From NCBI RefSeq assembly GCF_024721115.1, contig NZ_JAMDHK010000002.1, positions 62,001 to 126,000 on the forward strand: DNA of 64,000 bases. Reading direction: 5' to 3'. Positions 1 to 64,000 of the stretch are shown here, piece by piece. The translations under genes and the position numbers were made by a program. Within the stretch, counting starts at the first letter, position 1; every line of letters starts with the position of its first letter. The DNA comes from Salipiger pentaromativorans. GTDB taxonomy: Bacteria > Pseudomonadota > Alphaproteobacteria > Rhodobacterales > Rhodobacteraceae. The notes below the pieces were generated by a model that saw only the letters and a program-made list of their open reading frames with translations, was not told where the DNA came from and searched no databases.

Positions 1-16
1 CCTTAGACAGGCCGGC

Positions 17-106
17 GGAGACGTGGCCGAGTGGTCGAAGGCGCTCCCCTGCTAAGGGAGTAGGCGGGAAACCGTCTCGAGGGTTCGAATCCCTTCGTCT
101 CCGCCA
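17..106 (+). tRNA. tRNA-Ser (anticodon GCT)
   Basis: The acceptor stem GGAGACG (17-23) pairs with CGTCTCC (96-102), followed by discriminator G103 and an encoded CCA (104-106). The anticodon arm is CTCCC / loop CTGCTAA / GGGAG, giving anticodon GCT, which reads AGC/AGU serine codons. The long variable arm after the anticodon stem is typical of a class II serine tRNA, and the T loop GTTCGAAT is intact. It lies next to a recombinase relic, so it may once have been an integration site. Confidence 0.97.
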
Positions 107-127
107 CCAAAACCCGTCTTGTTTTGG
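107..127 (+). terminator. hairpin just after tRNA-Ser
   Basis: CCAAAAC (107-113) and GTTTTGG (121-127) form a perfect 7-bp stem with a 7-nt loop. It starts directly after the encoded CCA and is followed by ATATTT. Position and shape fit a tRNA terminator, although the trailing T-run is weak. Confidence 0.5.
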
Positions 128-614
128 ATATTTACCAAATAAAAACAAAACGGTAGATCGACGCGCTCTGCGCGCAATCCGTCGTTTTGCCTTGTTGTTG
201 TGTGATAGACATTCTTTCTGTGTTTCCGGCAGACCCCGAATGAACCCGAACTTTTCCGAATGGGTCAATGAAACAAGGGCTTTTCAGGAGGTTTGAAAGG
301 TGCTGAGCCTTCGCCAAGGCATGTCTTTCAGTAAACCGCAAAACGGGTCTGAAATGGCGATGTAGAGCGGTTTCAGGGTGGGGCTGGTAAGGGGCGCCAT
401 GGAGGCGTCATAGCCAATAAAGCAAGGCGTTTGAAACGGATTTCATGGGCTCTGATGCGCCGCCGCCCAGCATCGGAACATGCAAATGGCGTTGCATGTT
501 GCCGTGGCGCGCTACATGTTCAGAAAAACAATTAATTATCAGCGTCTTGGGTGATGTGATCGGAGCCAGGCCACGCCGCGAAACATGCAACGGGTTTTCG
601 CGGAAGCGCCAGCC
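128..614. other. gene-free, comparatively AT-rich stretch
   Basis: About 490 bases with lower GC than the rest of the window and no convincing gene. Two short minus-strand open frames (132-341 and 408-590) have no recognisable motif, no good ribosome binding site and no neighbour that supports them. Because it sits between tRNA-Ser and a broken recombinase, I read it as leftover DNA from an excised or decayed integrated element. I see no second copy of the tRNA 3' end here. Confidence 0.4.
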
Positions 615-1092
615 CTAAAGTCCTGACAGGTCACCGCTCGAAATTGGTGTATAGACCAGAGCGTCTGGCTCTAGGCTGGCGATGGGCACCTCGCGTTCCA
701 GCACCTTGCCGCCGCCATCGCCCTTGACGTGTTTGTAGCCCCTGGGCGCCCAGAAACAGAAATACCCGGCCTTGAGACGTGCCTCATGCGGTGGCGGACC
801 TGTTCGGCGTTCTTGTCGCAGTGATGCTGGGCAAAGGGTGCTGCGACGAGTTCGAATGTCTTTTGATACGCATCGTCGCCGAACTCAATGGAAGGGCTCT
901 CTAACCGCGCGCCAACCGCGCCGATGGCGCCCCGCAGCTTGATGGCGGCTTCGACAGAGCGTGCGATGCGCGAGATGTCGGCGACGATCACGGCCGGTTC
1001 GTGTTTGCGATGCTTGCGCAGCCAGCTCAGAAGCCGCTCCATCTCGGGGCGGTCGGCGATACCGCCGGAGCAGCCTTCTCCGCGAACACGGC
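615..1092 (-). pseudogene. serine recombinase (resolvase/invertase family), truncated and frameshifted
   Basis: Translation on the minus strand gives a clear internal piece of a serine site-specific recombinase. It runs from the EGCSGG..DRPEME region through VIVADISRIARS, the ESPSIEFGDD segment and KNAEQVRHRMR. Near 781-784 one base appears to be lost. In the next frame the protein continues as RLKAGYFCFWAPRGYKHVK, then GGGKVLEREVPIASL, and ends at a TAG at 615-617. The N-terminus with the catalytic serine and the whole C-terminal DNA-binding part are absent: about 155 codons remain of a protein usually around 500 residues long. It is therefore a dead remnant, consistent with a lost phage or integrative element beside the tRNA gene. 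The family call rests on recalled motifs. Confidence 0.8.
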
Positions 1093-1128
1093 TCCGACGG
1101 TGTCTGCCTCCGCTCCGGGGAGGGATGT

Positions 1129-2022
1129 CTAGCGCGCCCCTTGCGGAAGCCCGGCGGAGGGTGGCAGGGAAACGGGCCGGTTGGCGCGCCCGCCGAGCCA
1201 GACGCAGAGCAGCACAAGCACCATGCCGGCGGCCTGGACGGGGCCGGGGATCTGACCAAGCACGACCATCCCCAGCAGCACCGCCGTGACCGGGCTCAGA
1301 AAGCCCAGCGGCGCGACCGCGTTGGGCCCCAGCCGGGCAATGCCCCGGAACCAGAAGAGATAGCTCACCGCCCCGCCGATCAGCGTCAGCCAGGCGAAGC
1401 CGGCGATATTGGCAGCGCTCAGCGCCGGCAGCGGCGGTTCCAGGAGCAGGGCCACGGGCAGCAGCAGCAGTCCGCCGGCGGTCAGTTGCCAGGCGGTGAA
1501 GGTGAGCGCGGGCACCGGCGGCTGCCATTTGCGCGTCAGGACCGTTCCCGCCGCCATCGACAGCGCCCCTCCGAGCGCGGCGGCAAGGCCCAGCGGATCG
1601 AGCGTGGCCGCTGCCGGGCTGAGCACCAGCAGTCCGACGCCGATCAGCCCGCCGATCCCCGCCAGCACCGCCCCGCGCCGCACCGGCTGGCCGAGCAAGA
1701 GACTGGAGAGGCCCAGCACGATCAGCGGCTGTACCGCGCCGACCGTGGCGGCCATGCCGCCGGGCAGGCTGTAGGCCGCCACGAAGAGCAGCCACCAGAA
1801 CAGCGCGAAATTCAGCACGCCCAGCAGCACGACGCGGGCGATCCAGAGACCCCGGGGCAGGTGCCGTGTGAGCGCAAGCAGGATCAGCCCGGCGGGCAGG
1901 GCGCGCAGCATCGCGGCGGTCAGCGGATAGCCTTCGGGCAGCGCTTCGGTGGTGATCAGATAGGTGCTGCCCCAGACTGCGGGTGCTGCCGCCGCAAGGG
2001 CAAGATCGGCATGTCGTCTCAT
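1129..2022 (-). CDS. EamA/DMT-family transporter
   Basis: This 297-residue protein is built almost entirely of hydrophobic segments, about ten, arranged as two EamA repeats. The first repeat begins with the typical WGSTYLITTEALP stretch. The second includes a WLTLIGGAVSYLFWFRGIARLGP motif of the drug/metabolite transporter superfamily. Such proteins sit in the inner membrane and usually export amino acids or other small metabolites; nothing here identifies the substrate. It lies 16 nt downstream of the DsbA-like gene on the same strand and is probably the last gene of the wrbA-led unit. Family certain, function general. Confidence 0.85.
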   Translation of the reverse strand: MRRHADLALAAAAPAVWGSTYLITTEALPEGYPLTAAMLRALPAGLILLALTRHLPRGLWIARVVLLGVLNFALFWWLLFVAAYSLPGGMAATVGAVQPLIVLGLSSLLLGQPVRRGAVLAGIGGLIGVGLLVLSPAAATLDPLGLAAALGGALSMAAGTVLTRKWQPPVPALTFTAWQLTAGGLLLLPVALLLEPPLPALSAANIAGFAWLTLIGGAVSYLFWFRGIARLGPNAVAPLGFLSPVTAVLLGMVVLGQIPGPVQAAGMVLVLLCVWLGGRANRPVSLPPSAGLPQGAR

Positions 2023-2038
2023 GAAACCTCTCCTTGCC

Positions 2039-2683
2039 TCAGGCGGCCAGCCGCGCGGCGGCGCGCAGTTGCGCGCGCAGGTCGGCCATCGGTCCGTTGA
2101 CCAGCCGCTGGCCCGTTTCGCGCACGATCACCGAGGGAATGCTGCGGATCTGCAGCGCGCGCGCATGGTGGCGGTCGGCCTCGACCAGCGCGGCGGTGCG
2201 CGGATCGGCAAGCCCCTCCCGGAAGGCGGCGGGGGCGAGCCCGATCTCCTGTGCAACCGTTGCCAGCACCTCGGGGGCGGCGATATTGCGCGCCTCGGTC
2301 AGATGCGCGCGCTGGAGCGCGTCGAACATGGCCCAATGCGCCGGCTGACCGCCGATGCGCTCTGCCGCCTTGCAGGCCAGCGCGGCCTGTCCGCCATGCG
2401 GATAGTCGAAGGCGGCAGCGCGCATGGCGTCGATCCGGATGCCCTCGGGAGTGTCGCTCACCTCGCGGCAGGCGGCCCAATGTCCGAGGATCGTGGCGCG
2501 GGCCTGGTCGGGCGTGCCCCAGCGCGCCGTCATTTCGCCGCTGTCGGCCTGCAACACGAAGGTGCGGTGCCGGATCTCGAGGTTGCATTCGGCGGAGAGC
2601 CGGCGCAGGCGCGACGAGATGTTGTAGCACCAGCAGCACACCACATCGTGGAAGAAGTCGAGATGAAGCCTTGTCATCATCAC
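2039..2683 (-). CDS. DsbA-family (FrnE-like) thiol oxidoreductase
   Basis: A 214-residue DSBA-like thioredoxin-fold protein of the FrnE/2-hydroxychromene-2-carboxylate isomerase-like group. The active site is CCWC at residues 16-19, so a CxxC pair is kept with an extra cysteine inside it (the usual form is CPWC). There is no signal peptide, so it probably acts in the cytoplasm as a disulfide oxidoreductase or isomerase. The helical insert and the IRSIPSVIV segment before the C-terminal strands fit the family. Its start overlaps the wrbA stop in an ATGA, showing translational coupling; a shared redox-stress role is inference. Confidence 0.85.
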   Translation of the reverse strand: MMMTRLHLDFFHDVVCCWCYNISSRLRRLSAECNLEIRHRTFVLQADSGEMTARWGTPDQARATILGHWAACREVSDTPEGIRIDAMRAAAFDYPHGGQAALACKAAERIGGQPAHWAMFDALQRAHLTEARNIAAPEVLATVAQEIGLAPAAFREGLADPRTAALVEADRHHARALQIRSIPSVIVRETGQRLVNGPMADLRAQLRAAARLAA

Positions 2684-3303
2684 GCGGCCTCGGCGCGCTG
2701 ACCGGCGGTGGCGAGCGCGCGGGCCAGCCGCGCCACATGCGCCCCCTGGAACCGGGCCCCGGCAAGATCGACCTCGGTGGGGGCCAGAGACCCGTCGGCG
2801 CCGGCGATGGTGCCCGCGCCATAGGGGGCGCCGCCGATGACGTCGTGTTTCTCGGTCTGGCCCGCGAAGGTGTAGGGCAGCCCCGCGATCACCATGCCGA
2901 AATGCATCAGCGGGATGTGGCTGGAGAGCAGCGTCGCCTCGTGACCGCCATGCTGCGAGCCGGTCGAGGCAAAGACCGCGCCGACCTTGCCGACCAGGGC
3001 GTTCTGCGCCCAGAGCCCGCCCAGCGTGTCGAAGAACTGCTTCATCTGCGCCGCCATCATGCCAAAGCGCGTGGGCGTGCCGAAGACGATGCCGTCGAAC
3101 TCGGCAAGCCGGGCCGCGTCGATCACCGGGGTGTCGTCGGCGATGAACCCCGCCGCCGTGCGGATATGCTCGGGAACGGTTTCGGGCACGCGGGCGATCT
3201 CGACCTGGCAGCCGGCGACCGTGCGCGCCCCCTCGGCCACGGCCTCGGCCATGCGGCGCACATGGCCGTAGCTCGAATAGTACAGAACCAGAATCTTGGT
3301 CAT
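2680..3303 (-). CDS. wrbA: NAD(P)H:quinone oxidoreductase, WrbA type
   Basis: A 207-residue flavodoxin-fold enzyme that uses FMN to reduce quinones by two electrons with NAD(P)H, limiting oxidative cycling. The FMN-phosphate loop (SSYGHV, about residues 10-15) and the WrbA signature GTPTRFGMMAAQMKQFFD (about 75-92) are both present, as is the later TGSQHGG loop. Length matches the family (about 200). The start at 3303 begins MTKILVLYYSS and gives the normal flavodoxin N-terminus. A LysR regulator gene lies 98 nt upstream on the same strand and may control it. Confidence 0.93.
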   Translation of the reverse strand: MTKILVLYYSSYGHVRRMAEAVAEGARTVAGCQVEIARVPETVPEHIRTAAGFIADDTPVIDAARLAEFDGIVFGTPTRFGMMAAQMKQFFDTLGGLWAQNALVGKVGAVFASTGSQHGGHEATLLSSHIPLMHFGMVIAGLPYTFAGQTEKHDVIGGAPYGAGTIAGADGSLAPTEVDLAGARFQGAHVARLARALATAGQRAEAA

Positions 3304-3401
3304 GGGATCCTCTCTTTCATCTCTGTGGATGGTGCGAGGATGGCGCTTGCCGGGCGCCGGATTAAGCGCCCGTTTCGAAGAACAGTCTTTACGTCCGGTT
3401 C

Positions 3402-4295
3402 TCAATCGGTTTCGCCGGGTTTCAGCAGCGCGACAAAGGCGGCAGCGGCGGCATTGGCTTCGAGCCGCGCGCCGGTGACCGCAAAGATCTGGCGGTCCGG
3501 CAAGGCGTGATCGGGCAGCACCGGCAGCAGCGTTCCCGCCGCCACCGCCGGGTCGGCGACGAAATCGGGCAGGGTGCCGATCCCCTTGCCGGCGATCAGA
3601 AGATCGCGCAGCACCAGAGAATTGCCGACGCTCATGCGCGGGGTCACCGCCACATCCTGCACCGTGCCGCTGCCCCGGTGGCGGAGCTGCCATCTTCGGT
3701 GGTGGTCGGCCAGCGTGAACCCCAGCGTCGCGTGATCCGCCAGCGCCTCGGGGCTTTGCGGGGCGCCTGCGCGGTCGAGATAGCGGGGCGCCGCGTAAAG
3801 GCGCTGCCCGACCTCTGCGACGGGCCGGGCGAACAGCGTCGAATCCGGCAGCGAGGCCCGGACCCGGATCGACAGATCGAACCCTTGCTCGACCATGTCG
3901 ATCACATGATCGTCGAAGGACAGGGTGACGGTCAGATCGGGGTGGCGTTCCATGAAGGCGGGCAGCCGCGGCGCGATCACGATCTGACCGTAGGAGCTGG
4001 GGGCGTTGACCCGCAGGTGCCCCTGTATCCGGCCGCTGCTGGCACGGATCTCCTCGTCGATTCGCGCCACCCGCCCGAGCAGATCGCGTGCGGCATCGTA
4101 ATAGGCCAGCCCCTGCGCCGTGGGCGACATGCTGCGGGTGGTCCGCGTCAGCAGGGTGCAGCCAAGGCTTTGTTCCAGCAGCTTGATTTCGCGGCTCAGC
4201 AGCGCGCCCGAGACGCCCAGATCTTCGGCGGCGCGGGCAAAGCTGCCGCGCTCGACGATGCGGCAATAGGCGTTCATGACGGAAAACTTGTCCAT
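3402..4295 (-). CDS. LysR-family transcriptional regulator
   Basis: A 297-residue LysR regulator. An N-terminal winged helix-turn-helix (about residues 3-62, with SFARAAEDLGVSGALLSREIKLLEQSLG) precedes a substrate-binding domain of the CrgA/DsdC-like type (SYGQIVIAPRLPAFMERHPDLTVTL). The start MDKFSVMNAY at 4295 matches the usual LysR N-terminus; a longer frame upstream runs into the divergent riboswitch promoter. It is co-directional with wrbA, the DsbA-like gene and the EamA gene, so local regulation of that quinone/thiol set is a reasonable inference. Effector unknown. Confidence 0.9.
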   Translation of the reverse strand: MDKFSVMNAYCRIVERGSFARAAEDLGVSGALLSREIKLLEQSLGCTLLTRTTRSMSPTAQGLAYYDAARDLLGRVARIDEEIRASSGRIQGHLRVNAPSSYGQIVIAPRLPAFMERHPDLTVTLSFDDHVIDMVEQGFDLSIRVRASLPDSTLFARPVAEVGQRLYAAPRYLDRAGAPQSPEALADHATLGFTLADHHRRWQLRHRGSGTVQDVAVTPRMSVGNSLVLRDLLIAGKGIGTLPDFVADPAVAAGTLLPVLPDHALPDRQIFAVTGARLEANAAAAAFVALLKPGETD

Positions 4296-4347
4296 GGGCC
4301 CAGCGATACAGGGTTTCGGCGGCGCTGTCAGCGCGCCGACATTGCGA

Positions 4348-4376
4348 TTGACCCGGTCCGCGCTTTTCTGGCATGC
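4348..4376 (+). promoter_or_regulatory. candidate sigma-70 promoter of riboswitch 1
   Basis: TTGACC (4348-4353), a 17-nt spacer and GCATGC (4371-4376) would start transcription about 4383-4386, where the P1 stem of the riboswitch begins. The same geometry precedes the second cobalamin riboswitch, which strengthens the call. The -10 match is poor. Confidence 0.5.
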
Positions 4377-4385
4377 AGAGAGCAT

Positions 4386-4565
4386 GTCCGGTTCCGGGGG
4401 TCGCACCCCGGAGGAAAGAGGGAATGCAGTGCGGCGCGGTCTCGCGTCCAAATCTGCAGCTGCCCCCGCAACTGTAAGCGGCGAGCACGGCTGATCATGC
4501 CACTGGAGCGATCCGGGAAGGCCAGCCAGAGTGCAACGACCCGCGAGCCAGGAGACCTGCCGGAC
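4386..4565 (+). promoter_or_regulatory. cobalamin (B12) riboswitch 1
   Basis: Conserved cobalamin-aptamer blocks appear in order: GAGGGAATGCAGTGC, the GCTGCCCCCGCAACTGTAAG core, GCCACTGG, CGGGAAGG and the B12 box GCCAGGAGACCTGCC (4547-4561). The ends GTCCGG (4386-4391) and CCGGAC (4560-4565) close the P1 stem. It lies in the leader of the cobalt importer operon, which by known precedent would be switched off when adenosylcobalamin is plentiful. Confidence 0.95.
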
Positions 4566-4567
4566 AG

Positions 4568-4591
4568 GCGCCTTTGGAAAGGGCGCTTTCC
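4568..4591 (+). promoter_or_regulatory. possible expression platform: two mutually exclusive hairpins
   Basis: Directly after the aptamer, GCGCCTTT can pair with AAAGGGCGC (4568-4586, one bulge). GGAAAG (4576-4581) can instead pair with CTTTCC (4586-4591). The two stems share bases and cannot coexist, as expected for a switching platform. No clear T-run follows, so translational or Rho-dependent control is possible. Confidence 0.35.
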
Positions 4592-4727
4592 ACCGGACGC
4601 CGGGGTGCGCGTCTGGCCTTGCGCGCGCCCGAGCCCTTTGCCAAGTCGCGTTTCAGGCTGACCGTCCCCGCTGTCCACAACATCATTGCGCCGGGTGTGG
4701 CGCATACGGACAAGGACGAAGAGCCTG

Positions 4728-5513
4728 ATGAAAAAGACCCTGCTCGCCGCAGCGGCGGCTGTCGCGTTTCCCGCGATGGCCTCTGCCCATTTCCTTCTGG
4801 AATACACCACCGATACGATGATCGAGGCGCCCGGAGAGGTGCCGGTCAAGCTGATCTTCTGGCACCCGTTCGAAAGCGGCCATGTCATGGATCTGGAGAT
4901 GCCCGAAGAGTTCTTCGTGATCCACAGGGGCGAAAGGACCGATCTGAAACCCTCGCTGGAGCCGGTGCGCTTTACCGGCACCAGCAACGAGGGCGCGGCC
5001 TTCAAGGGGGCGGTGCCGGTCAAGCGCGCGGGCGATTACGTCCTGGTGACGGTGCCCGCGCCCTATTACGAGCCCTCCGAAGAGATCTATATCCAGCAGA
5101 TCACCAAGAGCTTCCTCAACCGTGGCGAGCTGCCCACCGACTGGATGGAGCCCGCCGGCCTGCCGACCGAGATCCTGCCGCTGATCAAGCCTTACAACGT
5201 GCTGGCCGGCTCGACCTTCACCGGTCAGGTACTGTCCGAGGGCGCGCCGGTGGCGGGCGCCGAGATCGAGATCGAATACATGGCGGCCGAGCCCGACATG
5301 GACAGCGGGTCCGCAACCGATCCGGTGGTGTCGCCGCCACCGGGCGGGAGCGTGGTCGCGATCTCGGATGCCAATGGCTATTTCACCTTCGGCATTCCGA
5401 AACCGGGCTATTGGGGCTTTGCGGCGCTGGGGTCCGGCCCGGTGACCGCGCATGAGGGCAAGGAGCTCAGCCAGGACGCGGTGATCTGGATCCGCGCCTG
5501 GGAGCTGGAGTAA
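4728..5513 (+). CDS. periplasmic DUF4198 subunit of cobalt/nickel ECF transporter (NikK/CbiK-like)
   Basis: A 261-residue exported protein. The start at 4728 gives a textbook signal peptide (MKKTLLAAAAAVAFPAMASA); an upstream ATG in the same frame would spoil it. Cleavage after ASA leaves histidine as residue 1 of the mature protein (HFLLEYTT). The rest is a DUF4198-type beta-sandwich, with a carboxypeptidase-like repeat near the end (GQVLSEGAPVAGAEIEIEY, later GYFTFGIPKPGYWGF). Such proteins accompany CbiM-type importers in Rhodobacteraceae and probably hand metal to CbiM. It is the first gene behind B12 riboswitch 1, so cobalt rather than nickel is the likely metal. It should not be confused with the CbiK cobaltochelatase. 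Confidence 0.85.
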   Translation: MKKTLLAAAAAVAFPAMASAHFLLEYTTDTMIEAPGEVPVKLIFWHPFESGHVMDLEMPEEFFVIHRGERTDLKPSLEPVRFTGTSNEGAAFKGAVPVKRAGDYVLVTVPAPYYEPSEEIYIQQITKSFLNRGELPTDWMEPAGLPTEILPLIKPYNVLAGSTFTGQVLSEGAPVAGAEIEIEYMAAEPDMDSGSATDPVVSPPPGGSVVAISDANGYFTFGIPKPGYWGFAALGSGPVTAHEGKELSQDAVIWIRAWELE

Positions 5514-5518
5514 GCCGC

Positions 5519-6136
5519 ATGCATATCGTCGATGGCGCCCTGTCGGCCCCCGTGGTGATCGGTGGCACGATCGCCGCGCTGGGGGGCATCGCCCTGGGGC
5601 TGCGCGCCCTGCCGTTGGAACGGATTCCGGCGGCGGGCGTGCTTTCCGCCAGCTTCTTCGTGGCCTCGCTGGTGCATGTGCCGGTCGGGCCCTCGTCGGT
5701 GCATCTGATCCTCAACGGTCTGGCCGGGCTTGTGCTCGGCTGGGCCGCCTTTCCGGCGCTTTTCGTCGGGCTGCTGTTGCAGGCGGTGTTCTTCGGCTTC
5801 GGCGGGCTGACGGTGCTGGGCGTTAACACGCTCAATATCGCGCTGCCCGCGGTGCTAGCCGGGCTGCTCTTCGGGCGGCTGGCCGCCTCGGGCACGCCGC
5901 TCGCGGGTGCCGTCTGGGCGGGGATCGGCGGCGCCTTCGCTATCGCGGCCACCACCGTCATGGTGGGGATTTCGCTGAGGCTGTCGGGCGATGCCTTCAT
6001 TCCGGCGGCCAAGCTGGTGTTTGTCACCCATCTTCCGGTGATGGCCATCGAAGGGGTGCTGACCGGCTTTGCCGTGCTTCTGGCGCGCCGGGTCAAGCCG
6101 GAGCTGTTTGCCGCGCTGAAAGGAGCCTCGGCATGA
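5519..6136 (+). CDS. cbiM: cobalt ECF transporter substrate-binding membrane subunit CbiM
   Basis: A 205-residue inner-membrane S component. It begins MHIVDG: in this family the free N-terminus and His2 form the metal site, so the ATG at 5519 must be the true start. About six membrane helices follow, including the VHVPVGPSSVHLILNGLAGLVLG segment with family-conserved histidines. It captures Co(II) and works with the Q and O subunits below. It starts 5 nt after the DUF4198 gene and overlaps the next gene in an ATGA. Confidence 0.95.
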   Translation: MHIVDGALSAPVVIGGTIAALGGIALGLRALPLERIPAAGVLSASFFVASLVHVPVGPSSVHLILNGLAGLVLGWAAFPALFVGLLLQAVFFGFGGLTVLGVNTLNIALPAVLAGLLFGRLAASGTPLAGAVWAGIGGAFAIAATTVMVGISLRLSGDAFIPAAKLVFVTHLPVMAIEGVLTGFAVLLARRVKPELFAALKGASA

Positions 6137-6705
6137 GACCTCTGATCCTTGCAGCCCTGCTTTGCCTCGCGCCGCTGCCGGCGCTGGCGCATAAGGTGAT
6201 TGCCGCGGTGTTTCCATCGGGCGAAGCCATCGAGGGCGAGATCGGCTTTTCCAGTGGCGATATGGCGGCCCATCAGGAGGTGATCGTGATCGGGCCGGAC
6301 GGCGCGGAGCTGGGCCGCACGGTGACCGATGAGGACGGGTTCTTCGTCTTCACGCCGGTTCAGCCGGTGGCGCATGTGTTCCGCGCCGATCTCGGGGCGG
6401 GCCATGTCGCCGAAGCGGTGATGCCCGCCGGGGAGGTGGCCGCGATCCTCGGCGTCGGAGTACCGGAGGAGGCCGCCCCGGCGGTGCCGACCGCTGCTCA
6501 GGGCGCCCCCCTGGCCGCGCTCTCGGGCGAAGAGCGGCAGGCCATCGCCGAGACGGTGCGCAACGAACTGCGGCCGCTGCGCCGCGAGATCGCGGCCTAT
6601 CGCGAACACAACGATCTTCAGACCATCCTCGGCGGGATCGGCTATATCGCGGGGCTCTTCGGTCTGGGCTTCTACCTTGCGGCGCGCCGCAGGCTGGCGG
6701 GCTGA
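6133..6705 (+). CDS. accessory subunit of cobalt ECF transporter (NikL/CbiL-like)
   Basis: A 190-residue protein with a signal peptide (about residues 1-19, ending ALA) and mature N-terminus HKVIAAVF, so histidine is again exposed at position 1. A small beta-domain follows, then a charged linker (GEERQAIAETVRNELRPLRREIAAYREH) and a C-terminal membrane anchor (ILGGIGYIAGLFGLGFYLAARRR). This matches the NikL/CbiL-type component of five-part importers; it probably tethers or assists the periplasmic metal delivery step. It overlaps cbiM by 4 nt. Not to be confused with CbiL methyltransferase. Confidence 0.8.
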   Translation: MRPLILAALLCLAPLPALAHKVIAAVFPSGEAIEGEIGFSSGDMAAHQEVIVIGPDGAELGRTVTDEDGFFVFTPVQPVAHVFRADLGAGHVAEAVMPAGEVAAILGVGVPEEAAPAVPTAAQGAPLAALSGEERQAIAETVRNELRPLRREIAAYREHNDLQTILGGIGYIAGLFGLGFYLAARRRLAG

Positions 6706-6708
6706 GCC

Positions 6709-7497
6709 TTGGCGCATGTCTTGTCCCAGGGGCCGGAGGGGCTTGCCGGTCACGGCGGGCCCTCCGGCGCCGGCTGGATCGTGCCGCTCGATCCGCGTGT
6801 GCGGATCCTCGGCGCCTGCGTTTACGGGATTGCCGTGGCGGCGCTCTCGGGGCTGGTGGCGCTGTCGGTGGCTCTGGCGCTGTCGCTCGGGCTTCTGGCG
6901 CTGTCGCGGCTGCCGCTGCGGCCCACCCTGCGCCGGATGGCGATGATGGACGGGTTCATCTTCTTCATGCTGGCGCTGCTGCCCTTCACGGTGCCGGGCG
7001 ATCCGGTCTTCACGCTTTGGGGCTTTGCCGCAAGCTGGCAGGGGCTGGGACAGGCGGTAGAGATCGCACTCACGGCCAATGCGGTCATCCTGGCGCTGAT
7101 GGTGCTGGTCGGTACGCTGGAGCCGGTGACGCTGGGCCATGCGCTCTACCGGCTGCGCTGCCCGGAGCGGCTGGTGCATCTGCTGATGTTCACGCTGCGC
7201 TATATCGAGGTGCTGCGCGAGGAATATCTCCGCCTGCGCGCGGCGATGAAGCTGCGCGGGTTCCGGCCCGGCAGCAACTGGCACAGCTACCGCAGTTTTG
7301 GCTATCTGCTGGGGATGATTCTGGTGCGGGCCATCGAACGTTCCGAACGTATTCTGGAGGCGATGAAATGCCGGGGCTTCTCCGGGCGCATCGTGCTGCT
7401 GCGGGAGTTTGCGCTGTCGCGGCGCGATTGGGTGTTCGGTGCGGCTTTGCTGGGGGCGGTCGCGGGGCTGTTTGTGCTGGAGCGGACATGGCCCTGA
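6709..7497 (+). CDS. cbiQ: cobalt ECF transporter transmembrane (T) subunit CbiQ
   Basis: A 262-residue membrane protein, the energy-coupling T component that links the ATPase to CbiM. It has hydrophobic segments throughout and carries the two coupling-helix motifs typical of CbiQ: AAMKLRGF (near residue 180) and EAMKCRGFSG (near 220), both containing the A-x-x-x-R-G pattern. The start used is TTG at 6709, directly after the previous stop, because no ATG or GTG gives a full-length N-terminus. The last 10 nt overlap cbiO. Confidence 0.92.
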   Translation: MAHVLSQGPEGLAGHGGPSGAGWIVPLDPRVRILGACVYGIAVAALSGLVALSVALALSLGLLALSRLPLRPTLRRMAMMDGFIFFMLALLPFTVPGDPVFTLWGFAASWQGLGQAVEIALTANAVILALMVLVGTLEPVTLGHALYRLRCPERLVHLLMFTLRYIEVLREEYLRLRAAMKLRGFRPGSNWHSYRSFGYLLGMILVRAIERSERILEAMKCRGFSGRIVLLREFALSRRDWVFGAALLGAVAGLFVLERTWP

Positions 7498-8144
7498 TCG
7501 CGCTGGAGGATCTGCATTTCGCCTATCCCGGCCAGTCGCCGGTGCTGCGCGGCGCCTCGCTGCGGCTGGAGGCGGGGCAGCGCCTGTCGCTCACCGGGCC
7601 GAACGGGGCGGGGAAATCCACGCTATTGCGGATGATCCTGGGGTTGCAGCGGCCCGACCGGGGGCGGGTGGTCGCCTTCGGCAAGATGCGGCGGGCCGAG
7701 GCGGATTTCCACGAGGTGCGCCGCCGGGCGGGGCTGGTGTTTCAGGATGCGGACGACCAGCTCTTTTGCCCGACGGTGGCCGAGGATGTGGCCTTTGGCC
7801 CGCTGAACCTCGGCAAGTCGCGGGCCGAGGCGCTGGAGATCGTCGACCGGGTGCTGGGCGATCTGGAGCTTTTGCATCTGCGCGACCGGATCACGCACAA
7901 GCTCTCGGGCGGGGAGAAGCGGCTGGTGACGCTGGCCACGGTGCTGGCGATGGCGCCCGAAGTGCTACTGCTCGACGAGCCGACCAACGCGCTCGACCAG
8001 ACCAACGAAGCGCGGCTCTTGGAAATCCTACAGGCGCTGCCGCAGGCGATCCTGCTGGTCAGCCACGACCCGGCCTTCCGCGCAAAGCTCGCGCCCGAGG
8101 CGCTGGATCTGCGGGACGGGCGGCTGGTGCCGGTGGCGGGGTAA
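7488..8144 (+). CDS. cbiO: cobalt ECF transporter ATPase CbiO
   Basis: A 218-residue ABC ATPase powering cobalt import. Walker A GPNGAGKST lies at about residues 37-45, the Q-loop region is VFQDADDQLF, the signature is LSGGEKR (139-145), Walker B is VLLLDEP (159-165) and the H-loop is SHD. The DADDQLF stretch is typical of ECF-type ATPases. The start at 7488 lies inside the end of cbiQ (10-nt overlap), implying coupled translation. It is the last gene of the riboswitch-1 operon, which ends before a convergent cobF. Confidence 0.95.
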   Translation: MALIALEDLHFAYPGQSPVLRGASLRLEAGQRLSLTGPNGAGKSTLLRMILGLQRPDRGRVVAFGKMRRAEADFHEVRRRAGLVFQDADDQLFCPTVAEDVAFGPLNLGKSRAEALEIVDRVLGDLELLHLRDRITHKLSGGEKRLVTLATVLAMAPEVLLLDEPTNALDQTNEARLLEILQALPQAILLVSHDPAFRAKLAPEALDLRDGRLVPVAG

Positions 8145-8196
8145 ATATTCTCGGGTCAATCCACTCGCCTTTGGCCCGGAATCAAGGCCGAAGGCC

Positions 8197-8340
8197 GCCG
8201 GGCCCAGCGGCGGCCCGTCCGTGCGGGCTGCCGCTTGGGTGACGTTTGCGCATCGCTGAGAGGTCCTTCGGATCTGGTCGGGATAAATCAAGGGATTCTA
8301 CGCTCTGTGCGGCATCCCACGGGCCGCCGCTGGGCCCGGC
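8197..8340. repeat. 22-bp perfect inverted repeat in the cbiO/cobF convergent gap
   Basis: The 22 bases at 8197-8218 are exactly the reverse complement of 8319-8340, with 100 nt between them. Each arm is built around GGGCCCAGCGGCGGCCC. The element fills the gap between the convergent ends of cbiO (8144) and cobF (8368). It could act as a two-way transcription barrier, or be a mobile REP-like palindrome pair. No transposase is nearby. Confidence 0.8.
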
Positions 8341-8367
8341 TTCTGTTGCGCTTGAGGCATCGCTCCT

Positions 8368-9099
8368 TTAGCCCCGCCGCAGCAGATAGGTGTCCATGAT
8401 CCAGCCATGCCGCGTCCGCGCCTCGGCGCGGCGCGCCACGATCCGCTCCGCGACCTGCGCCAGCGGGCCGCTCTCCAGAAGCTGCTCGGCCATACCCAGA
8501 TAGGCGCCCCACCAGATATGCAGCCCTTCGACGTCGAGCGCCTGAAACGAACAGGCGCCGTCCAGCATCACCACCACCGTCTCGGCGCCCTCAGGCCAGC
8601 CTTCATCGCGCAGGCGGCGGCCGGTGGTGATCGTCACCGCGCCGTTCACCGTGTTGAAGGGGATCGCATGCGCCGCCGTCAGCGCCTGCAAGGCAGTGAT
8701 CCCCGGCACCACGCGCAGCTTCGGGCGCGGCGCCAGCCGCTCGGCAATCCGCAGCGTGCTGTCGTAGAGCCCGGGATCGCCCCAGACCAGCAGCGCCACC
8801 GGCCCCTCGGGCGCGTCCGCCAGCGCGGCCTGCCAGCGCCGCGCGATCTCGTCATGCCAGCGCGCCACGCGGTCGCCATAGGGCAGGCGCTCGTCCCGCA
8901 CCGGCATGTCGAAATGGATCACCCTCGCTGTGGCGCCGGCCTCTGCAAGAATACCCTCGCGCAGATGCGCCAGATCCTCCTTGCCCGCGCCCTTGCGGGG
9001 AATGAGCACGACCGCCGCCTCGCGCAGCGCGCGCTGGCCCTCCAGCGTCACATGGGCGGGGTTGCCGGTGCCGATGCCGATCAGCCAGAGCTCAGTCAA
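8368..9099 (-). CDS. cobF: precorrin-6A synthase (deacetylating) CobF
   Basis: A 243-residue SAM-dependent tetrapyrrole methylase fold. CobF methylates C1 of precorrin-5 and removes the acetyl unit in the aerobic cobalamin pathway. The N-terminal ELWLIGIGTGNPAHVTLEG matches the family, and WGDPGLYDST and VVPGITALQALTAAH are the SAM-site loops. The likely start is TTG at 9099, overlapping the cobA stop; no ATG gives a full N-terminus. It is the last gene of the cobL-to-cobF run and ends before the inverted repeat. Confidence 0.92.
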   Translation of the reverse strand: MTELWLIGIGTGNPAHVTLEGQRALREAAVVLIPRKGAGKEDLAHLREGILAEAGATARVIHFDMPVRDERLPYGDRVARWHDEIARRWQAALADAPEGPVALLVWGDPGLYDSTLRIAERLAPRPKLRVVPGITALQALTAAHAIPFNTVNGAVTITTGRRLRDEGWPEGAETVVVMLDGACSFQALDVEGLHIWWGAYLGMAEQLLESGPLAQVAERIVARRAEARTRHGWIMDTYLLRRG

Positions 9100-9826
9100 A
9101 CCCCACCCCCAACTCGGCCAGTGGCCCGTAGAGGATGAGCGCCGGCCGGTCGCTGCGCCCGGCGGCGAGCTCATCGGCCAGTGACGCCAGCGTGCTGCGG
9201 TGCAGCCGCTGCTCGGGGGTCGAGACCGCCTCGGCGAGCAGCGCCGGCGTGTCGCCCGGCAGGCCGTGTGCCACCAGCTTTTCGACAAGCGCGGGAAAGG
9301 TCCGCTTTCCCATGAAGACCACGGTGCAGGCGGTGGGATCGGCGAGCGCCGCGAGGTCGAGATCCTCGGGCAGCGCGCCGCCGGCATCGTGGCCGGTGAC
9401 GAACTGCACCCGCCGCGCGGTCAGCCGCCGGGTCAGCGGAATGCCCGCGCAGGCGGCGGCGGCCACGGCGGAGGGCACGCCGGGCACGATCTCGTAGGGA
9501 ATGCCCGCCTCGCGCAGCGCCACCAGCTCCTCTTCCAGCCGCCCGAAAAGCCCGCCATCGCCGGATTTCAGCCGCACCACCCGCTGGCCGGTCTGCGCGT
9601 AGTCGACCAGCAGCCGGCTCACATGGTGCTGGCGCGGCGAGGGCCGCCCGGCGCGCTTGCCGACGCCCACCAGATCCGCGCCCTTGCGCGCATGGCTCAG
9701 CACCGGGCCCGAGGACAGATCGTCGAACAGCACCGCATCGGCGCGCTTCAGCCGGTCCACCGCCTTCAGCGTCAGAAGCTCCGGGTCGCCGGGGCCGGAG
9801 CCCACGAAACTGACGAAACCGCTCAT
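9092..9826 (-). CDS. cobA: uroporphyrinogen-III C-methyltransferase CobA
   Basis: A 244-residue SUMT. It methylates uroporphyrinogen III at C2 and C7 to give precorrin-2, the branch point to B12 and siroheme. Landmarks in order are VSFVGSGPGDPELLTLKA, DDLSS, the KSGDGGLFGRLEEE loop and IVPGVPSAVAAAACAGIPLT. There is no fused CysG dehydrogenase domain, which is normal for CobA. Its ATG at 9826 overlaps the cobB stop (ATGA). Its position inside the cob operon argues for a B12-dedicated copy. Confidence 0.95.
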   Translation of the reverse strand: MSGFVSFVGSGPGDPELLTLKAVDRLKRADAVLFDDLSSGPVLSHARKGADLVGVGKRAGRPSPRQHHVSRLLVDYAQTGQRVVRLKSGDGGLFGRLEEELVALREAGIPYEIVPGVPSAVAAAACAGIPLTRRLTARRVQFVTGHDAGGALPEDLDLAALADPTACTVVFMGKRTFPALVEKLVAHGLPGDTPALLAEAVSTPEQRLHRSTLASLADELAAGRSDRPALILYGPLAELGVGFD

Positions 9827-11139
9827 GCCGGCGCCTCCGCGATCAGGTGAAAGAAGGTGCCGCTCACATGGCCCCGGTGCGAGCCGGTCTCGGGCACCGG
9901 ATTGCCATCCGCATCGGCGACGCGGGCGAGCGGCGCGTCGGGCTGCTCCAGAATGGTCGAGTAATGGAACTCGTGCCCGCGCAGCGCGGCGCCCGGCGCG
10001 TGGCCGGGCAGCGGCGCCTCCAGCACCGCCCGGCGATAGCCGAGGTGGAACTTGCGGCGCTCGTAGCTCGTCACCAGCCCCAGCAGCCCGGCCATCTGGT
10101 GACGCACGCCTTCCTTGTCGATCAGCGCCGCGCCGAGCGCCATGTAGCCGCCGCATTCGCCATGCACGGGCTTCGTTTCGGCATGGGCGCAAAGCCCGGC
10201 GCGGAACCGCTCCGCCGCCGCCAGCTTTCCGGCGTGCAGCTCGGGATAGCCGCCGGGCAGCCAGACCAGATCGGCCTCCGGCGCGGGCGGCGCGTCGGCC
10301 AGCGGCGAGAACGGCAGGATCTCGGCCCCCGCCGCGCGCCAGCCTTCGAGCAGATGCGGATAGGTGAAGGAAAACGCCGCGTCCTGCGCCAGTGCGATGC
10401 GCTGCGCGGGCGGGCGGGGCAGGGGGGGCGGATCTGCGGGCAGGAGATGCCCGCGTGCGGCGGATCTGAGCGCGCCCAGATCCACATGGGCGCGCAGGAA
10501 GGCCGCATAGCCCGCGATGGCGGTTTCCAGATCCGGATGTTCCACCGCCTGGATCAGCCCCAGATGCCGCTCGGGCAGGGTGAGGTCGCCGCGCCTTGGC
10601 AGCACGCCCAGCACCGGCAGACCGGCGCGCTCCATCCCCAGCCGGATCAGCCGCTCGTGGCGCGGCGAGGCGACGCGGTTCAGGATCACCCCGGCAAAGG
10701 GCAGCTCGCGGTCGTAGCTGGCAAACCCCAGCGCCGTGGCGGCGGCGGATTGCGCCTGACCGCCCACATCCAGCACCAGCACCACCGGCCAGCCCATGCG
10801 CCGCGCGGTCTCGGCGCTGCTGCCGAAGCCGCTCTGCCCGCGCGTCGCCACCCCGTCATAAAGCCCCATGGAGCCCTCGGCGATGCAAAGATCCGCGCCC
10901 GCCGCCTGCGCCGCGATGGACGAGAGCAGCCCGTCGTCCATCGCCCAGCTATCGAGGTTGAACGAGGCCCGCCCGCTGGCGGCGCGGTGAAAGGCCGGGT
11001 CGATGTAATCGGGGCCGGATTTGAAGGGCTGCACGCGCAGCCCGTCCTCGGCCAGCGCCCGCAAAAGCCCCAGCACCACGGTGGTCTTGCCGGTGCCCGA
11101 GGAGGGCGCCGAGATCAGCAGACCCGGCATCTCAGCCAT
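9823..11139 (-). CDS. cobB: hydrogenobyrinic acid a,c-diamide synthase CobB
   Basis: A 438-residue two-domain amidase that converts the a and c carboxylates of hydrogenobyrinic acid to amides with glutamine and ATP. The N-terminal dethiobiotin-synthetase-like domain has the P-loop [10 protein letters not shown] (about residues 10-19) and [10 protein letters not shown]. The C-terminal class I amidotransferase-like domain has the nucleophile in [11 protein letters not shown] and the catalytic-His region RGHEFHYS. The start at 11139 ([15 protein letters not shown]) overlaps cobM by 8 nt. Confidence 0.95.
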
Positions 11140-11941
11140 TGTTGCGCTCCTCGCCTTCGGGGCGCCAGCCCGACCACGGGCTTTCGGCGCTTTGAGGGCG
11201 GTAGCGGCGGTCGTATCCCGCAGCATAGAGGCAGCTTTCGGCAAAGCCCTCGCCGGCAAGCGCCGGCCCCACGAGGATCAGCGCGGTGCGCGAGATGCCC
11301 TCGCCGAGCGCCGCCTCGATATCGCCGAGCGTGCCCCGGACGATGCGCTCGTCGGGCCAGCTCGCGCGGTAGACCACGGCGACGGGGCAATCCGCGCCAT
11401 AGGCGGGAGAGAGGTCGGCAACCACGCGGGAAAGGTTCTGGATCGAGAGGTGAATGGCCAGCGTCGCGCCGGTGGCGGCGAAATTGCTCAGCGTCTCGCC
11501 CTCGGGCATGGAGGAGGCGCGGCCCGGCGTGCGGGTGAGCACCACCGACTGCGCCAGGCCCGGCAGGGTCAGCTCGGTGCCGAGCGCGGCGGCGGCGGCG
11601 GCGAAGGCGGGCACGCCGGGGGTGACGGAGACCGGGATGCCCAGCGCGCGCAGCCGCCGCATCTGTTCGCCCATCGCCGACCAGACCGAGAGATCGCCGG
11701 AATGCAGCCGCGCCACGTCCTGCCCCTTGTCATGCGCGGTGCGGATCTCGTCGATGATTGCGTCGAGATCCATCGGCGCGGTGTTCACGATCCGCGCGCC
11801 CTCGGGGCAATGCGCCAGGATCGCCTCGGGCACCAGCGAGCCGGCATAGAGGCAGACCGGGCAGGCGGCGATGATGTCGCGGCCGCGTAGGGTCAGCAGG
11901 TCGGGGGCGCCGGGGCCGGCGCCGATGAAATGAACGGTCAT
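11132..11941 (-). CDS. cobM: precorrin-4 C11-methyltransferase CobM
   Basis: A 269-residue tetrapyrrole methylase that methylates C11 of precorrin-4 to make precorrin-5. Diagnostic pieces are [42 protein letters not shown] and [20 protein letters not shown]. The start at 11941 overlaps the cobE stop as ATGA. The protein continues about 15 residues past the usual fold with a polar tail ([13 protein letters not shown]). Confidence 0.95.
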
Positions 11942-12306
11942 GTGGTCTCTCCCCAGGCCAGCGCGCAGGTGGCCAGACGGTCTTTGGAAATTGCCCGCGC
12001 GCCGAGGAGCCGGGCCTGCGGTCCGGCGGCGGCGAGGGCGGCGGCTTCGGCCACCGACCCGGTGCCGCGCGCGGTTTGCGACGCGGCGGAGCGGGTGAGG
12101 GTGGCCTGATGTGTCAGGTGTTGCGGCGGCACCGGCACAACCGGCAGGCCGAACGATTGCGCAAAGGCGCGGAAGGCGGGGCTTTCGGCCTTGTCGGCGG
12201 CAGTGGCGATGCGGGTCGCGGTGTTGCCCGCGCGCGCGAGGTCATAGGCGTCGCGCAGGCTCTCCGGCGTGGCCGCGCCGCGAAATCCGAACCCCGCCAC
12301 GATCAC
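11938..12306 (-). CDS. cobE: cobalamin biosynthesis protein CobE (CbiG C-terminal-like)
   Basis: A small protein homologous to the C-terminal domain of CbiG. The preferred start is GTG at 12306, which overlaps the cobL stop as GTGA and gives the family N-terminus [17 protein letters not shown] (122 residues). An ATG at 12321 would add five residues. Landmarks are the GFRG start, a central [15 protein letters not shown] and the [10 protein letters not shown]...LL region. The exact role of CobE in the aerobic pathway is unsettled; it clusters with cobM and cobL, as here. Confidence 0.88.
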
Positions 12307-13499
12307 AGCACCACGCTCCATTGCACGATGGGATAGCTCGCCCGCCAACCCCGGCGCGGGCCGATGGCAGCGGGTTCCGACAGCTCGATGCGCAGCAGGT
12401 CGCCCCCCAGCCGGGCCTGCGCGCTTGTGAGCAGCGCCTCGGTCTCCAGCGTCACCGCGTTGGCGACGAGGCGGGTGCCGTGGGGCAGGTGGGTCTCCAG
12501 CCAGCCCAGCAGTGCCGTGTCGAGCCCGCCGCCGACAAAGACGGCATCCGGCGGGGCGAGCCCGTCGAGCGCGTCGGGGGCTGCGCCGGTCACGACGTGC
12601 AACCGGTCCATGCCCAGCCGGCAGGCATTGGCGCGGATGCGGTCGGCGCGCTCGGCGCGGGGCTCAATGGCGGTGGCGGCGAGCGTCGGATGCGCCAGCA
12701 GCCACTCGATCCCGATGGAGCCCGAGCCGCCGCCAATGTCCCAGAGATGCTCATAAGGACGGGGCGCCAGCGCCGAGAGGGTCAGCGCGCGCACCGGGCG
12801 CTTGGTGATCTGCCCGTCGCTTTCGAACCAGTCATCCGCCCGCCCACTGGCCAGCGGCAGGGCAGGCCCGCCCGCAAGCTCCAGCGCGGCGCAGACCGGA
12901 TGCGCGAAATCCGCCTCGGGCAGCGCGTCGGCGCGTGCCCGTGTGATGCGCTCGCGCGGGCCTCCCAACGCCTCCAGCACGGTCAGGCGGCTCTCTCCGA
13001 ACCCGGTTTCGCAGAGATAACCCGCCAGCGCCGTCACCGCTTCGCCGTCGCGCAGCAGCACGATCAGCCGTGCCCCCGTCGCCAGATGCGGGCGGAGCCG
13101 GGTGAGCGGCGCCGCGTGCAATCCGAAACAGCCGGTGGTTTCCAGCGGCCAACCGAGGCGGCTTGCGGCGAGGGCAAAGGTGGAGATCCCGGGCAAGGCG
13201 CGCCATTCCTCCGGCGCCAGATGCCGCGCCAGCACAGCGCCCGCGCCGAACCAGAACGGATCGCCCGAGGCCAGCACGACCACATGCCGCCCGCGCAGCG
13301 CCAGCAGCCGTTCGAGGCCATCGGCGAAGGGCACCGGCCATGCCATCCGCTCCGCCGCGAGATCGGGGAGCAGCGCATGGTGGCGGGGCGGGCCCATGAC
13401 CACCTCTGCCGCCTCCAGCGCCGACCGGCTTGCAGAGCAGAGCCCCGCCGGTCCATCCTCGCCCAGACCGATGATCGTCACCCAGGGGTCTTCAGCCAT
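12303..13499 (-). CDS. cobL: precorrin-6Y C5,15-methyltransferase (decarboxylating) CobL
   Basis: A 398-residue bifunctional enzyme that methylates C5 and C15 and removes the C12 acetate carboxyl to give precorrin-8X. The N-terminal tetrapyrrole-methylase (CbiE-like) part has VTIIGLGEDGPAGL, VLASGDPFWFGAG and LPGISTFALAASRLGWPLE. The C-terminal Rossmann (CbiT-like) part has LWDIGGGSGSIGIEWL and AIEPRAERADRIRANA. The start at 13499 (MAEDPWVT) shares two bases with the ATG of the divergent cobK. From here cobL-cobE-cobM-cobB-cobA-cobF overlap tightly and are surely one transcript. Confidence 0.95.
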   Translation of the reverse strand: MAEDPWVTIIGLGEDGPAGLCSASRSALEAAEVVMGPPRHHALLPDLAAERMAWPVPFADGLERLLALRGRHVVVLASGDPFWFGAGAVLARHLAPEEWRALPGISTFALAASRLGWPLETTGCFGLHAAPLTRLRPHLATGARLIVLLRDGEAVTALAGYLCETGFGESRLTVLEALGGPRERITRARADALPEADFAHPVCAALELAGGPALPLASGRADDWFESDGQITKRPVRALTLSALAPRPYEHLWDIGGGSGSIGIEWLLAHPTLAATAIEPRAERADRIRANACRLGMDRLHVVTGAAPDALDGLAPPDAVFVGGGLDTALLGWLETHLPHGTRLVANAVTLETEALLTSAQARLGGDLLRIELSEPAAIGPRRGWRASYPIVQWSVVL

Positions 13500-14253
13500 G
13501 GCGCCCAATCTCCTCGTTCTCGGCGGCACGACCGAAGCCACCGCGCTCTGCCGCCGCCTTGCCGATGCCGGCATCGCCGGAACCGTGTCGCTGGCCGGCC
13601 GGGTCGAGCGCCCGCGTCCGCAGCCGCTGCCGCAGCGGGTGGGCGGGTTCGGCGGCGCCGAGGGGCTGGCGGCGTATCTGCGCGCGCAGAAGATCACCCA
13701 TGTGGTCGATGCCACCCATCCCTTTGCCGCCCGGATGAGCGCCAATGCGGTGGCGGGCTGCGCTTTGGCCGGCGTGCCGCTCATCGCGCTCACCCGCGCG
13801 CCATGGCAGGCGGGGCCGGGCGACGACTGGCGCCATGTGTCCGACATCGCGGGCGCCGTCGCGGCGCTTGCCGGCGCGTCGGCGCGGGTGTTTCTGGCGG
13901 TGGGGCGGCAGCATCTGGCGGCCTTTGCCGCCGCGCCGCAGCACCATTACCTGCTGCGCCTCGTCGATCCGCCCGCAGAGCCGCTGCCCTTGCCGCACCA
14001 TCGGGTTGTCGTGGATCGCGGCCCCTTCACCGAGGCGGGCGACCTCGCGCTGATGCGGGCGCACGGGACCGAACTGGTGGTCTCGAAAAACTCGGGCGGC
14101 AGCGGTGCCAGAGCCAAGCTCGCGGCGGCGCGGGCGCTGGGGCTGCCGGTGATCATGATCGACCGGCCCTCGCTGCCCGCGCGGCGCGAGACCCACGAGA
14201 TCGCCACGGTTCTGGACTGGATCGGACATCATCCCGCCGATCTGGGAGTGTAG
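13498..14253 (+). CDS. cobK: precorrin-6A reductase CobK
   Basis: A 251-residue NADPH-dependent reductase that reduces the macrocycle of precorrin-6A (product precorrin-6B/6Y). Family marks are NLLVLGGTTEATALCRRLADAG at the N-terminus, VVDATHPFAARMSANA, RHVSDIAGAVAAL and FLAVGRQHLAAFA. The C-terminal part has VSKNSGGSGARAKLAAARALGLPVIMIDRP. It is the only corrin gene on the plus strand inside the minus-strand cob block. Its ATG overlaps the cobL start codon on the other strand (CCATGG at 13496-13501), and its 3' end overlaps the cobJ 3' end by 25 nt. Confidence 0.95.
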   Translation: MAPNLLVLGGTTEATALCRRLADAGIAGTVSLAGRVERPRPQPLPQRVGGFGGAEGLAAYLRAQKITHVVDATHPFAARMSANAVAGCALAGVPLIALTRAPWQAGPGDDWRHVSDIAGAVAALAGASARVFLAVGRQHLAAFAAAPQHHYLLRLVDPPAEPLPLPHHRVVVDRGPFTEAGDLALMRAHGTELVVSKNSGGSGARAKLAAARALGLPVIMIDRPSLPARRETHEIATVLDWIGHHPADLGV

Positions 14254-14978
14254 ACGAAGGGCGCGCCGTCGCGGGCGATGATCCGCGTGGCCGAGGAGCC
14301 GACGATCACCATTGTGCGCATGTCGGCCATCTCCGGATGGCACTCGGGCAGGGGGACGACGCGGATCTCTTCCTCGGGCGTCGAGACGGCGCGGGCGAAG
14401 ATCACCGGGCGGGCATCGCCGCAGGTCTCGGTCAGCAGCGACAGCACGCGGGCAAAGCCCTCGGGCCGCGCCTTCGAACGCGGGTTGTAGAAGGCCATGG
14501 CGAAATCCGCCTCGACGGCAAGGCGCAGGCGTTTCTCGATCAGATCCCAGGGTTTGAGGTTGTCGCTGAGATTGATCGCGCAGAAATCATGCCCCAGCGG
14601 CGCCCCCGCCCGCGCCGCCGCCGCCAGCATCGCGGTGATGCCCGGCAGCACGCGGATGTCGAGATCGCGCCAGCGCTGCGGCCCGGCCTCGACCGCCTCG
14701 AAAAGCGCCGAGGCCATGGCAAAGACGCCGGGGTCGCCGGAGGATACCACGACCACGCGCCGCCCGGCCTCGGCCAGTTCCAGCGCGTGGCGGGCGCGGT
14801 CGAGCTCCACCCGGTTGTCGGAGGCGTGTTTCACCAGCCCCGGACGCTCGGCCACCCGCGCCACATAGGGGATATAGCCCACCACATCGGTGGCATCGTC
14901 GAGCGCGGCCTGCACCTCGGGGGTGATTTGCGCCCCGGCGCCGGGGCCGAGCCCGGCGATGACGACAGAGCCGCTCAT
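14229..14978 (-). CDS. cobJ: precorrin-3B C17-methyltransferase CobJ
   Basis: A 249-residue enzyme that methylates C17 and drives ring contraction to precorrin-4. Landmarks are VVIAGLGPGAGAQITPEVQAAL, DVVGYIPYV, VVVVSSGDPGVFAMASAL, VLPGITAMLAAAARAGAPLGHDF and NLSDNLKPW. Further on come AMAFYNPRSKARPE and VIFARAVSTPEEEI. No extra Fe-S domain is present. The ATG at 14978 overlaps the cobI stop. It is the last gene of the DUF1636-to-cobJ run before cobK interrupts the strand. Confidence 0.96.
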   Translation of the reverse strand: MSGSVVIAGLGPGAGAQITPEVQAALDDATDVVGYIPYVARVAERPGLVKHASDNRVELDRARHALELAEAGRRVVVVSSGDPGVFAMASALFEAVEAGPQRWRDLDIRVLPGITAMLAAAARAGAPLGHDFCAINLSDNLKPWDLIEKRLRLAVEADFAMAFYNPRSKARPEGFARVLSLLTETCGDARPVIFARAVSTPEEEIRVVPLPECHPEMADMRTMVIVGSSATRIIARDGAPFVYTPRSAG

Positions 14979-15742
14979 GGCCGCCGCCCCTGTCCATGCA
15001 CCACGACGATGGAGAAATAGGGGGCGGTCTCTGCCTCGGTCTCGCAAAACCGCTGCACCGTCTGCTGCGGCATGGAGGCGTATTCGACCAGCCAGGCGGC
15101 GTCGTATTTACCGGCGGCTTGCAGCGCCCGGCGCACCTTGCCGAGATTCTGCCCCACCTTCATCACCACCAGCGCATCGGCCTGCGCCATATGGGTGGAG
15201 AGCGCCTCTTCGGGCAGGGTGCCCATCACCACCGACAGCACGTCGTCGCCCCAGGTGACCGGCAGGCCCGTGGCGGTCCAGGCCGCCGACATGCCGGTGA
15301 TCGCGGGCACCACGCGGACCGGCACGACCGGTTTCAGCCGCGTATAGAGATGCATGAAGGAGCCATAGAAGAACGGATCGCCCTCGCAGAGCACCACCAC
15401 ATCCTCGCCCGCCTCGGCGAGCCTGCGCAGCCGGGTGGTGCAATCGGCGTAAAACCCCGAGAGCGCCGCGACATAGCGCGGATCGGAAAAGGGGATCTCG
15501 GTCGTCATGGGATAGTCCATCGGCACTTCCGAGACGGTGCCGGACAGCATGCCGTCGACGATCTGGCGCGCCCGGCCCCTGCGCCCGGCCTTGCGGAAAT
15601 AGGCCAGGTGCCGCGCGCCCCGGATCAGCCGGTCGGCACGCACGCTCATCAGATCCGGATCGCCGGGGCCGAGGCCGACCCCCCAGACCGTGCCATGGAC
15701 GCGGGTGCCGGTCTCTGCGGACATTTCCTCCTGCGCGTTCAT
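14975..15742 (-). CDS. cobI: precorrin-2 C20-methyltransferase CobI
   Basis: A 255-residue methylase that adds a methyl to C20 of precorrin-2, committing it to B12 rather than siroheme. Marks are WGVGLGPGDPDLMSVRADRL, VVVLCEGDPFFYGSFMHLYTRL, VVPAITGMSAAWTATGLP and VVMKVGQNLGKVRRAL. The start at 15742 (MNAQEEMS) overlaps the cobH stop as ATGA; an internal ATG six codons later could also serve. The short N-terminal extension before WGVGLGPG is somewhat longer than usual. Confidence 0.95.
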   Translation of the reverse strand: MNAQEEMSAETGTRVHGTVWGVGLGPGDPDLMSVRADRLIRGARHLAYFRKAGRRGRARQIVDGMLSGTVSEVPMDYPMTTEIPFSDPRYVAALSGFYADCTTRLRRLAEAGEDVVVLCEGDPFFYGSFMHLYTRLKPVVPVRVVPAITGMSAAWTATGLPVTWGDDVLSVVMGTLPEEALSTHMAQADALVVMKVGQNLGKVRRALQAAGKYDAAWLVEYASMPQQTVQRFCETEAETAPYFSIVVVHGQGRRP

Positions 15743-16368
15743 TCGGCGCGGCTCGCGATGGCATTGATGGCGGCGACGGTGATGGCGCTGCCGCCGAGCC
15801 TGCCTTCGACGATGCAGCAGGGCTCGGGCTGGTCGGCCCAGAGCGCCGCCTTGCTTTCTGCCGCGCCGACAAAGCCCACCGGGCAGCCGATGATCGCTGC
15901 AGGCCGCGGGCAATCCGGGTCTTCGAGCATGTTCAGCAGATGAAAGAGCGCCGTGGGCGCGTTGCCGATGGCCACCAGCGCGCCGCGCAGATGCGGGCGC
16001 CACAGCTCCAGCGCGGCGGCGGAACGGGTGGTGCTCATGCGGGCGGCAAGGTCGGGCACGCGCTTGTCCTGGAGCGTGCAGATCACCGCGTTGCCGGCGG
16101 GCAGGCGCGGGCGGGTGATGCCCTCGCTCACCATGCGCGCGTCGCAGAGGATCGGCGCACCGTCTTCGAGCGCGGCGCGGGCCGTCTCGGCAAAGCCCGG
16201 CGAAAAGCGGATATGGCGCTCCAGCCCCACCATGCCCGCCGCGTGGATCATCCGCACGGCGATCTGTTCCTCGTCGGGGGCGAAGCCGCCGAGCGCGGCC
16301 TCGGCGCGGATCGTTGCAAAGGACTGCCGGTAGATCGCCGCGCCGTCGGTTTCATATGTATAGGTCAT
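15739..16368 (-). CDS. cobH: precorrin-8X methylmutase CobH
   Basis: A 209-residue enzyme that moves the C11 methyl to C12, turning precorrin-8X into hydrogenobyrinic acid. The catalytic histidine lies in AVRMIHAAGMVGLE (about residue 43), and the product-binding segment is AIIGCPVGFVGAAESKAAL. The start MTYTYETDGAAIYRQSF at 16368 overlaps the cobG stop (ATGA); an ATG three codons upstream is less likely. Length is typical. Confidence 0.96.
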   Translation of the reverse strand: MTYTYETDGAAIYRQSFATIRAEAALGGFAPDEEQIAVRMIHAAGMVGLERHIRFSPGFAETARAALEDGAPILCDARMVSEGITRPRLPAGNAVICTLQDKRVPDLAARMSTTRSAAALELWRPHLRGALVAIGNAPTALFHLLNMLEDPDCPRPAAIIGCPVGFVGAAESKAALWADQPEPCCIVEGRLGGSAITVAAINAIASRAE

Positions 16369-17498
16369 CGCAGCCATTCGCTGTTGCTCTGAAGATCGGA
16401 TGGGGTGAGGCCGGTCCGCTGCGGCGTGTCGCCGGCGCAGCCGTCGCGGATGAGGTCGAAGACCCCGTCGCGGCCGGTGAGGGTGACCGTGGCGGGGGCC
16501 GCGCGGGCGCAGCCCTTGGCGCAGCCCGAGACGTGCAGCCGCCCCGGGACGCGCGGGGCGAGCGCACGGGCCAGCGCGCGGGTCTCGACACTGGCGGAGG
16601 GGCAGAAGGGCGCGCCGGCGCAGGCATCGGCGCGCAGCAGCGGATCGCCGGGGTCGATGACGAACTCGTCCGTTTCCGGCATCGCCGCGCCTTCCAGCAG
16701 GAAGAGCCGCCATGGGGTGAGGCGCAGCGCCGGGGCGCCGGTCTCGTGCAGCAGGCGGGCGAGGGGCTCGGCGCCGATCTGGCCGAAGGGGGCGCCCAGC
16801 AGCGCGCCGAGCGCATGCGCCCCCGGCTGCGGCAGTGGCGCGCGCGGTTTTGGCGCGGTGCTGGCCCAGGCGTCGGGCAGCGGCGTCGCGGCCAGCACCT
16901 GCGCCATGCGGCGGCGCTCGGGGCTGCGATGGGCGTCGAACCATTCCGCCAGCTCGATCAGCGCGGGGATCGCGCTGTCATCGGTCACCGGGCGCCCCAG
17001 CGCCCAGCCATCGGCGCGCAGGAGCAGCCCGCCCTGGCTGCGCTCGAAACGGAAATCGGCAGGGGCGTCGACCAGCACCGGCAGCGCCCCGGTATCGACG
17101 GCAAAGCCCACCTTGGCGGGCAGCTCGGGCAGATCCGGCAGCGCCTCGGTCAGTGCCCGCGCCAGCCGCGCGCTGCGGTCGCCGCGCTGCCAGAACGGCG
17201 TGACGAGGATATTGCGGCGGCGCTCGGTCTCGGGATCGGTGTCGAGCAGGTCGAGCCCGCCGAGCGCCGCCATCAGCGGCTTATGATCGTCGGGCGCAAC
17301 ACCCCGGATCTGGAGATTGGCGCGGCTGGTGAGATCGAGGCTGCCATTGCCATAGCGCTGCGCCAGATCGCAGAGCCCCAGCGCCTGCGCCGCCTCCAGC
17401 CGGGCCAGGCGCGGGCGCACGCGGATCACCAGCCCGTCGCCCGACATCATCGGGCGCAGCGCCCCCGGACACCATCCCTTGACCTGTGGCTCGCTCAT
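16365..17498 (-). CDS. cobG: precorrin-3B synthase CobG
   Basis: A 377-residue Fe-S/mononuclear-iron monooxygenase that uses O2 to hydroxylate C20 and form the gamma-lactone of precorrin-3B. It is the marker of the aerobic pathway. It has the nitrite/sulfite-reductase-like fold (RPMMSGDGLVIRVRPR, LDLTSRANLQIRG). Its 4Fe-4S ligands are Cys293, Cys299, Cys326 and Cys330 (ACAGAPFC and SGCAKGCA). It overlaps cobN by 4 nt. Its presence shows this organism makes B12 aerobically. Confidence 0.94.
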   Translation of the reverse strand: MSEPQVKGWCPGALRPMMSGDGLVIRVRPRLARLEAAQALGLCDLAQRYGNGSLDLTSRANLQIRGVAPDDHKPLMAALGGLDLLDTDPETERRRNILVTPFWQRGDRSARLARALTEALPDLPELPAKVGFAVDTGALPVLVDAPADFRFERSQGGLLLRADGWALGRPVTDDSAIPALIELAEWFDAHRSPERRRMAQVLAATPLPDAWASTAPKPRAPLPQPGAHALGALLGAPFGQIGAEPLARLLHETGAPALRLTPWRLFLLEGAAMPETDEFVIDPGDPLLRADACAGAPFCPSASVETRALARALAPRVPGRLHVSGCAKGCARAAPATVTLTGRDGVFDLIRDGCAGDTPQRTGLTPSDLQSNSEWLR

Positions 17499-20400
17499 GC
17501 GTCGTCCTCCATGAGTTGCATGCGGAGCGAGTTGCTTTGCGTCTGCCAGAGCCCGGCGTCAAGCAGTGCCCGGAACCGCGCGAGCATCGCGGCGCGCGCC
17601 TCGGGGTTGGCCTCTTGCAGAAAGCGGTCGGTGTCGCGATCGGCGAGCGTTGCCGCGTAGTAGAGATCGAAGAGATGCGGCGCGACGGCGCCCGAGAGAT
17701 GGGCGAAGGCCGCCATGTGATCGAGCGTTGCGGCGATCTCGGCGGCGCCGCGAAAGCCGTGGTCGCGCATGCCCGCGATCCAGCCCGGATGGGCGGCGCG
17801 GGCGCGCACCACGCGGGCGATCTCTTCGGGCAGGGCGCGGGCGCGGGGCCGGTCGGGATCGGTGTTGTCGAGGTGATAGAGTGCGGCGTCGCCTCCGGCG
17901 ACGGCCTGCGCGGCGGCGAAACCCGCCTCGTGCCCGGCGTAATCGGCGGCGAGCAGCAGATCGGTCTCGGGCAGATCCTGGCTATGGACGAAGCCCTCGG
18001 CCTGCCTGACGCGCGCATGGATGCCCGGCAGGTCGCGCTGCGCGTGGTCTCCGTCGAGCGCCCAGGCACTGGCGGCGAGCCAGGCCTCGCCCGCTGCGCG
18101 GCGGGCCGCGTCGCTGTACTCCTCCAGCGATGCGCCCATGCCGAGCCCGAAGCTGCCCGGCGCGGGCCCGTAGACCCGGGCGAGATCGTCGCGCCCGGCA
18201 TAGGGGTTCCAGTCGGGCGCCTCGTCGCGCGCCGCCAGTGCCCGCACCGCCTGTCCGTAGAGCGCCGAGAGCGTCGGGAAGACGTCGCGGAACAGACCCG
18301 AGACCCGCAGCGTCACGTCGATGCGTGGACGGTCGAGCTCGGCGATGGGCAGCACCTCTATGCCGCTCACCCGCTCCGAGCCTTCGTCCCATACCGGGCG
18401 CACCCCCAGCAGATGCAGCGCCATGGCGAAATCCTCGCCCGCCGTGCGCATGGTGGCCGAGCCCCAGAGATCGACCACCAGCCCGCGCGGGTAATCGCCC
18501 TCGTCCTGAAGGTGGCGGCGGATCAGCTCCTCGGCCAGCCTGCCGCCCTGCGCATAGGCCGCCCGCGTGGGCACCGAGCGCGGATCGGTGGTGAAGAGGT
18601 TGCGCCCGGTGGGCAGCACGTCGCTGCGTCCGCGATAGGGCGAGCCCGAAGGGCCGGGCGCGATCCGCCTGCCATCGAGCGCGTCGAGCAGCGACTGCCG
18701 TTCGGCGCGGGTCGAGGGGCCGGTCTCGAAACCGGTGCCGGGGCGCGCGTCGCGGCCCCAGACATGCAGCCCCTCGCCGAACTGGCTGTCCTTCACGTCG
18801 CAGACGAAGCGGTCGATGCGGGTGATCGCCTCATGTGGGCAGGAGGCGCGGTCGAGCCCCAGATCGCGCTCGACGCCGAGCGCCTGCGCCTCGCCGCGAA
18901 TGTCCTCCTGAAGCCGGTCGCGGCGTTTCGGGTCGAGCCCGTCGGCATTGGAGAACTCGTCTAGCAGCGCTTCGAGCCGCGACAGGCGCTGCGGCGTGCC
19001 GCTGCGGCGCAGCGGCGGTGGGATATGGCCCAGCGTGAGCGCGCCGATGCGGCGCTTGGCCTGTGCCGCCTCGCCGGGGTCGTTGACGATGAACGGATAG
19101 AGCACCGGCAGCGCGCCGGTCAGCGCCTCGGGCCAGCATTCGGCAGAGAGCGCGACGGATTTGCCCGGCAGCCATTCCAGCGTGCCATGGGCGCCGATAT
19201 GAACCAGCGCGTCGGCTTGTTCATGCAGCCAGAGATAGAAGGCGACATAGGCGTGGCGCGGCGTCCGGGCGAGATCGTGATACTCGTCGTCGCGCGCGCC
19301 GGGCAGGCCGCGCTCCGGTTGCAGCGCCACCAGCGCCTTGCCCTGCCGGATCGCGGCGAAGCGGATGCTGCCGTCGGTGATGTCGGGATCGTCCTCGGGC
19401 GCGCCCCAGGTCTCGTGCAGGTCGTTTTGCAGCGGCTTTGGCAGGGTGGCGAGCGCGGCCTTGTAGGCGTCGAGATCCCAGCCCGTCTCGCGCGCCAGCA
19501 GGCGTTGCGGCAGGTCGTTCCCCGCCGGGACCACGTCATAGCCCTCGGTCGCGAGATCGCTCAGGATGGCGCGGGCGGAGGCCGGGGCGTCGAGCCCGAC
19601 CGCGTGACCCAGCGCCCAGTCCTTGCCGGGATAGGTCGACAGGATCAGCGCGACGCGCCGCTCGTGGCGCGGCGTCCGGGCGAGGTGCAGCCAGCCCTCG
19701 ACACGGTTGACCGTCGCCGCCACACGTTCGGGCGCGGGGCGGTGCGCCTGGCGGGAGAATTGCAGATCCGGGTCGCGCGGGGCGGGCTCCTTGAAGGAGA
19801 TCACGCCGCCGCTCAGCCGCCCGTCAACCTCGGGCAGCACCACATGCATGGCGAGATCGGCGGGCGAGAGCCCGCGCGCCGCCTCCGACCAGGCCTTGCG
19901 GTCGGAGGTCGCCAGCGCCACCTGAAACACCGGCACGCGGCCCGCGTCGAGCGGCGAGCCGCCCGTGCTGCCGATGCCGGAAAAGGCGGTGGCGTTGACG
20001 ATGGCATCGGGAGCGAGCTGCGCCACCTGCCGGCGCAGCCAGCCCGCCGCGTCGGGCGATTTGAGCGAGGGCGCGAAGAGCCCCATCACAACATAGCCGC
20101 GCGCCCGGAACGCCGCCGCCAGCGCCTCCAAAGGCGCGAGATCGTCGGCGACGAGATAGGAGCGGTAAAAGACCAGCAGCACGCGCGGCGCGTTGTCGCT
20201 TTCGGCGCGCGCGGGCAGGAGCAGCGGGCAGCAGACCCCGTGTTCGGGCAGCCAGGCGCCGACCTCGGGCACATGTTTGGCGCCGCGCACCGGCCCGGCA
20301 TAGAGCCCCGCCGCCAGCGCGAGCTGTGCCAGTGCCGCCTGCGCCGCCACCACGCCGCCGGCATCGCAGAGCTGGGCGAGGCGCCGCAGCGTCGAGACCG

Positions 20401-20800
20401 GCACGGTGGACTGCGCATCGAGGCGCGGATCGGGGCGTCCGTCGGCGGGCAGCACCGCCAGCGCGATGCCCTTGCGCTCGGCCAGCGCACGCACCTGTTG
20501 CAGCCCGTAGGCCCAGTAAGGCATGCCGCCGATCAGCCGGATCAGGATGCCCTTGGCGCCCTCCAGCGTCTGCTCGACATAGGTGTCGACCGAGAGCGGA
20601 TGTTTCAGCGCCGCAAGGCTGGCGAGCCGCAGCGTCGGCAGCCGCCCCTCGCGCCCGCCGCCGCGATGCCAGGCGCCGGCAAAGGCGCCGAGATCGCTGT
20701 CGGAGAAGGACAGCACCACCAGATCCGCCGGGCTCTGGCCCAGGTCGGTCGGGGTCTCGGTTTCTTCGAGCCCGTGGCTTTCGCGAAAGAGGATGTGCAT
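17495..20800 (-). CDS. cobN: cobaltochelatase large subunit CobN
   Basis: At 1101 residues this is the large subunit of the ATP-dependent chelatase that inserts Co(II) into hydrogenobyrinic acid a,c-diamide with CobS and CobT, which are not in this window. CobN/BchH signatures include LVVLSFSDSDLGAFAGAW, ILIRLIGGMPYW, NATAFSG and the EWLPGKSVALS region. Others are FYLWLHEQADALVHIGAHGTLE and DLWGSATMRTAGEDFAMAL. It is on the short side of the family, some members of which exceed 1200 residues. It lies between cobW and cobG, next to metal-handling genes. Confidence 0.95.
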   Translation of the reverse strand: MHILFRESHGLEETETPTDLGQSPADLVVLSFSDSDLGAFAGAWHRGGGREGRLPTLRLASLAALKHPLSVDTYVEQTLEGAKGILIRLIGGMPYWAYGLQQVRALAERKGIALAVLPADGRPDPRLDAQSTVPVSTLRRLAQLCDAGGVVAAQAALAQLALAAGLYAGPVRGAKHVPEVGAWLPEHGVCCPLLLPARAESDNAPRVLLVFYRSYLVADDLAPLEALAAAFRARGYVVMGLFAPSLKSPDAAGWLRRQVAQLAPDAIVNATAFSGIGSTGGSPLDAGRVPVFQVALATSDRKAWSEAARGLSPADLAMHVVLPEVDGRLSGGVISFKEPAPRDPDLQFSRQAHRPAPERVAATVNRVEGWLHLARTPRHERRVALILSTYPGKDWALGHAVGLDAPASARAILSDLATEGYDVVPAGNDLPQRLLARETGWDLDAYKAALATLPKPLQNDLHETWGAPEDDPDITDGSIRFAAIRQGKALVALQPERGLPGARDDEYHDLARTPRHAYVAFYLWLHEQADALVHIGAHGTLEWLPGKSVALSAECWPEALTGALPVLYPFIVNDPGEAAQAKRRIGALTLGHIPPPLRRSGTPQRLSRLEALLDEFSNADGLDPKRRDRLQEDIRGEAQALGVERDLGLDRASCPHEAITRIDRFVCDVKDSQFGEGLHVWGRDARPGTGFETGPSTRAERQSLLDALDGRRIAPGPSGSPYRGRSDVLPTGRNLFTTDPRSVPTRAAYAQGGRLAEELIRRHLQDEGDYPRGLVVDLWGSATMRTAGEDFAMALHLLGVRPVWDEGSERVSGIEVLPIAELDRPRIDVTLRVSGLFRDVFPTLSALYGQAVRALAARDEAPDWNPYAGRDDLARVYGPAPGSFGLGMGASLEEYSDAARRAAGEAWLAASAWALDGDHAQRDLPGIHARVRQAEGFVHSQDLPETDLLLAADYAGHEAGFAAAQAVAGGDAALYHLDNTDPDRPRARALPEEIARVVRARAAHPGWIAGMRDHGFRGAAEIAATLDHMAAFAHLSGAVAPHLFDLYYAATLADRDTDRFLQEANPEARAAMLARFRALLDAGLWQTQSNSLRMQLMEDDA

Positions 20801-20814
20801 CGCTGGCTCCGGTC

Positions 20815-20841
20815 GCGCCGGGGGGGGGAGGCCCCCGGCGC
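20815..20841 (-). promoter_or_regulatory. intercistronic hairpin between cobW and cobN
   Basis: GCGCCGGGGG (20815-20824) and CCCCCGGCGC (20832-20841) form a perfect 10-bp GC stem with a 7-nt loop in the 48-nt gap between cobW and cobN. There is no T-run, so RNA-stability or partial attenuation is more likely than full termination. Confidence 0.5.
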
Positions 20842-20848
20842 CCTCAGG

Positions 20849-21904
20849 TCATTCCGCCGCTTCGGAGATCGCGCCCAGCACGGCGGAGATCGCCGCGGGG
20901 TCGATATCGTCATGCTCTGCGATCACCACAAGCTGGCCCCGGCGCGGCTCACCTGCTCCCCAGGGGCGGTCGTACTGGTGACGCACACGCGCGCCCACCG
21001 CCTGCACCAGCAGCCGCATGGGCTTGCCCGCCACCGCCGCATAGCCCTTGACGCGCAGGACGTTGCGTTCCTGCGCCAGCGTTTCGATGGCGCCGACCAG
21101 CGCCGCCGGATCGGCCAGCTCGGGGATCTCCACCACCACCGAATCGAAATCGTCATGGTCGTGGGGCGCGGCGCCGTCGTGATGGCTGGGCCTTGCCTCC
21201 ATGTCGTCTTCGGCGGCGGCCTCCAGCCCCAGGATCACCCGGGGATCGACCACACCCTCGGCCACCTCGACCACCGGGATCGGACGCGGCGCCTCGGCGG
21301 CGATCACCGCCTTGGCCTGCGCCACGCCTTCGGGGCCGGCGAGGTCGGGCTTGGTCAGCAGCACGATATCGGCGCAGGAGATCTGATCCTCGAACACCTC
21401 CGAAAGCGGGGTCTCGTGGTCGAGACTGTCATCGGCGGCGCGCTGGGCGTCGACCCGCGCCACATCCGGCGCAAAGCGCCCCGCCGCCACCGCCTCGGCA
21501 TCGGCCAGCGCGATCACCCCGTCCACAGTGATGCGCGAGCGGATATCGGGCCAGTCGAAAGCCTTGAGCAGCGGTTTCGGCAGCGCCAGCCCGCTGGTCT
21601 CGATCAGGATGTGATCGGGGCGCGGATCGAGCGCCATCAGTGCCTCGATGGTGGGGATGAAATCGTCGGCCACGGTGCAGCAGATGCAGCCATTGGCCAG
21701 TTCCATGATGTTCTCCGCCGGGCAGTCGGGGATGGCGCAGCTCTTGAGGATCTCGCCATCGACGCCGACATCGCCGAATTCGTTGACCACCACGGCAAGC
21801 CGCTTGCCGCCGGGGTTGCGCATCAGCTCGCGCACGAGCGTGGTCTTGCCCGCGCCGAGAAAGCCGGTGATGACGGTGACGGGGAGTTTTGCGAGATCGC
21901 TCAT
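20849..21904 (-). CDS. cobW: CobW-type GTP-binding metallochaperone
   Basis: A 351-residue COG0523 GTPase thought to deliver cobalt to CobN. The P-loop GFLGAGKTT is at about residues 14-22, the metal motif CICC is at 73-76, and NKxD-type recognition appears as LTKPDL. A histidine-rich stretch (SHHDGAAPHDHDD) lies near residue 240 before the CobW C-terminal domain. Placement directly upstream of cobN under a B12 riboswitch fits cobalt delivery rather than zinc homeostasis. Its ATG overlaps the DUF1636 stop. Confidence 0.94.
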   Translation of the reverse strand: MSDLAKLPVTVITGFLGAGKTTLVRELMRNPGGKRLAVVVNEFGDVGVDGEILKSCAIPDCPAENIMELANGCICCTVADDFIPTIEALMALDPRPDHILIETSGLALPKPLLKAFDWPDIRSRITVDGVIALADAEAVAAGRFAPDVARVDAQRAADDSLDHETPLSEVFEDQISCADIVLLTKPDLAGPEGVAQAKAVIAAEAPRPIPVVEVAEGVVDPRVILGLEAAAEDDMEARPSHHDGAAPHDHDDFDSVVVEIPELADPAALVGAIETLAQERNVLRVKGYAAVAGKPMRLLVQAVGARVRHQYDRPWGAGEPRRGQLVVIAEHDDIDPAAISAVLGAISEAAE

Positions 21905-22314
21905 TGCTCGGCCTCCTGAAGCGGATCGGAAAAGACGGCGGGGGGAATGCGGGCGATGCAGTTGCGCTTGAAATGCTCCGGACGCTGGCGCCAGGGGATC
22001 AGCCCGTCAGCCGTGGCGTGGTAGCGCGCCAGCCCGTCGAGCAGCGGCTCCAGCGGGCCGGTCTCGTCGAGATTGCCGTAGAGATAGGTCCAGCGCGCGC
22101 CGCCGCGCAGGGCGACGCTGCATCCGTGATCGCAGTTTTGAAGGCAATCCACCGCCCGCAGCGCGACGCCCTCGGGCAGCGGTTCGTCGCGCAGCCTGTC
22201 GTAAAGCCGCCGTCCGGGGCGGCGCGCATCGACGGGGATCTCGCCGCCGCGCCGGCATTTGATGCAGACCAGAAGTTCGGTCCGCTCGGGGGGCGGACAC
22301 TCTGCGGTTGTCAT
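21901..22314 (-). CDS. DUF1636 metal-binding protein
   Basis: A 137-residue DUF1636 protein with a 2Fe-2S ferredoxin-like (thioredoxin-fold) cysteine pattern: Cys17 and Cys20 (LLVCIKCR), then Cys57, Cys61 and Cys65 (VDCLQNCDHGCSV). The family is regularly found beside cobW in alphaproteobacterial cob operons, but its biochemical role is not established; an Fe-S or metal-handling function is inferred. It is the first gene after riboswitch 2. A perfect 8-bp hairpin ends 10 nt before its start codon. Confidence 0.85.
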   Translation of the reverse strand: MTTAECPPPERTELLVCIKCRRGGEIPVDARRPGRRLYDRLRDEPLPEGVALRAVDCLQNCDHGCSVALRGGARWTYLYGNLDETGPLEPLLDGLARYHATADGLIPWRQRPEHFKRNCIARIPPAVFSDPLQEAEQ

Positions 22315-22323
22315 GTCGTTTCG

Positions 22324-22342
22324 GTCCCATGGGTCATGGGAC
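22324..22342 (-). promoter_or_regulatory. hairpin 10 nt before the DUF1636 start
   Basis: GTCCCATG and CATGGGAC form an 8-bp perfect stem with a 3-nt loop (arms 22324-22331 and 22335-22342). It sits where the ribosome would bind the DUF1636 mRNA and lies between riboswitch 2 and the gene. It could be part of a translational off-switch. No strong Shine-Dalgarno sequence is visible outside it. Confidence 0.45.
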
Positions 22343-22422
22343 GCGGGTCAGATGGCGGGAGGAGTCCGTTCGAGAACGGCGTTCCCGACACCGGAACACC
22401 CCGTCCGGTTGCAAGTCGTCTT

Positions 22423-22613
22423 ACGCTGGCAGGTCTCCCGGCTTGCGGATTTCGGAGGGCCTTTCGGGCTCTCCGGCGGTTGCCCATCCTTCCCGGCACG
22501 ATGCCAGTGGCTTTGGGCGACCTCTCCGGTCACGGTCGCGGGGGCGGCTGTGCTTGACCCGGGGTTCCGGGCTGGCACATTCCCTTTTCACCTGTTTACA
22601 CAGGCACCAGCGT
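22423..22613 (-). promoter_or_regulatory. cobalamin (B12) riboswitch 2
   Basis: Read on the minus strand, the aptamer blocks occur in order: AAAAGGGAATGTGCC, GCCGCCCCCGCGACCGTGA, AAAGCCACTGGCAT, CCGGGAAGGATGGGCA and the B12 box GCCGGGAGACCTGCCAGCG. ACGCTGG (22613-22607) and CCAGCGT (22429-22423) close P1. It leads the DUF1636-cobW-cobN-cobG-cobH-cobI-cobJ transcript. The core has GCGAC where riboswitch 1 has GCAAC. Confidence 0.93.
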
Positions 22614-22619
22614 GCGGCC

Positions 22620-22648
22620 AGATGCGCCCCATTTTGCCGCCTTGTCAA
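22620..22648 (-). promoter_or_regulatory. candidate sigma-70 promoter of riboswitch 2
   Basis: On the minus strand a perfect TTGACA (22648-22643), a 17-nt spacer and GCATCT (22625-22620) place the start near 22613, exactly where riboswitch P1 begins. Riboswitch 1 has the same layout (TTGACC-N17-GCATGC). The window between this promoter and the divergent cobO start is only about 17 nt. Confidence 0.55.
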
Positions 22649-22664
22649 GCCAGAGGATCCTGTC

Positions 22665-23276
22665 GTGACCCAAGACACCAATGCTCGCCACACCGAAAAG
22701 ATGCGCAAAATCAAGGCGGCGCGCGACCGGATGATGGAAAGCAAGACCGAGGAAAAGGGCCTGATCATCGTCCATACCGGCACCGGCAAGGGCAAGTCGT
22801 CCTCGGGCTTCGGGATGATCCTGCGCTGCATCGCCCATGGCATGCCCTGCGCCGTGGTGCAGTTCATCAAGGGCAGCCGGGCGACCGGCGAACGCCGTCT
22901 GATCGAGGAGCGTTTCTCCGATCTCTGCACCTTCGTCGTCTCGGGCGAGGGCTTTACCTGGGAAACCCAGGACCGCGCGCGCGACATCGCCGCGGCGCGC
23001 GCGGGATGGGAACGGGCAAAGGCGCTGATCCGCGATCCCGAGATCCGCTTCGTGCTGCTCGACGAGATCAACATCGCCCTGCGCAACGACTATCTGGAGA
23101 TCGGCGAGGTGGTGGATTTCCTGCGGGCCGAGAAGCCCGAGATGACCCATGTCTGCCTCACCGGGCGCAACGCGAAACCCGAGCTGATCGAGATCGCCGA
23201 TCTGGTGACCGAGATGACGCTGGTGAAACACCCGTTCCGCGCCGGGGTGAAGGCGCAGCCCGGGGTGGAGTTCTGA
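22665..23276 (+). CDS. cobO: corrinoid adenosyltransferase CobO
   Basis: A 203-residue CobA/CobO/PduO-class ATP:cob(I)alamin adenosyltransferase of the CobO type, which attaches the 5'-deoxyadenosyl ligand. The P-loop HTGTGKGKSS is at about residues 37-46; other family pieces are GFGMILRCIAHGM, VVQFIKG and VLLDEINIALRNDYL. The GTG start at 22665 gives the typical N-terminus (HTEKMRKIKAARDRMMESKT). It is divergent from the riboswitch-2 operon and is not itself preceded by a riboswitch. Confidence 0.95.
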   Translation: MTQDTNARHTEKMRKIKAARDRMMESKTEEKGLIIVHTGTGKGKSSSGFGMILRCIAHGMPCAVVQFIKGSRATGERRLIEERFSDLCTFVVSGEGFTWETQDRARDIAAARAGWERAKALIRDPEIRFVLLDEINIALRNDYLEIGEVVDFLRAEKPEMTHVCLTGRNAKPELIEIADLVTEMTLVKHPFRAGVKAQPGVEF

Positions 23277-23556
23277 TTCCGTACCCGCGCAGCGCATAGA
23301 ATCCGGCACCCGGCGCGGAAGCGTCGGGCAGGCGGGTGCGGTACGGCCGTTCGATTTGCGCAGTCTGCCGGTGATCGCCTCTGCGGTCCCCGAGGGGATG
23401 TCTTCTGTTCCGGCGCGAGGACCGCGACCCAGCCCTTGGGGGGCGGATGCGCTGCGTTTCCAGCCTCCGGTTTTCGTGCGGCGCGCAATTGCTGTGCGCA
23501 TGCCGCAGATGAGAGATTAAAAATTCATATTTCTTAAAAGATACTCATATTTATCG
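23277..23556. other. intergenic region downstream of cobO
   Basis: About 280 bases without a convincing gene. The first part is GC-rich, with scattered complementary segments (CCGTACCCGC and GCGGGTGCGGTACGG) that may fold as a weak cobO terminator. The last 50 bases turn abruptly AT-rich, with two direct TCATATTT copies (23525-23532 and 23546-23553). They lead into the operator pair of the next operon and are likely to contain its promoter. Confidence 0.4.
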
Positions 23557-23590
23557 TTCTGTATACAGAAAAGATGATGCGTATACAGAT
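23557..23590. promoter_or_regulatory. paired GntR-type operators (TGTATACA class)
   Basis: TTCTGTATACAGAA (23557-23570) is a perfect 14-bp palindrome. A second GTATACAGA copy (GTATAC at 23581-23586) is centred exactly 20 bp further on, two helical turns away. They lie 65-100 bp before the first gene of a catabolic operon that encodes its own GntR/FCD regulator. TGTATACA-like palindromes are known targets of FCD-type GntR proteins. Confidence 0.7.
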
Positions 23591-23653
23591 ATTTTGGATG
23601 CTCATTTGGGCAGAAGACTCACTTCCTGTCGCTTCCAACAGAGGATAGCCCTG

Positions 23654-24730
23654 ATGCTTCGAAAGACCTGTCTGCCGGCGGCCTGCGGCGCCGCCACCCT
23701 CACCGCCACCCTCGCGGCTCTTGCCGCCAGCACTGCCGCCGCCGAAGAGGTGCTGATCTCGGAAGAGCGTTGCGCGCTCAACCGCGCGGCGGGCGAGATC
23801 ACCTTCCTGACCTCCTATGCCTATGCGGCCACGCCGGGCATCCTCGACATTCTGGCCGCCGACATGCAGGGCTATTTCACCTCGCATTGTCTCGATGTGA
23901 CGATCCGTCCGGGCCATGACAACATCCAGCTCGTGTCCGCCGGACGGGCGCAGATCGCCGGCATGGGCGATCCGGGCGTGGTGATGTCGGGCATCGCCAA
24001 CGGCGCCAAGATCATCGGCATCACCACCTATGGCAACCAGGCCGCCGATGCGATCATCACCATGACCGACGGGCCGATCAAGGAGCTGAAGGACCTCGAA
24101 GGCCATATCTTCGGCTACAAGCTCGCCTCGTTCCCGCATCTCGCGGCGATGATGGCCGCGGCGGGCGTCGAGACCGACAAGGTCAAGATGGTGCAGGTCG
24201 GCTACGACCCCTCGATCCTGCCCATGGGCCAGGTCGATGCGCTGATGTCCTACAAGTCGAACGAACCCAACCGGCTGCGCTCGGAAGGTCACGCCATCAC
24301 CGTCTGGGACCCCACCGATTACGGTGTGAAGGCGACCTTCAACACCCAGATCGCCAATATCGACTTTACCGAGGCCCATCCGACCGCTGTCGAGGATTTC
24401 CTGCGCGCCTCCTTCAAGGGCTTCGGCTGGATCACCGAGTCCGACGAGAATCTCGACGCGGCGCTGGCCCATGCCGCCGATCTCTCGACCGCCGGTTACG
24501 ACATCGAGCTGTCGCGGCTGCGCTGGACCACCGAGGTCGGGCTGATCGAAAGCAGCAAGGTGCCGGGCAAGCCGCTGGGCTGGCAGAGCGCCGAGCAATG
24601 GCAGGGCGAGGCGGACAACCTCACGCGGTTCAACCTGCTCGACGAGGTGCCGGATGTGGAAACCGCGCAAAGCGGCGCCTTTGTCGATGCGATCTATGAG
24701 GGCGAGACCCTGGTATGGCCGGCGAAATGA
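23654..24730 (+). CDS. ABC transporter substrate-binding protein, NMT1/THI5-TauA type
   Basis: A 358-residue periplasmic binding protein. Signal peptide at about residues 1-30 (cationic MLRKTCLP, hydrophobic core, TAAA cleavage). The mature part resembles SsuA/TauA/THI5-type proteins that bind sulfonates, nitrate or pyrimidine precursors: SAGRAQIAGMGDPGVVMSGIANGAKII is the hinge region. The start at 23654 is chosen because it creates the signal peptide. It is first behind the operator pair and presumably works with the ATPase and permease three and four genes down. Ligand unknown. Confidence 0.85.
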   Translation: MLRKTCLPAACGAATLTATLAALAASTAAAEEVLISEERCALNRAAGEITFLTSYAYAATPGILDILAADMQGYFTSHCLDVTIRPGHDNIQLVSAGRAQIAGMGDPGVVMSGIANGAKIIGITTYGNQAADAIITMTDGPIKELKDLEGHIFGYKLASFPHLAAMMAAAGVETDKVKMVQVGYDPSILPMGQVDALMSYKSNEPNRLRSEGHAITVWDPTDYGVKATFNTQIANIDFTEAHPTAVEDFLRASFKGFGWITESDENLDAALAHAADLSTAGYDIELSRLRWTTEVGLIESSKVPGKPLGWQSAEQWQGEADNLTRFNLLDEVPDVETAQSGAFVDAIYEGETLVWPAK

Positions 24731-25764
24731 AGGCTTGGTACTATAGCGAGCATGGCGGACCCGAGGTTCGCCAGCTCCGTGACGTCGAAATGCCCGCGCT
24801 CAAACCCGATGAGGTGCGCGTCAAGGTCATCGCCTGTGCGCTGAACCGGCTCGATCTGCTTCAGCGCGAGGCGCCGGTGGTGGCGGGATTCTCGCTGCCG
24901 CATGTCTGCGGCATGGATTTTGTCGGCACCGTGGTCGAGGTCGGCCCCGAGGCGGATGCCGGGCTGCGCGACAAGATCGTGGTCATCGACCCGGTGGTGA
25001 GCTGCGGGACATGCGACCGCTGCCTGTCGGGCAACGAATTCTACTGCCGGACCATGCGCACCATCGGTTCGAGCCGCTGGGGCGGCATGGCGGAATATGT
25101 CGCGGTGCCCGACCGCAACTGCATCGAGGTGGCCGATAGCACGATCCCGCTCGAAGAGCTGGCGGGTGTGCCCGTCGCTTCGGTCACCGCCTGGCACGCG
25201 GTGCTGGGCGCGGCCAAGGTGCAGCCGGGCGAGACGGTGGTGATCCCCGGAGCGAATTCGGGCGTCGGCATCGCGGCGATCCAGATCGCCAAGCAGCAGG
25301 GCTGCCGCGTGATCACCACGATCAGCGGCCCCGAACGGATGCAGAAGGCCTATGATCTGGGCGCCGATCTGGTGATCGACCGCCGGGCCGAGGACTGGGT
25401 GCAGAAAGCGCGGGACTTCAGCGGCGGCGATGGGGCAGATTTTGTCTGGGATCACGTCGGCGGCGCCTTTCTTCAGCAGGCCATCGACGCCTGCACCATC
25501 GAGGCGCGCGTGGTGATGTCGGGAACCACCGATGACGGCTATTCGACGATCAAGGATACCAGCGTCTACCACTACGGGCGCACCCTGATCGGCCACGGCA
25601 AATACACGCGCCAGGAGATGCGCGACACGGTGGCGGCCTATGCCTCGGGCAAGCTCAAGCTGGTGGTCGACAGCTACTGGTCCTTCGAGGACATGCACAA
25701 GGCCGAGGAGCGTCTGCAATCGAACGACTTTTTCGGAAAGGTCATCGTATGTATGCCAAACTGA
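24727..25764 (+). CDS. zinc-type alcohol dehydrogenase / quinone oxidoreductase family
   Basis: A 345-residue medium-chain dehydrogenase. Structural-zinc cysteines are at 93, 96, 99 and 107 (SCGTCDRCLSGNEFYC). The NADPH-binding Rossmann motif is VVIPGANSGVGIAAIQIAK. The usual catalytic-zinc GHE motif is replaced by HVCGMD, so quinone-oxidoreductase-like chemistry is possible. The ATG at 24727 overlaps the previous stop (ATGA) and gives the family start MKAWYYSEHGG; an ATG 12 nt upstream is less typical. It is unusual to find a dehydrogenase between a binding-protein gene and its ATPase, suggesting the substrate is modified directly on entry. Confidence 0.87.
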   Translation: MKAWYYSEHGGPEVRQLRDVEMPALKPDEVRVKVIACALNRLDLLQREAPVVAGFSLPHVCGMDFVGTVVEVGPEADAGLRDKIVVIDPVVSCGTCDRCLSGNEFYCRTMRTIGSSRWGGMAEYVAVPDRNCIEVADSTIPLEELAGVPVASVTAWHAVLGAAKVQPGETVVIPGANSGVGIAAIQIAKQQGCRVITTISGPERMQKAYDLGADLVIDRRAEDWVQKARDFSGGDGADFVWDHVGGAFLQQAIDACTIEARVVMSGTTDDGYSTIKDTSVYHYGRTLIGHGKYTRQEMRDTVAAYASGKLKLVVDSYWSFEDMHKAEERLQSNDFFGKVIVCMPN

Positions 25765-26633
25765 CCTCGGTTCCCGGCCCGGTCGCGGCCATGCGCGAGA
25801 CAGAGGAGGCGCGGGGCGACAGCCCCGCCGGCCTCGGCGCGGCAGGCGACCGGATCGAGATACGCGGGGTCAACCGCATCTATCAGGGCAACGGGCGCGA
25901 GGTTCACGCCCTGAGCGACATCAACCTGCATATCCGCCGGGGAGAGTTCGTCACGCTGTTCGGCCCGTCGGGCTGCGGCAAGTCCACGCTGTTGCGGATC
26001 ATCGCCGGGCTCGATCGGCAGAGCTCGGGCGAGGTGCGGCTCTTCAAGCAGGATCCGCTCGACGCCTCGCGCAGCAAGAACATCGCGTGGATCCCGCAAT
26101 CCTCCTCGCTGCTGCCCTGGCTGACGATCCGCCGCAATGTCGAGCTTTCGGCCCGTCTCAACCGGCGCGCCGACCGGCTGCGCCTGACCGCGCGCAAACC
26201 CGAGCGCCCGATGCAAGTGCTGCGCGAGCTGGGGCTTGGCGAGTTTGCCGACAAGCGCCCGGCACAGCTTTCGGGCGGGATGCGCCAGCGCGCCTCCATC
26301 GCGCGCGGCTTTGTGCAGGGCGCGCCGATGATGCTGATGGACGAGCCCTTTTCGGCGCTTGACGAGCTGACCCGCGACGCGCTGCAACTGCGCCTTCTGG
26401 ATCTGTGGGAGAAGCACCGCAAGACGGTGATCTTCGTGACCCATTCCGCCGCCGAGGCGGTGCTGCTGTCGGACCGTGTCGTGGTGATGACCTCGCGCCC
26501 GGGCCGCATCCATTCCATCATCGACATCGACCTGCCGCGCCCGAGGCCGGCGGGGATCGAGGACAGCCCGGCCTTCGGCGAGCTGGTGCGGCGGGTCAAG
26601 GCCACGCTGCGTGCCGGCTGGGAGGGCGCGTGA
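25749..26633 (+). CDS. ABC transporter ATPase (nitrate/sulfonate/THI5 type)
   Basis: A 294-residue TauB/SsuB-like ATPase. Walker A GPSGCGKST is at about 72-80, the Q-loop region IPQSSSLLPWLTIRRNV, the signature LSGGMRQRASIARGF, Walker B MMLMDEPFSALD and the switch His VTHSAAEAV. It begins inside the end of the dehydrogenase gene (16-nt overlap); a later ATG at 25791 is possible since the first 35 residues precede the domain. It pairs with the permease immediately downstream. Confidence 0.92.
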   Translation: MYAKLTSVPGPVAAMRETEEARGDSPAGLGAAGDRIEIRGVNRIYQGNGREVHALSDINLHIRRGEFVTLFGPSGCGKSTLLRIIAGLDRQSSGEVRLFKQDPLDASRSKNIAWIPQSSSLLPWLTIRRNVELSARLNRRADRLRLTARKPERPMQVLRELGLGEFADKRPAQLSGGMRQRASIARGFVQGAPMMLMDEPFSALDELTRDALQLRLLDLWEKHRKTVIFVTHSAAEAVLLSDRVVVMTSRPGRIHSIIDIDLPRPRPAGIEDSPAFGELVRRVKATLRAGWEGA

Positions 26634-27400
26634 TGGCGGCCGGTCTGTTCCGAAGCGGCGCCACCGGGCGCCAACTGGCCTATGCGATTGTGGCGCCGCT
26701 GCTGGTGCTGGCGATCCTCGGGCTGCTCTGGCAATGGGTCGCGCTGACCATCGGTTCGATCCTGCCGCCGCTCGGCAAGGTCGGGGGCGAGTTCATCGAG
26801 CGGCCGGGGTTTTATGTCTTCCACCTGGGCGTCACGCTTTACGCCGGGCTCATCGGTTTCGCCATCGGGGCGCTGAGCGGCGTGCTGCTGGCGGGCTGCA
26901 TCGTCTGGTTCCCCTTCCTCGGCCCGGCGCTGGTGCCGGTGGCGCTGATGCTGAACGCAACCCCCATCGTGGCGATCGCGCCGGCGCTGATCGTCGCTTT
27001 CGGGTTCAACGCCATCCCGCATATCATCGTCGCCACCATCGCCGCCTTCTTCCCGATGCTGATCAACGCGATCACCGGGCTGCGGTCGGTGGATCGCGGT
27101 GCGCTCGAGGTGTTCGACGCGATGTCCGCCTCGCGCGGCGAGGTGTTCCTGCGGCTGCGGCTGCCGTCGAGCCTGCCGTATCTCTTCTCCGGTGCGAAAG
27201 TGGCGGTCACCGCCGCCATGATCGGCGCCATCGTCTCCGAGTTCACCGGCACCACCGAGGGGCTTGGCGCGGTGATCGTCATCGCCACCTCGTTTCTCAA
27301 CCTGACGCAGATGTGGGCGGCGATCTTCACCTCGATCCTCGCGACCCTGCTGCTGATCGGCGTGATCAACCTCGCCGAACGGCTGATCGTGCGCTGGTAG
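26633..27400 (+). CDS. ABC transporter permease (TauC/SsuC type)
   Basis: A 255-residue inner-membrane permease with about six helices. The cytoplasmic coupling loop (ALEVFDAMSASRGEVFLRLRLPSSLPYLFSG) carries the EAA-type motif that docks the ATPase. Homologues import sulfonates, nitrate or thiamine-precursor pyrimidines. The ATG at 26633 overlaps the ATPase stop by one base. With the binding protein and ATPase it completes a three-part importer. Confidence 0.92.
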   Translation: MAAGLFRSGATGRQLAYAIVAPLLVLAILGLLWQWVALTIGSILPPLGKVGGEFIERPGFYVFHLGVTLYAGLIGFAIGALSGVLLAGCIVWFPFLGPALVPVALMLNATPIVAIAPALIVAFGFNAIPHIIVATIAAFFPMLINAITGLRSVDRGALEVFDAMSASRGEVFLRLRLPSSLPYLFSGAKVAVTAAMIGAIVSEFTGTTEGLGAVIVIATSFLNLTQMWAAIFTSILATLLLIGVINLAERLIVRW

Positions 27401-27405
27401 GGGGG

Positions 27406-28884
27406 ATGACGACCATGGACCGCATCCTCCCCGAAACCGCCCGCGCCCGGCTTGCGCGGCTGTGGCAGCGCGCGCAGGACGAGATGGAGCGCATCGAGTT
27501 CGCCTCGCCGGGCTGGATGCCCGAGCCGCAACGGCGGGACGGCCGCCCGGTCGCCGATGTGATTATCGTCGGGGCCGGGATGTCGGGGCTGGCCATCGCC
27601 TTCGGCCTGCGCCGGCGCGGCATCGGCAATGTCCGGGTCATCGACAGGGCGCCCGCCGGGCAGGAGGGGCCCTGGATCACCTGCGCGCGGATGAAGACGC
27701 TGCGCTCGCCCAAGACCCGGACCGGTCCGGATCTCGGTGTGCCTAGCCTGACACCGCAGGCGTGGTTCGTCGCGCGCTACGGCGAGGCCGCCTGGGAGAG
27801 CTGCGAGCGCATGAGCCGGGCCGACTGGATGGCCTATCTGACCTGGTTCCGCGACACGGTCGGGATCGCGGTGGAGAGCGAAACCGAATTGACCGACCTC
27901 GCGCCCGCGGGGTCCGGGCTGGTCGCGCTGGACCTGAAGACCTCGGAGGGGACCGAGCGGGCCCATGCGCGCCGCGTGGTGCTGGCGACGGGGATGGACG
28001 GCGCGGGCGGGCCCCGGGTGCCCGGGCTCTTCGCCGCGCTGCCGAAACACTTCTGGACACATAGCGCCGAGACCTGCGACGACAGCCATCTGCGCGGCAA
28101 GCGCGTGGCGGTGATCGGCTCGGCCACCTCGGCCTTCGACTGGGCGGACGCGGCGCTCGATCAGGGCGCGGCCTCGGTCACGCTGCTGTCGCGCGGGCAT
28201 GCGTTTCCGCGCCACGAGATCCTGCTCTTCACCCATTTCCCCGGCTATCTGGGGCATTTCCAGGCGCTGCCGGATGCCGAGCGCTGGCGGTTCAACCGGC
28301 TGTCGCAGACCTTCAAGGTGCCGCCGACGCAGGACCAGTATGACCGCGCGGTCGCGGATCCGCGCTTTGCCATGGTGTTCGACGCGCCGGTGACGGGCTG
28401 CCGGGTCGAGGGCGATGCCGTCCGGCTGGACACGCCGAAAGGGACGCTGCTGGCCGATCACCTGCTGCTGGGCACCGGCTATGTCGAGGCGGATCTGCGC
28501 CTGCGCCCCGAGCTGGGTCGGATCGCCGAGACCTGCACGCTCTGGCGCGACCGTTACAGCCCGCCCCCTGAGGACGCGGATGCCGGGCTGGGCCGCTTCC
28601 CCTATCTGAGCGAGGATTTCGCCTTTGTCCCGCGCGGAGCCGGGGCGGAATGGCTGCGCCGGGTGCATCTCTTCACCTATGGCGCGGCGCCCAGCGTCGG
28701 CCCGGTCAGCAACGGCATCACCGGCATGAAATACGGCGTGCCGCGCATGGTCGAGGCGCTGGTGGCGGCGTTCTTCCGCGAGGATGCCGCGTTTCATGCC
28801 CGCCGCATGGCCGCCTATGACGCGCCGCGCTTCGATCCGCATCTCGAAACCCTGTCCGGCACCGTAAGGGAGGCCCTGACATGA
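27406..28884 (+). CDS. FAD-dependent monooxygenase (FMO / flavoprotein type)
   Basis: A 492-residue class B-like flavoprotein. The first dinucleotide site VIIVGAGMSG (about 53-61) binds FAD, and a second site after residue 215 (RVAVIGSATSAFDWADAAL) would bind NADPH, although its glycine pattern is weak. The region WITCARMKTLRSPKTRTGPDLG near residue 90 and an ATG motif (VLATGM) are typical. Class B enzymes insert oxygen next to a carbonyl or onto N/S. A strong GGGGGG ribosome site precedes the ATG at 27406. It probably carries out the first oxidation in this operon. Confidence 0.85.
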   Translation: MTTMDRILPETARARLARLWQRAQDEMERIEFASPGWMPEPQRRDGRPVADVIIVGAGMSGLAIAFGLRRRGIGNVRVIDRAPAGQEGPWITCARMKTLRSPKTRTGPDLGVPSLTPQAWFVARYGEAAWESCERMSRADWMAYLTWFRDTVGIAVESETELTDLAPAGSGLVALDLKTSEGTERAHARRVVLATGMDGAGGPRVPGLFAALPKHFWTHSAETCDDSHLRGKRVAVIGSATSAFDWADAALDQGAASVTLLSRGHAFPRHEILLFTHFPGYLGHFQALPDAERWRFNRLSQTFKVPPTQDQYDRAVADPRFAMVFDAPVTGCRVEGDAVRLDTPKGTLLADHLLLGTGYVEADLRLRPELGRIAETCTLWRDRYSPPPEDADAGLGRFPYLSEDFAFVPRGAGAEWLRRVHLFTYGAAPSVGPVSNGITGMKYGVPRMVEALVAAFFREDAAFHARRMAAYDAPRFDPHLETLSGTVREALT

Positions 28885-29906
28885 CGACCGCCACCGTGCC
28901 GCTCTCCGATACCATGGCCGCTGCAAGGCGCGACAGCGCCGAGTTTCCGGTGCTGCTGGCCAATCACGCGCCGATGATCCTTGTGGCGATGCGGCGGCTG
29001 GGCGCCCCGGACGCGCGCATCGCCGCGTGGTTCGCGCAATACCGGCAGGCCAAGAAACTGTATCCGATGCCCGCGCCCGTGGCCCCGATCACCGGGGCCG
29101 ACTGGCTGGACCATCTCGGCGACCGCAGCCGCGAGGCCGATTACCGCGCCTTCATGCGCGCCGAGATCCATCGGCTGGGCCGGGCCGCGACGCTGCGGCG
29201 CTACCTGCCGGCGCTGCTGCCCGGGATCGGTGCCAGCGCCACCCATCCGCTGATGCGCATCGCCTATGCGCTGCTCGCCGATGACGATGACGAGATCGGC
29301 GCCGCCCTGGGCTACTGGGCCGCCTGTTTCCTGCCGCTGCCCGTCTGCACCGGCCAGCGGCCCGACACCGACGATCCCCTCGCGGTGCTGGCCGGGGTCG
29401 GGGCGATCCCCGGCGCGCGCGATTACGATCCCGGCAGCCATTTGCTCTGGCACCACATCCGCACCGTCGCGGCGCTGCCGGAATTCGCCCCGGTCGGGGG
29501 CCGGCTCGAGATCGGGCAGGGGACGCTGGCGCAGATGGCGGCAGTGGGGCTCAACCTCTATGCCGCGACGCTGGATTTCGCCGCGCTGCATGTGGTGACC
29601 GGTCTGCACTGGTGCCGGCTGTTGTTGCCCTGGCTCGACGGGCCCGAGCCGCTGCTGCGCCCCTATTGGCAGGTGGTCGCGGCGCTGGTGCCCTATATCG
29701 GCTTTCCCGATCCGCTGACCCCGGCCGAACTGGACGAAATGCGCCGCTTGCCCGCGCCCCCCTGGGAGGAGATCGCCCGCAAGGCCATCGCCTCGGAGGA
29801 CGAGCACGACATCAGCCTCACCTTCTCGGCCCGCGAAGAAGAGAAGATCTATGGCGATCCGCTTTACCGGGTGGTGGCGGCGCGGCGGCTGGGGCTGCTG
29901 TCATGA
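28881..29906 (+). CDS. questin oxidase-like protein (DUF4243)
   Basis: A 341-residue protein that I assign to the questin-oxidase-like family from its pattern: NHAPMILVAMRRLGAPDARI near residue 28, a YRQAKKLYP segment, DWLDHLGDRS, SATHPLMRIAYALL and ALGYWAACFLPLP. Fungal GedK performs a Baeyer-Villiger-type ring opening of the anthraquinone questin; bacterial members are essentially uncharacterised. No classical cofactor motif is visible. It overlaps both neighbours (ATGA on each side), so it is translated with the flavin monooxygenase and an amidohydrolase. A ring-cleavage role is inference. Confidence 0.75.
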   Translation: MTTATVPLSDTMAAARRDSAEFPVLLANHAPMILVAMRRLGAPDARIAAWFAQYRQAKKLYPMPAPVAPITGADWLDHLGDRSREADYRAFMRAEIHRLGRAATLRRYLPALLPGIGASATHPLMRIAYALLADDDDEIGAALGYWAACFLPLPVCTGQRPDTDDPLAVLAGVGAIPGARDYDPGSHLLWHHIRTVAALPEFAPVGGRLEIGQGTLAQMAAVGLNLYAATLDFAALHVVTGLHWCRLLLPWLDGPEPLLRPYWQVVAALVPYIGFPDPLTPAELDEMRRLPAPPWEEIARKAIASEDEHDISLTFSAREEEKIYGDPLYRVVAARRLGLLS

Positions 29907-31123
29907 CGGGGTGCCTGCTTGAGAACGTCCGGCTGAACGGCGGCGAGGGACCGGTCGAGATCCTCATGGAGAGCGGCACGATCCGCGCCATCGCGCCCAG
30001 GATCGCCGTGCCCGAGGGGCTGCCCCGGCTGGATGGCGGCGGCGGGCTGGTGCTGCGGCCGATGGTCGATGGCCATGTGCATCTCGACAAGACGCGGCTG
30101 GGCCTGCCTTTCGAGTCCCACGTCCCAGGCGCCTCCGTGGCCGAGCGCATCGCCGTCGAGGAGCGGCTGCGCGCCGACCGGCCCGACGCCACGGCGCAGT
30201 GCGGCGCGGCGCTGATCGAGCGCATGGCGGGTTTCGGCACCATGGCGCTGCGCAGCCATGCCGACATCACCCCCGGCGCGGGTCTGGCCGGGCTCGAGGC
30301 CGAGCTGGCGCTGCGAGAGCGCTATCGCGGCGTGATGGACATCCAGATCGTCGCCTTTCCCCAGACCGGCGTGATCCGGGTGCCGGGTCTCGACGATCTG
30401 CTGGATGCGGCGTTGAAGATGGGCGCCGATCTGGTGGGCGGGCTCGATCCCGCCGGCTTTGACGAGGAGATCGCGGCGCAGCTCGATACCGTCTTTGCGC
30501 TGGCCGACAAGCATGGGGCAGGGGTGGACATCCACCTCCACGATCCCGGCACGCTGGGCACGTTCGAGCTGCGCCAGATCGCGGCCCGCGCCCGGCGCTA
30601 CGGGCTGGAGGGGCGGGTTGCGGTCTCGCACGCCTATTGTCTCGGACAGGTGCCCGGCGACGATTTCGCCCGCACTGCCGATCTGCTGGCCGAGAGCGGG
30701 GTCGACATCCTGACCAATGTGCCCTCGCATGTGGAAATGCCGCCGGTCGCCGATCTGGAGGCACGGGGGGTGACGGTGTTTCTCGGCTCCGACAACATCC
30801 GCGACGCCTGGTCGCCCTTCGGCACCGGCGACATGTTCGAACGCGCGGCGCTGCTGTGCCAGCGCTGGAACTGGCGCGAGGATGCCGATCTCGAACATGC
30901 CTGCGCGCTGGCCTCGGAGGTGCCGGCGCGGGTTCTGGGGCTGCGCTCTGACCCGATCGCGCCGGGCACCGCGGCGGATCTGCTGATCGTCGGCGCCGCC
31001 TGCATCGCGGATGCCATTGCCACCCGACCCGCCCGCCGCACGCTGCTGCGGGCGGGCCGGGTCATCGCCGAAAACGGCCGCCTGCGGGCCGCCGGAAACA
31101 CGAAGGACCAAGACCGCCAATGA
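29903..31123 (+). CDS. amidohydrolase, cytosine deaminase family (copy A)
   Basis: A 406-residue metal-dependent hydrolase. The metal-binding start DGHVHLDK (His58/His60) lies on the first barrel strand. Further ligands are in VDIHLHDPG and VAVSHAYCLG and the catalytic Asp in VFLGSDNIRDAWSPFGTGDM, all typical of the cytosine deaminase/AtzC branch. Substrate is probably a ring C-N bond (deamination or ring opening). It shares its start with the questin-oxidase-like stop (ATGA). A second, only distantly similar member is encoded 3 kb downstream. Confidence 0.9.
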   Translation: MTGCLLENVRLNGGEGPVEILMESGTIRAIAPRIAVPEGLPRLDGGGGLVLRPMVDGHVHLDKTRLGLPFESHVPGASVAERIAVEERLRADRPDATAQCGAALIERMAGFGTMALRSHADITPGAGLAGLEAELALRERYRGVMDIQIVAFPQTGVIRVPGLDDLLDAALKMGADLVGGLDPAGFDEEIAAQLDTVFALADKHGAGVDIHLHDPGTLGTFELRQIAARARRYGLEGRVAVSHAYCLGQVPGDDFARTADLLAESGVDILTNVPSHVEMPPVADLEARGVTVFLGSDNIRDAWSPFGTGDMFERAALLCQRWNWREDADLEHACALASEVPARVLGLRSDPIAPGTAADLLIVGAACIADAIATRPARRTLLRAGRVIAENGRLRAAGNTKDQDRQ

Positions 31124-31770
31124 CCCTGCTGGACATGCAAACCACCAATTATTTCCCGAAACTGCGCGGCGGGGCGCAGCCGATGGATTTCGCGACCTGC
31201 CCCGACAATCCGCTGCGGCTGATGCAGGACTGGGCCACGCATGTGCTGTCCATCGGCGCGACAGAGCCGATGTTCGTCACACTGGCCACCGCAAGCGCCA
31301 CGGGCATTCCCTCGTCGCGCACCGTGCAACTGCTGGACATTGCCGACGACGCGCTGCTCTTCACCACCAATATGGGCAGCCGCAAGGGGGTCGAGATTCT
31401 GGAAACCGGCGCTGTCGCCGTGTCGCTCTACTGGCGCGAGACCGGGCAGTCGATCAACGTCACCGGCACCGTTCGCGTGGCCGATGACGACGAGAACGAC
31501 CGCCGCTTCGCCCAGGACCACCGCGAGGTGCAGGCGTCGCGGGTGGTGTCGTTCCATGGCCGCAAGCTGACCGACGAGGCGGCGCATAATGCCCGCTGGG
31601 AGGAGCTTTACCGCAGCGACCGCGCGATTGCGCGGCCTGACTACTGGAAGTGGTTCCGCGTCGTGCCCAATGGTGTCACCTTCTGGGAGGGGCATCCCGA
31701 CCGGATGAATCGGCGGCTGCATTACACGCGCACCGGCGAGATCTGGGACAAGAGCCCGATCGAAGCGTGA
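31120..31770 (+). CDS. PNPOx-like FMN flavoprotein (pyridoxamine phosphate oxidase family)
   Basis: A 216-residue split-barrel flavoprotein with the PdxH architecture: FVTLATASATGIPSSRTVQLLDI, FTTNMGSRKGVEILET (FMN-phosphate loop), VSLYWRETGQSINVTGTV and a C-terminal WKWFRVVP...FWEGHPDRMNRR. True PdxH ends similarly, so it may oxidise a B6-like substrate. Alternatively it may reduce or carry FMN for another oxygenase of the operon. Being embedded between an amidohydrolase and the regulator argues for a catabolic rather than housekeeping copy. Confidence 0.82.
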   Translation: MTLLDMQTTNYFPKLRGGAQPMDFATCPDNPLRLMQDWATHVLSIGATEPMFVTLATASATGIPSSRTVQLLDIADDALLFTTNMGSRKGVEILETGAVAVSLYWRETGQSINVTGTVRVADDDENDRRFAQDHREVQASRVVSFHGRKLTDEAAHNARWEELYRSDRAIARPDYWKWFRVVPNGVTFWEGHPDRMNRRLHYTRTGEIWDKSPIEA

Positions 31771-31813
31771 GGCCGTCCCGAAACGGGTGTGTGGGCAGAG
31801 GAAAGGGGAGGAA

Positions 31814-32488
31814 ATGATCGCGTCTGACAGTTCCCTGATGGTGGAGCGGGTCTATCGCTCGCTGGTGCAGCAGATCTTCGACGGCGAACTGACGCCCGGC
31901 GACATGTTGCAGGAGGAGCAGGTGGCCGAGAGCTTTGGCGTCTCGCGCACGCCGGTGCGCGAGGCGCTGCACCGGCTGATGTATGACGGGCTGGCGGCGC
32001 GCGGGCCGCGCCGCGCCTTCATGGTGCGCAGCCTCTCTCCCGACGAGGTGAGCGATCTGGTCGAGGCGATGTGGGAGCTGGAGGCGCTTTGCGCGCGCCT
32101 GTCCTCGATGCGCATGACCCCGCAGGAGCGGCATGCGCTGTCGCTCTGCGTCGAACAGGGGGATGTGGCGCTGGCCGAGAACGACAGCGTGGCCTATGCC
32201 AAGATCAACCGCGACTTCCACAACCGTCTGGTCGAGGGCGCGCGCAACCGCATGATCGGCGGCAGCGCCAAGGCGACGCGCGTGCGCCTCTCGCCGCTGC
32301 ATTCGGCCCCCTTCGCCACCCGCGAGGACATCGCCAAGAGCCAGGAAGAGCACAAGGATATTCTCAAGGGCGTTCTGGCCAGCGACCAGTTGCACACCTG
32401 GGAGGCGATGAGCCGCCACATGGCCACCACCGCCACCAAGGTGCTGGCGCTTTATCACGAGATGGAAGAGACGCGCAAAGCCCGCTAG
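31814..32488 (+). CDS. GntR-family regulator, FCD (FadR) subfamily
   Basis: A 224-residue regulator: winged helix at the N-terminus (about residues 8-75, with VAESFGVSRTPVREALHRLMYDGL) and an all-helical FCD ligand domain. The FCD domain carries metal/ligand residues in NRDFHNRLVEGARN, EEHKDIL and SRHM. A strong AGGGGAGG ribosome site selects the ATG at 31814. FCD regulators usually repress and are released by a pathway acid. The palindromes at 23557-23590 in front of the operon are the likely targets. Confidence 0.92.
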   Translation: MIASDSSLMVERVYRSLVQQIFDGELTPGDMLQEEQVAESFGVSRTPVREALHRLMYDGLAARGPRRAFMVRSLSPDEVSDLVEAMWELEALCARLSSMRMTPQERHALSLCVEQGDVALAENDSVAYAKINRDFHNRLVEGARNRMIGGSAKATRVRLSPLHSAPFATREDIAKSQEEHKDILKGVLASDQLHTWEAMSRHMATTATKVLALYHEMEETRKAR

Positions 32489-32574
32489 CGGGCTGCGCGC
32501 CATTCCGTTGCAGCGTTCTCCGGGGCTTTGGCGCCGGACACCCCCTTTTTGCCTCAGACCGTTCCGGACCCGCC

Positions 32575-34011
32575 ATGCCGACCTCCTATCGCTCCCCCTC
32601 GCTTTATCTTGCCGGCCGCTGGCAGGCGGACACCGCCGCGACGGCGCCGGTCGTCGATCCGGCCACCGGGCGCGAGATCGGCCGGGTGCCTCTGGCCGAT
32701 GCCGCGCTGGTGGCCGAGGCGCTCGACGCGGCGGAGCGGGCCTTTGCGCCCTGGCGGGCGCTGGGGGCCGAGGCACGCGGGGCGATCCTCGAACGCGCGG
32801 CGGGGCTGTTGCGCGGCGGGCTGGAAGAGGCCGCGCGGCATATCGTTCTGGAGCAGGGCAAGCCGCTGGCCGAGGCCCGGCTCGAAATCGCAAGCTGCGC
32901 GGGGATGCTGGAATGGTTCGCGGCGGCGGGCCGCGCCGCGCCGGACCGGCCGCTTCCGGCACAGCCGGGGTTTCCCCGCCGGATCATCCGACAGGAGCCC
33001 ATCGGCCCCGTCGCGGCCTTTGCGCCCTGGAACTTCCCGGCCTCGATCCCCACCCGCAAGGCCGCCGCGGCGCTGGCGGCGGGCTGCCCGGTGGTCGTCA
33101 AACCCGCCGAGGAGACGCCGGCGGGCTTTGGCTTTGTCGCCCGCGCGCTGCACGAGGCGGGGCTGCCGCCGGGCGTGCTTTCGGTGCTTTACGGCGATCC
33201 CGGGCCGCTCAGCGCGCAGGTGATCGCGTCGCCCGCGATCCGCAAGATCGCCTTCACCGGTTCGACCCGCGTGGGCTGCCTCATCGGCGAGATGGCCGGG
33301 CGGCTGGCAAAGCCCTGCGTGCTGGAGCTGGGCGGCCATTCGCCGGTGCTGGTGCTGGAGGATGCCGACATCGAGATGGCCGTCGCGCGCTCGGTTCAGG
33401 CCAAGTTCCGCAATGGCGGGCAGATCTGCGGCTCGCCGACGCGCTTCTATATCCACGAAAGCCGTTACGATGCCTTTGCCGACCGCTTTGCCGAGGCGGT
33501 GGCGCGCCTGCCCATGGGCAGCGGGCTCGACCCCGAAACCCGGCTTGGCCCGATGATCGGCGCCGGGCGGGTGGAGGCGTTGCACGCGCTGGTGACCGAG
33601 GCGGTGGCGCAGGGCGCCACGCTGCGCAGCGGTGGCGAACTGCCCAACGGGCCGGGGTTCTTTTATCGTCCGACGCTGTTGCAGGACGTGCCCGAGACCG
33701 CGCGGATCATGCAGGAAGAGCCCTTTGGCCCGGTGGTCGTCCTGAACCGCTTCTCGGACCGCGAGGACGCACTGGCGCGGGCGAACGGCACGCCCTACGC
33801 GCTGGCCGCCTATGCGTTCGCGGGCAGCGGCGCGGGGCTCGACTGGGCCGGGGCGGGGCTCGATGCCGGGCTTGTGGGGCTCAACAGCTATGCCGTGGTC
33901 TTTGCCGACACGCCGATCAGCGGCCGGCGGTCGAGCGGTTATGGCTCCGAGGGCGGGGCCGAGGGGCTGCGGGAATATCTGATCCCGAAATTTCTGGTGG
34001 AGGAGGGCTGA
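32575..34011 (+). CDS. NAD(P)-dependent aldehyde dehydrogenase
   Basis: A 478-residue aldehyde dehydrogenase of the succinate-semialdehyde/glycolaldehyde type. Marks are FAPWNFPASIPTRKAAAALAAGCPVVVKPAEETP, FTGSTRVG, the catalytic Glu in LELGGHSPVLV and the catalytic Cys in NGGQICGSP. The C-terminal motif EEPFGPVVVL is also present. It follows the regulator by 86 nt and should oxidise the aldehyde produced after ring opening. Exact substrate unknown. Confidence 0.92.
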   Translation: MPTSYRSPSLYLAGRWQADTAATAPVVDPATGREIGRVPLADAALVAEALDAAERAFAPWRALGAEARGAILERAAGLLRGGLEEAARHIVLEQGKPLAEARLEIASCAGMLEWFAAAGRAAPDRPLPAQPGFPRRIIRQEPIGPVAAFAPWNFPASIPTRKAAAALAAGCPVVVKPAEETPAGFGFVARALHEAGLPPGVLSVLYGDPGPLSAQVIASPAIRKIAFTGSTRVGCLIGEMAGRLAKPCVLELGGHSPVLVLEDADIEMAVARSVQAKFRNGGQICGSPTRFYIHESRYDAFADRFAEAVARLPMGSGLDPETRLGPMIGAGRVEALHALVTEAVAQGATLRSGGELPNGPGFFYRPTLLQDVPETARIMQEEPFGPVVVLNRFSDREDALARANGTPYALAAYAFAGSGAGLDWAGAGLDAGLVGLNSYAVVFADTPISGRRSSGYGSEGGAEGLREYLIPKFLVEEG

Positions 34012-34044
34012 GCCCCGCCGCATCCGCATGCAAAGGAGACCGCC

Positions 34045-35310
34045 ATGGCCCCCGATCTGATCATTCGCAACGCCCGCCTGCCGGACGGGCAGGACCCCGT
34101 CGATATCGCGGTTGCAGAAGGCCGGATTGCCGGCATCGGCCCGGGGCTCGCCCCCGGCTTCGCGGGGCCCTGTCACGACGCGGCGGGCCATCTGGCCACC
34201 GCCGGCCTGATCGAGACCCATATCCATCTGGACAAGGCCGGCATTCTGCATCGCTGCACGCTGTGCGACGGGACATTGGGCGAGGCGGTGCGCGAGACCG
34301 CGCAGGCCAAGGCCGCCTTCACCGAGGAAGACGTCTACCGCCGCGCCGAAAGCGTGGTGCGCCGGGCGATTTCGCACGGGACGACCCGGCTGCGCAGCTT
34401 CGTCGAGATCGACCCGAGAGCAGGGTTCCGCAGCTTCGATGCGCTGCTGGCGCTGCGCCGGGCCTATGCGGAGCTCATCGACATCGAGCTTTGCGCCTTT
34501 GCGCAGGAGGGGCTGACCAACGAGCCCGAGACGCATGTCATGCTCGACCGGGCGCTGGCGCGGGGGGCCGATCTGGTCGGCGGCTGCCCCTATACCGATC
34601 CGGATCCCGCGCGCCATGTGGCGCAGATCTTCGATCTGGCCGCGAAATACGACGTGGCGGTCGATTTCCACATTGATTTCGACCTCGATCCCGCGCGTTC
34701 GGACCTGCCGCATGTGATCCGCGAAACCGAGGCGCGCGGCTGGGGTGGGCGCGTGTCGCTGGGCCATGTCACCAAGCTCTCGGCGCTGCCGCCGCAGGCC
34801 CGCGCGCGCAGCGCCAGGGCGCTGGCCGATGCCGGGATCGCGCTGACGGTGCTGCCCGCGACCGACCTGTTCCTGCTGGGTCGCGAGGCCGAGTGCCTGA
34901 CCCCGCGCGGCATGGTCGCGGCGCATCGGCTTGAATGCGAGGGGCTGCTGGTCACGCTCTCGACCAACAATGTGATGAACCCGTTCACCCCCTTCGGCGA
35001 TGTCTCGCTGATGCGCATGGCCAATCTCTACGCCAATATCGCGCAAGCCGGCACGCCCGAGGCGCTGCGGCGCGTCTTCGCCATGGTCACCGACAATGCC
35101 GCGCGGCTGCTGGGGGACGGGGCCTATGGGCTGCGCCCGGGCGCGCCCGCCGACATCGTGCTTTTCGAGGCACGGGAGGCGGGCGAGGCGGTGGCCACCG
35201 TTGCCCCGGCGCTGGCCGGGTTCAAGCGCGGCAGGGCGAGCTTCCTGCGCCCGCAGGCACAGGTTTTCGGGCCGGAGCCCGGCCTTCCCATCGCGGCACC
35301 CGGCGGCTGA
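34045..35310 (+). CDS. amidohydrolase, cytosine deaminase family (copy B)
   Basis: A 421-residue member of the same superfamily as the enzyme at 29903. Metal ligands are in ETHIHLDKAG (His59/His61), VDFHIDFD and VSLGHVTKL, with LSTNNVMNPFTPFG in place of the usual SDN motif. A region after the first histidines (LGEAVRETAQAKAAFTEEDVYRRAE) is typical of the cytosine deaminase/hydroxydechloroatrazine group. An AAAGGAG site precedes the ATG. Two hydrolases of one class in a single operon suggest two successive C-N cleavages. Confidence 0.9.
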   Translation: MAPDLIIRNARLPDGQDPVDIAVAEGRIAGIGPGLAPGFAGPCHDAAGHLATAGLIETHIHLDKAGILHRCTLCDGTLGEAVRETAQAKAAFTEEDVYRRAESVVRRAISHGTTRLRSFVEIDPRAGFRSFDALLALRRAYAELIDIELCAFAQEGLTNEPETHVMLDRALARGADLVGGCPYTDPDPARHVAQIFDLAAKYDVAVDFHIDFDLDPARSDLPHVIRETEARGWGGRVSLGHVTKLSALPPQARARSARALADAGIALTVLPATDLFLLGREAECLTPRGMVAAHRLECEGLLVTLSTNNVMNPFTPFGDVSLMRMANLYANIAQAGTPEALRRVFAMVTDNAARLLGDGAYGLRPGAPADIVLFEAREAGEAVATVAPALAGFKRGRASFLRPQAQVFGPEPGLPIAAPGG

Positions 35311-35562
35311 GCGGCGCCAGCCTCACCGCGCCGCAAGAGCCCGCTGGCGGGAAATCGCGTCTGGCGGGAATTTGGGGGGTGACGGGTGGAAAAATCTTGG
35401 CTACCGTCGCGCCACTCATGACGAAGGAGAGTCGGATGATGTCGAACAGGATCCCACACCAGCGATAAGCGTCGGTCCTGTTCGGGTGGGCGCGTGCCCC
35501 GCCTCGATCATCTTCTCCTTTTTCCCTCCAGACCTGTTTCCAATTCCTACGGAGTGTCCGTC
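35311..35562. other. intergenic region before the ABC exporter
   Basis: 252 bases with no convincing gene. It holds a direct repeat CTGGCGGGAA at 35344-35353 and 35361-35370 (period 17). A 16-codon open frame at 35418-35468 could be a leader peptide but has no support beyond an upstream GAAGGAG. The exporter's ribosome site (GGAG, 35551-35554) lies at the right end. Confidence 0.4.
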
Positions 35563-37404
35563 ATGTTCCGAGTCTTCGAGACTCTCGTCGATCCCTTTCA
35601 GCCCTTCGAGGCGGAAACCCCGCCCCGGCGGCTCCTGCCCTATATCTGGTCGCAACTGCGCACGCTTGGCGGCTGGCTGCCGGTCATGGCGGCGACGAGC
35701 CTGCTGGTCGCCCTCGCGGAAAGCCTGCTGATCTTCTACGCCGGGCGCGTGGTCGATCTGATGAACGCCGCCGGCATCTCCGGGTTCTGGACGGCGCATG
35801 GCGCCGAGATGGCGCTGGCCGCTGTGGCGCTGCTGTTGCTGCGCCCGGCGCTCATCGCCTTCAACCACCTGCTGCTGGAACAGACGCTGGTGGGCACGCT
35901 GCATGTGCAGTCGCAATGGCGTGCGCACCGGCACATGCTGGGCCAGTCGATCCCGTTCTATCAGAACGATTTCGCCGGGCGGCTGTCCAATCGGGTCATG
36001 CAGATGGGCCCGGCCACCGAGGATTCCGCCTATATCTTCCTCGAGGCGATCTGGTTCTCGCTGGTCTATGTGGCCGGCGCGCTGGTGATCATCGCGCCGA
36101 TCGACACCCGGCTGGCGGCGGTGCTGGCGGCCTGGCTGATCCTCTATGTGGTCTATACGCGGTTTCTGGTGGTCCGCATCACCCATGCCGCCGAACGCTG
36201 GTCGGACGGGCGCTCGGCGGTGACCGGGCGGGTGGTCGATGCCTATACCAACATCGAGTCGGTCAAGCTGTTCGCGGGGACGCGGGCCGAGGAAACCTAT
36301 GCGCTTTCGGCCTTCCGGCGGCTGCGGCTGCGGATCCTGCGGTTTTTGCGGCTGGCGACCGAGATGCATCTGGTGCTGAACCTGCTGAACGGCGCGCTGA
36401 TGGTCGGCATGGGCGGGCTGGCGCTGCTGCTCTGGACGCGCGGGCAGATGAGCATCGGCGAGGTGACGGCGGCGCTGGCCCTGACGCTGCGGCTCAACGG
36501 CATGAGCGGCTGGATCATGTGGGTCACCATCCGGCTCTTCGAGCATTTCGGCGTGATCCGCGAGGGGCTGCGCTCGATCGCGGTGGATCATTCGGTGACC
36601 GACGTGCCGCAGGCGCCGGCGCTGGCCGCGACGCGGGGCGAGATCCGCTTCGAGCGGGTCAGCCACCATTACGGCAAGGGATCGGGCGGGCTCGACGCGG
36701 TGTCACTGACCATCCATCCCGGCGAGAAGGTGGGGCTTGTGGGGCCGTCGGGGGCGGGGAAATCCTCGCTCATCAACCTGCTGTTGCGCTACCGCGACAT
36801 CGAGACGGGGCGCATCCTGATCGACGGGCAGGACATTGCCAAGGTCAGCCAGGACAGTCTGCGCCAGGCCATCGGCGTGGTGACGCAGGACAGTTCTCTG
36901 ATGCACCGCTCGATCCGGGCCAACCTGCTGTATGGCCGGCCCGATGCGGACGAGGCGGCGATGGTGGCGGCGGCGAAACGGGCCGAGGCGCATGAGTTCA
37001 TCCTCGGGCTGCGCGACCGCGAGGGGCGCCGGGGCTACGATGCGCAGGTCGGCGAACGCGGCGTGCGGCTGTCGGGCGGCCAGCGGCAGCGGATCGCCAT
37101 CGCCCGGATGATCCTCAAGGACGCGCCCATCGTGATCCTCGACGAAGCGACCTCGGCGCTGGATTCCGAAGTCGAGGCGGTGATCCAGGACTCGCTGCAC
37201 CGGGCGATGGACGGCAAGACGGTGATCGCCATCGCGCACCGGCTCTCCACCATCGCCGAGATGGACCGCATCGTGGTGCTCGAGCGGGGCCGGATCGTCG
37301 AGCAGGGGCCGCATGAGGCGCTGCTGGCGCAGGGCGGGCTTTATGCCCGGCTCTGGCAGCGGCAGTCCGGCGGGTTCCTGCGGGACAGCGACGCCGCCGA
37401 ATGA
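35563..37404 (+). CDS. ABC exporter, ATM1/MsbA-type half-transporter
   Basis: A 613-residue fused membrane-plus-ATPase protein. Six transmembrane helices occupy about residues 35-330. The nucleotide-binding domain has Walker A VGPSGAGKSSL, signature RLSGGQRQRIAIARM, Walker B IVILDEATSALD and H-loop AHRLSTIAEM. The ATPase part resembles ATM1/HMT1-type exporters of glutathione-linked metals or lipids. It stands alone: upstream is the catabolic operon, downstream a convergent rpoN. The ATG at 35563 follows a GGAG site. Function cannot be fixed from sequence. Confidence 0.9.
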   Translation: MFRVFETLVDPFQPFEAETPPRRLLPYIWSQLRTLGGWLPVMAATSLLVALAESLLIFYAGRVVDLMNAAGISGFWTAHGAEMALAAVALLLLRPALIAFNHLLLEQTLVGTLHVQSQWRAHRHMLGQSIPFYQNDFAGRLSNRVMQMGPATEDSAYIFLEAIWFSLVYVAGALVIIAPIDTRLAAVLAAWLILYVVYTRFLVVRITHAAERWSDGRSAVTGRVVDAYTNIESVKLFAGTRAEETYALSAFRRLRLRILRFLRLATEMHLVLNLLNGALMVGMGGLALLLWTRGQMSIGEVTAALALTLRLNGMSGWIMWVTIRLFEHFGVIREGLRSIAVDHSVTDVPQAPALAATRGEIRFERVSHHYGKGSGGLDAVSLTIHPGEKVGLVGPSGAGKSSLINLLLRYRDIETGRILIDGQDIAKVSQDSLRQAIGVVTQDSSLMHRSIRANLLYGRPDADEAAMVAAAKRAEAHEFILGLRDREGRRGYDAQVGERGVRLSGGQRQRIAIARMILKDAPIVILDEATSALDSEVEAVIQDSLHRAMDGKTVIAIAHRLSTIAEMDRIVVLERGRIVEQGPHEALLAQGGLYARLWQRQSGGFLRDSDAAE

Positions 37405-37409
37405 CGGAT

Positions 37410-37434
37410 CCCGGCGGGGCCTGGCCCCGCCGGG
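37410..37434. terminator. convergent hairpin between ABC exporter and rpoN
   Basis: CCCGGCGGGGC (37410-37420) and GCCCCGCCGGG (37424-37434) form an 11-bp perfect stem with a 3-nt loop in the 52-nt gap between two convergent genes. It can terminate either strand, though no T-run is seen on either side. Confidence 0.6.
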
Positions 37435-37456
37435 CTCTGGCGTGCGGCGAGAACGG

Positions 37457-38707
37457 TCAGGCGCGGTGGCGGCGCGCGGCGCGGTTGGCGATGCCGGCCT
37501 CGGCGCGCAGCCGGGCGACGGTGCGGCGCGACACGTCGATGCCCTCGGCGGCCAGGCTGTCGGCGAGGGCGCCGTCGCTCAGCGGCCGCGCGGGCGGCTC
37601 CTGCGCGATCAGGGCCGCGATGCGGCGGGCAATCGCCGGGGCGCCAAGATCGGGCCGGGCGTCGTGGCCGCGCCGGGCAGCGGCGCAGAAAAAGGCGCGC
37701 AGCGGCAGCGTGCCCGCCGGGGTCCGCGCGGAGCCCGCGTTCACCATCCGGCCGACCGAGCTTTCGTGCCGGCCGATCTCGGCGGCGACCGCGCGCATGG
37801 TCAGCGGGCGCTGCGCTTCGGGGCCATGCCGCAGGAACCCGGCCTGCCGCTCGGCCAGCACGCGCCCCAGCGCCAGAAGCGAGTGGTTGCGCCGCTCCAG
37901 CGCGTCGACCAGAGCCAGGGCGGCGCGGCGCTCTTGTGCCAGCGGCGCGCCGCGCGGCAGCGGGCCGAGATCGGCCAGCGTCAGGCGGGGCAGGGTTTCG
38001 GGGTTGAGCCGCACGCTCCAGCCCGCGCCTTCGGGGGCAAAGATCAGATCGGCGACGCGGGTCTGCGCCAGCGGTGGCGCAAAGCGGGCGGCGGGGCGCG
38101 GGTCGAGCGTTTTCAGCGTCGCGAGCCGGGCCGTCGCCTCGGCTTCCGAGAGACCGCTGTCGCGGCAGAGCGCCGGCAGGCCGCCCGTGGCCAGCACCGG
38201 CAGCGCGTCGAGCAGGCGGCGCATGCCGGCGTCGGGCGGCGTGCCCTCGGCCACGAGCTGCAAGGCCAGCGACTCGGTCAGGGACCGGGCGAAGAGGCCC
38301 GGCGGTTCGATGCGCTGGAGCAGGCGCAGCACCGCCTCGGCCTGCGCCTCGGTGCAGCGGGCGCGGCAAGCGATTTCGGACGGGGGGAGCGAGAGAAAGC
38401 CCGCGGGATCAAGCGCTTCGGTCAGGGCCAGCGCGATGCGCCGCTGCGCCGGGTCGGGCACCAGATAGGGCAGCCGGTCCAGCACATGGGCAATGAGCGA
38501 CGGGCCCGGCGCGGCGCTTGCCTCTGGCGCCGCTTCGACCGCCGGGGGCAGATGCAGCCGCAGCCAGGGGTTGCCGGCGGCGGTTTCGGAAAGCTGGCGG
38601 GCGAGGTCGAGATTGGACAGCTCCAGAAAACCGATCGTGCGGTGCTGGTCCTGGCTGAGCTTCAGCCCGGCCTGTTGGCGCAGCGAGACGGTCTGTCCGA
38701 GTTTCAT
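37457..38707 (-). CDS. rpoN: divergent RNA polymerase sigma-54 factor (RpoN paralog)
   Basis: A 416-residue sigma-54. Region I is recognisable (LRQQAGLKLSQDQHRTIGFLELSNLDLARQL, then NPWLRL). The core-binding part follows (LIAHVLDRLPYL, ALTEALDPAGFL). The helix-turn-helix has LTMRAVAAEIGRHESSVGRMV, and a degenerate RpoN box SRRTVARLRAE lies at about 393-403 where the consensus is ARRTVAKYRE. The protein is shorter than typical (about 480), and the acidic region II is almost absent. It overlaps the amidotransferase stop (ATGA) and ends a 14-kb co-directional cluster that also encodes a sigma-54 activator. A dedicated alternative RpoN is therefore likely; whether a housekeeping rpoN exists elsewhere cannot be seen. 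Confidence 0.85.
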   Translation of the reverse strand: MKLGQTVSLRQQAGLKLSQDQHRTIGFLELSNLDLARQLSETAAGNPWLRLHLPPAVEAAPEASAAPGPSLIAHVLDRLPYLVPDPAQRRIALALTEALDPAGFLSLPPSEIACRARCTEAQAEAVLRLLQRIEPPGLFARSLTESLALQLVAEGTPPDAGMRRLLDALPVLATGGLPALCRDSGLSEAEATARLATLKTLDPRPAARFAPPLAQTRVADLIFAPEGAGWSVRLNPETLPRLTLADLGPLPRGAPLAQERRAALALVDALERRNHSLLALGRVLAERQAGFLRHGPEAQRPLTMRAVAAEIGRHESSVGRMVNAGSARTPAGTLPLRAFFCAAARRGHDARPDLGAPAIARRIAALIAQEPPARPLSDGALADSLAAEGIDVSRRTVARLRAEAGIANRAARRHRA

Positions 38708-39429
38708 GACCTCGTAAGCGTATGCGCGCGCAGGAAGTTTGCAAAGCCCTTGGCGACGCGGCCGCCGTCGAGCGGCTCGGACAGCCCCGCGCGGGCCAGC
38801 GCGGCACGTTCTTCGGGCAGGCGCAGGCCCGAGGGCTCGTCGAGCAGAGCGCGCAGATAGGCCGGGTCGAACTCCGGATGGAACTGCACGGTCAGGGCCG
38901 GGACGGTCTCGTAGCCAAGCCCGCCATTGGGCGAGGCGGCATTGGCCAGCAGCCGCCGCGCGCCCGGCGGCAGCACGGTCACCTGATCCTGATGCGCGGA
39001 GAGCGCGGCGAGCGTCTCGCCGCCGAACAGCGCCGTGCCCTCGGTCGTGAGCCGGTGTTCCTGCCGTCCGATCTGCCAGCCTTCCGCCGATTTCTCGACC
39101 CGCCCGCCGAGCGCCTGGGCAATGATCTGGTGTCCGAAACAGACGCCCAGCAGCGGCACGCGCAGGGCGCCGGCGGCGCGCAGGAACGCCTCCAGCGGCG
39201 GAATCCACGGGTGGTCCTCATAGGCGCCGGCGCGCGCGCCGGTGACCAGATAGGCGTCGAACGCGGCCGGATCTGCGGGCAGGGCGGCCCCTCCGGCGAC
39301 ATAGACGCGGGTGAAACCCGCCTCGGGCAGCGCCGCGCCGAGCCAGGTTTCGAACATGCCCGCATAGGTGCCGAACCGGGGGCGGTGCGTCTCGGCGGGG
39401 CGGTCGGCTTCGAGGATGCAGATCTTCAT
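38704..39429 (-). CDS. class I glutamine amidotransferase-like hydrolase
   Basis: A 241-residue triad glutaminase of the GMP-synthase/PuuD-like group. The nucleophile Cys is in LLGVCFGHQIIAQALGG and the His-x-Glu pair in VQFHPEFDPAYL. There is no synthetase domain attached. Homologues hydrolyse gamma-glutamyl amides such as gamma-glutamyl-GABA. With two glutamine-synthetase-like ligases in the same cluster, cleavage of a gamma-glutamylated amine intermediate is the natural inference. It is translationally coupled to rpoN. Confidence 0.85.
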   Translation of the reverse strand: MKICILEADRPAETHRPRFGTYAGMFETWLGAALPEAGFTRVYVAGGAALPADPAAFDAYLVTGARAGAYEDHPWIPPLEAFLRAAGALRVPLLGVCFGHQIIAQALGGRVEKSAEGWQIGRQEHRLTTEGTALFGGETLAALSAHQDQVTVLPPGARRLLANAASPNGGLGYETVPALTVQFHPEFDPAYLRALLDEPSGLRLPEERAALARAGLSEPLDGGRVAKGFANFLRAHTLTRS

Positions 39430-39484
39430 GGCTGTTGCCCTTGCAGAGCGACCGCGCGGGGGGTACGAGGCGGGAGGAGGCCGG

Positions 39485-40291
39485 TCATTTCCGGCGCTCC
39501 CGCGTTGCGATCACCGCGACGACGATCAGCAGCAGCGACAGCAGCACGATGATCGTGCCCACCGCGTTGATCTCGGGCGTCACCCCGCGCCGCATGGTCG
39601 AGTAGATATACATCGGCAAGGTGTTGTCGCGGCCCGTCAGGAAGAAGGTGACGGGGATCTCGTCGAAGCTCAGCACGAAGGACAAGAGCCCCGCGCCGAC
39701 GATCGCCGAGCGGATGTTCGGCAGGGTGACATCGACAAAGCTGCGCCAGGGCGTGGCACCAAGATCGTAGGCCGCTTCCTGCAGCGATTTCGGCAGGCGC
39801 TGGAGCCGGGCATAGACCTGCGTCACCACCACGCCCAGAAGCGCCGTGGCATGGCCGAGGACCACCGTTTCCAGGCTAAGCTGAAAGCCCATGAGCCGGA
39901 ACATGTTCAGCATCGAGATGCCGGTGACGATGCCGGGCAGGGTGATGGGCAGCAGGATCAGCCGGCGAAAGACGGATTTGCCGGGAAAGTCGAACCGGTG
40001 CAGCACCATCGCCGCCGGCACGCCGACGCAGAGCGTCAGCAGCGTGGCCAGCGAGGCGACGTAAAAGCTGTTGCCGATGGCGGCCTGAAGGTCGGTGTTC
40101 TCGGCCAGTTTGCGATACCAGTCGAGGGTGAAGCCCGAGAGCGGCCAGGTGAGCGAGCGCGAGTCGTTGAAGGAAAACGCGATCAGCACCCAGATCGGGA
40201 TATAGAGGAAGGCCATCAGCGCCGCGACAAAGGTCATGAAGGCGGTGTCGGCGCCGTAGCGGGCCATCAGCGAAGGGGTGTTCTTGGTCAT
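39485..40291 (-). CDS. potC: polyamine-type ABC transporter permease (PotC-like)
   Basis: A 268-residue inner-membrane protein with six helices and the EAA coupling motif QEAAYDLGATPWRSFVDVTLPNI. Together with the other permease, ATPase and binding protein it forms a spermidine/putrescine-type importer. It starts one base after the potB-like stop. The family imports cationic amines, but amino acids and opines are also known, so substrate is inferred from neighbours. Confidence 0.9.
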   Translation of the reverse strand: MTKNTPSLMARYGADTAFMTFVAALMAFLYIPIWVLIAFSFNDSRSLTWPLSGFTLDWYRKLAENTDLQAAIGNSFYVASLATLLTLCVGVPAAMVLHRFDFPGKSVFRRLILLPITLPGIVTGISMLNMFRLMGFQLSLETVVLGHATALLGVVVTQVYARLQRLPKSLQEAAYDLGATPWRSFVDVTLPNIRSAIVGAGLLSFVLSFDEIPVTFFLTGRDNTLPMYIYSTMRRGVTPEINAVGTIIVLLSLLLIVVAVIATRERRK

Positions 40292-40292
40292 C

Positions 40293-41159
40293 TCAGGTCC
40301 CTCCCGTCAGACCCTTGCGCTCCAGCCGGTCCGAGACGGATACGATGGAGAGCACCACGATCAGCATCACGATGGCCAGCGCCGAGCCCAGCGGCCAGTT
40401 GAGCGCCGCGCCGAACTGCGTGGCGATCACATTGGCCACGAGGTTGCCGTCGGGCCCGCCGACGAGGAAGGGCGCGATGAAATCGCCGAAGGACAGGCAG
40501 AAGGTCAGCGTGAACCCCGCCGCCACACCGGGCAGCGAGAGCGGCAGGGTGACGTGCCAGAAGCTGCGCCAGGGGCTCATGCCCAGATCGGCGGAGGCTT
40601 CGGTCAGGTTCACCGGGATCTTCTCGAGCGCCGTGTAGATCGGCATCACCATGAAGGGGATGAAGATATAGGTCAGCGTCACCACCATCGAGAACTGGTT
40701 GTAGAGAAACAGGCTCGACGGTTCGTCGATGATTCTCAGCCACATCAGGAAGGAGTTGAGCACGCCTTCGGTGCCGAGGATGGTCTTCCAGATATAGGCG
40801 CGCAGCAGGTAGCTGACCCAGAGCGGCGCGATCACCGCCATGTAAAGCCAGGTGCGCAGCGCCTGCGAGCGGCAGCGGAACACCAGGTAATAGGCGAAGG
40901 GATAGGCCAGCAGGAACGAGGCCGCCGAGACCAGCAGCGATATCTTCAGCGTGCGCAGGAAGACCCGCAGATATTGCGGATCGGTGAACAGCGTCACGTA
41001 ATTGCCGAACTGGAAGGCGGGCAGGAAGGTGGGGTATTTCTTCAGCCAGAAGGAATAGGTCACGATGATGCCATAGGGCAGCAGCATGAAGACCAGGATC
41101 CACAGCACCGGGATGCCCACCACCAGCGCGCCCGGAAGATTGCGGCGCAGCAGGTTCAC
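40293..41159 (-). CDS. potB: polyamine-type ABC transporter permease (PotB-like)
   Basis: A 288-residue membrane permease, partner of the PotC-like protein. The EAA loop reads TEASADLGMSPWRSFWHVTLPLSLPG and the hydrophobic segments match a six-helix plan. The ATG at 41159 overlaps the potA-like stop by 4 nt. The mid-region LLRAYIWKTILGTEGVLN is typical of PotB. Confidence 0.9.
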   Translation of the reverse strand: MNLLRRNLPGALVVGIPVLWILVFMLLPYGIIVTYSFWLKKYPTFLPAFQFGNYVTLFTDPQYLRVFLRTLKISLLVSAASFLLAYPFAYYLVFRCRSQALRTWLYMAVIAPLWVSYLLRAYIWKTILGTEGVLNSFLMWLRIIDEPSSLFLYNQFSMVVTLTYIFIPFMVMPIYTALEKIPVNLTEASADLGMSPWRSFWHVTLPLSLPGVAAGFTLTFCLSFGDFIAPFLVGGPDGNLVANVIATQFGAALNWPLGSALAIVMLIVVLSIVSVSDRLERKGLTGGT

Positions 41160-42253
41160 GGCGCGACCCTCCCCTCGAAGACGAAGACATTATGCGGCGC
41201 CACCGCCAGCCGCATCGACTGGCCGATCTGCGGCAGCACGCTCTGCGCCAGCCGGTCGGGCAGCAGGCTGTCGGCAAAGACCCGGGCGCCGCCCTCGAGC
41301 TCGACCGCCACGCGCAGGCCGAGCCCGTAATAGATGACCTCGGCCACCCGGCCCGAAAGCGTGTTTTCGGCGCTTTCGGTCTCGGCCAGCACCCGCACCT
41401 TCTCGGGGCGGAAGCCGATGGTGATCTCGCGCCCCGGCGGCGGGGCGGCGTCGAGCTCGGCGCGCAGCGTGGTGCCCGGTGCCTCGACATGGGTGAGCCG
41501 GCCCTGCGTCGCGCCCGAGGTGCCGGGCAGGAAATTCGTCGTGCCGATGAAATTCGCCACATAGGGCGAGGCGGGATGATCGTAAAGATCCTGCGGCCGG
41601 CCCTCCTGCGCGATGCGCCCGCTTTCCATCACGACCACCCGGTCGGACATCACCAGCGCCTCCGTCTGGTCGTGGGTCACCATGATGAAGGTGATACCCA
41701 CCTTCTCGTGCAGGTGCTTGAGTTCGATCTGCATCTGCTCGCGCAGCTTGGCGTCGAGCGCCGAAAGCGGCTCGTCGAGCAGCAGCACCTTGGGGCGCCG
41801 CACGATGGCGCGGGCCAGCGCGATGCGCTGGCGCTGGCCGCCCGAAAGCTGCTGCGGGCGCTGGTTGACCTTGTCGTAAAGCCCCACCAGCGACAGCGCG
41901 TCCTTGACCCGCGTCGCGATCTCGCCCTTCGAGAGCCTCAGGGTCTTCAGCCCGTAGCCGACATTCTCGCCCACGCTCATATGCGGAAACAGCGCATAGT
42001 CCTGGAACACCATGTTGACCTCGCGCTTGTAGGGCGGATCCCAGGTCACGTCTTTGCCGGCGAGGCGGATGCTGCCATGGGTCGGCGCCTCGAACCCGCC
42101 GATCATCCGCAGAAGTGTGGATTTGCCGCAGCCCGAGGGGCCCAGCAGCGTCACGAACTCGCCGTCCTCGACGGTGAGCGACACATCGTCCACGCCGATG
42201 ATCGTGGGGCTGTAATGCTTGGAGAGGTTCTCCAGTTCGATAATCGCGGCCAT
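41156..42253 (-). CDS. potA: polyamine-type ABC transporter ATPase (PotA-like)
   Basis: A 365-residue ATPase: Walker A GPSGCGKST, Q-loop VFQDYALFPHMSVGENV, signature LSGGQRQRIALARA, Walker B VLLLDEPLSALD and H-loop VTHDQTEAL. A C-terminal TOBE regulatory domain follows (IGFRPEKVRVL, LPDRLAQSVLPQIGQ). It follows the binding-protein gene after a 96-nt gap that contains a strong hairpin. Confidence 0.92.
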   Translation of the reverse strand: MAAIIELENLSKHYSPTIIGVDDVSLTVEDGEFVTLLGPSGCGKSTLLRMIGGFEAPTHGSIRLAGKDVTWDPPYKREVNMVFQDYALFPHMSVGENVGYGLKTLRLSKGEIATRVKDALSLVGLYDKVNQRPQQLSGGQRQRIALARAIVRRPKVLLLDEPLSALDAKLREQMQIELKHLHEKVGITFIMVTHDQTEALVMSDRVVVMESGRIAQEGRPQDLYDHPASPYVANFIGTTNFLPGTSGATQGRLTHVEAPGTTLRAELDAAPPPGREITIGFRPEKVRVLAETESAENTLSGRVAEVIYYGLGLRVAVELEGGARVFADSLLPDRLAQSVLPQIGQSMRLAVAPHNVFVFEGRVAP

Positions 42254-42314
42254 GTCGCCTCGTTCCCTGTCGTTGAGGTGGCGGGCGCTCCTCCCAAGAC
42301 TTCCCGCCTTATGG

Positions 42315-42343
42315 GCTGTCCGGCCCCCGGGGGGCCGGACAGC
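42315..42343 (-). promoter_or_regulatory. strong intercistronic hairpin between potD-like and potA-like genes
   Basis: An almost uninterrupted palindrome (GCTGTCCGGCCCC against GGGGCCGGACAGC) lies just after the binding-protein stop. No T-run follows on the minus strand. Such hairpins commonly protect the upstream message or attenuate, giving more binding protein than transporter. Confidence 0.65.
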
Positions 42344-42349
42344 GGGAGG

Positions 42350-43393
42350 TTATTGCGCCTTCACGGCGTTCCAGGCGTTGGTATAGGTCTCGAACCGGTC
42401 GCCGAGCGGCGTCCAGATCAGCAGGCTGTCGAGATAATCGGGGTCGTCCTGGTGCAGCGCCGAATACTGTTCCGCCGTCATGCAGGCCTTGGCGGCGCTG
42501 GCATTGGCGGCGGAATAGCCGTTCACATTGGCGACGCCGCACTGGCCCAGCTCCGAGAGCTGCATGTTCAGGAACTTGTAGGCGCAATCCTTGTTGGGGG
42601 TGTCCTTGACCACCATCCAGGAATCCATCCAGCCCTCGGCGCCTTCCTCGGGAATGAACTCGGTGACCGCCACGCCTTCGGCGGCGAGCAGGCTCGACTG
42701 ATACCCGGCCCAGGTGTTCGAAATCACCACCTCGCCGGCCTTGTAGAGATCGACCAGCTCCCCCGCCGTGGCCCAGTATTTTCGTACCAGCGGCTTCTGT
42801 GCCAGCAGGCTGTCCTGCGCGGCGGCGATCTGGTCGTCGGTCAGGTTGTAGATGTCCATATCGCCGTTCTTGCGCGCGGCCACATAGATCGCGCTCTTGT
42901 CGTCCCAGAGCGAGATCTTGCCGGCAAGATCCTCGCTCCAGAGCGCGTCCAGCGAGCTGGGCGGCGTGTCGAAGGCGGAATCGAGATACATGAAGGCGAT
43001 GGCGCCCCAGCTATAGGGCATGCCGTAATAGGCGCCGTCCTGCTGGATCCCGTCCTGGGCGAGAAACTTGGGATAGATCCCGTCCCAGCCGGTGATCGCG
43101 GCGGTGTCGAGCGGTTCGACAAAGCCCAGGTCGATCATGAGCTGGGTGGTGTCGATCGACGGTGTGATGAGGTCATAGACCCCGCCGCCGGCCATCAGCT
43201 TGGGCGCGAAATCGTCGTTCGAGCCGACATAGGTGGCGTTGACCTTGCAGCCCGAGGTTTCCTCGAACGGGGTGATGAAGGAGGGATCGGCATAGCCCTC
43301 CCAGGTCAGCACGTTGATCGTGCCCTCCGCCCAGGCGGCGCCCGAGGTGAGCGCCGCGATGCAGCCGGCGGTAATACCCTTCTTGATCGTCAT
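42350..43393 (-). CDS. potD: polyamine-type periplasmic binding protein (PotD-like)
   Basis: A 347-residue exported protein. A short signal peptide (MTIKKGITAGCIAALTSGAAWA) is followed by the PotD/PotF-like start TINVLTWEGYADPSFITPFEE. The central GMPYSWGAIAFMY and GEVVISNTWAGYQSSLLAAEG are hallmarks of the family. Conserved Asp and Trp residues in these loops normally bind amine groups. It belongs to the P450/glutamine-synthetase cluster and probably captures the amine substrate. Confidence 0.9.
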   Translation of the reverse strand: MTIKKGITAGCIAALTSGAAWAEGTINVLTWEGYADPSFITPFEETSGCKVNATYVGSNDDFAPKLMAGGGVYDLITPSIDTTQLMIDLGFVEPLDTAAITGWDGIYPKFLAQDGIQQDGAYYGMPYSWGAIAFMYLDSAFDTPPSSLDALWSEDLAGKISLWDDKSAIYVAARKNGDMDIYNLTDDQIAAAQDSLLAQKPLVRKYWATAGELVDLYKAGEVVISNTWAGYQSSLLAAEGVAVTEFIPEEGAEGWMDSWMVVKDTPNKDCAYKFLNMQLSELGQCGVANVNGYSAANASAAKACMTAEQYSALHQDDPDYLDSLLIWTPLGDRFETYTNAWNAVKAQ

Positions 43394-43438
43394 TTTTGTT
43401 GGTTCCTTCTGTTGGACAAGTGTCTGTTTTCCGGCCGC

Positions 43439-44824
<1,386 letters not shown>

Positions 44825-44827
44825 CGC

Positions 44828-46003
44828 CTAGCCCCGTGCCCTCAGCGGCGGCGCGCCCGTGCCGCTGATCCCCAGCCGCGCGCGCAGGCTGAGCACCAGG
44901 CACTCGGTGCCGCGCAGGCTGAGCGGGCGCGCGGCGAGATCGGCGCGGAAGCTCTGGCTGGGCGTGCGCAGCCCCACCGCGATCGTGCTCACCGGATGGC
45001 CGGGCAGCCGCTCCGCCGCCGTCGCGAAAAGCGCGCTCAGCGCCATGGGCAGATCGACCAGATCGGTCAGCGACCGGCCCGGCAGCAGATCGGGCGACAG
45101 GTCGAAGAGTTCCTCGGCGGCAAGGTTGGCGCGCAGCAGATGGCCTTCGCCATCCACCACCAGCACCGCGTCGGGCAGCGCCGCGAGGATTGCCTCCAGC
45201 GTCTCGATCTCCTCGCGCAGCACGGCGGCGCGGCGGGCGTGTTTCGACACGTCGCGCACCGTGCCCCACATCCGGTAAAGCCGGTTGCCGCGGATATGGC
45301 CGCGCACATCGTTCTCGACCTCGATCCAGACGCCGTCATAGCGCAGATCGCGCGAGGGCGAGCCGTTCACGTCGAAATTCGCCTGCACCAGCCGGTGGAC
45401 GAACTCCTCGTTCTCGGGGCTGCGGGGAAAGGTCTCGTGCACCGGCAGGGCGTTGAAATCGGCGCCCTCGGGGGTGCGGTAAAGCCGCGCCATGGCATCG
45501 TTGCAAAAGCGCCAGCGCGGCCCGTTCTCGAAGACCTGGCGGATGATCTCCTGTTCGGGCGCCGACAAGTCCACGGGCTCGGCCCATTCCATGCACCAGC
45601 CGGCATCGTCCGAGGCGGCGAGGATCGAGCTGATCACCTCGTTCTCCTCGGCCAGACTTGCGGCGTTTTCCAGCATGCCGCTGCTGCGCCATTTCACCGT
45701 GCGCAGGCAGATGCCGTGATCGGGGTGGGAGATGCGGGTGACCACGGCCGTGACGGGGAGCAACGTCCCGTCGTCACGCCGCATCTCCAGCGCCACGAGA
45801 TGAGGCCCGGCATCGGGCTGGCCGAACAGCTCTTCGAGCCGTTCGCGCGCCGGCAGCCGGTAGATCCGCGACCAGTCCGCCCCGGCAAGCGCGCCGGGCG
45901 CGGTTCCCAGAACCGCCTCCTGCGCCGCGCAGATCTGCGCGACCCGGCCCTCGCGGGTCAGGATGTCGGTCATCTCGGTCTGGTCGGTGGTCCTCACGCT
46001 CAT
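44828..46003 (-). CDS. PAS-repeat sensor protein without kinase or output domain
   Basis: A 391-residue cytoplasmic protein that appears to contain three PAS-like modules (about 20-130, 140-265 and 275-385). The second includes WRFCNDAMARLYRTPEGADFNALP and the third VLVVDGEGHLLRANLAAEELFDLSPD. A short coiled region (KHARRAAVLREEIETLEAIL) separates the last two. No kinase, cyclase or DNA-binding domain is present. A GGAGAG site selects the ATG at 46003. Tight coupling to the sigma-54 activator (3-nt gap) suggests a protein-protein sensor pair. Confidence 0.75.
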   Translation of the reverse strand: MSVRTTDQTEMTDILTREGRVAQICAAQEAVLGTAPGALAGADWSRIYRLPARERLEELFGQPDAGPHLVALEMRRDDGTLLPVTAVVTRISHPDHGICLRTVKWRSSGMLENAASLAEENEVISSILAASDDAGWCMEWAEPVDLSAPEQEIIRQVFENGPRWRFCNDAMARLYRTPEGADFNALPVHETFPRSPENEEFVHRLVQANFDVNGSPSRDLRYDGVWIEVENDVRGHIRGNRLYRMWGTVRDVSKHARRAAVLREEIETLEAILAALPDAVLVVDGEGHLLRANLAAEELFDLSPDLLPGRSLTDLVDLPMALSALFATAAERLPGHPVSTIAVGLRTPSQSFRADLAARPLSLRGTECLVLSLRARLGISGTGAPPLRARG

Positions 46004-46032
46004 GGTGCTCTCCTGGTCCAATGGTCAGCGGG

Positions 46033-47511
46033 TTACGGCACGCAGTGCAGATACCGTTCCACATCCCAATTGGTGACCTCCCGGAGGAAGCGCGTCCATT
46101 CATCTTGTTTGTATTCGTCGAAGACCTCGTAAAGCCGCCCCGGCAGCGCCGAGCGCACCACATCGTCGGCGCGCAGCGCGTCGAGCGCATCGCGCAGGTT
46201 GAGCGGAATGAGATCCACCGGCTCGCCGGACATCCAAAGCTCGGTCACGTTGCGCGATTCCGGCGCGCCCGGGTCGATCTTGTTGCGGATGCCGTCGTCC
46301 ATCGCCTTGAGCAGCGCGCCACAGAAGAGATGCGGGTTCACCATGCTGTCGACCGCGCGGAACTCGAACCGGTCGGGCGAGGAAATGCGGATCGAGCAGG
46401 AGCGGTTCTGAAGGCCCCAGTTGGCGCCGATGGGGGCCCAGAGCCCGTAATCGTTGAACCGCCGGTAGCTGTTCACCGTCGAGGCGCCCAGGCAGGTCAG
46501 CGCGTTGATATGTTTCAAAGATCCGCCAAGGACGTGATGGCCCAGCTCGGTCGGCAGCCAGCCGCCCTCGGTGTTCTCGAAGGCGTTGGTGCCGCCCTTG
46601 GAATACATGAAATTCTCTTCCATGCCGGGCAGCTCGCCGGGGATCAGCTCTTGCAGCTCGCGCGAGCCGCCGGTCCAGACCGAGCAGTTGTGATGGCAGC
46701 CATTGGCGGCGTAGCCCATGAAGGGCTTGGCCATGAAACAGGCGATCAGCCCGCGCTGCCGTGCCACCTCGGCGCAGATCTGGCGGTAGGTGGTCATGCG
46801 GTCGCAGGTCGGCAGCGCGTCGTCGAACTGATAGTTCAGCTCGATCTGGCCGGGCGCGTCCTCGCAATCGCCCTGGATCATGTCGAGACCCATGGCGCGG
46901 GCATAGTCCGAGACCTGCATCCAGATGTCGCGGGCGCCCTCGAACTGGCCGATGTGATAGGCGAGCGGTTCGGTGACGCCCTTGTAGGGTTGGACCTCGC
47001 CGTCCTTGGGTTCGAGCCAGAGCATCTCGGGTTCCAGCCCGACGCGCAGATGCAGCCCGTTATGCGCCTCGCGGAATTCGCGGTCGAAGCGCTTGAGGTT
47101 GCCGCGGGTGTCGTATTCGTAACAGGCGCCGGGCAGGTTGGGGTCTTCGAGGCTGTAGAACAGCGTACAGAAGACCCGCGCCACGCGCTTGTCCCAGGGA
47201 AGCTGCACGAAGCTGTCGGGATCGGGCAGGGCGATGCATTCCATCGCGTTGGAATCAAAGCCGATCAGGTTGCCCTTGAAGTCGGGCAGCACGTTGGTGA
47301 CGCCACCCATCCAGGTCTGCACACCCTTGCGCGCCTGGGTTTCCCAGTGCCGCGCGGGGGCGGCCTTGCCCATCACCCGGCCGGTGATCGAGATATATTG
47401 GTAATAGATGTAATCCACGCCGAGCGCGTCGATCTTCTTGCGCACGCGGGCGACCATGTCGGCGCGGCCCGGTGCGTCGACCTCGCGGTGATAGTCGGTG
47501 TCTGTTGTCAT
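46033..47511 (-). CDS. glutamine synthetase-like gamma-glutamylamide ligase (copy A)
   Basis: A 492-residue glutamine-synthetase-fold protein. ATP/glutamate-site pieces are LRVGLEPEMLWLEP, QGDCEDAPGQIELNYQFDDAL, NGCHHNCSVWTGG and a divergent NSYRRFNDYGLWAPIGANWGLQNRSCSIRI, then RFEFRAVDSMVNPHLF. It lacks the adenylylation-site context of GlnA. Such variants (PuuA, IpuC, GlnA3 and PipC-like) ligate glutamate to amines other than ammonia. Clustering with a P450, ferredoxin and amine importer supports that reading. Confidence 0.85.
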   Translation of the reverse strand: MTTDTDYHREVDAPGRADMVARVRKKIDALGVDYIYYQYISITGRVMGKAAPARHWETQARKGVQTWMGGVTNVLPDFKGNLIGFDSNAMECIALPDPDSFVQLPWDKRVARVFCTLFYSLEDPNLPGACYEYDTRGNLKRFDREFREAHNGLHLRVGLEPEMLWLEPKDGEVQPYKGVTEPLAYHIGQFEGARDIWMQVSDYARAMGLDMIQGDCEDAPGQIELNYQFDDALPTCDRMTTYRQICAEVARQRGLIACFMAKPFMGYAANGCHHNCSVWTGGSRELQELIPGELPGMEENFMYSKGGTNAFENTEGGWLPTELGHHVLGGSLKHINALTCLGASTVNSYRRFNDYGLWAPIGANWGLQNRSCSIRISSPDRFEFRAVDSMVNPHLFCGALLKAMDDGIRNKIDPGAPESRNVTELWMSGEPVDLIPLNLRDALDALRADDVVRSALPGRLYEVFDEYKQDEWTRFLREVTNWDVERYLHCVP

Positions 47512-47540
47512 GTCGGGCTCCCTGTTGGTGTTGTTCTGTC

Positions 47541-48857
47541 TCAGCCTTCGAGATAGCGGGCGCGTTCTTCGGCGCTGACCGCCGTCGCGAGGCTGGCGTA
47601 TTCGGCGCGGCAGGCGGCCGCGAAGTTCTCGGTGAAGGCGGTGCCGAAGATGCGCTTGGCATGGTCCGAGGCGGCAAGCCGCCCTGCCGCCTCGGCCAGA
47701 TCGCGGGGAAAGCGCTGCGCGCCTTCGGGCACGAAATCGGGATGGGCGGCCTCGGCGGGCGGCGGCGCGGGCAGGTCGCGTTCGATGCCGTCGAGCCCGG
47801 CGCCCAGCATCAGCGCCATGGTGAGATAGGGGTTGCAATCGGCGGGCGGCACGCGGAATTCCAGCCGCGCGCGCGGGTCCGCGTGGGGGACGGAACGCAC
47901 GGCGACGGTGAACGGGTATTCCGCCCAGGTCAGCGATTTCGGCGCCCAGCTTCCCGGCGCCAGACGGCGATAGGCGTTGACCGAAGAGGTGCACATGGCA
48001 AAGGCCTCGGGCACCACCTGCATCATGCCGGCGATGAACTTGCGCGCCAGATCGTTGGTCTGGCCCGAGGGATCGGAGAAGAGGTTTGCGCCGGTGCTCT
48101 TGTCGCGCAGGCTCATGGTGCAATGGCCGCCGATGCCGGGATACTCCTTGCCGAGATAGGGCATGAAGCTGGCGGTCTTGCCCTGCTTGCGGGCGTAGGA
48201 GCGGGCGGCCATGCGCAGGAACGCGGCGTCGTCGGCGGCGCGCAGCCCCTCGGTCGCGGCCTGCGTCGCCTCCAGGCAGCCCGGCCCCAGCTCGACGCTC
48301 AGCGCATAGAGCGACACGTCATGGCCGAGGATCTCGGCCTCCATCCCGGCGATGAACGCGGCATGGGTATTGGCGGTGGCGCCCGACCAGCATTTGTTGT
48401 CGGGGGCGAATTTCTCCAGTCCTTCGAAGCCCTTGTCGCGTGAAGTTGAGGCGTCTTCGTCAAGCACGATCAGTTCGAATTCGAACCCGGCATCGACCTT
48501 GAAGCCCATCGCCTCGGCGCGGTCGAGCTGCGCGCGCAGCACCTGACGCGGCATCAGCGCGCGGGCCTCGCCCGAGAGTTCGGCGATCACCGTGACGGCG
48601 TTCGGCTCGGACGGGTTGCGGCGCATCGAGGCCGGGTCGATCTCGACCGTCTCGGTGAAAAAGGAGGTGCCGCCGAACAGCGTGTCGCCGCTGTCCCAAT
48701 ACGCCAGCACATTGGCAAAGCGCGGATCGCCCGCCCAGTGCAGGAAGGGCTCGCGCCGCAGCCGGCGTTCGCGGAAGACCGAGCCGTAATCGAACTGGCC
48801 GACATGCACGATCTCGGCGCCGAAGCGGTCGAGGGCGGAGGTGAGAAGGTCTGTCAT
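47541..48857 (-). CDS. glutamine synthetase-like gamma-glutamylamide ligase (copy B)
   Basis: A 438-residue second GS-fold protein only distantly related to copy A. Marks are DAGFEFELIVLDED (first metal-site glutamates), ALSVELGPGCLEATQAA, PGIGGHCTMSLRDKSTGANLF and NAYRRLAPGSWAPKSLTWAEYPF. It has VAVRSVPHADPRARLEFRVPPADCNPY where GS has the NRS-x-x-RIP block, so the substrate pocket differs from GlnA. The ATG at 48857 is preceded by GAGG; a TTG at 48875 would overlap the reductase. Two different GS-like enzymes side by side could act in sequence, on different amines, or as a heteromer. Confidence 0.83.
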   Translation of the reverse strand: MTDLLTSALDRFGAEIVHVGQFDYGSVFRERRLRREPFLHWAGDPRFANVLAYWDSGDTLFGGTSFFTETVEIDPASMRRNPSEPNAVTVIAELSGEARALMPRQVLRAQLDRAEAMGFKVDAGFEFELIVLDEDASTSRDKGFEGLEKFAPDNKCWSGATANTHAAFIAGMEAEILGHDVSLYALSVELGPGCLEATQAATEGLRAADDAAFLRMAARSYARKQGKTASFMPYLGKEYPGIGGHCTMSLRDKSTGANLFSDPSGQTNDLARKFIAGMMQVVPEAFAMCTSSVNAYRRLAPGSWAPKSLTWAEYPFTVAVRSVPHADPRARLEFRVPPADCNPYLTMALMLGAGLDGIERDLPAPPPAEAAHPDFVPEGAQRFPRDLAEAAGRLAASDHAKRIFGTAFTENFAAACRAEYASLATAVSAEERARYLEG

Positions 48858-48864
48858 CAAGGCC

Positions 48865-50082
48865 TCATGCGTCAACGGGAGGGGTGAGCGCGGCGGTCAG
48901 CCGGGCGCGGTGGCGGGCCAGCGCGGCGGGGTTGGCGCCAAGCCCGATCAGGCCGACGGGCCGCCCGGCGCGGGCGTATTCGACGATCACCGGGGCTGTG
49001 CCGGTCTGGCTCAGATCGCCCTCGATCACGGTCTGGGTCTCGGCCAGCGCCGGGGCGCCGAAAGCCTGAAGCCGCATGCCGTATTGATCGCTCCAGAAGC
49101 TGGGCATCGGGGCGAAGCCGGGCGTCGGCCGTTGCCCGGTACAAAGCGCGGCAATCGTTTCGGCGGCGCGTTTCGCGGTCTGGCCGGGGATGCACCAATG
49201 TTCGGTGCGGCGCGGCACGGCATCGAAGAGCGGGTTGGCGAAGCGGGCGATGTCGCCCACCGCCAGCAGGTTTTCGGCACCGGGGGCCAGCATCCGGTCA
49301 TCGACCAGCACGCCGTCGCTCAGATCGGCGCCGCTGTCGGTCAGCCAGCCGGTGTTGGGCTGTGAGCCAAGCGCCTCGACAATGACATCGGCCTCGAGCG
49401 CCTGCCCGTCGTCGAGGATGACGCGGGCACCGTCGAACCCGGCGACCGCGCGGCCCGAGAGCAGGGTGACACCGTGGGAGCGGTGCAGCGCCGCCATGGC
49501 GGCGGCAACCCGCGCGCCGAGGGCGCGCAGCATCGGCTGCGGCGCGGGTTCGACCAGCGTCACATGTAGGCCGAGCTTGCGGGCGGTGGCGGCGATCTCG
49601 CAGCCGATGAAACCCGCGCCGATGACCACCATCCGCGCGCCGGTGCGCAAGGTCGCGGCGAGGGTCAGCGCGTCGTCGTAGCTGCGCAGCACATGGCGCC
49701 GGTCCTCGGCGCCGGTGAGCGGCAGACGGCGCGGGCGGAGGCCCGTGGCCGCGACCACCCAGTCGCTGCCGATGCGGCGCCCGTCGCTCAGACGCACATC
49801 GGTGCCGTCGAGCGCCTCGGCCGCCACGCCCAGCCGCAGGGTCACGGCGCCCGGCGCCAGCTTGCTGCGCAGGCGCAGCTTTTCGAACACCTCCGGCCCC
49901 GCTCCGGGGCCGGCGGCCAGCGCCTCGGCCGCGTCCTTCGACAGCGGCGGGCGGTTATAGGGGGCGTGTCGCTCGTCGCCCACCAGCGTCACCCGCGCCT
50001 CGGGCAGCGCCGCCAGCAGCGCCTCGGCACAGCGCAGCCCGGCCAGCGAGGCCCCGACGATGGTGATGCGCGGCGCGGCCAT
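48865..50082 (-). CDS. NAD(P)H-ferredoxin reductase (BphA4/putidaredoxin reductase type)
   Basis: A 405-residue FAD/NAD(P) flavoprotein. N-terminal FAD site ITIVGASLAGLRCAEAL, substrate loop YNRPPLSKD, NAD(P)H site MVVIGAGFIGCEIAATARKLGL and the FAD-ribityl motif LLAVGDIARF. It should pass electrons from NAD(P)H to the small ferredoxin encoded next door and on to the P450. The ATG at 50082 lies 5 nt after the ferredoxin stop. Confidence 0.92.
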   Translation of the reverse strand: MAAPRITIVGASLAGLRCAEALLAALPEARVTLVGDERHAPYNRPPLSKDAAEALAAGPGAGPEVFEKLRLRSKLAPGAVTLRLGVAAEALDGTDVRLSDGRRIGSDWVVAATGLRPRRLPLTGAEDRRHVLRSYDDALTLAATLRTGARMVVIGAGFIGCEIAATARKLGLHVTLVEPAPQPMLRALGARVAAAMAALHRSHGVTLLSGRAVAGFDGARVILDDGQALEADVIVEALGSQPNTGWLTDSGADLSDGVLVDDRMLAPGAENLLAVGDIARFANPLFDAVPRRTEHWCIPGQTAKRAAETIAALCTGQRPTPGFAPMPSFWSDQYGMRLQAFGAPALAETQTVIEGDLSQTGTAPVIVEYARAGRPVGLIGLGANPAALARHRARLTAALTPPVDA

Positions 50083-50087
50083 CCGGG

Positions 50088-50273
50088 TCAGCCGATCACG
50101 ATGGCCTGCTCGGGGCAGGCATCGGAGGCGGCCTCGACATCGGCGGCGAGCGACTCGTCGACCTCGGCAAGCCAGACCAGCCCGCCATCGTCGTCGAAGG
50201 AGAACACCTCGGGCGCGGCGATGACGCATTGGCCGTGCAGCAGGCAGATGGACATATCCACATGGACTTTCAT
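50088..50273 (-). CDS. P450-type 3Fe-4S ferredoxin
   Basis: A 61-residue single-cluster ferredoxin. The motif is C10-x2-H13-x2-C16 ... C53-P, so the second cysteine of the usual set is histidine. This is the pattern of small [3Fe-4S] ferredoxins paired with bacterial P450s. It is acidic, as expected for docking on P450. It lies between the P450 and its reductase, and the three together form a class I P450 system. Confidence 0.93.
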   Translation of the reverse strand: MKVHVDMSICLLHGQCVIAAPEVFSFDDDGGLVWLAEVDESLAADVEAASDACPEQAIVIG

Positions 50274-50310
50274 GTTTGCGGTTCCTTTTTCCGGAAGGGC
50301 GCGGCGCCGG

Positions 50311-51519
50311 TCAGGCGGCGTCGAAGGCGATGGGCATGGCGGTGGCGCCGGTGTTGCCGCTGTCGGGCAGCCACAGCACCTCGCCGTTGAAGCGCGGGTT
50401 CTTGAGCCGTTGCGCCAGCAGCTTCAGCGCCTCGGTCATGTCGCCGCGGGCGATGAAATGCCCCAGACAGTGATGGGTGCCGCCGCCAAAGCCGAAATGC
50501 GGCTTGCGCTTTGCGGTGATGTCGAAATCGGTGGTCTCGAAGACCGCCGGGTCCGAGGCCGCCGATTGCGAGAAGAGATGCACGGTGGTGCCCTGCGGGA
50601 TCTCGGTGCCGTTATAGGTGAAGGTCTCGGTCGCCTCGCGGGTGACCCAGGTGACCGTGGGGCGCACGCGCATGACCTCTTCCACCGCCGGGCGGGCCAG
50701 ATCGGGCTGTTCCGCCAGAAGCGCCCATTGCTCGGGGTGTTCGATGAACATCGCCATGGCGAGGCCGAGCTGGTTGCGGGTGGTGTCGATGCCGCCGAAG
50801 ATCGCCAGCACGATCATGTCCAGAAGCTCCTGATCGGAAAGCTGGTCCGTGTCGGCATTGGCCCGGACCAGCATGCCGATGAAATCCTCCGAAGGCTCGG
50901 CCCGGCGCAGCGCCACCAGTTCCTCGGCATAGGCAAAGAGCCGTTCGGTGGCAGCGTCCACCGTGGCCTGATCGCGCTTGTAGCTCACCGCAAGCGCCAG
51001 CCCCATGTCGCCCGCGATGTCGGCCAGCTCGCGCCATTTCTCGAAGGGCAGGCCCAGCAGGTCGCAGATGACGCCGGTGGCATAGGGTTCGGTGAACTCG
51101 GCGATGAAATCGCATTCCCCCTTCTCGGCAAAGCCGTCGATGAGCCTGTTGGCCAGCGCCTGGAATTTCGGGATGAGCGACGAGATGAGCTTGGGCGAGA
51201 AGGCCGGGTTCGCCATCCGGCGCAGCCGCGCGTGTTCCGAGCCTTCCTGGCTGAGCAGCATCTGTTCCCACCAGCGCGCGAAGGCGCCGCCGGTCACGCC
51301 GCTATGGGCGGGCCAGCGATAAGAGCCCTGGCGCAGCTTGGGGTGGCGCAGCATCTTCTGCACGTCGTCATAGCGCAGCACTGCAAGCCCATAGGGCGTG
51401 CGGGCGCACCAGGCGGCATCGCGCGCGTCGAGAACCGCTTGCGAACGGATCGAGAAATCGGCATCTGCGATGTCGAGATAGGGCAGGGCGTCGGTGGAGA
51501 GAATCTCCTGCTGCGTCAT
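50311..51519 (-). CDS. cytochrome P450
   Basis: A 402-residue soluble bacterial P450. The heme ligand is Cys351 in FGFGGGTHHCLGHFIAR, the I-helix oxygen-binding motif is IFGGIDTTRNQLG, and the ExxR motif is EEVMRVRP. The start at 51519 follows GGGAGG; an upstream frame lacks a site. It is the first gene of the cluster, 35 nt downstream of the predicted start of a -24/-12 promoter. In known systems for cyclic secondary amines a P450, a ferredoxin and a GS-like enzyme occur together, which is the model I favour for its role. Confidence 0.95.
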   Translation of the reverse strand: MTQQEILSTDALPYLDIADADFSIRSQAVLDARDAAWCARTPYGLAVLRYDDVQKMLRHPKLRQGSYRWPAHSGVTGGAFARWWEQMLLSQEGSEHARLRRMANPAFSPKLISSLIPKFQALANRLIDGFAEKGECDFIAEFTEPYATGVICDLLGLPFEKWRELADIAGDMGLALAVSYKRDQATVDAATERLFAYAEELVALRRAEPSEDFIGMLVRANADTDQLSDQELLDMIVLAIFGGIDTTRNQLGLAMAMFIEHPEQWALLAEQPDLARPAVEEVMRVRPTVTWVTREATETFTYNGTEIPQGTTVHLFSQSAASDPAVFETTDFDITAKRKPHFGFGGGTHHCLGHFIARGDMTEALKLLAQRLKNPRFNGEVLWLPDSGNTGATAMPIAFDAA

Positions 51520-51564
51520 GTCGGTGCCTCCCGGGCAAAGGTCGCGGTTCCCGGGATAAGGCAC

Positions 51565-51580
51565 GCAAGTTCTTGTCCAG
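51565..51580 (-). promoter_or_regulatory. candidate sigma-54 (-24/-12) promoter of the P450 cluster
   Basis: On the minus strand CTGGACAAGAACTTGCGT has TGG at 51579-51577 and TTGC at 51568-51565, with exactly 10 nt between GG and GC, the required spacing. The -12 TTGC is perfect; the -24 side keeps TGG but not CACG. Initiation would fall near 51553, 34 nt before the P450 ATG. The cluster's own sigma-54 activator and RpoN support it. Confidence 0.65.
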
Positions 51581-51597
51581 AATGACTGCATTTCTGG

Positions 51598-51610
51598 CAA
51601 GCATCTGATT
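51598..51610 (-). promoter_or_regulatory. candidate IHF site
   Basis: AATCAGATGCTTG on the minus strand differs from the IHF consensus WATCAA-N4-TTR at one position. It lies in an AT-rich patch about 45-57 bp upstream of the predicted sigma-54 start, where IHF often bends DNA to bring an activator to the promoter. Confidence 0.45.
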
Positions 51611-51697
51611 AATAGTGGAATTAAATTTTATGCTGCCGCCATGGGGCGGACTCCCGCGGGGCGCGGGCGTTTCCGAGGCGGCCTTCGATGCAGAAAT

Positions 51698-51713
51698 TCA
51701 TCACCGATGATGA
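51698..51713. promoter_or_regulatory. candidate activator (UAS) palindrome
   Basis: TCATCA-CCGA-TGATGA is a perfect 6-bp dyad centred about 150 bp upstream of the predicted sigma-54 start. That is a usual distance for Fis-type enhancer-binding proteins such as the one encoded in this cluster. Only one copy is visible. Confidence 0.35.
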
Positions 51714-51760
51714 CGCGCATCGCCGCGCGGGCGCGTTGCCGGGCTGGCCGGGCGCGGGGC

Positions 51761-52996
51761 TCAGGGCGCGGTTGCGGTGGTTTCCGTGTCCGGATGCAGC
51801 CCCGCCACCCCGAGGATCGCGGCGAGCCCGGCGTAAAGGCCGCGCAGGCTCGGTTCGGGGGCCACGTCGATCCATTCCCCAAGCGTGTGGGCGCGCCCGC
51901 CGCAACCGCCGGTGCCGATCTTGACGGCGGGAATGCCCAGGCTCATCGGGATATTGGCGTCGGTCGATCCGGTCTCGGGGCGCATGGTGAAGCCGAAGGC
52001 GGCCAGCGCCGCGTCGCAGGCGCGGACGATGGGCGCCGAGGGGTCGGTTCCGCCGGCGGGACGGGCGCCAAGCCGGGCGGCCTCGACGGTGATTTCGCCG
52101 TGGCTGGTGTCGCCCCGGGCGTTCTCGGCCTCGACCGCCGCCGCGATCAGCATGTGCAGATCCGAATCCAGACGGTTGAGTTCCTCCTGGCAGACCGACC
52201 GCAGGTCGATCTCGGTCCAGACCTCTTCGGGGATGGCGTTGATCGCGCTGCCGCCGCCGAAGACGCTGGCGCAATAGGTGGTGCGCGGCTCGGAGGGCAC
52301 GCGCCAGCGCGCCATGCCGGCCACCACATCGGCCATCACATGCGCGGGGTTCACGGTGCCGAAGGCGCCGTAGCTGTGCCCGCCCGGGCCGCGAAAGGTG
52401 ATCCGGTAGCGGTGCGAGCCCACCGCACGGATCACCACCGGCTCCACCTCGGGGCTGTCGAGGGTGAAGAAGGCGCCGATGCGGTCGCGATAGCGGCCTT
52501 CGATCAGAAGATGGCGGATGCCGCGCAGGTCGCCTTTGCCTTCCTCGCCCACATCCGCGACGAACAGCAGATCCTGTTCGGTCTCGATCCCGGCGGCATC
52601 GAGCGCGCGGGCGAAGGCCAGCAGCACCGCCAGCCCGCGCGTGTCGTCGCCGATGCCCGGGGCGTAGAGCCGCGTGCCTTCGCGGCGGACGGTCACGTCG
52701 GTGCCTTCGGGAAACACCGTGTCGAGATGCGCCGCCAGAACCACCATCTGCCCGTTGCCGCGCCCGCGGCGGAGGCCGGTCACATTGCCGATGGCGTCGG
52801 TCCGCACCTCTTCCAGCCCCTGCGCCGCCAGCCTTTCGCGGAACGCCGCCGCACGGCGCGCCTCGTGGAAGGGCGGCGCGGGGATTTCCGTCAGCGCAAT
52901 GATCTCCTCCACCAGCCGGTCGTGCTGGGCGCGCAGGGTCTCTTGCGCTTGGGCAAAGGCGGGATGGGCGACGATGCGGGCGATGTTGCGGGTCAT
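51761..52996 (-). CDS. M20-family metallohydrolase (peptidase/deacylase)
   Basis: A 411-residue M20 enzyme with a two-zinc site. Ligand motifs in order are LAAHLDTVFP, GIGDDTRGLAVL, ADVGEEGKGDLRG (general-base Glu) and the distal GSTDANIPMSLGIPAVKIGTGG. The dimerisation domain has FRGPGGHSYGAFG. Relatives cleave peptides, N-acyl or N-carbamoyl amino acids. It follows the PLP enzyme gene by 17 nt with a GGAAGGA site. In context it probably hydrolyses an N-acyl or N-carbamoyl product of the hydantoinase-like step. Confidence 0.88.
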   Translation of the reverse strand: MTRNIARIVAHPAFAQAQETLRAQHDRLVEEIIALTEIPAPPFHEARRAAAFRERLAAQGLEEVRTDAIGNVTGLRRGRGNGQMVVLAAHLDTVFPEGTDVTVRREGTRLYAPGIGDDTRGLAVLLAFARALDAAGIETEQDLLFVADVGEEGKGDLRGIRHLLIEGRYRDRIGAFFTLDSPEVEPVVIRAVGSHRYRITFRGPGGHSYGAFGTVNPAHVMADVVAGMARWRVPSEPRTTYCASVFGGGSAINAIPEEVWTEIDLRSVCQEELNRLDSDLHMLIAAAVEAENARGDTSHGEITVEAARLGARPAGGTDPSAPIVRACDAALAAFGFTMRPETGSTDANIPMSLGIPAVKIGTGGCGGRAHTLGEWIDVAPEPSLRGLYAGLAAILGVAGLHPDTETTATAP

Positions 52997-53013
52997 TCCA
53001 GGGTCCTTCCGGG

Positions 53014-54147
53014 TCACCAGCCGCGCAGGATCGGCCAGTCGTCCACGATCTCCTGCCCGCCCTCGGTGACGGCAAAGGCGGGGTGCATGCCGACGGTGGC
53101 GCAGGCGTGGTTGGGATAGATCCGCAGGCGCGTGCCCACGGGCAGGTCGGGCAGGGGCGCGCTGCTGCCGGGGCGCATGGCCAGAATCCCGTGTTCCTGG
53201 CTGGTGCCCTGCACGATCAGATCGCCGAAGGGCACCCCGTCGAGATCGGCGACAAGCCCAAAGCCCTGATCCACCGGCATGCCGGCAGTGCCCCGGTCGC
53301 GCGACAGCGCCATGAACCCGGCGTCGGTCAGAATCCAGCCGCGCGCCTCCTGATGGCCGATCACGGTGGCCACGACCGAGAGCGCGATGTCGTCGATGCC
53401 GCCGACGCCCAGCCCGGCCATCATCAGATCGGAGAGCGTATAGACGCCGGCGCGCAGCTCGGTCACGCCGGTGAGGTCGGTGGCGAAAGCGGCGCTGGGG
53501 GTCGAACCGACGCTGACCACCGGGCAGGCCAGCCCCGCGGCGCGCAGCGCGGTGGCGGCGGCAACGGCGGCGTCGCGCTCCTGCGCGGCCATGGCGCGGC
53601 GGTCGGCGTCGGTGAAGCGACCGTAGCTCGCGCCGCCATGGGTGAGCACGCCGCGCAGCTCCGCGCCGCCCTCGACCAGCCTCCGGCCCAGCGCCACGAT
53701 CCGGGGATCGTCGGGGGCGAGCCCGGCGCGCATCCCGTCGCTGTCGATCTCGATCAGCGCCGGGATCGGGGCGTCTGCCGCGCGCGAGGCGGCGCAGACC
53801 GCCTCGGCCTGCGCCGCGTTGTCCAGGATCACCGCAAGATCGGTGCCCGCCTGACGCATGGCCAGCACGCGCGGCAGCTTGGCCGGGGCGATGCCCACGG
53901 CATAGATCAGATCGCGGCAGCCGGCCTCGGCAAAGGCTTCGGCCTCTTGCAGCGTTGAGACGGTGGCGGGGGCGGCCATGTCGCCGAGGATGCGCTGCGC
54001 GGCGGGCACCGATTTCACCGTCTTGAGATGCGGGCGCAGCGTCACCCCCAGCGCCTCGGCGCGGTCGCGCATGCGCGCGACGTTGCGATCCATGCGGTCG
54101 CGGTCGAGCGCCAGAAAGGGGGTGTCCCTGTCGCTGAGATTGGGCAT
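53014..54147 (-). CDS. D-threonine aldolase / D-serine dehydratase-like PLP enzyme
   Basis: A 377-residue fold-type III (alanine-racemase-like) PLP enzyme. The PLP lysine is in LRPHLKTVKS (about residue 42). The C-terminal domain ends with the His-x-Cys metal pair in YPNHACATVG, characteristic of the D-threonine aldolase/DSD1 group. It may cleave D-beta-hydroxy amino acids or eliminate water from D-serine. It sits between the ABC ATPase and the M20 gene, so a D-amino acid derivative is probably transported and degraded. Confidence 0.87.
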   Translation of the reverse strand: MPNLSDRDTPFLALDRDRMDRNVARMRDRAEALGVTLRPHLKTVKSVPAAQRILGDMAAPATVSTLQEAEAFAEAGCRDLIYAVGIAPAKLPRVLAMRQAGTDLAVILDNAAQAEAVCAASRAADAPIPALIEIDSDGMRAGLAPDDPRIVALGRRLVEGGAELRGVLTHGGASYGRFTDADRRAMAAQERDAAVAAATALRAAGLACPVVSVGSTPSAAFATDLTGVTELRAGVYTLSDLMMAGLGVGGIDDIALSVVATVIGHQEARGWILTDAGFMALSRDRGTAGMPVDQGFGLVADLDGVPFGDLIVQGTSQEHGILAMRPGSSAPLPDLPVGTRLRIYPNHACATVGMHPAFAVTEGGQEIVDDWPILRGW

Positions 54148-54202
54148 GACGGCTCCTGTCTGTTCGGTCGGCGCGGGTTTGCCCGGGCAGGGTAGAGCCT
54201 GC

Positions 54203-54226
54203 GCCCGGCAGATGCGAGGGCCGGGC
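54203..54226 (-). promoter_or_regulatory. intercistronic hairpin after the ABC ATPase gene
   Basis: GCCCGGC (54203-54209) pairs with GCCGGGC (54220-54226), loop 10 nt, in the 96-nt gap between the ATPase and the PLP enzyme genes. It may stabilise the transporter message; there is no T-run. Confidence 0.35.
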
Positions 54227-54243
54227 GCGCGCGCCGGCGCCGC

Positions 54244-55314
54244 TCAATCCGCGAGAAAGACCAGGTCCGAGGGCTGCCAGTCGAGCCGGGTCATGGCGCC
54301 GGGCGGCAGCATCCGGCTATGTGCCGTGTTGGCCGCGCGCGCGAGCACATGCCGGCCCTTGGGCAGCGCAATCCGGTAGAGGATGGAATCGCCGAGGAAA
54401 TTGGCGCTGTCGATCCGGCCGCGCACGATGCAGGGAGCATCGCTTTCATCCGGGTGCAGCACGATCTTTTCCGGGCGCAGCGCCGCATGGACCACGCCGC
54501 CGGGATGGTGATCGGCGCCGGGGATCTCGAACCCGTCCTCGGCCACCACCAGAACCTTGCCGCCGTCGCGCTCGACCACCTTGCCGCTCAGCAGGTTGGT
54601 GTCGCCGATGAAATCCGCGGCAAAGCGCGTCTTCGGCCGGTTGTAGATCTCGGAGGGGGTGCCGATCTGCTCGACCCTACCGCCGTTCATGATGGCGATG
54701 CGGTCGGACATCGCCATGGCCTCTTCCTGATCGTGGGTCACGAAGACGGTGGTGACGCCCAGCGTCTTTTGCAGCTCCTTCAGCTCGAACTGCATCTGCT
54801 GGCGCAGCTTCTTGTCGAGCGCGCCGAGCGGCTCGTCGCAAAGCAGCACGCGCGGTTCGATCACGATGGCGCGCGCCAGCGCCACCCGCTGCTGCTGACC
54901 GCCGGAAAGCTGCGCGGGGCGCCGTTCGCCCATGGCCGAAAGCGACACCATCTCGAGCGCCCGGTCGACCTTGCGCGCGACGGTGGCCTTGTCGATGCCG
55001 CGCATCCGCAGCCCGAAGCCCACGTTCTCGCGCACCGTGCGGTGCGGGAACAGCGCGTAGTTCTGGAACACCATGCCCATGTCGCGCTTGTGCGCCGGCA
55101 CCCCGGTCACATCCTTCCCAGAGACGCGGATCGTGCCCTCGGTCGGCTGTTCGAACCCGGCGATCATGCGCAGGGTCGTGGTCTTGCCGCAGCCCGAGGG
55201 GCCGAGAAGGGCGAAGAACTCGCCCTCCCGGATGTCCATGTCGATCCGGTCGACGGCGCGCACCGCGCCGTCATAGACCTTGGAGGCCCGCTCGATATGG
55301 ATCGAGGCGCTCAT
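54244..55314 (-). CDS. ABC transporter ATPase (spermidine/putrescine type)
   Basis: A 356-residue PotA-like ATPase: Walker A GPSGCGKTTTLRM, VFQNYALFPHRTVRENV, signature LSGGQQQRVALARA, Walker B VLLCDEPLGALD, VTHDQEEAM, and a C-terminal TOBE domain (ALRPEKIVLHPDES). The start at 55314 overlaps the binding-protein stop (ATGA). It belongs to the importer of the AroM/hydantoinase cluster; substrate unknown. Confidence 0.92.
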   Translation of the reverse strand: MSASIHIERASKVYDGAVRAVDRIDMDIREGEFFALLGPSGCGKTTTLRMIAGFEQPTEGTIRVSGKDVTGVPAHKRDMGMVFQNYALFPHRTVRENVGFGLRMRGIDKATVARKVDRALEMVSLSAMGERRPAQLSGGQQQRVALARAIVIEPRVLLCDEPLGALDKKLRQQMQFELKELQKTLGVTTVFVTHDQEEAMAMSDRIAIMNGGRVEQIGTPSEIYNRPKTRFAADFIGDTNLLSGKVVERDGGKVLVVAEDGFEIPGADHHPGGVVHAALRPEKIVLHPDESDAPCIVRGRIDSANFLGDSILYRIALPKGRHVLARAANTAHSRMLPPGAMTRLDWQPSDLVFLAD

Positions 55315-56369
55315 GCGCGGAAGATCCGGTTGACGCGCATGTCGATCGCATCCTTGTTGGCGTTGTACCACATCCAGTCGACCTGCTTGAGCTGGGCCAC
55401 CTTCTCCGGCGTGGTAAGCAGACGCTCCTGATAGACATCCGACAGGACGACGTTCTTGTTCGCGGGCGAGTACCAGACCGCCTCGGCCATGGTCTTCTGG
55501 ATCTCGGGCGAGAGCATGAAGTTGATATAGGCCTCCGCCAGTTCGCGTTTCTGGGTGCCGGGGGTGATGTTGAGCACCTGTTCCAGCGCCAGAACGCCCT
55601 CTTTCGGCGCGCAGAAGGCGGCCTCGTTCGGGGTGTCGTAGTAGCGCAGCACGCCGGAATCGTGAATCACGCAAAGCTCGACCTCGCCCGAGAGGATCAT
55701 CTTCTCCATGGCGCCGGTGAAATCCACCAGCTTGATCGGCTTCAGCTTCTCCAGCGCCTCATAGGCGGCATCGAGATCCTTGGCACCGGAGCCGTAGATC
55801 GAGGCGGCCATGGTCAGGAAGGCCTGGCCCAGCGAGTTGATCGGGATCACATAGGCGCCGCGCTTGTCGGCATATTCCTCCTTCCACAGATCGGTCCAGG
55901 AGGTGGGCACCTCCTTCACCAGATCCTTGCGGTAGCCCATGCCGATGGCCGAGGTGAACATGCAGACGCCGTTGATCGTGTCCGAGGTGGCGTAATCGTA
56001 AAGCTCGGCCATGTTGGGAATATTGGTCGGGTCGAGCTTTTCCTCGACAAGCCCCATGACCACGGCCGCGGCCTGGGCGTTCTGGTTGGAATGCACCACG
56101 TCATAGATCGGGTTGCGGCGCGAGGAGGCCTGCAGCTTGGGCACGAAGGGGAAGGAGGTGTCGCGCACGATCTTGCAGTTGTATTCCTTTTCGAACATCG
56201 GGCCGACGGTGGCCTCGAAGACCTCGCCCCATTTGCCGCCCCAGCCGGTGATGTTCAGCTCGGAATTCTGGGCACGCAGGACGAGGGGCGAGCCCAGCGT
56301 CATGGCGCCCGCGGCGGCGGCAGAGGAAAGGAAGCGGCGGCGTCCGGCATTGAAGCGAGAGTGGGTCAT
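55311..56369 (-). CDS. ABC transporter substrate-binding protein with Tat-like signal
   Basis: A 352-residue binding protein of the spermidine/putrescine (extracellular solute-binding family 1) type. The leader has a twin-arginine motif (GRRRFLSSAAAAGAM), so export by Tat, already folded, is likely. Mature marks are NITGWGGKWGEVFEATVGP and the C-terminal VWYSPANKNVVL. A GGAG site selects the ATG at 56369. It is encoded between permeases and ATPase; ligand unknown, probably the compound handled by the adjacent hydrolases. Confidence 0.88.
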   Translation of the reverse strand: MTHSRFNAGRRRFLSSAAAAGAMTLGSPLVLRAQNSELNITGWGGKWGEVFEATVGPMFEKEYNCKIVRDTSFPFVPKLQASSRRNPIYDVVHSNQNAQAAAVVMGLVEEKLDPTNIPNMAELYDYATSDTINGVCMFTSAIGMGYRKDLVKEVPTSWTDLWKEEYADKRGAYVIPINSLGQAFLTMAASIYGSGAKDLDAAYEALEKLKPIKLVDFTGAMEKMILSGEVELCVIHDSGVLRYYDTPNEAAFCAPKEGVLALEQVLNITPGTQKRELAEAYINFMLSPEIQKTMAEAVWYSPANKNVVLSDVYQERLLTTPEKVAQLKQVDWMWYNANKDAIDMRVNRIFRA

Positions 56370-56416
56370 CTTGTGGGTCTCCTGTTGGTCGCGTTTGGTT
56401 GGGGAAGGGGCGGGGG

Positions 56417-57205
56417 TCACATCTTGCCGTAGCTGCGCAGCCCGACGGTGCGGTCGATGCCGATGACCACCACTAGGGAAATCAGGATCGACACGACCGA
56501 CGCGGCGGCGATGCGGCCGTCCATCTCGAATTTCAGGTAGTTGAAGAGGGTGATCGGCAGCGTCTCGTTGCCCGGCCCGATCAGGAAGAGCGACACCGGG
56601 AACTGGTCGAAGGAGACGATGAAGGCAAAGATCCCGCCGGCGATCACGCCGGGTTTGATCAGCGGCAGCGTCACCTCGAAATAGACCCGCACGGGGCCGG
56701 CGCCGAGATTGGTGGCGGCCTCTTCGAGCCGTGTGTCGAAATTGTGCAGCACCGCCAGCGTGGTGCGCACCACATAGGGGGTGGTCACCAGCACATGGCC
56801 CATGACCAGCCCCCAGAGCGGTCGGCCGATGTCGAGGAACATATAGGCCTGGAACAGCGCGAGGCCGGTGAGGATCGCCGGCAGCATCAGCGGCGAGAGC
56901 ACGAAGGCGGTGATCGTCCGCGCCCCGGGCAGGTTGCCGCGCGCGATGGCCAGCGAGGCGGTGGCGCCGAAGAACACCGCCAGCAGGGTGACGATGGCCG
57001 CCACGCGCAGCGACAGCCAGAGCGAGCGCATGAAGATGTCCGAGGTGAAGAACTGCACGAACCAGTCCCAGGTGAAGCCCGAGGGCGGGAAGTCGATATA
57101 GGGAACGGGGTTCACCGCAAAGACGAAGATGATCGCGATGGGGGCGAGGATGAAGATCAGGATCGCGGCGTTGAGGGCGATATAGGCGAGGCGTCCGGGG
57201 GTCAT
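56417..57205 (-). CDS. ABC transporter permease (PotC-like)
   Basis: A 262-residue membrane permease with six predicted helices and the coupling loop LEEAATNLGAGPVRVYFEVTLPLIKPG. It is the second permease of the importer, 12 nt after its partner. The N-terminal APIAIIFVFAVNPVPYIDFPPSGFT is typical of PotC/PotI relatives. Confidence 0.9.
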   Translation of the reverse strand: MTPGRLAYIALNAAILIFILAPIAIIFVFAVNPVPYIDFPPSGFTWDWFVQFFTSDIFMRSLWLSLRVAAIVTLLAVFFGATASLAIARGNLPGARTITAFVLSPLMLPAILTGLALFQAYMFLDIGRPLWGLVMGHVLVTTPYVVRTTLAVLHNFDTRLEEAATNLGAGPVRVYFEVTLPLIKPGVIAGGIFAFIVSFDQFPVSLFLIGPGNETLPITLFNYLKFEMDGRIAAASVVSILISLVVVIGIDRTVGLRSYGKM

Positions 57206-57217
57206 GGCGGCGTCTCC

Positions 57218-58135
57218 TCAGGTCAGGTCGCGGTCGCCCGACAGCAGTCCGAGCACGCGGTTGTAGCCGATCACCAGCGCCAGCGAGATCACCAGGAGAA
57301 TGATGCCGAGGGCGGCGGCGAAGCCGATGTTGAAGGAGGCCGAGATCTGCTGGTAGATCAGCAGCGGCAGCGTCATGAACTGGAACCCGCCCATCAGCAG
57401 CGGCGTCACATAGGCCGAGATCGACAGCGCGAAGACCAGCAGCGACCCCGCGAGGATGCCGGGCACCGACAGCGGCAGCGTCACCTCCCAGAAGGCGCGC
57501 AGCGGATGGGCGCCGAGATTGGTCGCGGCCTGTTCCAGCCGTTCGTCGATGCGGCTGATCACCCCGTTCAGCGTCAGCACCATATAGGGGATGTAGATAT
57601 GGGTGAGGCCGATCACGATGCCGGTCTCGCTGTTCAGCAGCGGCAGCGGCCGGTCGATGAGGCCGAAGCGCATCAGCGTGGCGTTGACGACCCCGGTATC
57701 CGACAGGATCGCCATCCAGGCGAAGGTGCGCACGACGATGCCGGTCAGCATCGGCGCCAGCACCGCGATCAGCAGCAGCGCGTGGCCGGTGCGGCTGTGC
57801 ACCCGGGCCATCAGATGCGCCAGCGGATAGCCCAGAAGCAGCGCGGCCAGCGTCGTCGAGAGCCCGATGCGGATGGTGATCCAGAGCACCTCCCAGTTGT
57901 AGCTGTCCGAGGCGAAGCGGATGTAGTTCTCGGGGGTGAAGCGCACCCCCTGTTCGAACATCGGATTGCCGGTCAGCACGCTCATCAGCAGCATGAGCGA
58001 GATCGGCAGCACGAAGAACAGCGCGAACAGCAGGGCAATGGGCAGGATCAGCCAGGCCAGCGCGTTGGGGCCCGTGCGGCGCGGTGCCGCGTCGTCGGAG
58101 GTCAGCGCGGCCGGGGCGGTTGCGGCCTCGCTCAT
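57218..58135 (-). CDS. ABC transporter permease (PotB-like)
   Basis: A 305-residue permease with an N-terminal cytoplasmic lead (MSEAATAPAALTSDDAAPRR) and six helices. Its coupling loop is LEQAATNLGAHPLRAFWEVTLPLSVPG. Its ATG overlaps the AroM-family stop as TGATG, so the importer is translated together with that enzyme. Confidence 0.9.
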   Translation of the reverse strand: MSEAATAPAALTSDDAAPRRTGPNALAWLILPIALLFALFFVLPISLMLLMSVLTGNPMFEQGVRFTPENYIRFASDSYNWEVLWITIRIGLSTTLAALLLGYPLAHLMARVHSRTGHALLLIAVLAPMLTGIVVRTFAWMAILSDTGVVNATLMRFGLIDRPLPLLNSETGIVIGLTHIYIPYMVLTLNGVISRIDERLEQAATNLGAHPLRAFWEVTLPLSVPGILAGSLLVFALSISAYVTPLLMGGFQFMTLPLLIYQQISASFNIGFAAALGIILLVISLALVIGYNRVLGLLSGDRDLT

Positions 58136-58860
58136 CAGACGATCTCCGCGACGAGCTTGGCGATCAGCGCGCTCGACAGCACCACCGGCAGGCCGCTTGC
58201 GGCGCGGGCGGTGTCGCGGTGATGTTCGACAAAGCCCATGCAGTCGGTCATCAGGATCTCGGCACCGGCCTCGGCCAGCGCGCGGGCGGTTTCGGCCAGC
58301 GCGTCGTTTGCGGGCTCGTAGGGCGAGACGGCGGCGGCGATCGGCGGGGTATCGAAGGCGGCGAACTTGCCGCCCTCACTGTCGATCTGCTCGGGCAGCG
58401 GCACCAGCAGCCCCACCCGGAGGCCCTGCGTCAGCGCGGCGAGGCTCGGCAGCAGCACCTTCTGCGGCTCCACCAGCCGCGCGCTCCGGGTGTGCAGCGC
58501 CTCGAACTTGCCGGTGCAGAGCAGCAGGATCGTGGTGCAGCCGGCGTCCTCGAGCTCGGTGACCAGACGCTGGATATTGGCCTCGACCTTGTGCTTGTCC
58601 ATCACCGCCGACGCGCCGTCGAGCAGCCGCGAGATGATCACCGGCGCACCGGGGGCGGGTGCGAAGCCGGCGGCGATCTCCTCCGCGCTCAGCCCGTCGA
58701 GCACGCCTTTCTGGATCAGCGCGACCCCCTCGGGCAGCGCCGCCTCGAGGATCGGCGTCAGATCCGCGCGCGGCGCCTGGCCGGGCGTGATCGTGCCGAG
58801 CTTGCGGCCGAGCGGAGCGGTTTCCGGTGCGGACGCGGGTTTGGGGGTGCGGTCAAGCAT
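58135..58860 (-). CDS. AroM-family protein (copy 2)
   Basis: A 241-residue AroM protein, a family with the two-cysteine Asp/Glu/hydantoin-racemase-like fold whose reaction is not established. The two conserved cysteines are kept: Cys115 in LLLCTGKFEAL and Cys207 in TDCMGFVEH. The N-terminal GTITPGQAPRADLTP and VLDGLSAEEI match the family. The start at 58860 follows GGAG. It is first in the importer transcript, downstream of a dyad and a 13-bp repeat shared with the regulator gene. Confidence 0.85.
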   Translation of the reverse strand: MLDRTPKPASAPETAPLGRKLGTITPGQAPRADLTPILEAALPEGVALIQKGVLDGLSAEEIAAGFAPAPGAPVIISRLLDGASAVMDKHKVEANIQRLVTELEDAGCTTILLLCTGKFEALHTRSARLVEPQKVLLPSLAALTQGLRVGLLVPLPEQIDSEGGKFAAFDTPPIAAAVSPYEPANDALAETARALAEAGAEILMTDCMGFVEHHRDTARAASGLPVVLSSALIAKLVAEIV

Positions 58861-58956
58861 GGCGGGTCTCCAGTTCCTTGGGGCCGGTCCCGGCAGCGGG
58901 CGCGGCTCCCGCCGCCGGTCCGTCGTCCGGCCTTTGGGAAAGCCTAGCACCGCGCC

Positions 58957-58969
58957 GCGCGGCACCGAT
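58957..58969 (-). repeat. 13-bp direct repeat, copy upstream of AroM copy 2
   Basis: GCGCGGCACCGAT recurs exactly at 60209-60221, upstream of the AroM-LuxR regulator gene. Both copies are in the same orientation and precede minus-strand genes, suggesting a shared regulatory element. Confidence 0.45.
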
Positions 58970-58987
58970 ATTGGGGAGACTCCCAAT
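58970..58987. promoter_or_regulatory. 18-bp dyad, candidate LuxR-type operator
   Basis: ATTGGG-N6-CCCAAT is a perfect inverted repeat lying about 110-127 bp upstream of AroM copy 2 and directly beside the 13-bp repeat. It is a reasonable target for the FixJ/LuxR-type regulator encoded just upstream. Confidence 0.45.
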
Positions 58988-59058
58988 GCGCGGCGCCGGC
59001 AGGGTTTGCACAGCGCCGCAATTTTGGGCGCGCCGGAGCGCGCCGCCGCCTTGCGGGG

Positions 59059-60024
59059 TCAGATCGAGAGGGTCGAGGGGGTGATGCCCAGCATCATGTG
59101 AATCAGCCCGCCGAGCGAACTGGCGCCGGTCTTGGACATGACATTGGCGCGATGCACCTCGACGGTCTTCTGGCTGATGCCGAGCTGCGCGGCGATCACC
59201 TTGTTCGGCAGGCCCTCGCAGACCAGCGTCGCCACCTGCCGTTCGCGCGGGGTCAGCCGTTCGAGCCGCCGTCTTGTCTCGGCCGACAGCGCCGGGCCCG
59301 AGCGCAGCGGCGCCTGTTGCAGCATCAGGCGGATCGCCGTGGCGATGATGCGCCGCGCCAGCAGCACCGGCTTGCGGCTGGCCTGGGCGACGATCTCGCG
59401 GTCGGCCTCGGTATAGCTGACCGAATGCAGCACGATCACGTCGCTGTCGGCCACGTCCATCACCGCCCTTGCCAGCGAGTCGCGGTCGCCTTCGCGGGCG
59501 TGGCTTGCGGTCACGTTGAACTGGTTCAGCACCGGGATGTCGATCTCGCCCACCTGCCGTTCCAGCGGATGAATGAGCCCGATGGTCTGATCGTTCGACC
59601 CCAGCGCAATGATCGCCGATTCGACCGCGCGCTGGGCGTTCACCATCGGGCGCGGGCTCTGGAAATCGCGCAGCAGACCGGTCGAGAGCAGCACGACGAG
59701 ATCGCAGTCATAGGGTTGGATCTCGTCCAGGATACGCTCCAGCTTGCGCCGCACCGCCGCCTTGGACAGCACCACGCGGATGTTCTCGGACAGATAGGTC
59801 GACAGGCTTTCCTCGCCGTCGTGCGCCAGGATTTCCTCGATCTCGCCGGCGCTGAGATCGTCGAGCACACCCAGCTCGACCACGTCCAGGTCGATGTCGA
59901 GAATGTTCAGGATTTCGGGCAGGATGTCCTGTCGCGGCGACCGGCCGACGGTGAGGAACAGGACCCGGGGCAGGGCGGGGCGATCCTGCGCGAAGACGCT
60001 GCGATGGGCCTTGTCGAGATTCAT
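59059..60024 (-). CDS. LuxR/FixJ-type regulator with an AroM-like sensor domain
   Basis: A 321-residue fusion. Residues about 18-235 follow the AroM pattern (LFLTVGRSPRQDILPE, VLDDLSAGEIEEIL, then VGLIHP-type core). However, both conserved cysteines are gone: LLSTG at 112-116 instead of LLCTG, and LHSVSY at 199-204 instead of MDCMGY. Residues 256-315 are a FixJ-like HTH (LTPRERQVATLVCEGLPNKVIAAQLGISQKTVEVHR). The enzyme-like domain has most likely become a ligand sensor for the compound handled by the two intact AroM proteins nearby. The start at 60024 (MNLDKAHRS) leaves a short lead before the domain. Confidence 0.85.
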   Translation of the reverse strand: MNLDKAHRSVFAQDRPALPRVLFLTVGRSPRQDILPEILNILDIDLDVVELGVLDDLSAGEIEEILAHDGEESLSTYLSENIRVVLSKAAVRRKLERILDEIQPYDCDLVVLLSTGLLRDFQSPRPMVNAQRAVESAIIALGSNDQTIGLIHPLERQVGEIDIPVLNQFNVTASHAREGDRDSLARAVMDVADSDVIVLHSVSYTEADREIVAQASRKPVLLARRIIATAIRLMLQQAPLRSGPALSAETRRRLERLTPRERQVATLVCEGLPNKVIAAQLGISQKTVEVHRANVMSKTGASSLGGLIHMMLGITPSTLSI

Positions 60025-60208
60025 GCGGGGCACCCTTTCCAGATCCGCAAAGGCGGCACCGGCGGGGCCGCCTCCGGGTCTCCCGGTCTGCGCCGCCATC
60101 CTGCCGAACCGTCCGGGCCGGGGGGAGAGCGATTCTGTGTCGGCGGCGGGAATCCGGCGCGGCGGTTTTCGGATTGCACAGCCCGGGCGCGTATTGCCCA
60201 TCTTTTGG

Positions 60209-60221
60209 GCGCGGCACCGAT
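60209..60221 (-). repeat. 13-bp direct repeat, copy upstream of the AroM-LuxR gene
   Basis: The exact GCGCGGCACCGAT copy matching 58957-58969 lies about 185-197 bp upstream of the regulator gene. An imperfect GCCCA-N5-TGGGC dyad (60197-60211) overlaps it. Confidence 0.45.
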
Positions 60222-60240
60222 GCGCCCGCCGCCGCGCCGG

Positions 60241-60582
60241 TCAATCGACGATGAACAGCGTTGCCCCGGTTTCGGTGCGCGAGGCATGCGCCTCGGCGTC
60301 GTCGGCCACCTGATAGCTCATGCCCGCGCGCACCTTCAGAACGCGCCCGTCCTTCAGATGCGTGTCCATGCCGCCTTTCAGGCAAAAGATGATATGGCCC
60401 TTGCGGCACCAGTGATCCGAGACATAGCCGGGGGAATGCTCCACCAGACGCACCCGGATCCGGTTTTCTCCCGTGCCGAAATACTGCACGCGCCAGAGCG
60501 AGAACCCCGCGTCGCCCTCGTGCCGCTCGGGGGCGATCTGCGACCAGTCGGTCAGGGCAATGGGGAAATCCTGGAGCTTCAT
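60241..60582 (-). CDS. DHCW-type cupin-fold protein
   Basis: A 113-residue single-domain cupin. It has the DHCW-family motif with DHWC in YVSDHWCRKGHIIFCLKGGMDT, where the His and Cys would sit at the barrel metal site. Family members are uncharacterised small cupins, often beside catabolic genes. The start at 60582 (MKLQDFPIALTDW) is typical. It follows the hydantoinase-like gene by 43 nt. Its role could be sensing or isomerisation; nothing decides this. Confidence 0.8.
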   Translation of the reverse strand: MKLQDFPIALTDWSQIAPERHEGDAGFSLWRVQYFGTGENRIRVRLVEHSPGYVSDHWCRKGHIIFCLKGGMDTHLKDGRVLKVRAGMSYQVADDAEAHASRTETGATLFIVD

Positions 60583-60625
60583 GCGTTGGCCTTTCCTGGC
60601 TGTTGCCTGTGGTCTGTCTGTCCGC

Positions 60626-62176
60626 TCAGGCGGCGCGTGCGGCGCCGGCGGCGATCTGGCCCGCCACCCGGGTGCGCACGCGCAGCGCGCCGCCGGGCAG
60701 ATAGGCCAGCGGCATGTCCTCGACATCCACCGTCTTGAGGCTGCCGCGGTCGGCGCCGCCGGCGACGGCGCGCTCTTCGGCAAGCCGGATCGCCTCGGCG
60801 ATGGCCTCGTCGCGGCTGAGGCCCGAAAACACCTGATCGACCTCGCCCGAAATCTGAGCGATGGCCGCGCCGACCGCGTTGGCGCAATCGCCATGAGGCA
60901 CATGCAGCACCTCGGAAACGCCCGAGAGCCGCTCGGGGATGAGAAAGGCACCGCCGCCCACCGCCAGCAGCGGCACATCGCCCGCCTCGGTCTTCATGCG
61001 GTCGACATTGGTCTCGATCTGCCGCTTTGCATCCGCCAGCGCGGCCGAGACGGTGGCCGCCGAAAGATGCGCCACGCGGGATTTGTCGCCGATCTCGAGC
61101 AGCCCGGCCGCCACGGCGATGTCGCTGGCGGTGAGTTGCGCGCCGCCAAAGACCAGCGCCTCCTGCGGCAGCCGGTAGCCGACCGAGAGCGGCCCGATGC
61201 GCAGCGGATCGCCGCCCACATGGCTGCCGCCGCCCAGGCCGATCGACAGCAGATCGGGCATCCGGAACAGCGTGCGCACCCCGCCCACCTCGACCACCGC
61301 ATTGGCCTCGCGCGGGAAGCCGTTGCGAAGCTGGCCGATGTCCGAGGTGGTGCCGCCCACATCCACGACCATGGCGTTTTCCAGCCCCGACAGATGCGCG
61401 GCGCCGCGCATGGAATTTGTGGCGCCCGAGGCAAAGCTCATCACCGGGAAGGCAATGGCGGTATCGGCCAGCATCACGGTGCCGTCGTTCTGGGTCAGGT
61501 AGAGCGGCGCGTCGATGCCGCTTTGCGCGATGGCCGCGCGGAAGGCCTCGACCGTTTCCACTGCCAGATCGTGCAGCGCCGCGTTGAGCAGCGCCGCGTT
61601 CTCGCGCTCCAGCAGGCCGATGCGCCCGAGATCGTGGCTCAGCGTCACCGCCACATCGGGGCAGATCTCGGCCAGGATCTCGCGCGCGGTTTCCTCGCAG
61701 GAGGGATCAAGCGGCGAGAAGGAGGAGGAGACGCCCACCGTGCGCACGCCGCTGTCGCGGATCTTGCGGGCGGTCTCCTTCAGCCCGGCGATGTCGAGCG
61801 GCATGAAGGGGCGACCGTCGAATTCATGCCCGCCCTCGAGCTGGTAGATGCCGCCATCGGCGAGCGCGGCCAGATCGCCGGGCCAGTCGCAGAAAGGGGG
61901 CAGCGTTGCCGAAGCGGGCAGGCCGATGCGAATGGCGGCGGTTTTCATCAGGTGCTTGCGCTGCACCACCGCGTTGATGAAATGCGTCGTCCCGATGACC
62001 ACCGCGTCGATGGGGCCGGCACAGGCGGGATCGGCGCGCACCGCCGACAGCGCGTCGAGAATGCCCGAGGTCACGTCCTGCGTGGTGGGCCGCTTGATGG
62101 CGAAGAGAACCGCGTCGCCTTCGAGCAGCACCGCGTCCGTGTTGGTGCCGCCCACGTCGATGCCGATGCGCTTCAT
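60626..62176 (-). CDS. hydantoinase/oxoprolinase-family protein (HyuA-like)
   Basis: A 516-residue protein of the ATP-dependent hydantoinase A/5-oxoprolinase family. The N-terminal actin-like phosphate loop is IGIDVGGTNTDAVLLEG, the second is MVVDVGGTTSDIGQLRNG, and a glycine-rich segment LSIGLGGGSHVGGDPLRIGP follows. No HyuB partner is present; instead DUF917 is coupled upstream (ATGA), a pairing seen in other bacteria. ATP-driven opening of a cyclic amide is expected from the family. Confidence 0.9.
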   Translation of the reverse strand: MKRIGIDVGGTNTDAVLLEGDAVLFAIKRPTTQDVTSGILDALSAVRADPACAGPIDAVVIGTTHFINAVVQRKHLMKTAAIRIGLPASATLPPFCDWPGDLAALADGGIYQLEGGHEFDGRPFMPLDIAGLKETARKIRDSGVRTVGVSSSFSPLDPSCEETAREILAEICPDVAVTLSHDLGRIGLLERENAALLNAALHDLAVETVEAFRAAIAQSGIDAPLYLTQNDGTVMLADTAIAFPVMSFASGATNSMRGAAHLSGLENAMVVDVGGTTSDIGQLRNGFPREANAVVEVGGVRTLFRMPDLLSIGLGGGSHVGGDPLRIGPLSVGYRLPQEALVFGGAQLTASDIAVAAGLLEIGDKSRVAHLSAATVSAALADAKRQIETNVDRMKTEAGDVPLLAVGGGAFLIPERLSGVSEVLHVPHGDCANAVGAAIAQISGEVDQVFSGLSRDEAIAEAIRLAEERAVAGGADRGSLKTVDVEDMPLAYLPGGALRVRTRVAGQIAAGAARAA

Positions 62177-63303
62177 TCCGCGGCCTCCAGATCGAAAACG
62201 GATTTATAGTCGAGATCGTAGCCGAAGGCCCGGGGGCCCACATGCTCCAGCCCCTTCGGCGTCCGGAGCACCTCGGGCGCCTCCATCGCCAGAACCGAGA
62301 CGCGCTGGCCGTAGCGGATGGTTTCGGTGCCGATGCCATGGGCGGTCACGCTGTCGAGCAGGCAGATGAGATCGGGTGTCGTGGCGATGGCGGTGCCGCG
62401 CGGCTCGGGGCCGTCCCAGGCCACAACCCATTCGTTCTGGAACGAGACCGTCAGTTCGCGCCCGGCATCGGCATCGAGCCCGCTCAGCCGCGCGGTGCCG
62501 CGCAGAAACCCCTCGGTGGTGCGGCGTTCGACATCGGTCACCTTGCCGGTGAACAGCAGCTTGGCGCCCTCGGTCTCGATCAGCGCGGCGATCGGGTCGG
62601 CGTGGCGGCGCTGCGCCTCGGCCAGCGTGCGGCCGATGCCGATGGCCTTGGTGGTGGTGAAGTGGATGCCCCAGCGCTTGACCTCGGCACCGCTGCGCGG
62701 CGCCTTGCAGGTCGAGGCGGTCGAGCCCATCTCGGTCACCATCTTGCGGCCCACGCGCTCGACCCATTTCCACGACGGCGCGGTGCGGATGATCGCCTCG
62801 ATTCCGCGCACGTCGTAAAGCACATTGGGGGTCGGGCGCAGGTCGCCGATGGCCGAGGAGGTCATCTGCGCCTCGGGATAGGCGCGGCCCATGAAATCGG
62901 TATCGACCACCGGGATGCCCAGATGCGTGGCGGCCATCAGCGCCTGGATGCCGTTGCCGCCGCCGATCTCGACCGACATCACCGCGTCGAACTCCTGGCC
63001 GAGATAGTCCTGCTGGATTCTCACCGCATGGGCGCAGGCGCGGCTGTCCGAAAGGCGTTCCTGGGTGACCAGCGGCGCGCCCATGTTCGACACCACCGCC
63101 ACCCGGGCGTCGTCGGGCAGGTCCATGGGCGACATCAGCGACACGCGGTGGCCGTCGGCATAGAGCCGGCGCATATTGAGCAGCGCCAGATAGGGGCTGC
63201 CGCCGCCGCCGGTGCCCAGCACCCAGGCGCCCACGGCCAGATGCTCGATCTCCTCGGCGCTGATTTCGCGCGCGGGCAGGTCGGGATAGCTGCGAGATTT
63301 CAT
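62173..63303 (-). CDS. DUF917 family protein
   Basis: A 376-residue DUF917 protein. The N-terminal glycine-rich stretch AVGAWVLGTGGGGSPYLALLNMRRL and MSVEIGGGNGIQALMAATHLGIPVVDTDFMGRAYPE are diagnostic. The family commonly accompanies HyuA-like proteins and is thought to form part of the same enzyme, but its chemistry is unknown. It overlaps both AroM copy 1 (upstream) and HyuA (downstream) by 4 nt. Confidence 0.9.
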   Translation of the reverse strand: MKSRSYPDLPAREISAEEIEHLAVGAWVLGTGGGGSPYLALLNMRRLYADGHRVSLMSPMDLPDDARVAVVSNMGAPLVTQERLSDSRACAHAVRIQQDYLGQEFDAVMSVEIGGGNGIQALMAATHLGIPVVDTDFMGRAYPEAQMTSSAIGDLRPTPNVLYDVRGIEAIIRTAPSWKWVERVGRKMVTEMGSTASTCKAPRSGAEVKRWGIHFTTTKAIGIGRTLAEAQRRHADPIAALIETEGAKLLFTGKVTDVERRTTEGFLRGTARLSGLDADAGRELTVSFQNEWVVAWDGPEPRGTAIATTPDLICLLDSVTAHGIGTETIRYGQRVSVLAMEAPEVLRTPKGLEHVGPRAFGYDLDYKSVFDLEAAE

Positions 63304-63977
63304 GTGGTCAGTTCCTCCATCACCCGCGCGGCGCAGGCGACGGCCAGCACCACGGGGCGGTTGATCCGGGCGCCGATCCGCGCCTTGTCGGCGGCGGTGT
63401 AGCCCATGCAGTCCATGACGATCAGCTCCGGCTGTCCGGCGGCAAGCCTTGCGGCCGCCGCGTCGATCTCTTCCGGTGACGATCCGGGGCGCAGTGCCTC
63501 GGCCACCAGCGTGACGCCCTCGCGCTCCCATTTGCGGGTCAGTTTGCCCACCTGCTCGGGCAGCGGCACCAGCACACCCAGCCGCCCGCGCTCGAACACC
63601 GCGCCCACCACCGCATCGAGGATGCGCGAGGGGCGCAGCAGCACGCCGGCGCCTCGCAGCTCGGGAAAGGTGCCGGTGCAGGACAGCAGTGTCACGTCGA
63701 AGCCTTCGGAGGCAAGCTCGTCCAGCCGCCGCTGCACGCCCGCCGTCACCACATCGTGGCTGACGGTGATCGGCATCCCGTCGCGGCGATAGGTGAACAG
63801 CGCGCTGTCCTCGGGGCCGGGCGCGGCGGCGGTGATCTCGTCATTGCTGAGGTCGTCCAGCGCGCCGCGCTGCACCAGTTCGATGCCGGGGGACAGGACA
63901 CGGGCAAGCTCGTCGGTCTGTCCCGGGCGTGGGGTCTGGCCGATGCTGACAATGGCGGCGCGGCGGGTCACGGTCAT
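63300..63977 (-). CDS. AroM-family protein (copy 1)
   Basis: A 225-residue AroM protein with both conserved cysteines: Cys100 in LLSCTGTFPEL and Cys190 in IVMDCMGYTA. The N-terminal SIGQTPRPGQTDEL and RGALDDLSNDEI are canonical. By fold it may racemise or isomerise an amino-acid-like substrate, but no AroM reaction has been proven to my knowledge. It is translationally coupled to DUF917 and to a gene entering from the right edge. Confidence 0.88.
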   Translation of the reverse strand: MTVTRRAAIVSIGQTPRPGQTDELARVLSPGIELVQRGALDDLSNDEITAAAPGPEDSALFTYRRDGMPITVSHDVVTAGVQRRLDELASEGFDVTLLSCTGTFPELRGAGVLLRPSRILDAVVGAVFERGRLGVLVPLPEQVGKLTRKWEREGVTLVAEALRPGSSPEEIDAAAARLAAGQPELIVMDCMGYTAADKARIGARINRPVVLAVACAARVMEELTT

Positions 63978-64000
63978 CCTTTCAGCGGCAGGTTCATGGT
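63974..64000 (-). CDS. C-terminal end of a gene running off the right edge
   Basis: Nine codons ending T-M-N-L-P-L-K-G-stop, with the TGA (63976-63974) overlapping the ATG of AroM copy 1. The ATGA overlap repeats the pattern of this operon and suggests one more upstream member. Product not identifiable. Confidence 0.4.
   Translation of the reverse strand, partial: TMNLPLKG

What the first reader, a model, noticed from the sequence alone, without database searches (positions are those of the whole stretch)
37457..51619. Self-contained sigma-54 amine-oxidation island: P450 + ferredoxin + reductase + two GS-like ligases + amine importer + amidotransferase + its own activator and RpoN
Thirteen co-directional genes with gaps mostly under 60 nt combine a class I P450 system, two glutamine-synthetase-like enzymes, a glutaminase-type hydrolase and a polyamine-type importer. 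They also include a PAS sensor, a GAFTGA activator and an RpoN. Known precedents cover parts only: P450/ferredoxin/GS sets for cyclic secondary amines (pip-type), GS-like IpuC for isopropylamine, PuuA/PuuD for putrescine. My model is: import the amine, gamma-glutamylate it, hydroxylate it by P450, release glutamate with the amidotransferase. A catabolic island carrying its own sigma factor would be new to me.
Basis: partly seen in the sequence, partly recalled or inferred. Interest (0 to 1): 0.92.

Follow-up and report, generated by a model that had tools for sequence, protein, structure and literature searches.

The report
Amine-oxidising operon with private sigma-54
A 13-gene bacterial operon for taking up and oxidising an amine carries its own copy of the sigma-54 transcription factor and its own matching promoter, so it may be able to work even in bacteria that have no other sigma-54.

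Summary
In detail: 13 co-directional genes from the P450 (51519) to RpoN (37457), no gap over 96 nt. All 13 stand in the same order in 10 of 16 relatives fetched through the PAS gene; three more are cut by contig ends. RpoN, at the far end, is co-inherited with the rest.

The module looks self-contained. In 14 of 14 loci a divergent -24/-12 promoter (TGGAAC-N4-CTTGCA) lies just before the P450, with an enhancer-like palindrome upstream in 13 of 13. Island RpoNs form their own clade with a divergent RpoN box; related clusters with canonical boxes have canonical promoters. In 6 of 16 draft genomes the island RpoN is the only sigma-54 found. Importer-ALDH relatives without P450/GS lack both RpoN and the activator's GAFTGA loop (14 of 14).

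The principle recurs: propane-monooxygenase and acetone-carboxylase-type clusters also carry RpoN.

Chemistry is inferred: both GS-like proteins have lost the ammonia-site glutamate, the P450 set resembles piperidine/morpholine systems, and a related plasmid cluster sits in a reported piperazine degrader. Substrate and step order are unproven.

The parts
51687..51702 (-). enhancer-like palindrome GATG-N8-CATC, putative activator site (UAS)
   Evidence: Scores 11 of 12 to GATGCA-N4-TGCATC. Sites at -181 to -215 in 13 of 13 testable island loci (score 11 in six, 10 in five, 9 in L032 and L033); outside these 400-nt upstream stretches no site scores 11 in any of the 13 loci, one to three per locus score 10
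51564..51579 (-). -24/-12 sigma-54-type promoter TGGACAAGAACTTGCG
   Evidence: Site 57-92 nt before the matched P450 start in 14 of 14 island loci, consensus TGGAAC-N4-CTTGCA
50311..51519 (-). cytochrome P450 (402 aa)
   Evidence: PF00067; best solved relative 3p3l, E=6.6e-77
50088..50273 (-). 61-aa ferredoxin; three cluster cysteines by my reading of the sequence ([3Fe-4S]-type)
   Evidence: PF13459, PF13370; sequence
48865..50082 (-). NAD(P)H-ferredoxin reductase
   Evidence: PF07992, PF14759
47541..48857 (-). GS-like ligase 1 (438 aa)
   Evidence: PF00120; E327 to W in 10 of 10 copies compared
46033..47511 (-). GS-like ligase 2 (492 aa)
   Evidence: PF00120; solved relatives include glutamate-methylamine ligase 9qur; E327 to W in 9 of 9 copies compared
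44828..46003 (-). triple-PAS protein without kinase domain, putative co-sensor
   Evidence: PAS families; AlphaFold model mean pLDDT 82.9, pTM 0.45, three PAS-like units; Foldseek best PpsR, NifL-NifA at rank 19
43439..44809 (-). sigma-54 activator: PAS + AAA+ with GAFTGA + HTH, no receiver domain
   Evidence: PF00158, PF00989, PF18024; ORF sequence
42350..43393 (-). polyamine-type solute-binding protein
   Evidence: Matches to YdcS/PotF/PotD models, below their cut-offs; solved relatives PotF, PotD
41156..42253 (-). PotA-type ABC ATPase
   Evidence: ORF sequence; conserved in place
40293..41159 (-). PotB-type permease
   Evidence: ORF sequence; conserved in place
39485..40291 (-). PotC-type permease
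   Evidence: ORF sequence; conserved in place
38704..39429 (-). class-I amidotransferase-fold hydrolase, putative gamma-glutamyl amide hydrolase
   Evidence: PF00117; best solved relative gamma-glutamyl peptidase 1, 9k7i, E=3e-16
37457..38707 (-). RpoN (sigma-54) with divergent RpoN box SRRTVARLR
   Evidence: PF00309, PF04963, PF04552 above cut-off; own clade, support 0.963; divergent box

Best explanation
This is a horizontally spread, self-contained amine-catabolism operon with a private sigma-54. The triple-PAS protein and the GAFTGA activator sense the amine or the redox/nitrogen state. The activator binds the palindrome at about -180 and opens one divergent -24/-12 promoter that is read by the operon's own RpoN. 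Because PAS protein, activator and RpoN are all encoded in that operon, induction feeds back positively. The polyamine-type ABC importer brings in an amine, most likely a small cyclic secondary (di)amine such as piperazine. The P450 with ferredoxin and reductase hydroxylates the carbon next to nitrogen and the ring opens to an aminoaldehyde. The two GS-like ligases cap the amine as a gamma-glutamyl amide, which stops re-cyclisation. An aldehyde dehydrogenase (inside the operon in most relatives, elsewhere here) makes the acid, and the amidotransferase-fold hydrolase releases glutamate. Shown by comparison: gene set, co-inheritance, promoter and palindrome conservation, a private RpoN clade, sigma-promoter covariation. 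Inferred: substrate, step order, sensing signal, autoregulation, and that this RpoN really reads this promoter.
For: All 13 genes in order in 10 of 16 loci. RpoN distances track ten other island genes over 12 loci, Mantel r 0.55-0.87, 0 of 2000 permutations each. Island RpoNs form one clade, support 0.963, apart from the paralogues of their own genomes that were in the tree. Promoter in 14 of 14 loci and palindrome in 13 of 13. The palindrome-promoter pair occurs once in the window's genome. Island RpoN is the only sigma-54 found in 6 of 16 genomes. Four distant PAS-activator clusters without local RpoN all lie in genomes with one RpoN elsewhere with a canonical box, and the three promoter sites readable (in two of them) are of the canonical TGGCA type. 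GS E327 to W in 19 of 19. Gamma-glutamyl peptidase relative. Polyamine-binding relatives. Paracoccus sp. TOH carries P450, GS1, GS2, PAS, activator and RpoN on one plasmid and is reported to degrade piperazine (title of Cai et al. 2013 seen in the reference list of PMC5172442).
Against: No experiment. Piperazine rests on one strain and one title, and TOH has an MFS transporter and a flavoprotein reductase by its P450 instead of the ABC importer and ferredoxin set. Pacificispira, Oricola, the window's genome and others carry further RpoNs, so a private RpoN is not confined to hosts that lack one. A Ruegeria plasmid has the metabolic half with an Lrp-type regulator and no RpoN in the stretch. 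Importer-ALDH relatives without P450/GS lack GAFTGA even in rhizobia, which usually have a housekeeping RpoN (recalled), so that loss is not explained by absence of sigma-54. Window, L038 and L040 lack the ALDH in the operon; Pacificispira lacks the amidotransferase. The window's own box (SRRT) breaks the residue-4 rule. RpoN is the fastest-evolving island protein (mean distance 0.457), which could mean weak constraint. The Mantel test shows co-inheritance, not function. 'Only sigma-54' rests on draft genomes, two of them MAGs.
Confidence: 0.66

Rival explanations
1. Same regulation, but the first reader's chemistry order: a GS-like ligase first makes the gamma-glutamyl amide, the P450 oxidises that conjugate, and the hydrolase releases glutamate (ipu/Puu-like logic).
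For: Both GS-like proteins look like amine ligases; the hydrolase resembles a gamma-glutamyl peptidase; in the recalled isopropylamine (Ipu) pathway glutamylation comes first.
Against: The characterised P450 relatives act on the free amine according to PMC9477822 (passages); secondary amines are poor partners for glutamylation (inference).
Confidence: 0.35
2. The substrate is not a cyclic amine: the P450 is an N-dealkylase or hydroxylase of a linear alkylated amine or polyamine, and the GS-like ligases take up the amine released.
For: Polyamine-type binding protein; GS-like 2 lies near glutamate-methylamine ligase; the related PAS-activator-importer-ALDH clusters of rhizobia are followed by a gabT-annotated gene in several records, which points to linear diamines for that importer type.
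Against: P450, ferredoxin and reductase beside a GS gene is the arrangement reported around the pip/bioI P450s of Gulosibacter, and a relative sits in a reported piperazine degrader.
Confidence: 0.32
3. The RpoN is an accidental neighbour; the operon uses whichever sigma-54 the host provides.
For: The window's genome has two other RpoNs, and distant clusters without RpoN sit in genomes with a host RpoN.
Against: Conserved position at the end of the operon, co-inheritance, a private promoter type, and being the sole sigma-54 found in 6 of 16 genomes.
Confidence: 0.09
4. The island detoxifies or modifies an amine, or serves biosynthesis, rather than feeding catabolism.
For: The nearest solved P450, 3p3l, is recalled as the biosynthetic enzyme AurH; GlnA3 of Streptomyces coelicolor enables survival in excess polyamines (abstract start of PMC10956863 in the listing).
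Against: Importer, ALDH and hydrolase in the operon of most relatives; TOH link to piperazine degradation.
Confidence: 0.1

Closest known systems
Piperidine/pyrrolidine/morpholine P450 systems (PipA, MorABC of Mycobacterium; BioI/PipA of Gulosibacter)
   Same: P450 with ferredoxin and reductase, with GS genes of neighbouring locus numbers in Gulosibacter (PMC9477822, passages read); Mycobacterium gene order recalled
   Different: Here two GS-like genes, an amine importer, a hydrolase, and PAS/activator/RpoN control; the recalled Mycobacterium regulator PipR is not sigma-54 linked
Gamma-glutamylation pathways: Ipu (isopropylamine) and Puu (putrescine), recalled
   Same: GS-like ligases (here with the ammonia-site glutamate lost) plus a putative hydrolase for gamma-glutamyl bonds
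   Different: A P450 in place of the Puu oxidase; the hydrolase is gamma-glutamyl-peptidase-like, not PuuD-like
Gamma-glutamylmethylamide synthetase / glutamate-methylamine ligase
   Same: Trp where GlnA has Glu327, as in solved glutamate-methylamine ligase 9qur
   Different: Below the curated cut-off of every GS-type model listed; partner genes differ
Dedicated sigma-54 paralogues of Cereibacter (Rhodobacter) sphaeroides: RpoN1, RpoN2, RpoN3 with AprX
   Same: A sigma-54 paralogue tied to one function and one activator (PMC11999139, passages read; PMC12316311, passages)
   Different: There the paralogues serve genes of one host with four RpoNs; here RpoN is a member of the catabolic operon it presumably serves, and in 6 of 16 genomes the only sigma-54 found

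Membership tests
Sigma-54 (RpoN) | Activator-interacting, core-binding and DNA-binding domains | tested here: met
   PF00309 (24.7 bits, cut-off 23.8), PF04963 and PF04552 above cut-off
Sigma-54 (RpoN) | Canonical RpoN box ARRTVAKYR (recalled; seen in most paralogues aligned) | tested here: not met
   Window SRRTVARLR; other island copies mostly SRRVVAKLR-like
Sigma-54-dependent activator | GAFTGA loop and Walker A in the AAA+ domain | tested here: met
   [13 protein letters not shown] in the window ORF and in the six island activators of the single-RpoN genomes
Sigma-54-dependent operon | -24/-12 promoter with GG and GC 10 nt apart | tested here: met
   14 of 14 island loci
Sigma-54-dependent operon | Transcription requires this RpoN and activator | not testable with these tools
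   needs deletion and reporter work
PipA/MorA-type (CYP151) amine P450 system | P450 in the CYP151 family | tested here: inconclusive
   Best solved relative 3p3l (its CYP151 assignment is recalled); no named PipA or MorA sequence was reachable
PipA/MorA-type (CYP151) amine P450 system | Adjacent ferredoxin, reductase and GS-like gene | tested here: met
PipA/MorA-type (CYP151) amine P450 system | Hydroxylates a cyclic secondary amine | not testable with these tools
   needs enzyme assay
Ammonia-using glutamine synthetase | Glu327 flap and Asp50 motif (FDGSS) | tested here: not met
   Trp at 327 in 19 of 19 and FDGSS absent; the genome's best GS match (contig C7, taken as GlnA) keeps both
Puu pathway | PuuD-type gamma-glutamyl-GABA hydrolase and PuuB oxidase | tested here: not met
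   No PuuB among the 13 genes; hydrolase nearest to gamma-glutamyl peptidase 1

The most novel reading that the evidence does not exclude
In the sigma-54-poor Rhodobacterales and some neighbours, catabolic modules travel as 'bring-your-own-sigma-54' cassettes: activator, RpoN and a matching promoter move together, giving an insulated transcription channel whose whole regulon can be one operon. The RpoN box and the -24 element appear to co-vary (SRR[V/M] with GGAA, ARRT with GGCA), a possible natural sigma-promoter code.
Probability: 0.6. Interest if true: 0.83.

Novelty: new variant of a known kind. Interest (0 to 1): 0.72.

Why it matters
Sigma-54 is usually thought of as one global housekeeping factor, or a few paralogues inside one host. 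Here it is a member of the catabolic operon it presumably serves. That would explain how a sigma-54-dependent pathway can move into bacteria without sigma-54, and gives natural sets of sigma factor, activator and promoter that may be mutually insulated. The RpoN-box/-24 covariation makes the question of how sigma-54 reads the -24 element directly testable. If the substrate is a cyclic amine, the island also marks who can degrade industrial amines such as piperazine.

Tried and rejected
Rejected: that the RpoN half and the P450 half are unrelated neighbours. Rejected: that the GS-like proteins are ordinary glutamine synthetases (by sequence). Rejected: PuuD identity of the amidotransferase. Set aside: an extra TGGAAC-N4-CTTGCA match before the PAS gene in two Sinirhodobacter loci, which lies in the end of GS-like 2.

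Weakened on re-check: I first read loss of the GAFTGA loop in three RpoN-less clusters as a result of missing sigma-54. Opening all 15 plasmid records showed the same loss in 11 more clusters, nearly all rhizobial, whose hosts usually have a housekeeping RpoN (recalled). It marks the importer-ALDH lineage, not hosts without sigma-54. The Fisher test counted sites, not modules; I do not use its p-value because the loci are related and the window is an exception.

Led nowhere: searches of the held open-access library for P450/GS/amine clusters, piperazine genes, rpoN with P450 and GS, and 'own' or 'dedicated' sigma-54 gave no paper on this gene set. CYP151 papers gave no reference sequence. The actinobacterial P450-GS relatives were not followed.

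Not resolved: 9 of 39 RpoN neighbourhoods in the family census; two activator loci (L126, L128) whose loop I could not read, and rows without a locus; one GS paralogue of the window's genome (C5a) that I could not extract.
Full report
WHAT IS THERE. The window lies in a 5.28 Mb genome. Thirteen minus-strand genes run from the P450 (start 51519) to RpoN (end 37457) with no gap over 96 nt. The ferredoxin is 61 aa with three cluster cysteines by my reading. The PAS protein has no kinase domain among its Pfam matches. Its model (17 sequences, mean pLDDT 82.9, pTM 0.45) shows three PAS-like units, most like PpsR without its HTH and, at rank 19, the NifL-NifA complex.

CONSERVATION. One scan of named genomes with a PAS protein alignment gave 16 loci. 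All 13 window genes stand in the same order in 10 of 16 (L028, L030, L031, L032, L034, L035, L037, L038, L040, L041: Thioclava, Sinirhodobacter, Salinihabitans, Defluviimonas and two MAGs). Pacificispira (L033) lacks only the amidotransferase. L029, L036 and L039 are cut by contig ends and agree where readable. Oricola (L042) has PAS, activator, importer, RpoN, P450 and both GS genes in another order. Litoreibacter (L043) has PAS, activator, importer and an ALDH only. An ALDH sits between the last permease and the amidotransferase position in L028-L035, L037 and L041, and is absent there in the window, L038 and L040. Over 12 loci, RpoN distances follow those of ten other island genes (Mantel r 0.55-0.87; 0 of 2000 permutations for each), and RpoN is the fastest-evolving of the eleven. 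In the genus the PAS gene is in 1 of 20 genomes, the window's own, so the island is an acquisition there. The P450 alone is more widespread: of 11 family genomes with a relative (of 198), 3 have close GS partners in the stretches read (window, G046, G083) and 8 do not; one of those stretches is only 5.3 kb.

A PRIVATE PROMOTER. Upstream of the P450, 14 of 14 island loci carry a -24/-12 element 57-92 nt before the matched P450 start, consensus TGGAAC-N4-CTTGCA. The window has TGGACAAGAACTTGCG at 51579-51564; L033 (AGGAAG) and L040 (TGGTCA) also deviate. With the same loose pattern the loci also hold scattered other matches, none to three each. A palindrome like GATGCA-N4-TGCATC lies at -181 to -215 in 13 of 13 loci with enough upstream sequence: score 11 of 12 in six, 10 in five, 9 in L032 and L033. 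Outside the 400-nt upstream stretches no site scores 11 in any locus, but one to three per locus score 10, so the two weakest are not distinctive. The palindrome-plus-promoter pair occurs once in the window's genome, at the island. In 198 family genomes 13 have one match, two of them islands; the reversed control pattern gave none.

A PRIVATE SIGMA FACTOR. Only 35 of 100 family genomes have a Sigma54_DBD match at E 0.001, 33 above the curated cut-off. Among the 16 genomes, the island RpoN is the only match in 6: Thioclava pacifica, Thioclava sp. JE_KL1, Salinihabitans flavidus, Defluviimonas sp. WL0075 and two MAGs; in one MAG it lies on another contig and is assigned by similarity and tree. 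All are draft assemblies. In these six genomes, among the activator-family loci whose loop I could read, a canonical GAFTGA is seen only in the island's activator; others have [12 protein letters not shown], other changes or deletions. L126 and L128 could not be read and weaker rows had no locus. In a tree of 51 RpoNs (21 duplicates, fragments or odd entries left out), 14 island RpoNs plus an incomplete copy from an island-bearing MAG (L088) form one clade with support 0.963, apart from the other RpoNs of the same genomes; TOH and Oricola form a separate pair, support 0.994. The window genome's other two RpoNs belong to a region I read as nif and to a propane-monooxygenase-like cluster.

SIGMA-PROMOTER COVARIATION. 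Most other RpoNs aligned carry the box ARRTVAKYR; island RpoNs carry SRR[V/T]- or PRRM-type boxes. TOH and Oricola have canonical boxes and canonical promoters (TGGCACGGGAGTTGCA, TGGCACGGGAATTGCA; TGGCACGAGAGTTGCA, TGGCATGTCGATTGCA). In propane-monooxygenase-like clusters, SRRM or SRRV boxes go with GGAA (L140, L184, L222), and ARRT or SRRA boxes with GGCA (L179, L180, L219, L220). Several of these sites have weak -12 elements, and in L219 another site scored equally; I took the one at the distance seen in the others. By module, V or M at box position 4 goes with A or T after the GG in 15 of 15; T or A goes with C in 8 of 9, the window being the exception. The loci are related, so this is a lead, not a test.

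OTHER ARRANGEMENTS. A search of 385 class genomes found four more distant PAS-activator clusters besides the window. Three have at least one GS-like gene, one also the P450; the fourth contig is only 10 kb. None has RpoN in the stretch read, and all four genomes have exactly one RpoN elsewhere with a canonical box. Their activators keep GAFTGA (GSFTGA in L209), and the three promoter sites readable in L209 and L210 are of the TGGCA type. By contrast, clusters of PAS, activator, importer and ALDH without P450, GS or RpoN have lost the GAFTGA loop in 14 of 14 read: Litoreibacter, Ruegeria PR1b, Hoeflea, and 11 further plasmid clusters, ten of them from Rhizobiaceae and one from Methylobacterium (two Shinella records are near-identical). 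The Litoreibacter genome has no sigma-54 match at all, but rhizobia usually have one (recalled), so this loss marks a sigma-54-independent lineage of the regulator rather than hosts without sigma-54. One more plasmid hit, L234, keeps GAFTGA and has no importer, P450 or RpoN in the stretch. A Ruegeria SCSIO 43209 plasmid keeps P450, both GS genes, importer and amidotransferase beside an Lrp-type regulator, with no RpoN in the stretch.

A WIDER PATTERN. Of 39 RpoN places in the 100-genome family sample (five rows under 25 bits left out, split rows merged), 13 lie by lptB (housekeeping), 5 by flagellar genes, 3 by nif-type genes (two by a NifS-type match only), 4 by propane-monooxygenase-like genes, 2 by a peptide-type ABC/activator cluster read from ORFs, 1 by acetone/acetophenone-carboxylase-like genes, 2 are amine islands, and 9 are unresolved. 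On plasmids, RpoN lies by the monooxygenase cluster in Gemmobacter fulvus, Paracoccus aminophilus and Ponticoccus alexandrii, and by acetone-carboxylase genes in Neorhizobium petrolearium (these four of 185 matching records were opened, besides TOH). So a catabolic cluster with its own sigma-54 is recurrent.

CHEMISTRY (INFERRED). In all 19 cluster GS-like proteins compared, the ammonia-site Glu327 is Trp and the FDGSS motif is absent, while the genome's best GS match, taken as GlnA, keeps both. Trp also stands there in solved glutamate-methylamine ligase 9qur and in one other GS paralogue of the genome. The hydrolase is closest to gamma-glutamyl peptidase 1, the binding protein to polyamine-binding proteins, and the P450 to 3p3l (recalled as AurH, CYP151A). 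P450s of this piperidine/morpholine kind with reductase and electron-transfer partner, and GS genes of neighbouring locus numbers, are in print for Gulosibacter (PMC9477822, passages read). Paracoccus sp. TOH, whose plasmid carries P450 (61%), GS1 (59%), GS2 (68%), PAS, activator and RpoN, is reported as a piperazine degrader (title only, in a reference list). The gabT-annotated gene behind the rhizobial importer-ALDH clusters argues for linear diamines in that sister group.

KNOWN AND NEW. Dedicated RpoN paralogues are known in Cereibacter sphaeroides, including RpoN3 with its activator AprX (PMC11999139, passages). Promoter differences between paralogues at single positions are reported (PMC3162934, passages), and about 5% of organisms in one survey have several rpoN genes (PMC12316311, passages). 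I found no paper on a catabolic operon that encodes its own sigma-54 in the searches, which cover open-access papers only. I rate it a new variant of a known kind.

Noticed in passing
L140 (window genome, another contig) 9308-19903: A second RpoN sits directly before a propane-monooxygenase-like cluster (hydroxylase, reductase, MimD-like, GroEL); the same linkage is in L179, L180, L184 and three plasmids (L219, L220, L222).
   Followed up: partly
L142 and L221: RpoN and a sigma-54 activator next to acetone/acetophenone-carboxylase-like genes (Sinirhodobacter ferrireducens genome; Neorhizobium petrolearium plasmid); the GAFTGA loop was read in L142 only.
   Followed up: partly
L143, L144, L171, L175: Peptide-type ABC importer with a short GAFTGA activator and a conserved protein of unknown role, with RpoN beside it, another possible private sigma-54 module.
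   Followed up: no
L043, L217, L218, L223-L233: PAS-activator-importer-ALDH clusters without P450, GS or RpoN have all lost the GAFTGA loop, also in rhizobia; several are followed by gabT. In L043 the activator palindrome sits right before the PAS start, as if switched to another sigma factor.
   Followed up: partly
L014 9987-19624: Ruegeria plasmid has the metabolic half with a 2Fe-2S protein and a divergent Lrp-type regulator instead of RpoN control, with transposase genes on both sides.
   Followed up: partly
L016, L017: Streptomyces clavuligerus and Gordonia KTR9 plasmids carry a related P450 (53-56%) next to an unannotated GS-like stretch.
   Followed up: no
window 51621-56420: Upstream minus-strand genes read from ORFs: M20-type peptidase, D-threonine-aldolase-like protein, Pot-type ATPase and binding protein; they look like a separate catabolic operon.
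   Followed up: no
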